A stretch of 34,738 bases of DNA, taken from contig JAALKB010000012.1 in the NCBI GenBank assembly GCA_011088265.1, positions 1 to 34,738 on the forward strand, written 5' to 3'. Position numbers and translations under genes: made by a program. The notes below the pieces were generated by a model, which was not told the DNA's origin, ran no database searches, and saw only the letters and a program-made list of their open reading frames with translations. Shown here in pieces: positions 1 through 34,738 of the stretch. Each line of letters begins with the position of its first letter. Positions within the stretch are counted from its first letter, which is position 1. The stretch comes from Gammaproteobacteria bacterium. Lineage in GTDB: Bacteria > Pseudomonadota > Gammaproteobacteria > Arenicellales > Poriferihabitantaceae.

Positions 1-378
1 TGTTTCCACATACTGCCCATGTAGAGTCAATGGCAGTTTTTCGTCGGGTAAAAAATAGAATTCCATTTTGTTAGTAGGAAACTATCAGGCCACAACCCCC
101 GATTTACGACTAGCGGATCACGATTACTCAACTCGAATTATTTAGCTATTCAACTGTCTTCCTAGCCACGGAAAACCGCTATTAGCTCATGCCGAAGTCC
201 AGAGCTACAATAGTAATAAATAGTCAACAAAAGGGAGCCTGAATTCAGGCTCCCTTTTTGTTTTTTCCGTCATAGAGATACGTCGGAGTAATGCATCAGA
301 TCAATTCATCAGAGTAGTGCATGGAAGTTTCTCCTCTGTATTTCATCTGTATAGTTAAGGGAACCAACAATTATTCGG
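1..378. other. Window edge and region downstream of rne, no recognisable gene
   Basis: The stretch left of the rne stop codon carries no ORF that I recognise. One frame from base 3 is open for about 23 codons up to a TAG near base 80 and could be the tail of a plus-strand gene cut by the window edge, but nothing in it is diagnostic. The only clear structure is the palindromic terminator at 229-262. Confidence 0.5.
229..267. terminator. Bidirectional rho-independent terminator downstream of rne
   Basis: A perfect palindrome, AAGGGAGCCTGAA followed by its complement TTCAGGCTCCCTT, forms a stem of about 13 bp. It is followed on the plus strand by TTTTTGTTTTTT and preceded by AAAA, which becomes a T tract on the minus strand. 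It can end minus-strand rne transcripts (about 115 bp after the rne stop) and any plus-strand gene entering from the left. The plus-strand T tract is the better of the two. Confidence 0.85.
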
Positions 379-2841
379 TCAGTTCCGTGAATTCCCGGTA
401 TCTTCTGATGGCGATGGGTTTCTTGATACAGAATCAGTTTCCTTTTTAATATTTCCTGCTGCTTCTTTAACATTTCCTGATACCTCGGTTTTGACATTCC
501 CTCGGTTGTCATTACTATTGTGGCCGGCTTTATGCTGGTGACTTCTGTTCCGATTGCCATTTTGGCTAGTATTGCCGGTGTTTCCAGGCTTGTTGGAACG
601 ATTATCTCCATTTTCTTGATTTCTACCGTCCGAAGATCGGTTGTTGCGATTATCAGGATTCGCGGTCTGAGTACCAGAAGATTTCGGTGAGGCTGCTTTT
701 TCGGATTCCTGAGCCGAACAGTTATCTGATTGCTGCTGCCTTTGGGGGCGGTTGTTGTTCATGGAGGACAACTCAGAAACCTGTCTACCCCGTTTGGGAG
801 GGTTCTGCCGTTTCGATGAGTTATTCGAGTTATTTTGGCCCTGAGAGTGGTCTTTATTCCCCGATTGATTCGAACGTGAGGATTGGTTCCGTCCATTACC
901 GTTATCGGACTGTTGATTACCTTTGGTATTTTGGCCCTGCCTTTTATTCTGGTCTGCCTGATTAGCATGTTGACCACTACGACGTTGCTGTTGGTTGTTC
1001 CGGTTACGGTTTCTACCTCGGTTATTATTTTGATTGTTTCGCTGATTCTCACCCTGAGTGTGGTGACTATTGCGTCCTTTATTATTTCGATTTTTGGTGG
1101 TTCTGGGATTATCTTCTTTTACGTCAGACTCCCCAAAAAGAAAGAGTCTAATTCTCTTCCACAGACTTTGTCTCGGCGGTGATTTCTTCTCCTCCGATGG
1201 TTTCGGTTTCGGGCGTGTTGGTGGTGTGCTATGGGTAAGTTCGTCCAACTGTATCTTTGGCTTTTCAGCTTTGGCAGACTTGAGGTGTTCCATCACGTCC
1301 TCTTTTGTGTTCTCCAGTTCAGTAGTTTGTTTGTAGCTAGCGATACCACTTAGTTGATCCAGCTCTTCACTGCGAAGTCGTTTGATTTGATAATGCGGAT
1401 TCAGTATTTCCGCCGAAGGAATGATGATTACTCGTGATGCTAATCTTGCTTCGAGTTGCTTTAACTCGTGACGTTTTTCGTTTGTTAAATAAGTCGCTAT
1501 GTCCAACGGCAGTATCGCCTGGATTGCTTCGGTGTTTTCCTTGAGGGCTTCATCTTCGATGACTCTTAGCAGGTTCAAAGCCGAAGAAACAACGCTCCGA
1601 ATTGTTCCCATTCCTTCGCATCGGGGACAGCTGTGATAATTGGCATCGCTAATTGATGACCTCAGGCGCTGGCGAGACATTTCAAGTAATCCAAAGCGTG
1701 ATATCTGACCAATTTGGACCCGGGCCCTATCAGGCTTCAATGCATCCTTTAATCGGCTTTCAACCAGTCGTTGATTTTTATTGATGGTCATATCAATCAG
1801 GTCAATGACAACCAGCCCTCCCAGGTCGCGAATACGTAACTGGCGAGCAACTTCATCTGCCGCCTCCAGGTTTATCTGTAAAGCGGTTTCTTCGATGTCA
1901 CTCCCTTTGGTAGCCCGAGCAGAGTTCACATCGATGGAAATCAATGCTTCAGTGTGGTCAATAACCAAAGATCCCCCAGACGGAAGGTTTACTTCCCGAT
2001 TGAACGCGGATTCGATCTGATGTTCAATTTGGTACCTTGAGAACAAGGGAACATTATCTTTATAGCTTTTTAATCTGGAGAGATTGTGTGGCATTACCTG
2101 CGTCATAAAACGCTTCGCCCGCTCGAAAATTTCATCATCATCAATGATTATCTCTGAAATATCGGCGGCAAGGTGGTCCCTGATTGAACGCACAATCAGA
2201 TTGCTTTCCTGATAGATAAGGTAAGGTGCTTTCAGACCTCTGGATGCTTCGCTAATGGTTTCCCATAGTTTTAGAAGAAAATCGAGATCCCACTGAAGCT
2301 CCTCTTCTGATCTGCCAATGCCGGCGGTACGAGCAATCAACGCATGCTCCTTACTAATTTCCAATCCATCGAGCGCCCTTTTAAGTTCTGTTCTTTCTTC
2401 TCCTGATATACGACGGGATATGCCGCCGCCTTTAGGATTGTTAGGCATCAGAACCAGAAACCTGCCCGCCAGGCTGACGAAAGTGGTTAGAGCAGCCCCT
2501 TTGGTCCCTCGTTCATCCTTGTCAACCTGCACCAGCATCTCCTGACCTTCTTTAATAACAGACTCTATCTTTATATTGGAAATAGAGGTCTTGGAATCGT
2601 AGTTAGTGAAGTAGGAACGGTAGATTTCCTTTAGTGGCAGAAAACCATGCTTGTCAGCACCATAATCGACAAAGCAGGCTTCAAGGCTAGGCTCCACTTT
2701 GGTGACAACCGCTTTGTAGATATTTCCTTTTTTCTCTGATCGAATTGCAGACTCAATATCAAGGTCCACAAGCCTTTGTCCATCGACGATTGCAACACGT
2801 AGCTCTTCAGCATGAGTTGCATTAAATAACATTCTTTTCAT
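379..2841 (-). CDS. rne: Ribonuclease E
   Basis: RNase E is the essential endoribonuclease that starts mRNA decay and processes rRNA and tRNA precursors; its C-terminal half usually scaffolds the RNA degradosome at the inner membrane. The N-terminus [16 protein letters not shown] and the S1 domain (about residues 35-125) match E. coli RNase E closely. The catalytic aspartates are in ISIDVNSA and VVIDLIDM (about residues 300 and 345), and the zinc-link cysteines are in CPRCEGMGT (about 400). After about residue 510 it becomes low-complexity, with an Arg/Asn/Gln-rich segment and no long acidic tail. At 820 residues it is shorter than the E. coli protein (1061). ATG at 2841 follows AAGGG at suitable spacing; an alternative ATG lies three codons downstream. 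There is a long leader upstream, and RNase E is commonly autoregulated through its leader. Confidence 0.97.
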
Positions 2842-4085
2842 CGTATTACCCTTGCACCGATTATCAGGGTCTGAAGTGACTCAAATAAATCAGATGCGAT
2901 TTCGAAGGATATTTCCTTAAGCTCATGCTTTGAGCGGAATATCCAATAATAATTAGGGGAACGTTTGGGCTGGGGAGATAATGGAACAGGCTTTGTCCCT
3001 GATCAAGTGCAGTCTTCAGACATCTGGTTCTCTTTATTTTGAACTAATCCATTCAAAACAAAGTTAATCCTTGTTATTGTGATGTCCTAAATTTTTAGTA
3101 AAAAAGGCGTTACAAATTAACAATTTAGTTAACGATACCCAGAAAGTGGTTTAACTTTTCAAAATCAGGTGATTGATTCTATCGTCCGAAAATGAAAATA
3201 CACCGTATTTTATACCCTGGAAATACCAGAGCCCTGGAAACATCAGGAAAAAGTGAAGCTAATACATTGCACATTGTTTCAAATGCAATGCATTATCGTC
3301 TTATCCTCCGCTATTGACGATTATTCTTCACCGTTGTCCGAAAGACCATCGTTCGAAAGGCAGGGTCCATTTATTCGGCCTGCTTGCCTTCGGGTAGTCC
3401 CAAAAATTCGGGTCGAGTCTCGTTAACCTGTGGTTATTGTAAAATCCTGCACTTGCGTTAAACCGTGTGACATCCTTGAAGCTGGCTACCTTACGTTATT
3501 CGGCTTGCCATCAAAAACTGTATTGAATGTGCTCATATTTGATAATCCGATATGGACATGTGTCTTTCACGGAGTTTTGCGTCTGCCTGCGCTATTACAA
3601 AACCAATTTTTATTACTTTTTATTACTAATGTACTGTCTTATATCGTACCAGGGTCATTTTATTGACCACTATCTTTTAGGCTTGGGCGTTCTCCACCCG
3701 TATGAAATCACTAATTCGAATCGCTAATTCAAACAATGATTTCGAAAACTTTTCTTCTGCCGAAGGGTATAAATGTACATAATTCAGATTAAAACGGCTT
3801 GTTAATAAGCTCTATTTTGTAGGCTCTATCTATCATGAACATATTTATGCCATTAAAACTAAAGGCAAAAATACCAGGTCACCAAAAAATTGCCACACAA
3901 ATTACTAATCAAATAAGATTTTCCCAATAAGGCTTTTTGAGGGAATGTGGCTAGCAGTAGTAAACCCACCATACTTCGGCACGCCGAATATATCAAGGCT
4001 ATTAGGGGAGTGCAATAGGTTTTTGCTATACCTGGAGACTAAAACACTAGAGACTAGACACAGAGACTAAAGAAAATCAGATCGG
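2842..4085. other. 1.24 kb gene-free gap between rne and the FAD-oxidase gene
   Basis: No ORF here has recognisable protein sequence. Plus-strand frames around 3430-3730 are short, have no ribosome binding site and look random. The right part of rne's upstream DNA probably holds its promoter and 5' leader. Near 4035-4068 the hexamer GAGACT occurs three times at 15- and 13-bp intervals. A weak hairpin (TTCCC ... GGGAA, about 3923-3950) is too poor to call a terminator. RluC, often divergent from rne in gammaproteobacteria, is absent. Confidence 0.5.
3095..3123 (-). promoter_or_regulatory. Possible sigma-70 promoter for rne
   Basis: Read on the minus strand, TTGTTA (3123-3118), a 17-bp spacer and TACTAA (3100-3095) resemble a weak sigma-70 promoter. 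It would give an rne leader of roughly 250 nt, consistent with the long autoregulatory leaders known for rne in enterics. The match to consensus is modest and rests on position and spacing only. Confidence 0.3.
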
Positions 4086-5684
4086 TTAATTCAGAGCAAT
4101 GGAATAGGGGGGCAGGGCGCGCCATCCATAAGCGGGGGCTGCTTCCTGTATCACCTGCTGCTGAAGCTGAAACTTTTTTGCTAATACATCAGGTAGGGCT
4201 TCGATTGTTTCAAAAAGAGGAAGCATCTCATATTCCGATCCTGCGCTCTTTTCCCCGCCAACAAAAACCGATCCGGATTTATCACAGAGCATGGAGAGTT
4301 CTTTTAGAAACCTCGCCTTTTTAGCGTAGAGAAATTTAACGGTATTTTCGTATGCCCCTGTATCGTCACAGGAAAAAGTGATACGGTTGTGAGGATCCAC
4401 GCCGGTAGGATTAAGGTGTCCATACACCAATATTTCTCCATTGACTGACGAAGTATCAGCGAAATAGGTCGAGACAGCATCCACATAACGGGTGTTAATT
4501 TCCCACAAGCTTTGCGTAGTTGCTTCTACTGCGTCGGGGTTAATCCAAATGTTAGCATCGGTGTGTCCTTTATAGGAATACTTGCCTTTGGTTTTTTGGG
4601 TGCGGGCAGCGAAGGGGATTGCCTCACGTAATGCCCGCATCTGATCGGGGTCGTTGAAGACTTCCGTGTGTTCCAGATTAATCCCCGCAATGGTCATGAC
4701 GTCAGCAGACTGATTATCGACCAGCATAAGCAGGAAATCTTCAATCCCTTGGTCACTATAGCCGTTGACGAAAATTAGACCGTCAGCATGGGCTGCATCG
4801 CATTTCTCAACCAGGTGCCTGGCTCTTCTGATTATCGGACTGTCGCCATGTTGGGAGAACAGAGGGTTCATCGATGAGGTGGTGACGTGTTCAAGCCCCA
4901 GAATTAAGTCGGTTTGACTAGCCGTGGTTTTCACCATGGAGCTATTGAGTTCAAGATACGTATGGGGTGAGAAATGCTCGAGCAGTGCTCCCAGGCCCGC
5001 CGGCGCATTATTAACGGGAATTGCGAAGGCAATTTCCGTACCAGGAAGCTGGTGAAATCGACATTTCACTGCGGTTACCAAACCGGTCCAACCATAAGTT
5101 CCTGCGTAAATTTTGAGATCATTTCCTGAAATAGCGGCAATGCTGTTGCCATCATGGAGTGAAATTTCATCAACGCTATCACTAAAATAACGCCTCTGGG
5201 GACCCATACCTCCGGTCATGAATGTGGCTCCCACCTGGGCATAGGTGTAGCTGGTTAGGTCTGCGCCCATGACTTTGAATTTCGGCCCGAGTGCGTCAGA
5301 GAGCCCCTGATTTAGTTGTCCCAGGGTAATTGCTGCCCCCGCATAGACTTCATTTTTATTTTCATTAATGATGATTTCATCCAATCCAACGGTTTTTATG
5401 TCCACGGTTTCCCCATAGGTAACCCGGGGTTCCATTGGAGAAAGAAGCTGTATACCTACCACTTTGCCATCCCCAGGGCGAGCTACTTGAAAAATACCGC
5501 TACCACCGGATTTCCCGCCCAGGGGTAACAGATAGACTTCTGGGCCATGGAGTTCCCTTATGTGATCGAGTGAAGCTGAGAGTTCGCCACCATTTATAGG
5601 GCCACGAAAGCTGTATGCGATATCATAGATGACTGGATTATTTTCACCGTCAACGGATAGTTCCTTAACCGGGTGGAGTTTCAT
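4086..5684 (-). CDS. FAD-binding (PCMH-type) oxidoreductase, GlcD-like
   Basis: A 532-residue flavoprotein of the vanillyl-alcohol-oxidase/PCMH family, whose members oxidise alpha-hydroxy acids, alcohols or phenols with FAD. The FAD-binding half shows LPLGGKSGGSG (about 53-63), the segment YAGAAITLGQLNQGL (about 117-131), and AQVGATFMTGGMGPQRRYFSD (about 150-170), the usual place for the pyrophosphate-binding loop. The C-terminal half is the substrate cap and lacks a clear covalent-FAD His/Tyr signature that I can assign. The ATG at 5684 has no strong Shine-Dalgarno sequence. It is divergent from the DAO-type flavoprotein at 5976, with 291 bp between them, so the two may share a control region. 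The substrate cannot be read from sequence; a D-2-hydroxyacid or aromatic substrate is possible. Confidence 0.75.
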   Translation of the reverse strand: MKLHPVKELSVDGENNPVIYDIAYSFRGPINGGELSASLDHIRELHGPEVYLLPLGGKSGGSGIFQVARPGDGKVVGIQLLSPMEPRVTYGETVDIKTVGLDEIIINENKNEVYAGAAITLGQLNQGLSDALGPKFKVMGADLTSYTYAQVGATFMTGGMGPQRRYFSDSVDEISLHDGNSIAAISGNDLKIYAGTYGWTGLVTAVKCRFHQLPGTEIAFAIPVNNAPAGLGALLEHFSPHTYLELNSSMVKTTASQTDLILGLEHVTTSSMNPLFSQHGDSPIIRRARHLVEKCDAAHADGLIFVNGYSDQGIEDFLLMLVDNQSADVMTIAGINLEHTEVFNDPDQMRALREAIPFAARTQKTKGKYSYKGHTDANIWINPDAVEATTQSLWEINTRYVDAVSTYFADTSSVNGEILVYGHLNPTGVDPHNRITFSCDDTGAYENTVKFLYAKKARFLKELSMLCDKSGSVFVGGEKSAGSEYEMLPLFETIEALPDVLAKKFQLQQQVIQEAAPAYGWRALPPYSIALN

Positions 5685-5827
5685 CTGAGGCTTGGACTGA
5701 TTTTTTCGACATGCTCTAACAAAGGGTTCCCTTAATTGTGCAAGGCAGATTTAGGAAAAGATAAGACTAAATCATACACGAATTCAAATTAACAACATGT
5801 AAAACCATGCTGCTAAACCGGGAGGTT

Positions 5828-5856
5828 GTCGTTATAATTTTTCGACATAAAACGAC
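5828..5856. promoter_or_regulatory. Candidate promoter/operator between divergent flavoprotein genes
   Basis: GTCGTT (5828-5833) and AACGAC (5851-5856) form an inverted repeat that overlaps TATAAT (5834-5839 or one base left), a perfect -10 hexamer on the plus strand. No good -35 lies 17 bp upstream, as expected if activation depends on a regulator. The site lies about 120-150 bp upstream of both divergent genes. The remainder of 5685-5975 is AT-rich without other recognisable features. This is an inference from spacing and symmetry. Confidence 0.3.
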
Positions 5857-5975
5857 CTTATGGTTTTTTCAGTTGGGGTGATTTTTTTACGGTAATTCTT
5901 TATAGGGCAATTCCTTTAAATACTTAGCCATAATGGGATCGATCGTAAACAGAGGTTTTCAAAAAATAAAAGGTA

Positions 5976-7298
5976 ATGCCATCCATTCGTTCGAATATCT
6001 TTGATTCTGGTTTTCAGATCAGGCCCTTTTGGTGGGACGCTTGTTCCCTTGGAGATCATGAGCCCTCCGACTTGCCCAGGGAAGTGCCCGTAGCAATTAT
6101 TGGCGGTGGTTATGCCGGTTTGGCCGCCGCCATTGAGTTATATCGTCATGGCATTGCTTCCTGTGTCATTGAAAAAGAAGAACCCGGCTATGGTGCTTCC
6201 TCTCGCTCCGGGGGAATACTTGGTGGATGTGGCTCGGTCAAGTCACCGCTATTACAACCCGGAGGAATTAAACGGGATTTCCCGGAATTAATCCTTGGGG
6301 CCCGGGAGGGACTCGATTTGGTTCAGCAACTAATTCGTACCGAGGGTATTGAATGTGAGTGGAGAAAAAGTGGCATGTTCATTGGAGCTTGTTCTGCTGG
6401 CCATTTACGCCTTGCTAAAGCTAAGGCGGATTTGCTGAGTCAATATGGGAATATTGATGCAGTTTCAGTGGAAAAAGAATTTCAGAAGGAGTACATCGGC
6501 AGCGACTACTACCGGGGAGGAATGTTTTTTTCCAATGCGGGGCATTTGCATCCCGCGTTGTATCACCAGGGGTTATTAAATGCCTGTACGAAAAGACAGA
6601 TTTCCATTTGCTCCCATACGGAATTAATAGATCTGAAGAAAACGAAAGCTGATTGGCAATTATCTACTACCCGTGGAGATTTAATGGCGAAAAACGTGAT
6701 CGTCGCCACCAATGGTTACACTGGAAATATTACTCCTCAATTCAAGCGCAGGCTTATTCCACTGAAAGCCTATATGATTGCCACCGAAATTCTACCTGAT
6801 GAGATAGCCGCTGATTTATCCCCCCAGAATAGTGCATGTGTTGAAAGCGCCAGAATCACGGCTTTCTATCGTCTGTCGGGGAAATACGGTAGACAGAGAA
6901 TGGTTTTTGGGAGCCGGGTCAAGTGGAGTGATATTGGCCCCAGGGACATAGCCCCTTTGTTGTATCGACTGATGCTTAAGCGTTATCCTCAACTACGGGG
7001 TGTCAGGCTGACCCACGCCTGGGATGGCAAGGTTGCTTTAACCCTTGATGAACAGCTTCATAATGGAGAGATGGATGGACTTCACTATGCGCTGGGATGC
7101 AACGGGGCAGGTGTTGCAAACATGACTTACCTTGGAACCAAAGTGGCGACAAAGATTATCACTCAGTGTGACCGATGTAGCCCTTTCGACACACCCTTTC
7201 CTTCAAGCCGGTTTTATACCGGGGAAGAACGTTGGTTCATTCCTATTATCGGTCGCTATTTACAGTGTCGGGATTGGCTGGATCGGCGTTTTGGGTAA
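5976..7298 (+). CDS. FAD-dependent amine oxidase (DAO family, PuuB/OrdL-like)
   Basis: A 440-residue flavoprotein of the DadA/glycine-oxidase-like family, which oxidises amines or D-amino acids. The dinucleotide-binding beta-alpha-beta motif is VAIIGGGYAGLAAAIEL (about 39-55), followed by the acidic ribose-binding residue in VIEKEE. YGASSRSGG (about 72-80) matches the GASGRNGG-type loop of gamma-glutamylputrescine oxidase relatives. Near the C-terminus LGCNGAGVANMTYLGTKVA corresponds to the conserved GYSGHGV...LG flavin-contact region. The ATG at 5976 has only a close AAAAGG upstream, so the exact start is uncertain, but later starts would cut the FAD motif. PuuB-like function is a homology-level guess, and no puu genes are adjacent. 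Confidence 0.8.
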   Translation: MPSIRSNIFDSGFQIRPFWWDACSLGDHEPSDLPREVPVAIIGGGYAGLAAAIELYRHGIASCVIEKEEPGYGASSRSGGILGGCGSVKSPLLQPGGIKRDFPELILGAREGLDLVQQLIRTEGIECEWRKSGMFIGACSAGHLRLAKAKADLLSQYGNIDAVSVEKEFQKEYIGSDYYRGGMFFSNAGHLHPALYHQGLLNACTKRQISICSHTELIDLKKTKADWQLSTTRGDLMAKNVIVATNGYTGNITPQFKRRLIPLKAYMIATEILPDEIAADLSPQNSACVESARITAFYRLSGKYGRQRMVFGSRVKWSDIGPRDIAPLLYRLMLKRYPQLRGVRLTHAWDGKVALTLDEQLHNGEMDGLHYALGCNGAGVANMTYLGTKVATKIITQCDRCSPFDTPFPSSRFYTGEERWFIPIIGRYLQCRDWLDRRFG

Positions 7299-7453
7299 AA
7301 GGGTAGGCCTTGAGCCTGGCGAATTTTAGCGGTTGAATTCGACTGTGGCTTTAGACTTAGCGTGTTGTTGATACATCGGTTTTGCCCATATTGAAGGCAT
7401 TTCAGACTAAAATTGTGACCATTGAGTGGTTCTGTGAGGCTTGTTAGCCACTC

Positions 7454-7475
7454 CGAATTAATCGCGAATTAATCG
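7454..7475. repeat. Exact 11-bp tandem duplication upstream of cinA
   Basis: CGAATTAATCG occurs twice head to tail with no spacer, ending 11 bp before the cinA start codon. It lies where the 5' leader and any ribosome binding site would be. It resembles other short tandem duplications in this window. Confidence 0.85.
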
Positions 7476-7486
7476 AGACCCCTCTT

Positions 7487-8803
7487 TTGAAAATAGAAAT
7501 TCTTTGCACTGGTGATGAGATTCTTTCGGGTAAGACCGTCAACACCAACTACAGTTATATGGCTCGGAAGCTACAGGAAAACGGCTTTGATGTTCATTGG
7601 GGAACCGTAGTCGGTGACGACCGTGGCAGTCTTGAGGCTGCATTCAGGCAGGCTTCTGAAAGAGCCGATGTGGTTATTGTCAACGGTGGGCTCGGTCCAA
7701 CGGTGGATGATCTCTCTCAGGAAACCGCTGCCCGAGCCGCTGGTGTCGAGCTTGAACTACGTGAGGAGTGGCTTGAACATATTCGAAGTTGGTATGAGTC
7801 CCGGGGGCGAACAATGCCTTCTAACAATGACAAGCAAGCCCTGCTCCCCCAGGGAGCGGAACTCATTGATAACCCGGTCGGAACAGCTTGTGGTTTTGCT
7901 GTCACTATCCAGCATGCTAGGTTTATGTTTCCCCCTGGCGTACCCATGGAGATGCAGCGGATGATGAAAGAGCAAATATTACCTAGGTTAATTGCAATGC
8001 GGGGAAGCAATGTGGTTACGAAGCTGAAACGTTTTCATACCTTTGGTGTGGGTGAGTCCCGGGCTGATATGTTGCTTGACGGTATCGAAGATATTGTTCC
8101 TGGTGGCTTGGTGAAACTGGGGTTTCAGTCCCACTTTCCTCAACTTGAAATAAAGCTAATGACTCAGGGAGAAAATAATGATGCCCTTGCCTCCAGGCTT
8201 GAGCCCGTTGTTGATGCGATGAGGCATCGGATTGGACACTATATAGTGTCTGAAGATGACGGTTCATTGGAAGGGGAAATTATTCGCGAGCTAAAACGCA
8301 CTAATGGTTCCATCTCGGTGTTGGAAACCATGACAGGAGGGGCCGTGGCAGGTCGTTTGTCAGGTCACTTGGAAGGTCATTCAGAAGGGGCCACAGCGGA
8401 CAATGAGCAACTGAAATGGGGCTTGATTGCGGCGAATCGAAAAGAGAGCTGTCATCTGGTTGAGTTAGAGACCAATCAGGCGCTCTCTGGTTCTGAATTG
8501 GTCGAGCAGTTGGCCACAATGCTGAAAACTAAAAGCGGTTCAGCTCATGGGATGGAGGTGCTGGCTCAATGGCAGGTTAATGGAGACTCAAATGAACATG
8601 GGGAGAATGAACATGGGGAGGCTTGTGCCGAGGTATTTATCGGAATCAGTTTCGATGGCGGATCTCAAAGCAGAAGCGCCCAATTTCCAGGCAGTGCCAA
8701 ATGGATCAAATTAGGAATCACTGAATTGGCGCTGGATTGCCTACGCCGTTGCCTATTGGGGATACCCATTTACGAAAGAACGGATTTCGAACAGCATAAC
8801 TGA
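7487..8803 (+). CDS. cinA: CinA family protein with degenerate C-terminal (PncC) domain
   Basis: CinA proteins join an N-terminal MoaB/MogA-like COG1058 domain (ADP-ribose pyrophosphatase in several bacteria) to a C-terminal NMN amidohydrolase (PncC) domain. The N-terminal domain is intact: EILCTGDEILSGKTVNTN (about 3-20), VIVNGGLGPTVDDLSQETAA (about 63-82) and the FPPGVPMEM segment (about 148-156). The C-terminal part keeps the family layout, ending ALDCLRRCLLG, but the signature usually reading AESCTGG is LETMTGG. The GIAGPGG region is also replaced by an unrelated stretch holding a duplicated NEHGE. The 438-residue length is normal. Start is TTG at 7487; the homologous N-terminus begins there, and no convincing Shine-Dalgarno sequence is visible. 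The gene is convergent with the SDR gene downstream. Confidence 0.88.
   Translation: MKIEILCTGDEILSGKTVNTNYSYMARKLQENGFDVHWGTVVGDDRGSLEAAFRQASERADVVIVNGGLGPTVDDLSQETAARAAGVELELREEWLEHIRSWYESRGRTMPSNNDKQALLPQGAELIDNPVGTACGFAVTIQHARFMFPPGVPMEMQRMMKEQILPRLIAMRGSNVVTKLKRFHTFGVGESRADMLLDGIEDIVPGGLVKLGFQSHFPQLEIKLMTQGENNDALASRLEPVVDAMRHRIGHYIVSEDDGSLEGEIIRELKRTNGSISVLETMTGGAVAGRLSGHLEGHSEGATADNEQLKWGLIAANRKESCHLVELETNQALSGSELVEQLATMLKTKSGSAHGMEVLAQWQVNGDSNEHGENEHGEACAEVFIGISFDGGSQSRSAQFPGSAKWIKLGITELALDCLRRCLLGIPIYERTDFEQHN
8591..8620 (+). repeat. Exact 15-bp tandem duplication inside cinA
   Basis: AATGAACATGGGGAG is present twice in immediate succession and adds five codons (NEHGE repeated) to the C-terminal domain without changing frame. 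It falls where the family normally has its glycine-rich active-site loop. Confidence 0.9.
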
Positions 8804-9073
8804 GGCGGTTTGGTCGTAAGAATGTTATGTCAGAGATGACCCGGCTTGTGTCTTGCTCCATTACGGGCTCTACCGACTTTGTAGTCTTGTCGGACAATTA
8901 AGCAGATGTCGAAATGACGCTACGATGGCACATTCCTGTGCTCATCCATTAATCTAGCTCTTTCAACAAGCCACCTAAAGCAGTGATTCGTCTTCCTGAT
9001 GTGTTCTGATATTTTCCAAACTAGCGCTGACCGCTGCTGGCGGATTGATATTTGTCTGGGAGAATAAGATCGT

Positions 9074-9919
9074 CTATTCAGTTGGTTTCTCAAACTTGCC
9101 AAACGCCTCCTTGAATTCTGGATGCCAGCGGGAAAGGGGTGGGCGATTCTGAATAACGTCCTGTGCGGACCATTGTAATCTGCGTCGATCTCGCTCAGGA
9201 GTGACTTCATTATCCGGGCAAAGCACATAAAAATCTCCCTCAGCCATTCTTTCAAGAAAGTAGTCAACGGTTTGTTCGCTGCTCCATGCAGCAGCGGGCT
9301 TCTCTGGCATAAAGGAAGCAATCATGTTGGTATAGGTAAAACCCGGAACGAACAAGTGAACGGAAATGGGAGCATCTGCCTCACGCAGTTCGTGGGCTAA
9401 CATTTCACTCATGGCTTTAACTGCCGCTTTAGAGGTGTTGTAACCCGCGTTGCCTGGGGGGTTAGTAAAACCCTGCTTTGAACCCGTATTAATAACGACA
9501 GCAGGTCGATTAGCTTCGATCATATGGGGCAGGAACGCCTGAATGCAATTCAACACACCAAATAAATTGACGTTGATTAATTCACACCAGTTGTCAGTTT
9601 GGGTCCAGCTAGTACAAGGTCTGGCAATACCCGCATTGTTCATCAATACGGCGACTTCACCCACAGCAAATACGGTATCCGCTAGGACATTTACTGAATT
9701 AGCATCAGATACGTCTGTGGGAATCGCGATGACTTCGATACCTGGGCTTGCTGCACTACGCACTTCTTGCAGAGCACTGTTTAAGGCATCTCCGGATAAG
9801 TCCGCAAGAACCACGTGGAGCCCAGCTTGGGCAAAGCGCTTGGCCGCGACTCGGCCTATGCCATTAGCAGAACCTGTCACTACGGCGACGCCGCCTCGTT
9901 TAAGCGTTTCCTGATACAT
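9074..9919 (-). CDS. Short-chain dehydrogenase/reductase (classical SDR)
   Basis: A 281-residue NAD(P)-dependent oxidoreductase of the classical SDR type. TGSANGIG (15-22) is the cofactor-binding glycine motif, NNAG (94-97) stabilises the central sheet, and Asn118, Ser147, Tyr160 and Lys164 (in INTGSKQG and GYNTSKAA) form the catalytic tetrad. DLSG at about 40 suggests an acidic residue at the ribose position, hence NAD preference (inference). The ATG at 9919 is preceded by a short repeat array. It is a single-gene unit, convergent with cinA and with no visible operon partners. The substrate is unknown. Confidence 0.9.
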   Translation of the reverse strand: MYQETLKRGGVAVVTGSANGIGRVAAKRFAQAGLHVVLADLSGDALNSALQEVRSAASPGIEVIAIPTDVSDANSVNVLADTVFAVGEVAVLMNNAGIARPCTSWTQTDNWCELINVNLFGVLNCIQAFLPHMIEANRPAVVINTGSKQGFTNPPGNAGYNTSKAAVKAMSEMLAHELREADAPISVHLFVPGFTYTNMIASFMPEKPAAAWSSEQTVDYFLERMAEGDFYVLCPDNEVTPERDRRRLQWSAQDVIQNRPPLSRWHPEFKEAFGKFEKPTE

Positions 9920-9920
9920 T

Positions 9921-9984
9921 GATTGTCCGATTGTTCGATTGTCCAGAATTACATCCAGAATTACAGGATTGTCCAGAATTACAG
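9921..9984. repeat. Degenerate short tandem repeats upstream of the SDR gene
   Basis: GATTGTCC, GATTGTTC and GATTGTCC lie head to tail (9921-9944). TCCAGAATTACA then occurs three times (about 9942-9953, 9954-9965, 9972-9983), the last preceded again by GATTGTCC. The array abuts the SDR start codon, so it occupies that gene's leader and could affect its expression. Confidence 0.85.
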
Positions 9985-10494
9985 GTTGGTACGGATCTCA
10001 TAGGTCCATCTGTTGTTTCACGCCACCAATAGTCGTGGTGGTGTCATCATTTGAGGCCTATCGCTGAATACCAGCAGTTTAACAGTCATAGCAGTAGAAT
10101 CACTTAATGGAAACGAAAAAAGCGATTTGAACAGAACTGAAACGAATATCGCTGGCTTATCTGTTTTGCGGGCTGAGGCGCTGACGTTGTTTCAGTCTGT
10201 GGTTTATTCTCCTTTGGTTTGTTTAATTCTCCAATCAAATATCCAGAGCGATTAGCCTGTTGAGTGAGCATTACGTTGAGCGAGTAAGCGTATCTGATTT
10301 GGCGAATGCAGTCGGCATGAGCGTGTCTTCATTATCATCAACACTTTAAATCGGTAACCGTGACGACACCCTAAATAAAATAATGGCGGTCTCTAGCTTC
10401 CAGTTTGAATTGCGGTTGAGAAAATGCCAACCATCGGGTTTTAAATGGTGGTTTTGCTATCCCGCGCTTTTTTGATATTTCATTAGAATTGCAA
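9985..10494. other. Intergenic region between the SDR gene and tRNA-Val
   Basis: I see no coding sequence here. A hairpin at 10021-10043 (CCACCA paired with TGGTGG, 7-base loop) lies about 100 bp upstream of the SDR start and could be an operator or RNA element, but it has no T tract. The remainder holds no identifiable feature apart from the tRNA promoter at its right end. Confidence 0.4.
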
Positions 10495-10523
10495 TTGAAT
10501 TAGTAAAAAACTGTGTGTAAACT
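10495..10523 (+). promoter_or_regulatory. Sigma-70 promoter of tRNA-Val
   Basis: TTGAAT (10495-10500), a 17-bp spacer and TAAACT (10518-10523) lie directly upstream of the tRNA. The GC-rich run CCCGCGC just after the -10 is typical of the discriminator of stringently controlled stable-RNA promoters. Transcription would start near 10530, a few bases before the mature 5' end. Confidence 0.7.
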
Positions 10524-10537
10524 CCCGCGCTCTCGGC

Positions 10538-10614
10538 AGGCGCGTAGCTCAGTTGGTTAGAGCACCACCTTGACATGGTGGGGGTCGGTGGTTCGAATCC
10601 ACTCGCGCCTACCA
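10538..10614 (+). tRNA. tRNA-Val (anticodon GAC)
   Basis: A complete 77-base cloverleaf. The acceptor AGGCGCG pairs with CGCGCCT, followed by A and an encoded CCA. The D-arm TAGCTCAGTTGGTTAGA, anticodon stem CCACC/GGTGG with loop TTGACAT, and T-arm with GTTCGAATC are all present. The anticodon GAC reads valine codons GUC and GUU. It is a single gene; no terminator hairpin follows. Confidence 0.97.
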
Positions 10615-11082
10615 ATGCTTTATGCCAATACGACGTTTCGCTGGTTTAGCCAGTGCCAGTGACCTCCCTGTAGTCATTCTTGAAGTAGTTCCTGGTATCA
10701 ATTCTCGAATCAATGAGAAGCACTTTTACTTCTGTTCCTTGAACACTCCAAAAAAGTCGATCTGAATTTTCTCTTTAGAATTTTCCAGAATTTCTTTGGG
10801 CTGAATTCTTTCATGACCACTGTTTCGCTGGAAAAATCAAGTGACGTCTCCTAAAAATGGCGCTATTGTAAACAGTTTGAAATAGCGGTAAATTTCGCGG
10901 CTTGTGATATTGCTTCCACAGCCTTTGGTTCGACTGATTTCGCCACGTATATGTGACCTTTGAGCGATCACGTCTTTTAGGTTTAGCGATTGTAGGTATC
11001 CATTGAAATGAATAAACGACATATTCGTCTATTCACCTAACACGCGCCCTTTAGTGGTGGGCGCCACTGAAAAGACAGGAAA
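10615..11082. other. Intergenic region and leader of thrS
   Basis: No supported gene lies between tRNA-Val and thrS. The short minus-strand frame around 10837-11022 resembles no known protein and has no ribosome binding site. The right end contains the hairpin at 11044-11064 and the thrS Shine-Dalgarno sequence. The long leader is compatible with translational control of thrS as known in enterics. Confidence 0.45.
11044..11064 (+). promoter_or_regulatory. Hairpin directly upstream of the thrS ribosome binding site
   Basis: GCGCCC (11044-11049) pairs with GGGCGC (11059-11064) around the nine-base loop TTTAGTGGT. It ends about 10 bases before the Shine-Dalgarno sequence ACAGGA of thrS. In E. 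coli, ThrRS represses its own mRNA by binding tRNA-Thr-like stem-loops in the leader. The loop here contains GGT, one of the threonine anticodons, but at the closing edge rather than the centre. An operator role is speculative. Confidence 0.35.
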
Positions 11083-12975
11083 ATGCCTGAAATAACTCTC
11101 CCAGATGGTTCCAAACGGAACTACGTTCACCCCATTTCTATTCTCGATATTGCCGCCGATATTGGTCCCGGGCTGGCAAAGGCAACGGTAGCCGGAAAGG
11201 TCGACGGGGAGTTGGTTGATGGATCTGATTTAATCCATGCTGATAGCGGTATTGTTATTCTGACCTCGAAGGACGAACAGGGTTTGGAGGTTGTTAGACA
11301 TTCCTGTGCGCATCTGCTTGGACATGCGATTAAGCAAATGTGGCCAGAGTGTCAGATGGCCATTGGTCCCGTGATTGAAAATGGATTCTATTATGATATA
11401 GACCTTGATCACCGCATTTCGGATGAGGATCTGGAAGCGCTGGAAGGGAGGATGCTGGAACTGGCAAAAACGAACTATCCGGTAATCAAGAAGAAAGTTT
11501 CCTGGCAAGAGGCTTATGACACTTTTGCGGACCGGAACGAAGCCTACAAAATGGAAATCCTGGCAGATAATGTCGACAAGGATGACAAGCCGGGTTTGGA
11601 TCATCATGAGGAACACGTTGATATGTGTCGGGGTCCCCATGTTCCGAATATGTCGTTTTGTCATCACTTTAAACTGATGAAAGTAGCGGGAGCCTATTGG
11701 CGCGGTGATGCAAAAAATAAGATGCTGCAACGGATTTATGGCACCGCCTGGCCAGATAAAAAGCAGCTTAAAAAATATTTGTTGAATTTGCAGGAGGCGG
11801 AGAAGCGGGACCATCGAAAGCTGGGCAAACAGCTTGATCTGTTCCATATGCAGGAAGAAGCTCCGGGAATGGTTTTCTGGCATGACAAGGGCTGGTCTAT
11901 TTATCAGATTCTGGAGCAATATATGCGCACAGAACAGAAAGCCGGGGACTATCGGGAAATCAAGACACCGCAAGTGGTTGATTATTCCCTTTGGGAGAAG
12001 TCAGGTCATGCGGACAAGTTTGGTGATGATATGTTTTCGGTGGAGTCTGAGGGGCGAAATTTTGCCCTTAAACCAATGAACTGTCCCTGTCATGTGCAAG
12101 TGTTTAATCAGGGGCTGAAGAGCTATCGGGATTTACCGATGCGATTCTGTGAGTTTGGATCCTGCCACCGAAATGAGCTATCAGGCGCATTGCACGGGTT
12201 AATGCGAGTTCGTGGATTTGTGCAGGATGATGGGCATATTTTTTGTAGCGAGGATCAGATTCAATCTGAGGTGTCGGAATTTATCGACTTTCTCCACAGT
12301 GTTTACCATCATTTTGGCTTTACGGAGATTATTTATCGTTTGTCGACGCGACCGGAGAATCGGGTTGGCAGCGATGCGGATTGGGATAAATCTGAAGCGG
12401 CGTTGGCCAAAGCTCTGGATGATAAACAGCTTGAATGGCAAGAGTTACCAGGCGAAGGAGCATTTTATGGTCCTAAAATTGAATTTTCATTAAAAGACAG
12501 CATTGGCCGGGTTTGGCAATGTGGAACGATGCAGGTTGATTTTGCCATGCCTGGAAGGTTAGGGGCGCAATACGTGACCGAAGACGGTAGCAAACAGGTT
12601 CCGGTTATGTTGCATCGCGCTATTCTCGGATCTTTCGAACGTTTTATAGGTATTTTGATTGAGCATCATGAAGGCAGATTTCCTGCCTGGCTTGCACCGA
12701 CCCAGGCGGTCTTAATGAATATTTCCGATAAACAGTCTAAATACACAATGCAAATGCAAGAAACCCTGAAAAAACAGGGTTTTCGCGTGGAATCCGACTT
12801 GAGAAACGAAAAGATCGGATTTAAAATTCGCGAGCATACTTTGCAGCGTATCCCGTTTCTTTTGGTTGTGGGTGATCGCGAAGTGGAAACCAACACCATC
12901 GCCGTCCGGGCTTCCAGTGGAGAAGACATGGGTTCGATGTCCGTTGAACAACTGACTGATTTGTTTCAGGGTTAG
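11083..12975 (+). CDS. thrS: Threonyl-tRNA synthetase
   Basis: Charges tRNA-Thr with threonine in the cytoplasm; a class II synthetase of 630 residues (E. coli 642). Domains in order are TGS (about 1-62), the N2 editing domain with [10 protein letters not shown] (about 73-82) and the HVDMCRGPH zinc/editing motif, the catalytic core, and the anticodon-binding domain (about 530-630). Motif 2 reads [20 protein letters not shown]. Zinc ligands are in MNCPCH, DDGHIFC and MLHRAI, and the class II motif 3 arginine is in GSFERFIG. The ATG at 11083 follows ACAGGA. It heads the conserved block thrS-infC-rpmI-rplT-pheST-ihfA, and infC begins 84 bp after its stop. Confidence 0.98.
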
Positions 12976-13059
12976 TTCAGTTAGAGTGGAACAACGTTTC
13001 AGACCAGCCAATTCCGTTGACGGGCTGGATTAACAGCGAATTTAAAGAGGGTTCAGAAC

Positions 13060-13578
13060 ATAGCCAAGCAAAAAGAGCAACGTATCAACGACCAGATTAT
13101 CAGCGATCCAGTGAGAGTGATTGGAAGCGATGGGGATCAGTTGGGTATATTATCAATCAAGGCCGCGCTATTAGCAGCCTCCGAGGCTAATCTCGATCTG
13201 GTTGAGATTTCCCCAAATGCTGATCCGCCGGTTTGCCGGGTGATGGATTTCGGAAAATATCGTTATAACGAAAGCAAAAAGCGCCAGGAAGCGAAGAAAA
13301 AGCAAAAGCAGATAACGATGAAAGAAATCAAGTTTCGCCCTGGAACTGATGTGGGAGACTATAGCGTTAAGCTTCGTAAGCTCACTGAGTTTCTGGGGGA
13401 TGGAAACAAGGTCAAGGTGACGATGCGATTTCGGGGTCGGGAAATGGCTCACCGTGAACTCGGTCTTGATGTCCTTAATAAGGTACAGGAAGATCTCGTC
13501 GAAATTGGGGTAGTTGAACAGTCTGCTACCATGGAAGGTCGTCAAATGGTAATGGTGTTGGGTCCCAAGCGAGCCTAG
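13060..13578 (+). CDS. infC: Translation initiation factor IF-3 (ATA start codon)
   Basis: IF-3 binds the 30S subunit, keeps subunits apart and checks start codons. The protein carries [15 protein letters not shown] (N-domain), [20 protein letters not shown], the lysine-rich linker and a C-domain ending [10 protein letters not shown]. The family's N-terminus requires residues upstream of the GTG at 13111 and the first ATG. The frame extends back to ATA at 13060, preceded by the Shine-Dalgarno sequence AAAGAGG (13044-13050) at nine bases. This gives 172 residues with an N-terminus (M)[10 protein letters not shown]. In E. coli infC starts with AUU, and IF-3 represses its own synthesis by rejecting non-canonical starts. 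The ATA here probably serves the same feedback. Confidence 0.95.
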
Positions 13579-14090
13579 TCGACCCTGCTCTAGGGAAACC
13601 TGATTCAAACAACCCAGATTCAAAGTAATCCAGGTTAAAACAACCCCGGTTCAAATAATTCTGGCTCAAGGCCTGTTCTTAGAAATATCTGGTGATGTGG
13701 TATCACTTATTTTATTCCTGAATTTAGTGGTAGTTTTATCACCTTTTGAAGCCATTTCCGGTTAGAATCCGGGGCCGTTTACTTTTGGTGGAAGTGATTC
13801 GTTTCATTTTTTATCCAGATGTAGGCGTGATTTTTGTGGGGGCTTCTAATATTAGCCTTATATAGCAGCCTTTACTTTAAGGGCCTGATGTTAATCCTGA
13901 GATCAGCAAGAGGCTGATGCAGGAAGATTCATGAAGTAAAAGCGGAGTGTCAATAGTCGTCCGCGTTATGCTGAGAAGTAGTCCAAATCCAGAACTACCA
14001 TCGCATTAGTTTTAAAGATTGTTTATTTAATTGCAGTCAGCAATGCCTTTATTAGTATGGCGTTAGCTGAACTGAATACTGGAGCAAAAA
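13579..14090. other. infC-rpmI intergenic region with degenerate tandem repeats
   Basis: A 512-bp gap where the genes are usually close. It begins with a repeat array (13599-13670). Beyond that is AT-rich sequence without a gene; short frames are unconvincing. Just before rpmI, AGTAT (14054-14058) pairs with ATACT (14076-14080) immediately upstream of the GGAG ribosome binding site. That is a possible site for L20-mediated translational control, by analogy with E. coli only. Confidence 0.45.
13599..13670. repeat. Five degenerate 15-16 bp tandem repeats after infC
   Basis: The units CCTGATTCAAACAA, CCCAGATTCAAAGTAA, TCCAGGTTAAAACAA, CCCCGGTTCAAATAA and TTCTGGCTCAAGG follow one another and share the core CHGRTTCAAA. 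They begin about 20 bp after the infC stop codon. No hairpin or coding function is evident. Confidence 0.75.
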
Positions 14091-14288
14091 ATGCCGAAAT
14101 TAAAAACCAACCGAGGCGCCGCAAAGCGCTTCAAGCGGACTGCCTCTGGCAAGTTCAAGCGTTCGCAATCCCATCTGCGTCATATTCTGACCAAGAAGTC
14201 TACCAAGCGTAAGCGTCAGCTTCGTTCAGGTGCACTTATTCATGCATCAGACCAGGCTTCTGTGAAGCAACTGTTGCCATATAGCTAG
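14091..14288 (+). CDS. rpmI: 50S ribosomal protein L35
   Basis: A small basic ribosomal protein of the large subunit, 65 residues as in E. coli. The sequence [20 protein letters not shown] and the Lys/Arg-rich middle ([13 protein letters not shown]) are characteristic. ATG at 14091 follows GGAG at seven bases. rplT starts 12 bp after its stop, so the two form the usual rpmI-rplT pair. In E. coli this pair is repressed by L20 binding the leader. Confidence 0.98.
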
Positions 14289-14300
14289 AGGAATCAGATT

Positions 14301-14660
14301 ATGCCACGCGTAAAAAGAGGCGTTACCGCCAAAGCCAGACACAAAAAAGTACTTAAACAGGCTAAAGGCTATCGAGGTGCTCGTAGTCGGATATACAAAG
14401 TTGCCAAGCAGGCCGTTGATAAAGCAGGTCAATATGCTTACCGGGACAGACGTCAACGAAAAAGACAGTTTAGGGCGCTTTGGATTACCCGAATTAATGC
14501 TGCTGCCCGTGAAAACGGATTATCTTACAGCCGTTTGATTGCAGGCCTTAATAAGGCTTCAATTGAATTGGATCGAAAGGTGCTTGCTGATCTGGCTGTG
14601 AACGACAAGGCGGCTTTCGCTGCTCTAGCGAACCAGGCTAAAGAATCACTGGTCGCCTGA
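14301..14660 (+). CDS. rplT: 50S ribosomal protein L20
   Basis: An assembly-initiating large-subunit protein that also represses the rpmI-rplT transcript in E. coli. 119 residues, full family length. [19 protein letters not shown] and the [21 protein letters not shown] helix are signature regions. The C-terminal globular part runs from about residue 60. ATG at 14301 follows AGAGGAA. A terminator hairpin lies 160 bp after its stop, before pheS. Confidence 0.98.
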
Positions 14661-14794
14661 ACCTGAGGCGACTCGCTGTATGGATTAATTTTTGTCGTTC
14701 CATCAGTTCCATGATTCACTTGGATCGTTGCCAAAGAAGTTACTCTTATCGTTCTTAAGCTTATTGATTTTAGGCTTGCCGTATCTCCGGATAA

Positions 14795-15940
<1,146 letters not shown>

Positions 15941-15955
15941 GGAGAGTATATTGTC

Positions 15956-18343
15956 ATGAAAATTAGTGAATCGTGGTTAAAAGAATGGGTTTCCACCAGG
16001 TTGGATGCCAAAGCAATTGGTGATGAGCTCACTTCAGCAGGACTGGAAGTTGAAACTATCGAGTCAGCAGGACCATTGTTTAAAAAGAATTCAATTCTGG
16101 TAGGAAAGATATTAACCACGGAGCCTCATCCGCAAGCAGATCGTTTAAAAATCTGCCAGGTGGATGTAGGTAAGAAAAAACCTTTAGGTATTGTCTGTGG
16201 AGCCAGCAACGCTGCTAAAGGGATTAAAGTGCCCGTTGCATTGGTTAAGGCAAAAGTTGCTGGGATGGAAATAAAACGCAGTGAAATTCGTGGCATAGAG
16301 TCCCATGGTATGTTGTGTTCGGGGTCGGAGCTGGGCCTTGAGGATCAATCCAGCGGCCTATTGGTTCTGGATAATCATGCGCCAATTGGTGGCGAATTTC
16401 AGACCTATATGGACTTGCAGGATAAAGTGATTGAAGTTGACCTGACTCCCAACCGTGGAGACTGCTTAAGTATGTCTGGGATTGCTCGGGAAGTATCCGT
16501 TTTCACCGGAAGCAAACTTAAAGCCCAGAATATCAAAAAGGTATCCGCAAAAAACAAAATTGCGTTAAAGGTAGAGCTGCAGGCACCGGAATCCTGTCCA
16601 AGGTACGTTGGTAGGGCTATCAGTAATATCGACATGAGTGCACCAACTCCAAATTGGATGGCAGAACGAATCAGAAGAAGTGGGTCACGAAGTATCAATG
16701 CCATTGTGGATGTAACTAACTACGTTATGTTGGAGCTAGGTCAACCGATGCATGCCTTTGATCTCGATAGGATTCAGGATGGTATCGTGGTACGCATGGC
16801 GAAAAAGAACGAAAAGCTAAAACTATTGGATGGTAGCGATGTCGTTCTGGATAAGGATAATCTTGTGATTGCGGATCGGAAAAAAGCCATTGCATTGGCG
16901 GGCATCATGGGCGGCGATAATTCCGCGATCTCTGACGGTACTTCAAATATCTATCTTGAGGCTGCTTTTTTCTCTCCTTCAGCGATTATTGGTAAAGCAA
17001 GAAAATTCGGAATGCATACGGATGCCTCCCATCGTTTTGAAAGAGGAGTGGATAGTGAACTTCAGTTGGTTGCCATTGAGCGGGCAACCCAGTTGATTTT
17101 GTCTATTTGTGGCGGGGAGCCTGGCCCAGTGACACATGCGGTCGAGCGCAAGCAACTGCCCAGGAAAAAGAATATTCGTTTTGATAAGGACCAAATAGCC
17201 AGGATTCTTGGTGTTCAAATACCAACCAATACCACCACTGCTTTACTTAAGCGACTCGGAATGAAAGTCGATATGACTTCATCTGGTTGGAAGGTGGTAC
17301 CACCAAGTTGGCGCTATGATATTGATGGGCAACATGATTTGGTCGAGGAGGTGGGACGATGTTATGGCATTGATAAAATCGAACCTCGAATGCCTCAGAG
17401 TGTGGCTAAAAATGGCCGCCATCCTGAAGCGCAAATTCAAGACTATGGGGTCAAGCAAAAACTCATAGAGCGAGGCTATTTCGAGGCGATCACCTATAGT
17501 TTTGTTGATCCAGCGAGCCAGCAGCAATTGTTTGGGAAGACCAAAAGCATCAAACTGGTAAACCCAATCTCCGACACTATGTCAGTCATGCGTCATAGTA
17601 TGTGGCCGGGATTATTGGAGGCAGTGAAAAGCAATTTGAATCACCAGGAAACCGGAATTCGCCTTTTCGAAATAGGCAATGTCTTCAGTAAAGGCAGTAA
17701 AACAGCACCATACCGAGAAGTTAAAAAGTTGGCAGCAATGATTAGCGGCCCTATTGAATCAAAGCACTGGTCTGAAGATCAAAGAGAAGCTGACTTTTTT
17801 GACCTTAAAGGTGATCTTGAATCACTTCTCGAAATGAGCGGCATGAAAGCGCAGTTACACATAGGGCCTGGGAGTCACAACGCATTACACCCAGGTCAAT
17901 GTGGGACCGTTCATCTGGGCCAAAAAGTAATAGGGCACATCGGAAAACTGCACCCCTCCCAACAAAAAGCATTGGATATCGGCCAACCCGTCTTTTTGTT
18001 TGAGTTAGACTTATCTCCGCTAGAAGTAGCGAATATTCCGAAATTCGCAGATATTTCCAAATTTCCGATGGTGCAAAGGGATTTATCTATACTGGTTGAT
18101 AGAGAAATTGATGCACAAAAGTTGTTAGATCTGGTTAGGGAGACCGGAGGAAAGCTACTGAAAAAACTGGAACTTTTCGACGTTTATCAAGGCGAACATA
18201 TTGAAAAAAATAAGAAAAGTTTCGCTTTCAGCTTGACCTTCCAATCGGAATCAAGCAATCTTACGTCCCCCGAAGTAGATTTGATCACTGAAAATGTGAT
18301 CAATGCACTAAAAGAGCAGTATGGGGCGGCGCTGAGAACCTAG
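15956..18343 (+). CDS. pheT: Phenylalanyl-tRNA synthetase beta subunit
   Basis: Beta subunit of PheRS, carrying tRNA binding and editing. 795 residues, the E. coli length. Order of parts: N-terminal segment MKISESWLKEWVSTRLDAK, EMAP-II-like tRNA-binding domain (about 40-150, with PHPQADRLKICQVDVG), B3/B4 editing domain (about 210-385), B5, the inactive synthetase-like core, and a C-terminal ferredoxin-fold anticodon-binding domain (KFPMVQRDLSILVDREI onward, about 700-795). ATG at 15956 follows AGGGAGA. ihfA begins 22 bp after its stop, so pheS-pheT-ihfA-merR is probably one transcript. Confidence 0.98.
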   Translation: MKISESWLKEWVSTRLDAKAIGDELTSAGLEVETIESAGPLFKKNSILVGKILTTEPHPQADRLKICQVDVGKKKPLGIVCGASNAAKGIKVPVALVKAKVAGMEIKRSEIRGIESHGMLCSGSELGLEDQSSGLLVLDNHAPIGGEFQTYMDLQDKVIEVDLTPNRGDCLSMSGIAREVSVFTGSKLKAQNIKKVSAKNKIALKVELQAPESCPRYVGRAISNIDMSAPTPNWMAERIRRSGSRSINAIVDVTNYVMLELGQPMHAFDLDRIQDGIVVRMAKKNEKLKLLDGSDVVLDKDNLVIADRKKAIALAGIMGGDNSAISDGTSNIYLEAAFFSPSAIIGKARKFGMHTDASHRFERGVDSELQLVAIERATQLILSICGGEPGPVTHAVERKQLPRKKNIRFDKDQIARILGVQIPTNTTTALLKRLGMKVDMTSSGWKVVPPSWRYDIDGQHDLVEEVGRCYGIDKIEPRMPQSVAKNGRHPEAQIQDYGVKQKLIERGYFEAITYSFVDPASQQQLFGKTKSIKLVNPISDTMSVMRHSMWPGLLEAVKSNLNHQETGIRLFEIGNVFSKGSKTAPYREVKKLAAMISGPIESKHWSEDQREADFFDLKGDLESLLEMSGMKAQLHIGPGSHNALHPGQCGTVHLGQKVIGHIGKLHPSQQKALDIGQPVFLFELDLSPLEVANIPKFADISKFPMVQRDLSILVDREIDAQKLLDLVRETGGKLLKKLELFDVYQGEHIEKNKKSFAFSLTFQSESSNLTSPEVDLITENVINALKEQYGAALRT

Positions 18344-18365
18344 AAATTGAAGAGAACCAGTTAAA

Positions 18366-18689
18366 ATGACGGTAACCAAGGCAGATTTAGGAAATACCCT
18401 TTTTGACGAAATGGGATTGAATAAGAGAGAAGCTAAGGAATTTGTCGAGCTCTTCTTCGAAAAAATCCGTCAGTCTCTCGAGAACGGCTCTTCAGTTAAG
18501 CTATCGGGGTTTGGTAGCTTTACCCTCAGAGATAAAACACCAAGACCTGGTCGAAACCCTAAAACCGGCGAGGAAGTTGCTATTTCCGCTAGGCGAGTCG
18601 TGACATTTAGATCAAGTCAGAAATTGAAGGACAGCGTACTCCACAACTCTTTTGAGCTGACGCAAAAACTGGGACGTAAACGCTCATGA
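18366..18689 (+). CDS. ihfA: Integration host factor alpha subunit
   Basis: A DNA-bending nucleoid protein that works as a heterodimer with IhfB in recombination, replication and sigma-54 transcription. 107 residues (E. coli 99). The HU/IHF fold runs from [22 protein letters not shown] to the DNA-intercalating arm [13 protein letters not shown] (about 60-72), with the wedge proline in [11 protein letters not shown]-alpha rather than HU is supported by its position after pheT. The last four bases overlap the start of the MerR gene (ATGA). Confidence 0.96.
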
Positions 18690-19072
18690 CCATGTTGGAC
18701 CCCGGTGGGTTTGAATTACCACCGATTCCTACTAAACGTTATTTCACCATTGGTGAAGTAAGCAAGCTGTGCGTCGTAAAGCCCCATGTACTCCGTTATT
18801 GGGAACAGGAATTTCCCCAACTAAAGCCAGTAAAACGCCGGGGTAATCGTCGCTATTACCAGCGACACGAAGTCAAACTCATTCGAACTATTCGAAAATT
18901 ACTTTATGTGGAAGGATTCACTATTAGTGGTGCCAGAACCCGGTTGGAGCAACTCTCTGCTGAGCAGGATACTGTGGTCGTCTCAAATACCTCAAAGTCG
19001 GGACAGGAAGTCTCAAAAATGATCTCCCAACTTATTTCCGAACTAAATGAAGTGAGTGATATACTGACCTAG
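18686..19072 (+). CDS. MerR-family transcriptional regulator
   Basis: A 128-residue MerR-type protein. The winged helix-turn-helix is [25 protein letters not shown] (about 18-42) with the wing [13 protein letters not shown], followed by a helical region [13 protein letters not shown] that usually forms the dimer helix. It lacks metal-binding cysteines, so its ligand is unknown. The start codon overlaps the ihfA stop (ATGA), giving translational coupling. A MerR gene at this place after ihfA is common in Pseudomonas-like gammaproteobacteria; its targets are not known to me. Confidence 0.93.
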
Positions 19073-19168
19073 CGTCTGGTCTGGATATCAGCTTTGTATT
19101 GATTCGGATGTCGGCCTGAATAGTGATCAGTATATTTAAATATATTAACGCGATTGCAACTATTTCCC

Positions 19169-19197
19169 TTTACAATTTTTAACTGGTTGCATATATT
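19169..19197 (+). promoter_or_regulatory. Sigma-70 promoter of tRNA-Pro
   Basis: TTTACA (19169-19174), exactly 17 bp, and TATATT (19192-19197) precede the tRNA-Pro gene by about 47 bp. Both hexamers are five of six to consensus, so this is the best promoter match in the window. Confidence 0.7.
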
Positions 19198-19243
19198 CCC
19201 CTTCCATATTTTTCCCTCAGATCTAACTCAGATCGACAGTTTT

Positions 19244-19320
19244 CGGGGTGTAGCGCAGCCTGGTAGCGCACCGCAATGGGGTTGCGGTGGTCGGAGGTTC
19301 AAATCCTCTCACCCCGACCA
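19244..19320 (+). tRNA. tRNA-Pro (anticodon GGG)
   Basis: A complete 77-base tRNA with CGGGGTG pairing CACCCCG, then A and an encoded CCA. The D-arm is TAGCGCAGCCTGGTAGCGC, the anticodon stem CCGCA/TGCGG with loop ATGGGGT, and the T-loop is GGTTCAAATCC. The GGG anticodon reads CCC and CCU. It is the last core gene before an accessory region that begins 25 bp downstream with an IS element, a common arrangement for tRNA-associated islands. Confidence 0.97.
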
Positions 19321-19345
19321 ATAAAATCAAGGCCCATTCCGGGAC

Positions 19346-19387
19346 AGATAGGTAACACCTTATACTGAAGAGATGGGTAACACATTC
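19346..19387 (+). repeat. Left terminal inverted repeat of the IS481-like element
   Basis: Begins AGATAGGTAACA and ends GGGTAACACATTC. The outer 12 bases match the other end exactly; the inner part matches with about nine substitutions. Confidence 0.85.
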
Positions 19388-19399
19388 GGCATGAAGGGA

Positions 19400-20414
19400 T
19401 TATCTGCTGGTTGTACTTTGTTTTCGTCTTCGTCAAAGAATTCTAAGCCATACTTTGTCGCTGACCTCAGTAATGCCCACAGTTTGATCCGCAAATACAA
19501 TACCTGGATTGATTTTTCGACTTCCGATGCAAATATGGCCGCACTTAAGTCACTCGAATGGACTTATCATGGAAAGGATAACCAGGCTCATCAGGGTGGT
19601 GACCTCTTTCTTTAACGTTAGTTGCATGCGTTCATGTCGTCCATTTTTTGTGGATTGCCCGGTTTGATGCGTTTGATATTGATACCTAATCGTAACCACC
19701 ATATTGATAATTTACTCAATCCAAACAGTGCATTAGGCGCCGAGAAGGGTACGCCGTTATCAATTCGGATGGCATACGGTAATCCATATTCCTTAAATGC
19801 CTGTTCGAATACGGTAAACGCGGTAACGGCCCCGGTTGATCCCAATCCATCGCAAGCCAACAGATACACAGATACACAGATACCGAGAGTGATAACCCGT
19901 GATGGTAAGGGGGGTAACAGTAACGCTTATTACCCAATTTAAACTCCCCTTTGTAGTCTGCACATCGCAAACCATTGCAACGCCTGGTATCATGTAGTGG
20001 CGTGTCTTTGGCCTTATAACGTCTTGGCCTACGCCGTTTCACCAACCCATGTTGCTCCAGTTCAGAATGAACGGTGCTTTTAACCGGGGGTAATACTGGG
20101 GGGATAATACTGGGACATGCCCGAATCAGTTTCTCACGGATCCTTGGTGCCCCCCAACCTGTCCTTTCCTTCCTTTATTTTTAAAATAGATCGTTCGATT
20201 TGGAAGGGAATTTGATTCCCTGGGCGTAGGGGTCGTTGGCTTCGATTAGCCAACCCTTCCAAACCACAGTCTTTAATATCGACTAAATATTTTATAGTGG
20301 GTTTTGCGTGAAATACCGAACTCACGACATACACTGGTCATTTGTTCACCGTCCAACAATCCTGCGATAAACTTCACTCTTTCATCCACCAGGTTACTCT
20401 CTTGCCAAGGCATT
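19400..20414 (-). pseudogene. IS481-family transposase remnant
   Basis: Read on the minus strand, the pieces lie in order but in different frames. The N-terminus MPWQESNLVDERVKFI with HTH CREFGISRKTHYKI starts at ATG 20414 and breaks by a one-base shift near 20285. Next come KDCGLEGLANRSQRP, LVKRRRPRRYKAKDTP, the first acidic residue in CADYKGEFKLGNKRYCYP, the second in RIDNGVPFSAPNALFGLSKLS, and then, after another shift, GRHERMQLTLKKE with the third acidic position. The middle of the C-terminal part is deleted, because CGHICIGSRKIN...VSDKVW follows closely and ends in TGA. Two short tandem duplications disrupt it (19861-19884 and about 20090-20115). The protein cannot be made, so the element is immobile unless helped in trans. 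Confidence 0.9.
19861..19884. repeat. 8-bp tandem repeats in the transposase remnant
   Basis: CAGATACA occurs twice, followed by CAGATACC, head to tail. The copy-number change shifts the transposase frame at the point where homologues read SRYL followed by a Gly/Cys-rich segment. Confidence 0.85.
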
Positions 20415-20433
20415 TTAAAACCTCCAAAGCCTT

Positions 20434-20475
20434 GAATGTGTAACCTATTTCTCCGGTATCTTCTGTTACCTATCT
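20434..20475 (-). repeat. Right terminal inverted repeat of the IS481-like element
   Basis: Reverse complement begins AGATAGGTAACA and ends GGTTACACATTC, mirroring 19346-19387. Confidence 0.85.
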
Positions 20476-20633
20476 ATCGAGTTATGCAGTATCGCTCTGG
20501 CAATGCTTGACTCGGGAGTTTCATTCTTCTATCATAAAAAATCGCTCGTCTATTGGCTGAAAAATATCCTTTATAAGTCAAGGACTATCGTACCGCATCC
20601 TAGCGGGTTCCAGGAAAGCACCAAAGAGAACGA

Positions 20634-22114
20634 GTGGCAACTTCAAATACAACAAACCACTTATCCGACAGAGCAAGCTATGTGGTTGTATTCGACCATA
20701 TGATTCCACGCGACGCTCATCCGAAAAGGAAACTCACGCCCCGCCAGGGTACCGCACTATTTAATTCTAGAACCGCATTTCGACCCGCCGCTCCGACTGG
20801 TTCAACCCTGTCGACAGAGTGGGTTGAAGAGGCCACGTTCGCCTTGGCGAGGTACGACTACATTCTGCTGGAGGATTATTTCGGCCTGGATGAACCCGTT
20901 TTAGACCTGATACCGGCCGACCGCAGGATAATTGCTATGACCACGTCCAAAGTGGAGCATGACGGCGGACTTACCGTAACTCACATTCAGACGCTGATGA
21001 AAACGGAGGCTGCCCTTTACCAGGTTATTGTTCCGTCTGGCCTCGACGCGCTTCGACTATTCTTCGAATGTCGATCCAATGGTATTCCCACCGATGCGTT
21101 AACGATCTTCGCAGCATCGGAATCCCAGTTGTGGTCCCGGTTTGCATCTTTGGTGTTTGGCGCCAACACGATCACGGCCCATCCGACACCGAGTCATTTT
21201 GCATCGGTTCCGACACTAACAGGGAAGTTCGGTCCATTGCAGACGCTAGCAGGAGTCAGGATCTTTAGGTATTACTGGAAATGGGGTGGAGCGATCACTT
21301 TCTCCCGCTGCCCATAACGCAGCCTACCAGGCGCTGGGGTATCCTGGGCTGTACTTGCCCTTCCCCTTGATGACGATATCAGAGCTCGAAGAGATTCTGG
21401 ACGGGTTTAGCAGGTTGGGCTCGCCGCTTATAGGCTTAACCACGACCTCACCACTAAAAGAGGTAGTGAGCGAGCAGGCGGTTCCCAATAGGGAAATCGT
21501 CAACGAAACCCGCTCTGCGAATGTATTGCATGTTGGCGCCAGTGAGTGGCATTCGGATACCACCGATGATACTGGGCTGATTAGAATCCTTGAGGACTAT
21601 TCGATTGAAGTAGCGGGGAAAAGGGTGTCGGTTATGGGAGCGGGTGGTTCAGGCCGGGTTGCCACCGCTGCTTTGTTAACCTTGGGTGCTGATGTATCCG
21701 TCTACAACCGAGGCGAAACTCGGTTGAAGCTCGCGGCAGCGTGTTTATCAGCACCCTGTCTTCCCCTGAGCGCCTTTGATTCTATCGATGTGGATGTCAT
21801 TGTAATATTCTATTCCCATAGGCAAGAACAACGAGGAGATACCATTTGACATCACCAGATTATCGCCTGGTACTGTTGTCATCGATTTTGGATATCGCAA
21901 TATCCCGAATATTCTGACCCAGACGGCTCGTGATCTTGGCGCGATGGTGATTGATGGCACCATCATGCTGAAAATGCAATTGCTCGCTCAGTTTAAAGCG
22001 TTGGTGGGGCAGAGCATGCCGCTGGAGGTGTTGGTTTCGGTAATGGAGGCGCATCATATGCATCCATCGGGTGAAACACCGATAGACAGCAGCCGGGCAG
22101 CGATCTATTTCTGA
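20634..22114 (+). pseudogene. Dehydroquinase/shikimate-dehydrogenase-like bifunctional protein, frameshifted
   Basis: The three reading frames join into one protein. The first 210 or so residues (20634 to about 21262) look like the barrel of type I 3-dehydroquinate dehydratase. The frame then shifts into a shikimate dehydrogenase (AroE) domain beginning LGITGNGVERSLSPAAHNAAY, which corresponds to GNPxxHSLSPxxHN. TTTSPLKE holds the catalytic lysine position, SDTTDDTG the aspartate, and VMGAGGSGRVATAAL the NADP-binding loop. A second shift near 21812 leads to IPIGKNNEEIP, VVIDFGYRN and DGTIMLKMQLLAQF, ending at TGA 22112-22114. In the first domain the usual Schiff-base lysine and catalytic histidine are not visible (ALYQVIV where others have K; IIAMTTSK where others have a YHD-type motif). 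GTG at 20634 follows AAGAG. It may be a dead or re-purposed enzyme. Confidence 0.75.
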
Positions 22115-22144
22115 GGTAGCCAGTTAAGGTGAAGATATAAAAAT

Positions 22145-23344
22145 ATGTTGTCTCCAATATCAACAAGCGAGCAAGATTTATTGGGCCGGGTGAGGAATCT
22201 TGCCCAAGGCGTATTCCTAGAGCGAGCTGAATGCTACGACGAAGGTTTGGCGTTCCCGGCAGAGAATTTTGATGATCTGTTTTCTAACGGCTTGATGATG
22301 GTTCCGGTTTCGAGGAAGTGGGGTGGCCTCGAATGTGCTCCAGCGTATGGCAATGTCATTGGACTTTGGCGGATGACGGTCGAGATTGCTCAAGCAGACC
22401 TGTCCTTTTCGCGCTGTTGGGAAGGACACAACAACGCAATGTTGTTATTGGATGCGCTGGGTACGGATGAACAAAAGGAACGATGGTTCACCGATGTGGC
22501 GCAAAACGGGGCTAGATGGGCTGCCTGGAGTGGAGAGCCACAATCCAGGGTTCCCGGGCAGAAGCGAAAAGTCGGGACGACACTTGAAAAGGTAAGCGGA
22601 GGCTATATCGTCAGTGGCAATAAGGTATTTGCCACCAGCGCACCAGGAGCAAATTGGGCGATTTTATTGGTTAGTCAAGAAGGCCCCGGTGCGGCGCGAG
22701 ACTCAAGAAATGGAGAAAACAGTTTAATGATGATGGCTTGTAATCTGTCGGATGCGACTGTAAGCTTTGGCGATAAATGGTGGAATCCCATCGGAATGCG
22801 GTCGACAGTTTCGTATCAAGTGAATTTCGCTGATACCTTTATCCCTGATGAAAACGTGATTGGTGAGGTCGGTCAGTATATTCGAGATGGCTTCCAGGCC
22901 TATTTTACACCCCAATACGCTGCAAGCTTTTTTGGAGCAGCGTCGGGTGCGTTTGAGTCTGCGTTAATGTTTGTTCGGTCTCAGGGAAAACAATCCGATC
23001 CTTTCATCCAACAACATGTGGCGGCGATTCAAATGAACCTCGACACCCTCGATTTGTGGTTGCAGGATGTTGCAACGAAAGTCTCAGGTGCCGATAAAAC
23101 CGCATCCCGAATCGCAGGGAGTAAGCTTAGATGGCTTGCGGAAACGTTGTCCGAGGACACCGTGAAGCGTTGTGTCAAGATGTGTGGCGCCCGAAGTCTG
23201 AACAAGCCCAGTCGGTTGGAGCGAGTCTATCGTGACCTTTCGATCTATACCTTGCATGACAATGCGGATCATATGTTGGCAAATGTGGGGCGCGAGCTGC
23301 TAGGAGAACCGACTCAGGATGCTTTCTTTGCAATAAAGACCTAA
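22145..23344 (+). CDS. Acyl-CoA-dehydrogenase-fold flavoprotein (DszC-like monooxygenase)
   Basis: An intact 399-residue protein of the acyl-CoA dehydrogenase superfamily: helical N-domain (about 1-125), beta-barrel with the flavin-contact segment WAAWSGEP...SGGYIVSGNKVFATSAPGANW (about 120-175), and a C-terminal four-helix bundle. The C-terminal signature VYRDLSIYTLHDNADHML is like that of flavin-dependent monooxygenases such as DszC and N-hydroxylases rather than true acyl-CoA dehydrogenases, and no acyl-CoA catalytic glutamate is evident. Such enzymes use reduced flavin supplied by a separate reductase. ATG at 22145 follows AAGGTGAAG. The transporter gene starts 8 bp after its stop, so the two are co-transcribed. 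Substrate unknown. Confidence 0.82.
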   Translation: MLSPISTSEQDLLGRVRNLAQGVFLERAECYDEGLAFPAENFDDLFSNGLMMVPVSRKWGGLECAPAYGNVIGLWRMTVEIAQADLSFSRCWEGHNNAMLLLDALGTDEQKERWFTDVAQNGARWAAWSGEPQSRVPGQKRKVGTTLEKVSGGYIVSGNKVFATSAPGANWAILLVSQEGPGAARDSRNGENSLMMMACNLSDATVSFGDKWWNPIGMRSTVSYQVNFADTFIPDENVIGEVGQYIRDGFQAYFTPQYAASFFGAASGAFESALMFVRSQGKQSDPFIQQHVAAIQMNLDTLDLWLQDVATKVSGADKTASRIAGSKLRWLAETLSEDTVKRCVKMCGARSLNKPSRLERVYRDLSIYTLHDNADHMLANVGRELLGEPTQDAFFAIKT

Positions 23345-23352
23345 ATTAAGCG

Positions 23353-24573
23353 ATGACAAACAGAAAAATAGACACACGTGGTGTGATTGCCCCGATATGG
23401 TGGTTGGCGTTGGGATATTTTCTGTTTTACATTCCCTATAGCGCATTAGTAAAAGCGCTGTCTTCTGGCCTGCTTGAGCAAGCAGGTGTCATATCAAGCG
23501 CTATTGAGCATGTAGCAAGCCTTGAGTTTCTGCCAGCGGTCCTGGTGGGTACGGTGATTACCATGCCGCTCATTCTTTTTTGCCTCGGTTGGTTTAAGTA
23601 CCTGAAAACTGTGACGGTTTGGGGTATTAAGCTTCCGCATTTCTCTCCGATGGCTGCATTATCGGGTGTGGCATTTGCGATCATTATTGCAACTACGACC
23701 TTGGCGTATACCTTTCACGGCGTATCAATTCTGTTTGCGCTGCTACTCATGCGCGGAGGGGTTCTGATTATGTCTCCCGTGCTCGATAAAGTGTTTATCA
23801 GGCCCGTAAAATGGTATTCGTGGTTGGGTTTTGGAAGTAGCATTATCGCGCTTGGCATAGCAATGATCCAGGTCTCAGAATTCGTTTTAACTGGGTTAGT
23901 ATTTTTGAACCTTTGCGGATACCTGCTTGGGTATGCGTTTCGTCTTCAGGCGATGACCCAATGTGCCAAAGATGTAAGTGAGTCAGTCAATCGGCGATTT
24001 TTTGTTGAGGAGAACATCTCCGCCATGATGACGTTGTTGGCTGTGCCTGGTCTGATTGCGCTGCTTGGAATCGGTGCGCCAGGAGAAATGTTGCGAACCG
24101 GGTTCACTACCTTTTTCCTATCGGATCTGGTTTGGCCGGCATTGCTAATCGGTGTGCTGTACGGATGTCTTGGCGTTTTCGGTAGTTTGATCTATTTGAA
24201 TCGAAGGGAGAACACATTCGCTATTCCGGTTAACCGTTGCTCTAGTTTGCTTTCAGGGGTTGTGGCCTCGGCTATTTTATTTTTCGCATTTGGAAATAAC
24301 CCCATTAGCACTGTCCAGTTGATCAGTGTGGCTATTGTGATTATTGCCTTGATTCTGATGTCATTTTTCGACTCCCAACAACTTGGGGCTCAAGGCCTGC
24401 GGCAAAAGATCGTTCTGTTTATTTGTGACCACAATCAGGCGCGCGCTCCCATGGCGGCGGCAATCTGTAATGATTATCTCGAAAAAAAACCCAAACTTGA
24501 TCTCGGATTTGGCCCCGCTAATGCCGTCACTTCTAAAAGTGCGGGTTTGCATGCGCCGAATACTGGGGGATGA
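23353..24573 (+). CDS. DMT-like membrane transporter running into an LMW tyrosine phosphatase domain
   Basis: Residues 1-345 hold about ten hydrophobic segments typical of a small-molecule transporter of EamA/DMT type (first around GYFLFYIPYSALV, last ISVAIVIIALILMSFF). The frame then continues into IVLFICDHNQARAPMAAAIC, the CX5R active loop of low-molecular-weight tyrosine phosphatases or LMW arsenate reductases (Cys358, Arg364), and the SAG strand. It stops at a TGA after a five-G run (24565-24569), halfway through that domain. The rest of the phosphatase fold is encoded from 24570 in another frame. The start follows the upstream stop by 8 bp. Whether the product is a fusion or a decayed gene cannot be settled from sequence alone. 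Confidence 0.75.
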   Translation: MTNRKIDTRGVIAPIWWLALGYFLFYIPYSALVKALSSGLLEQAGVISSAIEHVASLEFLPAVLVGTVITMPLILFCLGWFKYLKTVTVWGIKLPHFSPMAALSGVAFAIIIATTTLAYTFHGVSILFALLLMRGGVLIMSPVLDKVFIRPVKWYSWLGFGSSIIALGIAMIQVSEFVLTGLVFLNLCGYLLGYAFRLQAMTQCAKDVSESVNRRFFVEENISAMMTLLAVPGLIALLGIGAPGEMLRTGFTTFFLSDLVWPALLIGVLYGCLGVFGSLIYLNRRENTFAIPVNRCSSLLSGVVASAILFFAFGNNPISTVQLISVAIVIIALILMSFFDSQQLGAQGLRQKIVLFICDHNQARAPMAAAICNDYLEKKPKLDLGFGPANAVTSKSAGLHAPNTGG

Positions 24574-24887
24574 GTGCGGTTGCTGTATCTGTTTTGCAAT
24601 CAATGGGGATTAAAGCGGATCGACATGTTCCAAGGCAGGTCACTGCCTCTGATTTACATCAATCTGACGTTGTGATTTGTATGACGGGATCACAACGCGA
24701 TACGTTAATCGGTCGACATCCCTGGGTTGAAGAAAAGGTTGAGAATCTCGGTTTTACCGCAGCCCTTCATAAAGAGGACGCCAGTAGCGCTGACTCCCTC
24801 AAAGAGATCGGCGTGGCTCTGCGTGAACGAATCGTCGATTTTTTCGCTGACCGTTTTAGGAGAAATGCCCAGACGGCTGGGGAGTGA
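24570..24887 (+). CDS. C-terminal half of LMW tyrosine-phosphatase-like domain
   Basis: Encodes MSAVAVSVLQSMGIKADRHVP...VVICMTGSQRDTL...LREI-type sequence matching the second half of the LMW phosphatase fold: helix after the SAG strand, H-x-P-R turn, DVVICM strand and C-terminal helix. The region where family members have the general-acid Asp-Pro reads HKEDASSAD, so the proline is absent. The first half (P-loop) lies in the previous ORF. ATG overlaps the TGA of that ORF as ATGA, so coupled translation is possible. A split within the fold makes a one-base loss in the G run more likely. Confidence 0.65.
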   Translation: MSAVAVSVLQSMGIKADRHVPRQVTASDLHQSDVVICMTGSQRDTLIGRHPWVEEKVENLGFTAALHKEDASSADSLKEIGVALRERIVDFFADRFRRNAQTAGE

Positions 24888-25000
24888 TTTACCGGTTTGG
24901 TCGGGTTTTTTTAAGCCAAAACTCATGATAGAAACGAGTTTTTTGGATTTATCGGTGTATTTAAGCGAAGCACTGGTAATCAATAAAAAAGGAGTATAAG
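24888..25000 (+). other. Short intergenic region with weak hairpin before the oxidase leader ORF
   Basis: CCAAAACTC (24916-24924) and GAGTTTTTTGG (24936-24946) form an AT-rich imperfect stem with a T tract, perhaps a weak terminator. The strong ribosome binding site AAAAAAGGAG ends at 24994 in front of the short ORF at 25001. No promoter is convincing. Confidence 0.35.
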
Positions 25001-25042
25001 ATGCGAAATAATTTATTCACCAAGAACGAGGTCTTAGAATAA
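25001..25042 (+). CDS. 13-codon leader ORF coupled to the multicopper oxidase
   Basis: ATG at 25001, six bases after the strong Shine-Dalgarno sequence GGAG, encodes MRNNLFTKNEVLE and a TAA whose last base is the A of the oxidase ATG (TAATG). The oxidase start itself has a weaker upstream site (CGAGG, 11 bases away). Ribosomes terminating here would be placed on the oxidase start. The peptide has no recognised features. Coupling is inferred from spacing. Confidence 0.5.
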   Translation: MRNNLFTKNEVLE

Positions 25043-25824
25043 TGGTTAGAAAACTGATAAACACAAGATCATTGTTGAAATATTGTTCCTTGTCTTTTCT
25101 GCTTTTGTGGGTCTCGTTGCCAGCTTACAGCAGTGAGCAGTGTTCTTGCGAGTGGACCATTTCTGCTGATGTTGTTGCACTGGATCAGGCTTACTACAAC
25201 AACCGGATGGGTACATTTCAGCCAGAGGGGATGGTTTTTGCGTTGAAGAGTGATGTGGTCAGCAATTCCTCAAATACCACAGACTTAACGCCGGGCAATG
25301 TTATGCTGAGACCCGGTAAGCGGGCCAGACCGATCGTTCTTAGAGCGAATGTGGGGGATTGCCTGGAGGTGACTTTCACTAACTTGTTGGCAGAAAAGTC
25401 AGTGGCATCCACTAACCCGGTTCTTGGCACAGTTGAATCTCCCTATGACCCTAATGACCCGGCTTCGGCGCAATGGAAGCCTGATGAGTTCGCCCAGTTT
25501 CCCACCCGGGAATCAGGTATCCACGCAATGGGGATGCAGGTTTGCCCCGTTGGCTCAGATGACGCAATCTTATCTGATGGGAGTTGGGTTGGAGCCAACC
25601 CCAGCAGTTTGGAGTGTCCGATAGGCCAAGAAGGAGGTAGTGCGAATTGTTTGGTAGGGCCAGGGAAAATTAGAACTTACAAATTCTTCGCTGGGGGGGA
25701 AGGCACCTTCCTGCTCTATGATGCCGCTGCACCAATTGGGCAAGGCCCGGACTTCGGTGGTCATCCTATGCTGGGGACTGTTTGGTGCTGTAAACGTTCA
25801 ACCCTATGGCGCACTTTGGTTTAG
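25042..25824 (+). pseudogene. N-terminal part of giant multicopper oxidase (broken by frameshift)
   Basis: This segment and the ORF at 25927-30747 are one gene in the same frame. It starts with a Sec signal peptide: basic MVRKLINTRSLLKY, hydrophobic SFLLLWVSLP, and probable cleavage after AYS. It continues into a first cupredoxin domain (IVLRANVGDCLEVTFTN). After CTGGGGACTG (25771-25780) the conserved sequence moves to the +1 frame (LFGAVNVQPYGALWF...). The 25042 frame itself meets TAG at 25822-25824. About 75 bp later, near 25853-25861, a second indel returns the homologous reading to the original frame (NNQGKQISVSLIIDYD). Without correction only a 260-residue exported fragment would be made. 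Confidence 0.75.
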
Positions 25825-25926
25825 AAGTCAGGTTACCGCAGCTGATCTGAAACTGGCAACAATCAGGGCAAACAGATCTCGGTCAGCCTCATAATTGACT
25901 ATGATGCAAAATATACCGATGGTCCG

Positions 25927-28900
25927 TTGAAAGGGCGGCCCATCCTCAAAATGTTGAATGATGAAAACCAGATTGTTCATACGGACTTAACCGCTATCAT
26001 TACAGGACCAGGAAGGGGGAATTTCGATAATTCTGAGACAAATCCCGCCTACCCTGACAGAGGAAAGTCGTATCGGGAAATCACCGCGATTTACCATGAT
26101 GACTATACAACTTCTCAGTCGTTTGACATCTTCGCTCGAGATACAAATGCGAATAAAGGATTGCAACAAGCGCTAACTGCTGGGCAGGATCTCTTCGGAA
26201 TTAACTATGGTATGGGAGCGATCGGTGCACCCATTTGGGCGAACCGGATTGAAGTAGGCCCCAACTATGCTTGTGCTGCTTGTCGGTATGAGGAATTCTT
26301 TTTAAGTTCCTGGCCGCTCGGTGACCCGGCAATGATTGTCGATATTCCCGCTAACGCCACTAACGCAACTTCCAATGGTGAACCCGTTAAAGGCCCTAAA
26401 GCAACTCAAGCGTACTATCCTGATGATCCTTCCAATGTCTACCATTCCTATATTGGTGATCATACGAAGTATCGGATTTTGCATGCAGGCACAGACATCA
26501 CCCATGTCCACCACCAGCATGCCCATCAGTGGCTTCACTCGCCTAATAGTCCAGACGGTAACTACCGAGATAGCCAGATGATTACCCCGGGTTCGGCATT
26601 CAATTTGGACTATGTCTATAATGGTAGCGGAAATAAAAACCATACCGTCGGCGACTCTATTTTCCATTGTCACTTTTATCCTCACTTCGCTCAGGGGATG
26701 TGGTCGCTGTGGCGGGTGCATGATACCTTTGAGGCGGGCACTAATCTCGATGAATCAGGAAAGCCTTTGACCGATGGTTGGAATCGTGTATTGCCAGACG
26801 GTGAAATCGTAACGGGAACTCCGACACCGGCGATTGTTCCCATTCCAAGCTACGCTATGGCGCCCATGCCGGCTAAAGTAAGGGTTTGTCCTGCCTATGG
26901 TGCTGAATCAGTGGCACAGCGTGTAGGCGAGAGCTGCCCCGCCGCACCAAGCGCTGACGCGACACCTGTTGGGCATATGGTGGTGGTCAGCGAGGAAGAT
27001 CTCAAGGCTGGCAAAAACCCTGGATATCCCTTCTACATACCTGAGGTGTCGGGACACCGGGCGCCGCATCCACCGTTAGATTTTGCCTGTGCTGGTGGGG
27101 TTGAGACTGTCCATGAGAATGGGCTCGACATTCCAAGATGCATTGGCGAAGATTACCATGACGGTGGGTTACCTCGCCATGTAGTTCTGGCCGAAGAAGG
27201 CGATCTTTACGAGAAGCACAATCGATGGGACTTTACCAAAACCAACGACAGGCTCTTGGCCATCCAGCTCTCAGAAGAAGGCACGCTCCCGGAGCAAGCG
27301 GGTATGAAGGCCAATGCTCAGCGCATCCATCCCTCGTTCACGCCGGAAGGCAGCGCCGCTAACTTTATACTAAACGGGCAACAGCCTCAGCAAGGCGCGC
27401 CTTATGCCGATCCGGCTATTAACCTCGATGGGACTCCCATCCTGAAACCGGATGGCAGCAACAAACTGGTCTATAAAGCGGCTAACATCCAATTGGATGT
27501 TGTGTTTAACAAAAAAGGCTGGCACTTCCCCCAACAGCGTATGATCTCTCTTTGGGGTGACGTTCAACCCACCATTGACGGGAAGCGCAAGCCGGAGCCC
27601 TTCTTCTTCAGGGCCAATTCTTTCGATGTCGTGGAGTACTGGCATACGAATCTAATGCCAAACTATTACGATCTGGATGATTTCCAGGTACGTACTCCAA
27701 CCGATGTATTGGGCCAACACATTCACTTGGTGAAGTTTGACGTTACCTCCTCGGATGGTGCGGCAAACGGTTTTAACTACGAGGACGGGACGTTTAGTCC
27801 ACAAGAGGTGCAGGAGCAAGTCGGAGCGATCCAGAAAAACGGCGGATTGTATTCTCACGATGGCTCAAAGCAGAATCAACTAACGCTCAAGACGATTCCG
27901 TTCTTTGGGGAGGGGCCGCCTAATCAGGATGATCCCGAATATGGCAAGCCGCAATGGCTTGGTGCCCAGGCGACGATTCAGCGTTGGTATGCCGATCCGT
28001 TATGTAATGATACCGGTGCCCAAGGCGATTCGCCCTGTAAGCAGGATCTTGGTGTGAATACCGAAGATAGAACCATTCGCACCGTCTTCACCCATGACCA
28101 CTTTGGACCGTCCACACACCAACAAGCCGGATTGTATGCTGGCCTGGTGATCGAACCATACGGTTCTGAGTGGAAGTTGGTTGATGGGACGAAAATGGGT
28201 GGTCGAGAGGTACCGGGTCCTGGTGGAGCTACGACCTCTGATGGTGGCCCAACCAAGTGGGAGGCGATGATTATTCCGCCCACTGCAAGCGGCCAGAAAC
28301 CTTATCGAGAGTTCATGCTTGAGTTCCAGGACAAGACGCTGGCTTACACGGCAGGTAGTAAGAAAGAGAAAACTCCTTATCAGGAGTATGATAGTGAAGA
28401 ACCACCCACCGATTACTGGGGATGGGCTGATCCAGATCACGTGGTCCGTGCACCACCAAATTTCGCTGTCAATAAAAACCCAGCTCCTAATCCCTATTTG
28501 GTCTCTACCAGTGAGAGTACGGGTAGTTGGTCGGTGAACTACACTAATGAGCCGCTCCCTTTTAGGGTGGCGAGTGCTGAGGCGGGACATCCCGAGCAAT
28601 CTGACCTTGGTGAAGCCTTCGTTTCCATGACGCGTGCAGACGAGGCACTGAATGTGCAGCCCACCGCTGGCACGCCGATCAGTGAAGGTTCCCCATTTAA
28701 GTTCCCCCCACCTTTTGCAGGTGCTGAACCGACCGACCCTTATACGCCATTGCTTCGCGCATATCCAGGCGAGCAGGTACAGGTCAGAACCCTGGTGGGC
28801 GCACACGAGATGCCCCATGCATTCACGATGCATGGTTTAAACTGGCTATTCGAACCTGCGAACAGGAATTCGGGTTTTAGAAGTACTCAGGGTATGGGTA

Positions 28901-30747
28901 TCTCTGAGTATTATGAGTTTATTTTCGAAGTACCGAGAGTGACTCAAGATACGGCAGAAGTTGCAGATACGACTGATTATCTCTATGCCCCTAGCTCAGG
29001 AGTAGACGGTGTGGAGTTCGGTAACTGGGGCATTCTGCGGTCATATAAAACCGAGCAGCATGACTTGCCACCGCTACCGCATCAACCCATCAATACCACG
29101 GCAGTTCCAGTGTGCCCCACTGGTGCGCCCAAGCGAAGTTTTGAGCTCGCAGCGGTTTATGCAGGCCCTAGCGGTACTACTGGAGTCTATGACCTCTTAA
29201 AGGAACCAATGCTCTACAATTCCCGAGGGAAGGCCGGCAAACCTGCTCAGAAAATCATTAATCGATACTCGATGATGTATGTTTACAATAATGATCTGGA
29301 AACCGTTGGCGATACCCTTCAACTAAAAGCTGATGCTCCCATCGAACCAGTCGTCATTCGGGCAAATGCAGGAGATTGCATCGAGGTTACGCTTCACAAT
29401 AAGCTGCCAGATTTTCAGCTGAATCGGGGCTTGAGCGTTGGTGAGAATGCGTTCTGCGATAAAACTGATTCGACTTGTGCAGGTGTAACGTTACAAACCT
29501 CGAAGCAAGTGGGGCTTCATCCCCAACTGCTCACTCTGGATATGAATCAAAGCAACGGCGTCAATGTTGGTTCCAATCAGATTCAAACCGCAGATATCGG
29601 GGAGTCCGTCACGTATCAGTGGTATGCCGGTAATGTCGAATGTAATGAAGCTGCGGAATGTACCCATACACCGGTTGAGTTCGGGTCGGTTCCCCTCACC
29701 CCGGCAGATCCGCTGATGCAGCACAACTTCGGTATGATCGGTGCGCTGATTGTCGAGCCTGAAGGGGCGACCTGGACGGAGGATGTGAACACCCAGGCTC
29801 AGGCGACCGTGAAAGTTGGGGGTACCTCCTTCCGGGAGTTCGTTCTGATGCTTCAGGATGACGTCGCCGATCTGAAATACGGGGAGCTGGTTAATAACGG
29901 TAATACGGGTACTAAAAAGCCCACCAATGTTCAGGTTCCCAACTCCAGGTCCACTCAGGCAGTGAACTATCGCACGGAGCCGCTGGCCTATCGATATGGA
30001 GAGAGTAATTTCCTTACGTCGACGTCGATTGCCCAGGCATTATCAAACTCCCAGGTGTCGGGTGACCCCGAGACGCCAGTGTTTGCTGCCGCTGCGGGTG
30101 AGCCTGCGAGAATCCGGTTGTTGCACCCAGCGGGTCAAAACGATCAGTCGATGACTATTCACGGCCACTTATGGCAGGAACTTCCCTATACCGACAATTC
30201 AACCAGGATTGGGGACAATCCAGAGTCTGAATGGTTAGGTGGACGCACCAGCTTTGTCCCCAATTCATCATTCGAAGTGGTCATTGATTCGGCCGGTGGT
30301 GTTGCTGCTGCCAAGGGCGACTATCTATACCGTGCCTTTGTCGGTAAAGACTTTCAGAATGGTATCTGGGGTGTAATGCGAGTCGGTGATAAAGATGCCG
30401 ATACAGTGACCATTACCCGTTTTGATGAGACCGGGGTATTTGATCGTAACACGGTTAACTTGGCCACTGGTCAAATGGCAGATACAGTGAAAGTTAGGCT
30501 TAAAGGTGAAGCCGAGGCTGTTGTTAAAGTAGATATGATGACGGGTAAGTGGGGGCTTAAAAAGGCAAATCCTCCTACAGAAGTGCTGGTCGTCTCGTCT
30601 CATGGTGGTAAAAAAGTAGCCAAAGGTTACACCGGTGCTCTTATTCGCCCAACAGATGCATCCAAAGCGAAGAACCCTAAAACGCACATCCCTCCTCGAA
30701 TAAATGAAGAGCAGTTTAGGGCCAAGGCAAGGGTACATCCGCTTTAG
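25927..30747 (+). CDS. Giant multicopper oxidase, main part (Mn(II)-oxidase-like)
   Basis: With the preceding segment this makes about 1,900 residues of tandem cupredoxin domains, comparable to the large multicopper oxidases implicated in Mn(II) oxidation. The four HxH motifs that hold the trinuclear centre are visible: HAH in HHQHAHQW (from 26518), HCH in HCHFYPHFAQGM (from 26665, also giving the type 1 copper Cys, His and Met), HIH (from 27718) and HDH in THDHFGPSTHQQ (from 28093). Further domains carry remnants of the same motifs without the Cys (HAFTMHGLNW, MTIHGHLWQE), so they are probably structural. The listed start (TTG 25927) is only where the unbroken frame begins; the true start is 25042. 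The gene ends in a strong terminator, so it closes its own transcript. Oxidation of Mn, Fe, Cu or an organic substrate outside the cytoplasm is possible. Confidence 0.85.
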   Translation: MKGRPILKMLNDENQIVHTDLTAIITGPGRGNFDNSETNPAYPDRGKSYREITAIYHDDYTTSQSFDIFARDTNANKGLQQALTAGQDLFGINYGMGAIGAPIWANRIEVGPNYACAACRYEEFFLSSWPLGDPAMIVDIPANATNATSNGEPVKGPKATQAYYPDDPSNVYHSYIGDHTKYRILHAGTDITHVHHQHAHQWLHSPNSPDGNYRDSQMITPGSAFNLDYVYNGSGNKNHTVGDSIFHCHFYPHFAQGMWSLWRVHDTFEAGTNLDESGKPLTDGWNRVLPDGEIVTGTPTPAIVPIPSYAMAPMPAKVRVCPAYGAESVAQRVGESCPAAPSADATPVGHMVVVSEEDLKAGKNPGYPFYIPEVSGHRAPHPPLDFACAGGVETVHENGLDIPRCIGEDYHDGGLPRHVVLAEEGDLYEKHNRWDFTKTNDRLLAIQLSEEGTLPEQAGMKANAQRIHPSFTPEGSAANFILNGQQPQQGAPYADPAINLDGTPILKPDGSNKLVYKAANIQLDVVFNKKGWHFPQQRMISLWGDVQPTIDGKRKPEPFFFRANSFDVVEYWHTNLMPNYYDLDDFQVRTPTDVLGQHIHLVKFDVTSSDGAANGFNYEDGTFSPQEVQEQVGAIQKNGGLYSHDGSKQNQLTLKTIPFFGEGPPNQDDPEYGKPQWLGAQATIQRWYADPLCNDTGAQGDSPCKQDLGVNTEDRTIRTVFTHDHFGPSTHQQAGLYAGLVIEPYGSEWKLVDGTKMGGREVPGPGGATTSDGGPTKWEAMIIPPTASGQKPYREFMLEFQDKTLAYTAGSKKEKTPYQEYDSEEPPTDYWGWADPDHVVRAPPNFAVNKNPAPNPYLVSTSESTGSWSVNYTNEPLPFRVASAEAGHPEQSDLGEAFVSMTRADEALNVQPTAGTPISEGSPFKFPPPFAGAEPTDPYTPLLRAYPGEQVQVRTLVGAHEMPHAFTMHGLNWLFEPANRNSGFRSTQGMGISEYYEFIFEVPRVTQDTAEVADTTDYLYAPSSGVDGVEFGNWGILRSYKTEQHDLPPLPHQPINTTAVPVCPTGAPKRSFELAAVYAGPSGTTGVYDLLKEPMLYNSRGKAGKPAQKIINRYSMMYVYNNDLETVGDTLQLKADAPIEPVVIRANAGDCIEVTLHNKLPDFQLNRGLSVGENAFCDKTDSTCAGVTLQTSKQVGLHPQLLTLDMNQSNGVNVGSNQIQTADIGESVTYQWYAGNVECNEAAECTHTPVEFGSVPLTPADPLMQHNFGMIGALIVEPEGATWTEDVNTQAQATVKVGGTSFREFVLMLQDDVADLKYGELVNNGNTGTKKPTNVQVPNSRSTQAVNYRTEPLAYRYGESNFLTSTSIAQALSNSQVSGDPETPVFAAAAGEPARIRLLHPAGQNDQSMTIHGHLWQELPYTDNSTRIGDNPESEWLGGRTSFVPNSSFEVVIDSAGGVAAAKGDYLYRAFVGKDFQNGIWGVMRVGDKDADTVTITRFDETGVFDRNTVNLATGQMADTVKVRLKGEAEAVVKVDMMTGKWGLKKANPPTEVLVVSSHGGKKVAKGYTGALIRPTDASKAKNPKTHIPPRINEEQFRAKARVHPL

Positions 30748-30767
30748 TTAACGAAGTAAATCCCCTT

Positions 30768-30807
30768 CACTCCTTGGTGCGTAAGCACCAAGGAGTGAGT
30801 TACTTTT
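30768..30807 (+). terminator. Strong rho-independent terminator after the multicopper oxidase
   Basis: CACTCCTTGGTGC and GCACCAAGGAGTG form a perfect 13-bp stem closed by a GTAA tetraloop (GNRA type), followed by AGTTACTTTTT. The hairpin begins 20 bp after the stop codon. Confidence 0.92.
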
Positions 30808-30825
30808 TAAAATACATTCCTGTTA

Positions 30826-30831
30826 TATAAT
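30826..30831 (+). promoter_or_regulatory. Possible -10 element upstream of the PhyH gene
   Basis: TATAAT at 30826-30831 is a perfect -10 hexamer located after the terminator and about 80 bp before the next gene. The region 16-18 bp upstream is only T-rich (CTTTTT) rather than TTGACA. A promoter is needed here because the preceding terminator is strong. Confidence 0.4.
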
Positions 30832-30911
30832 AACTTACGTGTGGTCGCTTGCCATTTTCAAGGTACTCGACTACGTCGCCTTTCTTCAATGAATGTAGAT
30901 AACCCTTTCTA

Positions 30912-31757
30912 GTGGACTTCAAGAAACTTAGCTCAGACCAGCGGGAAGCGTTTCATCGCGACGGATTCCTGGTTGTACCTGGCGCGCTAGATCATCATTT
31001 TGTTGAGCGACTGGTCGAAGCTGGGGATGAATTTGCAGCGCCATTTCTCGGTAAGTTCGAGGTTTTGGATAAACCCTGGTATAACGATTTGGATTTTCGA
31101 CCAAGGCTATTACAGAAAAAAGCATTTTTGGACCTTGTGTCCTATGCACCAACCGTCTCTTTGGTGGTCCAGTTGCTGAGTGAAAATATCCATCTCCATT
31201 CAACCGCTCTCACCTATAAGCGGCCAGAGAATCCGTCTTTCAAGGCATTTCGACGCGGATGGCATCGGGACCTACGGCTGCCCCGGGATCTCGGGCATGT
31301 CAACGTCCCAATGGCCGGGATCAAGATATGCTATTGCCTAAGTAATTTCGACGTAGCAGACTCGGGGATGACGATTCTGGCCCGAGGCAGTCATCGTCGG
31401 GATGAACCATTGGTCATGTCCAAAGATGGCATCGATCCGGAAGACTTTGAGGTTTGTGACCTTAACTTAAAGGCAGGAGATGCAGTACTGTTTCAAAACG
31501 GTATCTTTCATACAGCGACACCGAACCGCACGGATCGAGTCGCAAAGCGGATTATTTATGGTTATGCCTATCGATGGCTCAAACAGGAAATTTACCTTGA
31601 CCCGCCTGATGCCCAACTTCTTCGCCAAGCTGATCCGGTCACCCGGCAGCTGATTGGGGGCTATAGAGATATCGATACCCGGCCCTGGGCCTTGCTTGAG
31701 TGGACTAAGAAGCACGATGTACGCTCTACCCCAGTACCCTGGTATATTGAAATATAG
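30912..31757 (+). CDS. Phytanoyl-CoA dioxygenase (PhyH) family protein
   Basis: A 281-residue Fe(II)/2-oxoglutarate-dependent oxygenase of the PhyH family, which hydroxylates or halogenates small molecules. The N-terminal EAFHRDGFLVVPGAL is typical. The iron facial triad is His118 and Asp120 in WHRD and His200 in GIFHTATPNRT. The 2-oxoglutarate arginine is probably Arg213. Because Asp120 is kept, it is a hydroxylase/oxygenase and not a PhyH-type halogenase (family knowledge). Start is GTG at 30912, overlapping the TAG of a seven-codon ORF (30889-30912). Another ATG-led coupled ORF lies downstream before the LLM gene. Substrate unknown. Confidence 0.85.
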   Translation: MDFKKLSSDQREAFHRDGFLVVPGALDHHFVERLVEAGDEFAAPFLGKFEVLDKPWYNDLDFRPRLLQKKAFLDLVSYAPTVSLVVQLLSENIHLHSTALTYKRPENPSFKAFRRGWHRDLRLPRDLGHVNVPMAGIKICYCLSNFDVADSGMTILARGSHRRDEPLVMSKDGIDPEDFEVCDLNLKAGDAVLFQNGIFHTATPNRTDRVAKRIIYGYAYRWLKQEIYLDPPDAQLLRQADPVTRQLIGGYRDIDTRPWALLEWTKKHDVRSTPVPWYIEI

Positions 31758-31774
31758 TGAGGTATAGTAATATT

Positions 31775-31840
31775 ATGTCTATAAGCAATACGCGAGTTTT
31801 ACCATCTCCACACTCGACGCTTCCTAATTTTTTGATCTAA
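31775..31840 (+). CDS. Short upstream ORF ending on the LLM gene start (TAATG)
   Basis: ATG at 31775 opens 21 codons (MSISNTRVLPSPHSTLPNFLI) ending in TAA at 31838-31840, whose final A begins the ATG of the LLM gene. A GAGG lies 12 bases before its start, a loose spacing. The LLM start itself has no Shine-Dalgarno sequence, which would fit re-initiation. The peptide resembles nothing known to me and may be fortuitous. Confidence 0.3.
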   Translation: MSISNTRVLPSPHSTLPNFLI

Positions 31841-32916
31841 TGTCAAGTCTACGCTTTCATTGGATGCTCCCCAAAGGGGGAGAGATGACAGATCAGGAAA
31901 CCTCGCGGGTATTGACCACAAACAAGACCTCATACGCTGGCGTACCGGACATGGAGAACTGGGTTCACTTCGCCAGGACGGCTGAGGAATGCGGCATCGA
32001 ATCGTTGTTGCTCTCATTCGGTAATTATGAACCTGACACCCTGCACATCGCCTGCGCCCTTGGTAGAGAAACAACCTCGCTAAAATATATTGCGGCGTAC
32101 CGCTTAGGCTTGATGCAGCCTACACTGTTTGTTCAGCAACTCAACACACTATCCCATCTTGTCGATGGCCGGGTTTCCGTGAATGTTATTGCCGGCAGTT
32201 CGCCCGCCGAACAGCGCGGTTATGGTGATTACCTGAATCACGATGAACGATACGATCGGGCGGAGGAATTTCTGGCGATTTGTCACCATTTCTGGCGTGA
32301 TAGCAAGACAGCTTTCGATTACACGGGGCGATACCATTCGGTTGAGGGGGCGAGAATCCACACACCATTTTGTGATCATTTCCGATCGACACCGGAAATC
32401 TACGTTTCCGGTCACTCAGAGGGCGCAAAATCGCTTGCACTCAATGCGGGGACGTGCTGGTTACGCGTGATCGACTCGCCAGAGGCTTTGGCACCCCACA
32501 TTGAAATTGCATCAGCGGGGGGAATCGAAGTGGGGCTCCGATTGAACGTCGTTTGCAGAGAAACCAAAGCAGAGGCGATTAGGGCCGCTCAAAGTCTACA
32601 GGCAGATGATGCTACTATAGAGCAGGTTCGACGCTTCTTACTGAAAAGCGATTCGAAAGTGTTTAAAGATTCGCTTTCTAACGCTGACGACTATGGATGG
32701 TTGACGGATTATTTGTGGGCAGGCCTGGTACCCAGCTATGGCCCCTCTGCCATTACGATTGTAGGCACTCCGGAAGAAGTTGCATCGGCGTTTTTTGAAT
32801 ACAAGGCAGTTGGTATTCACCAGTTTATCATCTCGGGATGGCCAAAAATTGACGAAATGAAAATCTTCGGATCCGAGGTGTTGCCAATTGTGAGAGCGAA
32901 AGAAAATGCTGTCTAA
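31840..32916 (+). CDS. LLM-class flavin-dependent monooxygenase (SsuD/RutA-like)
   Basis: A 358-residue bacterial-luciferase-like TIM-barrel monooxygenase that uses FMNH2 from a separate reductase. The first strand LRFHWMLPKGGE matches the SsuD family, supporting ATG 31840 rather than the later ATG at 31885 (which has GGGGGAG upstream but would delete this strand). VSVNVIAGSSPAEQRGYGD (about 110-128) and DERYDRAEEF (about 131-140) are typical LLM motifs; PEIYVSGHSEGAKSLA contains the FMN-phosphate region. Relatives include alkanesulfonate monooxygenases and RutA. The immediate RidA neighbour favours a RutA-like N-substrate over a sulfonate, but this is inference. Confidence 0.88.
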   Translation: MSSLRFHWMLPKGGEMTDQETSRVLTTNKTSYAGVPDMENWVHFARTAEECGIESLLLSFGNYEPDTLHIACALGRETTSLKYIAAYRLGLMQPTLFVQQLNTLSHLVDGRVSVNVIAGSSPAEQRGYGDYLNHDERYDRAEEFLAICHHFWRDSKTAFDYTGRYHSVEGARIHTPFCDHFRSTPEIYVSGHSEGAKSLALNAGTCWLRVIDSPEALAPHIEIASAGGIEVGLRLNVVCRETKAEAIRAAQSLQADDATIEQVRRFLLKSDSKVFKDSLSNADDYGWLTDYLWAGLVPSYGPSAITIVGTPEEVASAFFEYKAVGIHQFIISGWPKIDEMKIFGSEVLPIVRAKENAV

Positions 32917-32948
32917 CAATGTCGTTGTCATCCAGTTGGTAAACCACT

Positions 32949-33347
32949 ATGCCCCATAAAATCCCCATTGCGACCAATGCTGCCCCACCGTCCGTGGGAA
33001 CCCATACCCAGGCCATTCGGGTCGGAGATCTCGTATTTACGACCGGTCAAACGGGTCGTGATCTCAACGGTAAGCTTGCCGAGGGACTAGAGGCCCAAAC
33101 CCGACAGATGTTGGCCAATCTTGAGGTGATACTGAATGCGGCCGGTTGCTCGTTGAGCGACATCGTGCGGGTTAACCTGATGATGGCCGATCTTAAAACC
33201 TTCAAGGCTATCGATCAAATCTATGCGGCCTGGCTCCCAGACAGAGCGACTTCCCCTCTACCCACGCGATCAGCACACGTGGCCGCGCAGTTGCCGGCAG
33301 GCGCGCTGGTCATGATGGATGTGATTGCTGCGTATCCGGGTGAATAG
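32949..33347 (+). CDS. RidA (YjgF/YER057c/UK114) family protein
   Basis: A 132-residue RidA-fold protein. GDLVFTTGQTGRDLNGKL, TRQMLANLEVILNAAG and PTRSAHVAAQLPAGALVMMDVIAAY are family hallmarks; Arg107 matches the carboxylate-binding arginine of RidA. Compared with the archetype, the GPYSQA region reads GTHTQAI (His for Tyr), the SGQ serine is Thr, and the active-site Glu near the end is Asp. It therefore probably belongs to another Rid subfamily and may not deaminate 2-aminoacrylate. It lies 32 bp after the LLM gene and its TAG overlaps the next gene's GTG (TAGTG), giving a tight operon. Confidence 0.9.
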   Translation: MPHKIPIATNAAPPSVGTHTQAIRVGDLVFTTGQTGRDLNGKLAEGLEAQTRQMLANLEVILNAAGCSLSDIVRVNLMMADLKTFKAIDQIYAAWLPDRATSPLPTRSAHVAAQLPAGALVMMDVIAAYPGE

Positions 33348-34225
33348 TGGGTGCTGCATATAATGAGGTAGTCGTATCGAAAGGGCTGGCAAGGGATTTG
33401 CTGCATGCGGTGTCAGCCTTGCCGAGATATGAGAACAAAGCATATTACGACCTGGCATTACAGCAGGAAATTCATGATCACATCATGGATAGACACCTGG
33501 ATGGGTTTGGCGCGTTGGTCAATGAGATTCGCGCTGCTTTGCGTCAGCGTCCTCATTGTGTGGTCGTGAAGGGGCTTGATTGGGATGAGAAAAATCGCCT
33601 TTTTGTGGGCTTAAATCGTGCTTTTGGTGATCTTGTGGCAGGTCCTTATGAGGCGCCTCGTGCTCAACTGGTTCACTACATTTATCCCGCTGCGGATCTG
33701 GCGGCATCGGGCAAAGTGAAATACGAAACGGAAAACCTCCATACGGATACCGCGGATTGGTTTGAGCCTGTCGCGCTGATTTCGATGGTGTGTGTCCGGC
33801 CAGATTCATCAGGCGGGGGGCGTTCCCAGATTCTTGACCACACTGATGTGAAAGAGCGGATCATGGATGGTTTGGGCGAGGAGGCATTAGAAGTGCTTCA
33901 GACATATCCTGTTCCCTGGCAAATTGCCCCCTATCTTGGTGGGGGAGTGAGTCGGCGAAAAATCATTGACGGGGAGAAACTATGCTGGCGCCGCTACACC
34001 ATTGATATGGCGCTGGATTCTCTCGGTGAATCCCTCCCCGATGACCTGGTTGGGGTTTTAGACAGAGTAAATAGCGTCATCTCTCCGTCCCCGAGAGAAT
34101 ATTTAATGCAGGAGGGTGAGATTATGTTTCTGGACAACCACCGATCAATCCATGCCAGGTCGCCTATCAATACCGTCGGTGGTTGCAACCGTCTGATGAT
34201 ACGCAGCTGGATACAAACCCACTAA
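33347..34225 (+). CDS. TauD/TfdA-family 2-oxoglutarate-dependent dioxygenase
   Basis: A 292-residue Fe(II)/2-oxoglutarate oxygenase of the TauD/clavaminate-synthase-like group. The metal ligands are His132 and Asp134 in LHTDTADW and His269 in DNHRSIHARSPI; the 2-oxoglutarate-binding arginine is probably Arg286 in RLMIRSWI. GTG start at 33347 shares its first base with the stop of the RidA gene, so it is coupled. The substrate cannot be assigned; family members oxidise taurine, carnitine precursors and amino-acid derivatives. It ends 23 bp before the convergent partial gene; the short inverted repeat CAGACT/AGTCTG (34231-34247) between them has no T tract. Confidence 0.87.
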   Translation: MGAAYNEVVVSKGLARDLLHAVSALPRYENKAYYDLALQQEIHDHIMDRHLDGFGALVNEIRAALRQRPHCVVVKGLDWDEKNRLFVGLNRAFGDLVAGPYEAPRAQLVHYIYPAADLAASGKVKYETENLHTDTADWFEPVALISMVCVRPDSSGGGRSQILDHTDVKERIMDGLGEEALEVLQTYPVPWQIAPYLGGGVSRRKIIDGEKLCWRRYTIDMALDSLGESLPDDLVGVLDRVNSVISPSPREYLMQEGEIMFLDNHRSIHARSPINTVGGCNRLMIRSWIQTH

Positions 34226-34248
34226 TTTCTCAGACTTGGACAGTCTGC

Positions 34249-34738
34249 CTAACTTCCTACCAGCATCCACAATTTGTCGGCATTTTCAACAATATAAGAG
34301 GGTACAGTGAGGACGACCTTATAGTTCCCTGGATTAGGGACATTCACCTGGGCTGAGTAAATCCCAGGGGATTGCTCGGCTAGCTGTATTCTTGACTGCC
34401 AGACAGGGGAATATAGCAATACCCCGACATTTTCCTGTCCAGTTAGGGCTTCCCCGGTCTGTGTGTCGGTGATCTTGAATTTGAGATCATAGGGCTGATT
34501 AGCGGTAGGAGCTGAACTGACCGTTTCAACGTTCACAAACGGGATGAGGGCGAGTGGCGCGGCGTCCGGTGAAGGCGCGATGCTGACATCGAAGCAATGA
34601 ACGATCTGTAGTGCATCCAGATAGAAGATGACCTGAAGTTCACCGGGTTTTTGTAATGTAACTGCGGTTTCGTACGGCCCCGGGTTGGTGTCTCTTAGGT
34701 TTGGGGCCCCCGCGGGGGCGGGGGGGGGGGGGGGGGGG
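34249..34738 (-). CDS. Partial secreted/periplasmic beta-sandwich protein, cut by contig end
   Basis: The open frame runs off the right edge with no start in the window; GTG at 34536 lies inside a longer open frame (DTNPGPYETAVTLQKPGEL..., then HCFDVSIAPSPDAAPLALIPF), so it is not the start. The visible 160 or so C-terminal residues alternate hydrophobic strands with the pattern of Ig-like domains: YDLKFKITDTQTGEAL, VGVLLYSPVWQSRIQL and PGIYSAQVNVPNPGNYKV, the last resembling YtkA/CopC-like or fibronectin-like modules. It is convergent with the TauD gene. No function is assigned. The terminal G run is artefactual and not coding. Confidence 0.65.
   Translation of the reverse strand, partial: PPPPPPAPAGAPNLRDTNPGPYETAVTLQKPGELQVIFYLDALQIVHCFDVSIAPSPDAAPLALIPFVNVETVSSAPTANQPYDLKFKITDTQTGEALTGQENVGVLLYSPVWQSRIQLAEQSPGIYSAQVNVPNPGNYKVVLTVPSYIVENADKLWMLVGS
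34720..34738. other. Poly-G run at contig end, probable artefact
   Basis: The last 19 bases are all G, preceded by CGCGGGGGC. Such tails are typical of no-signal calls in two-colour sequencing or of assembly edges, not of bacterial DNA. Sequence near this end should be read with caution. Confidence 0.8.

What the first reader, a model, noticed from the sequence alone, without database searches (positions are those of the whole stretch)
22145..34225. Uncharacterised oxidative pathway: DszC-like, MCO, PhyH, LLM, RidA, TauD
Two flavin monooxygenases of different folds, two Fe/2-oxoglutarate oxygenases, a RidA-family protein, an exporter-like protein and an exported copper oxidase lie together on one strand. 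LLM plus RidA recalls RutA/RutC, where a flavin enzyme opens a pyrimidine ring and a RidA-fold protein handles the product; two added dioxygenases suggest stepwise oxidation of a nitrogenous small molecule. It could be biosynthetic (with the DMT exporter) or catabolic. I know no described pathway with this exact set.
Basis: partly seen in the sequence, partly recalled or inferred. Interest (0 to 1): 0.7.

Follow-up and report, generated by a model that had tools for sequence, protein, structure and literature searches.

The report
Undescribed oxidative gene cluster shared across phyla
The window holds one half of a roughly 36-kb set of genes, found also in a few distantly related bacteria and cyanobacteria, that probably builds an unknown, heavily oxidised, sugar- and sulfate-decorated compound; its product and chemistry are unknown and several of its genes are broken in this copy.

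Summary
In detail: DszC-like, transporter-like, multicopper oxidase, PhyH, LLM, RidA and TauD genes lie on one strand at 22145-34225. The unit is larger. It starts with a divergent AroDE-like gene (20634-22112) just after a degraded transposase and tRNA-Pro. It continues past the window on contig C312 of the same genome, because one beta-propeller gene spans the two contig ends. C312 adds glycosyltransferases, a sulfotransferase, a deacetylase, two more PhyH enzymes, SCO1 and lipocalin-like proteins. Leptolyngbya has PhyH-LLM-LLM-x-RidA-TauD (62/53/60/73/44% identity). An Algicola MAG has AroDE-lipocalin-DszC-transporter/LMWP-LLM-MnxG. In 120 cyanobacterial genomes, both genomes with this LLM clade carry the rare DszC clade (3/120; p=4e-4). 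RutA/RutC is not supported. The LLM is SsuD/MsuD-like but lacks W195 and R296 of the sulfonate site. Best reading: an undescribed biosynthetic cluster for an oxidised, glycosylated, sulfated, exported product. Chemistry is inference. Five frame breaks in AroDE, transporter/LMWP and oxidase mean this copy may be decaying.

The parts
19320..20440 (-). degraded transposase remnant between tRNA-Pro and the cluster (left edge of the island)
   Evidence: multiple frame breaks in the minus-strand translation; resembles an IS481/IS3-type transposase by eye only; tRNA-Pro 19244-19320
20634..22112 (+). AroDE-like gene: unassigned N-terminal domain plus shikimate-dehydrogenase domain; two frame breaks (about 21180-21250 and 21730-21850)
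   Evidence: NCBIfam aroE E=2.9e-21 for 21286-21849; matches the intact 505-aa Algicola protein L031:9040-10557 in three frames at 36-41%; N-terminal part has no solved relative
22145..23344 (+). DszC/SfnB-like acyl-CoA-dehydrogenase-fold flavin monooxygenase
   Evidence: Pfam acyl-CoA DH domains; SfnB E=8.9e-26, DszC E=3.5e-24; 47-57% to homologues in 8 other genomes or plasmids
23353..24887 (+). multi-pass membrane protein fused to a low-molecular-weight phosphatase/ArsC-like domain; one frame break near 24565
   Evidence: LMWPc in both halves; intact 535-aa fusion in Algicola L031:12609-14216, 54%
25042..30747 (+). exported MnxG-like multicopper oxidase; two frame breaks between about 25780 and 25930
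   Evidence: NF041487 MnxG 1007.7 bits over 25927-30747 and 93.1 over the N-terminal part; HCHxxxH copper motif; 43-44% to Algicola and G087 copies
30912..31757 (+). PhyH-family Fe/2-oxoglutarate oxygenase (WHRD and FHTATPN motifs)
   Evidence: PF05721 E=3e-11; nearest solved relative MysH E=4e-8; 62% to Leptolyngbya L014:110-955
31840..32916 (+). LLM flavin monooxygenase, SsuD/MsuD-related clade without the full sulfonate site
   Evidence: PF00296; MsuD 7jv3 E=2.9e-40; alignment of ten homologues; 60-63% to Algicola, G087 and Leptolyngbya
32949..33347 (+). RidA-family imine/enamine deaminase-like protein (PTRS arginine kept)
   Evidence: PF01042 E=3e-26; 73% to Leptolyngbya, 65% to G087
33347..34225 (+). 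TauD-family Fe/2-oxoglutarate oxygenase, VioC/clavaminate-synthase-like (HTD, DNHRSIHAR and RLMIR motifs)
   Evidence: PF02668; L-arginine beta-hydroxylase E=4e-4; weak fold match to the VioC/OrfP/KDO1/AsnO group; motifs; 44% to Leptolyngbya
34249..34737 (-). C-terminal part of a YncE-like beta-propeller protein whose N-terminal part is on contig C312
   Evidence: G087 homologue residues 102-555 map to C312 20482-21834 and residues 548-685 to window 34701-34297; YtkA-like domain

Best explanation
This is one half of a roughly 36-kb, rarely occurring, laterally spread specialised-metabolite cluster. SHOWN: gene content, co-location, conservation in two phyla, catalytic motifs of the 2OG enzymes, RidA and the copper oxidase. 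INFERRED: an AroDE-like enzyme (and a DAHP synthase near the LLM in two relatives) supplies a shikimate-type cyclohexanoid unit. VioC-like TauD and PhyH enzymes hydroxylate an amino-acid-derived or cyclic unit. Two reduced-flavin monooxygenases (LLM and DszC-like), fed by an FMN reductase, oxygenate an amine or C-N centre, and RidA hydrolyses the imine or enamine formed. Glycosyltransferases, a deacetylase and a sulfotransferase on the adjoining contig decorate the product. The membrane protein moves it, with its fused LMWP domain removing a phosphate, and the exported MnxG-type copper oxidase acts on it outside the cell membrane.
For: Family assignments. Conserved neighbourhoods: Leptolyngbya L014 PhyH-LLM-LLM-MTlike-RidA-TauD-lipocalins with FMN reductase, opine dehydrogenase and two sulfotransferases; Algicola L031 AroDE-lipocalin-DszC-membrane/LMWP-LLM-MnxG, nearly all overlapping or closely spaced; Algicola L013 GT2-GT4-YdjC / LLM-WD40-sulfotransferase-MTlike / PhyH; G087 DszC ... 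LMWP ... SCO1-YncE-MnxG and LLM-2OG-ATPgrasp-MTlike-RidA-GT4-2OG near DAHP synthase. Four cyanobacteria have DszC with multicopper oxidase and Pst-type transporter genes, most with FMN reductase, lipocalins and sulfotransferase or glycosyltransferase genes. Continuation of this genome's own cluster on C312 with genes matching the Algicola, Leptolyngbya and G087 clusters. The LLM clade occurs only with the DszC clade in 120 cyanobacteria (p=4.2e-4). DszC clade in 1 of 368 other gammaproteobacterial genomes, and that genome also has the LLM clade at 63%.
Against: No enzyme activity, product or scaffold-forming enzyme is known. The AroDE, membrane/LMWP, MCO and a WD40 gene are frame-broken in this genome, so the copy may be dead. 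Linked oxyanion ABC importers in cyanobacteria and G087 could point to nutrient uptake. No MsuE-like FMN reductase was found in this genome. In Algicola and G087 the two gene blocks lie on separate contigs, so their linkage there is unproven. TauD occurs only in the window and Leptolyngbya among the loci seen.
Confidence: 0.5

Rival explanations
1. The set makes or decorates a cell-surface sulfated glycan or glycolipid rather than a small secreted metabolite; the oxygenases modify sugar residues and the copper oxidase acts on the surface polymer.
For: Adjoining genes are GT2, GT25, GT47, polysaccharide deacetylase and a sulfotransferase 53% identical to the Algicola one; G1152 carries a GT2-NodS-deacetylase fusion and a sulfotransferase, G1176 a NodZ-like protein and several sulfotransferases.
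Against: No polymerase, flippase or capsule-export genes were recognised; ATP-grasp, RidA, AroDE-like and VioC-like enzymes are unusual for glycan synthesis.
Confidence: 0.2
2. A nutrient-assimilation system like msuEDC/sfn: FMN reductase, LLM and DszC-like enzymes release sulfite or another oxyanion from imported organic compounds.
For: LLM closest to SsuD/MsuD, DszC-like closest to SfnB, FMN reductases closest to MsuE/SsuE; PstSCAB-, Tup- or Wtp-type importer genes lie near in cyanobacteria and G087.
Against: MsuD sulfonate-site residues W195 and R296 are not kept; no sulfonate transporter was recognised; linked glycosyltransferases and sulfotransferases; scores far below the curated cut-offs.
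Confidence: 0.12
3. Two independent gene blocks (AroDE-DszC-membrane/LMWP-MCO and PhyH-LLM-RidA-TauD) are next to each other in this genome by chance of island assembly.
For: In Algicola and G087 they are on separate contigs; in Leptolyngbya DszC is on another contig than LLM.
Against: An LLM of the same family sits inside the first block in Algicola (L031) and lies within about 1-12 kb of DszC in Gloeothece, G523 and G1176; LLM and DszC clades co-occur. Contig breaks limit the test.
Confidence: 0.15
4. A RutA/RutC-like route in which the LLM opens a nitrogen heterocycle and RidA processes the product.
For: LLM and RidA are adjacent; both are distantly related to RutA and RutC.
Against: RutA 25 of 498 bits and RutC 37 of 169 bits; the LLM is far nearer SsuD/MsuD; no other rut genes recognised in the cluster.
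Confidence: 0.03

Closest known systems
MsuD/SsuD alkanesulfonate monooxygenases (group C flavin, LLM fold)
   Same: LLM fold and best solved-structure match (7jv3, E=2.9e-40); FMN reductase of MsuE/SsuE type nearby in cyanobacteria
   Different: W195 and R296 of the sulfonate site replaced (V and Y in the window); genomic setting is rich in glycosyl- and sulfotransferases, not sulfur assimilation
DszC/SfnB flavin monooxygenases (acyl-CoA dehydrogenase fold)
   Same: full-length homology, E=1e-24 to 1e-26
   Different: 85-91 bits against cut-offs of 850 and 431; a separate clade of its own
MnxG manganese-oxidising multicopper oxidase
   Same: long MnxG-like architecture; copper motif HCHxxxH
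   Different: about 1,100 of 3,100 bits; lies in a biosynthetic-looking neighbourhood; split by frameshifts here
VioC/OrfP/clavaminate-synthase-like amino-acid hydroxylases
   Same: HxD and DNxRxxH motifs; weak sequence and fold match
   Different: only local sequence similarity; substrate unknown
MysH of mycosporine biosynthesis (PhyH fold)
   Same: nearest solved relative of the window PhyH; cyanobacterial occurrence
   Different: E only 4e-8; no mycosporine core genes were recognised in the window or C312
RutA/RutC pyrimidine catabolism
   Same: an LLM enzyme next to a RidA-fold protein
   Different: neither protein falls in the Rut families

Membership tests
Alkanesulfonate monooxygenase (SsuD/MsuD) | sulfonate-binding residues W195, R225, R296, A/S299 (PMC8234197) | tested here: not met
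   alignment to 7jv3: R225 and S299 kept, W195->V, R296->Y in the window; neither position is W or a conserved R across ten homologues
Alkanesulfonate monooxygenase (SsuD/MsuD) | curated NCBIfam cut-off | tested here: not met
   177.4 of 510 and 174 of 518 bits
RutA/RutC | NCBIfam RutA and RutC cut-offs | tested here: not met
   25 of 498.3 and 37.3 of 169.1 bits
RutA/RutC | other rut genes alongside | tested here: not met
   none among the annotated genes of the window cluster or C312; small unassigned ORFs not excluded
DszC / SfnB | curated cut-offs | tested here: not met
   85.3 of 850 and 90.7 of 430.9 bits
MnxG manganese oxidase | curated cut-off over the full length | tested here: not met
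   1007.7 + 93.1 of 3100 bits, in two frames
MnxG manganese oxidase | copper-ligand motifs | tested here: met
   HxH motifs and HCHxxxH found
MnxG manganese oxidase | Mn(II) oxidation | not testable with these tools
   needs an enzyme assay
RidA | Rid fold and the conserved arginine | tested here: met
   PF01042 E=3e-26; arginine of PTRS in the RidA position; TIGR00004 100.2 of 106.25 bits, just under the cut-off
TauD/VioC-type 2OG oxygenase | H-x-D ... H iron site and 2OG arginine | tested here: met
   HTD 132-134, DNHRSIHAR 263-271, RLMIR 282-286, matching motifs in Leptolyngbya
PhyH 2OG oxygenase | H-x-D ... H iron site | tested here: met
   WHRD 117-120, FHTATPN 199-205
Shikimate dehydrogenase / AroDE | curated aroE and AroDE cut-offs | tested here: not met
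   75.8 of 200.2 and 66.3 of 598 bits on the open 187-aa part; N-terminal half of the Algicola homologue matches no solved structure
Mycosporine cluster | core cyclase, methyltransferase and ligase genes next to MysH | tested here: inconclusive
   none recognised by Pfam/NCBIfam in the window cluster or C312, but some C312 ORFs have no family

The most novel reading that the evidence does not exclude
A previously undescribed natural-product family, exchanged between Gammaproteobacteria and Cyanobacteria, built from a shikimate-type unit by a pair of unlike flavin monooxygenases with RidA, then glycosylated, sulfated and finished outside the cell by a dedicated MnxG-type copper oxidase.
Probability: 0.3. 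Interest if true: 0.75.

Novelty: new variant of a known kind. Interest (0 to 1): 0.55.

Why it matters
If right, it is a cluster family in which no NRPS or PKS marker genes were seen, so cluster finders that depend on them may pass it by. It would give a testable function to a divergent SsuD/MsuD-related clade, a DszC-like clade and an MnxG-type oxidase outside manganese oxidation. Relatives with unbroken genes (Algicola MAG, Leptolyngbya cf. ectocarpi LEGE 11479, Gloeothece verrucosa PCC 7822) give concrete starting material.

Tried and rejected
RutA/RutC (family scores far below cut-off). Alkanesulfonate assimilation (site residues lost). TauD protein as a search query in the class: only weak, unrelated hits. 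LLM clade in the 60 genomes around this one: absent from all relatives, so the island is not vertically inherited in the order sampled. Plasmid tblastn with the AroDE-like protein gave only ordinary AroE; with the membrane/LMWP protein only distant homologues in Novosphingobium and Croceicoccus. AlphaFold of PhyH with two sequences failed (pLDDT 32); TauD was poor (pLDDT 53), so its fold matches are weak support. Ten literature searches: those for the gene set or its hosts returned nothing; the one for MsuD found its structure paper. DszC and LLM trees set these proteins apart from most paralogues but leave the inner order mostly open. Pseudogene versus sequencing error for the frame breaks could not be settled: all five in the window fall in the island and none in 13.8 kb of backbone coding sequence (p about 0.03), but the contig end shows what looks like poly-G read artefact.
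Full report
OBSERVATION. Two corrections matter. The transporter-like protein has no Pfam transporter hit and carries a C-terminal low-molecular-weight phosphatase/ArsC-like domain cut by one frameshift; the copper oxidase is MnxG-like and is interrupted by two frameshifts. Directly upstream is a divergent AroDE-like gene with two frameshifts. Upstream of that are a degraded transposase and tRNA-Pro. The LLM clade is absent from all relatives among the 60 genomes searched around this one, so the island looks laterally acquired.

CONSERVED NEIGHBOURHOOD. A genome scan with the LLM found two close homologues. In Leptolyngbya cf. ectocarpi LEGE 11479 (L014) the order is PhyH (62%), LLM (53%), LLM (60%), an unassigned MT-like protein, RidA (73%), TauD (44%), two lipocalin-like proteins, then FMN reductase, opine dehydrogenase and two sulfotransferases on the other strand. 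'MT-like' and 'lipocalin-like' are my working labels, not family hits. In the Algicola MAG, contig C878 (L031) carries AroDE (unbroken, 505 aa), lipocalin-like, DszC (57%), membrane/LMWP fusion (unbroken, 54%), an LLM (41%) and MnxG-like oxidase (44%), closely spaced and partly overlapping. Another contig (L013) carries GT2, GT4, YdjC-like, LLM (62%), WD40, sulfotransferase, MT-like and PhyH. G087, another gammaproteobacterium, has DszC (52%), a Wtp/Mod-type importer whose ATPase is fused to an LMWP domain, SCO1, YncE-like and MnxG-like genes on one contig, and LLM (63%), 2OG enzymes, ATP-grasp, MT-like, RidA (65%) and GT4 near a DAHP synthase on another. The LMWP domain of the G087 ATPase rests on similarity to the Algicola fusion (25%).

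CYANOBACTERIA. Gloeothece verrucosa PCC 7822, G1152, G1176 and Leptolyngbya have DszC with multicopper oxidase and Pst-type transporter genes, and most have FMN reductase, lipocalin-like, sulfotransferase or glycosyltransferase genes; G523 has LLM, FMN reductase, a Tup-like importer, lipocalin-like and DszC; Nostoc sp. UHCC 0926 has DszC near iron-siderophore-type uptake genes without the rest. In the same 120 genomes the DszC clade occurs in three and the LLM clade in two, both inside those three (p=4.2e-4). These genomes are related, so the p-value is a guide only.

THE CLUSTER CONTINUES. An MT-like protein search found a 64% homologue on contig C312 of the window's own genome. C312 (21,839 bases) ends inside a YncE-like gene whose remaining part is the minus-strand ORF at the end of the window: the G087 homologue maps with residues 102-555 to C312 and 548-685 to the window. 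The ends overlap by 66 bases with 39 identical; all 27 mismatches are C or G on the window side, which ends in a poly-G run, as expected of read-end artefact. I conclude that the contigs abut; this is inference, not assembly proof. C312 carries a periplasmic binding protein, two SCO1-like proteins, GT2, GT25, GT47, a polysaccharide deacetylase, two PhyH-type enzymes, two MT-like proteins, a sulfotransferase (53% to Algicola), WD40 (52%, one frame break), lipocalin-like proteins and YncE. The PhyH, sulfotransferase, WD40 and SCO1 labels on C312 come from similarity to annotated Algicola or G087 proteins. Two C312 proteins look like ATP-grasp enzymes to the eye but hit no Pfam family. The joint unit is about 36 kb.

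WHAT THE ENZYMES ARE. The LLM is closest to MsuD/SsuD (E=2.9e-40), yet of the four sulfonate-site residues named in PMC8234197 only R225 and S299 are kept; W195 and R296 are replaced. So it works like a group C flavin oxygenase but is not filed as an alkanesulfonate monooxygenase. The DszC-like protein is nearest SfnB/DszC but far below their cut-offs. RidA keeps its arginine; TauD and PhyH keep their iron sites; the TauD resembles VioC-type amino-acid hydroxylases weakly. The oxidase keeps copper motifs and has an N-terminus that reads as a secretion signal by eye. No MsuE-like FMN reductase was found elsewhere in the genome, so reduced flavin must come from an unrelated reductase if the enzymes work.

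MECHANISM. The most likely reading is a biosynthetic cluster: shikimate-type unit (AroDE-like here, DAHP synthase near the LLM in G087 and in Pseudoalteromonas xiamenensis), 2OG hydroxylation, flavin oxygenation of an amine or C-N centre, RidA hydrolysis, glycosylation, deacetylation, sulfation, export and outside oxidation. Gene content and linkage are shown; each reaction is inference. Rivals are glycan decoration, nutrient assimilation, and chance juxtaposition of two blocks. The importers near the cyanobacterial and G087 copies are the strongest unexplained feature.

STATE OF THIS COPY. Five frame breaks lie in the island part of the window and none in 13.8 kb of backbone genes, while DszC, PhyH, LLM, RidA and TauD are open. 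This fits decay of part of the cluster but could include assembly error.

VERDICT. The set is a new variant of a known kind, an apparently undescribed biosynthetic cluster family, with moderate interest until a product is found.

Noticed in passing
L034:12145-13725 and window 23353-24887: The LMWP/ArsC-like domain is fused to a membrane protein here and in Algicola, but to a ModC/WtpC-type ABC ATPase in G087: the same domain tied to two unlike transporters.
   Followed up: partly
L015:11326-14839, L041:14383-17933, L043:5-2167, L032:11145-12681: A Pst-type phosphate-transporter gene set lies near the DszC homologue in four cyanobacterial genomes; its link to the pathway is unexplained.
   Followed up: partly
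window 34660-34738: The contig ends in a poly-G run; mismatches to the overlapping C312 end are all C/G, as expected from read-end artefact.
   Followed up: yes
L014:3335-4111, L056:7361-8290, L063:7949-8839 and 17467-18330, L013:5888-6697: An unassigned protein of about 260-310 aa with a VVGGLYGLN-type motif recurs in the cluster; Pfam gives only a sub-threshold DUF7790 hit to one copy.
   Followed up: partly
window 19320-20440: Degraded transposase next to tRNA-Pro at the left edge of the island.
   Followed up: partly
window 4086-5684: A 532-aa backbone ORF has no Pfam hit at E<=0.001.
   Followed up: no
L016:3010-17725: Pseudoalteromonas xiamenensis plasmid: LLM (38%) among ATP-grasp genes, an FMN reductase, efflux genes and a DAHP synthase; possibly a distant relative of the pathway.
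   Followed up: partly
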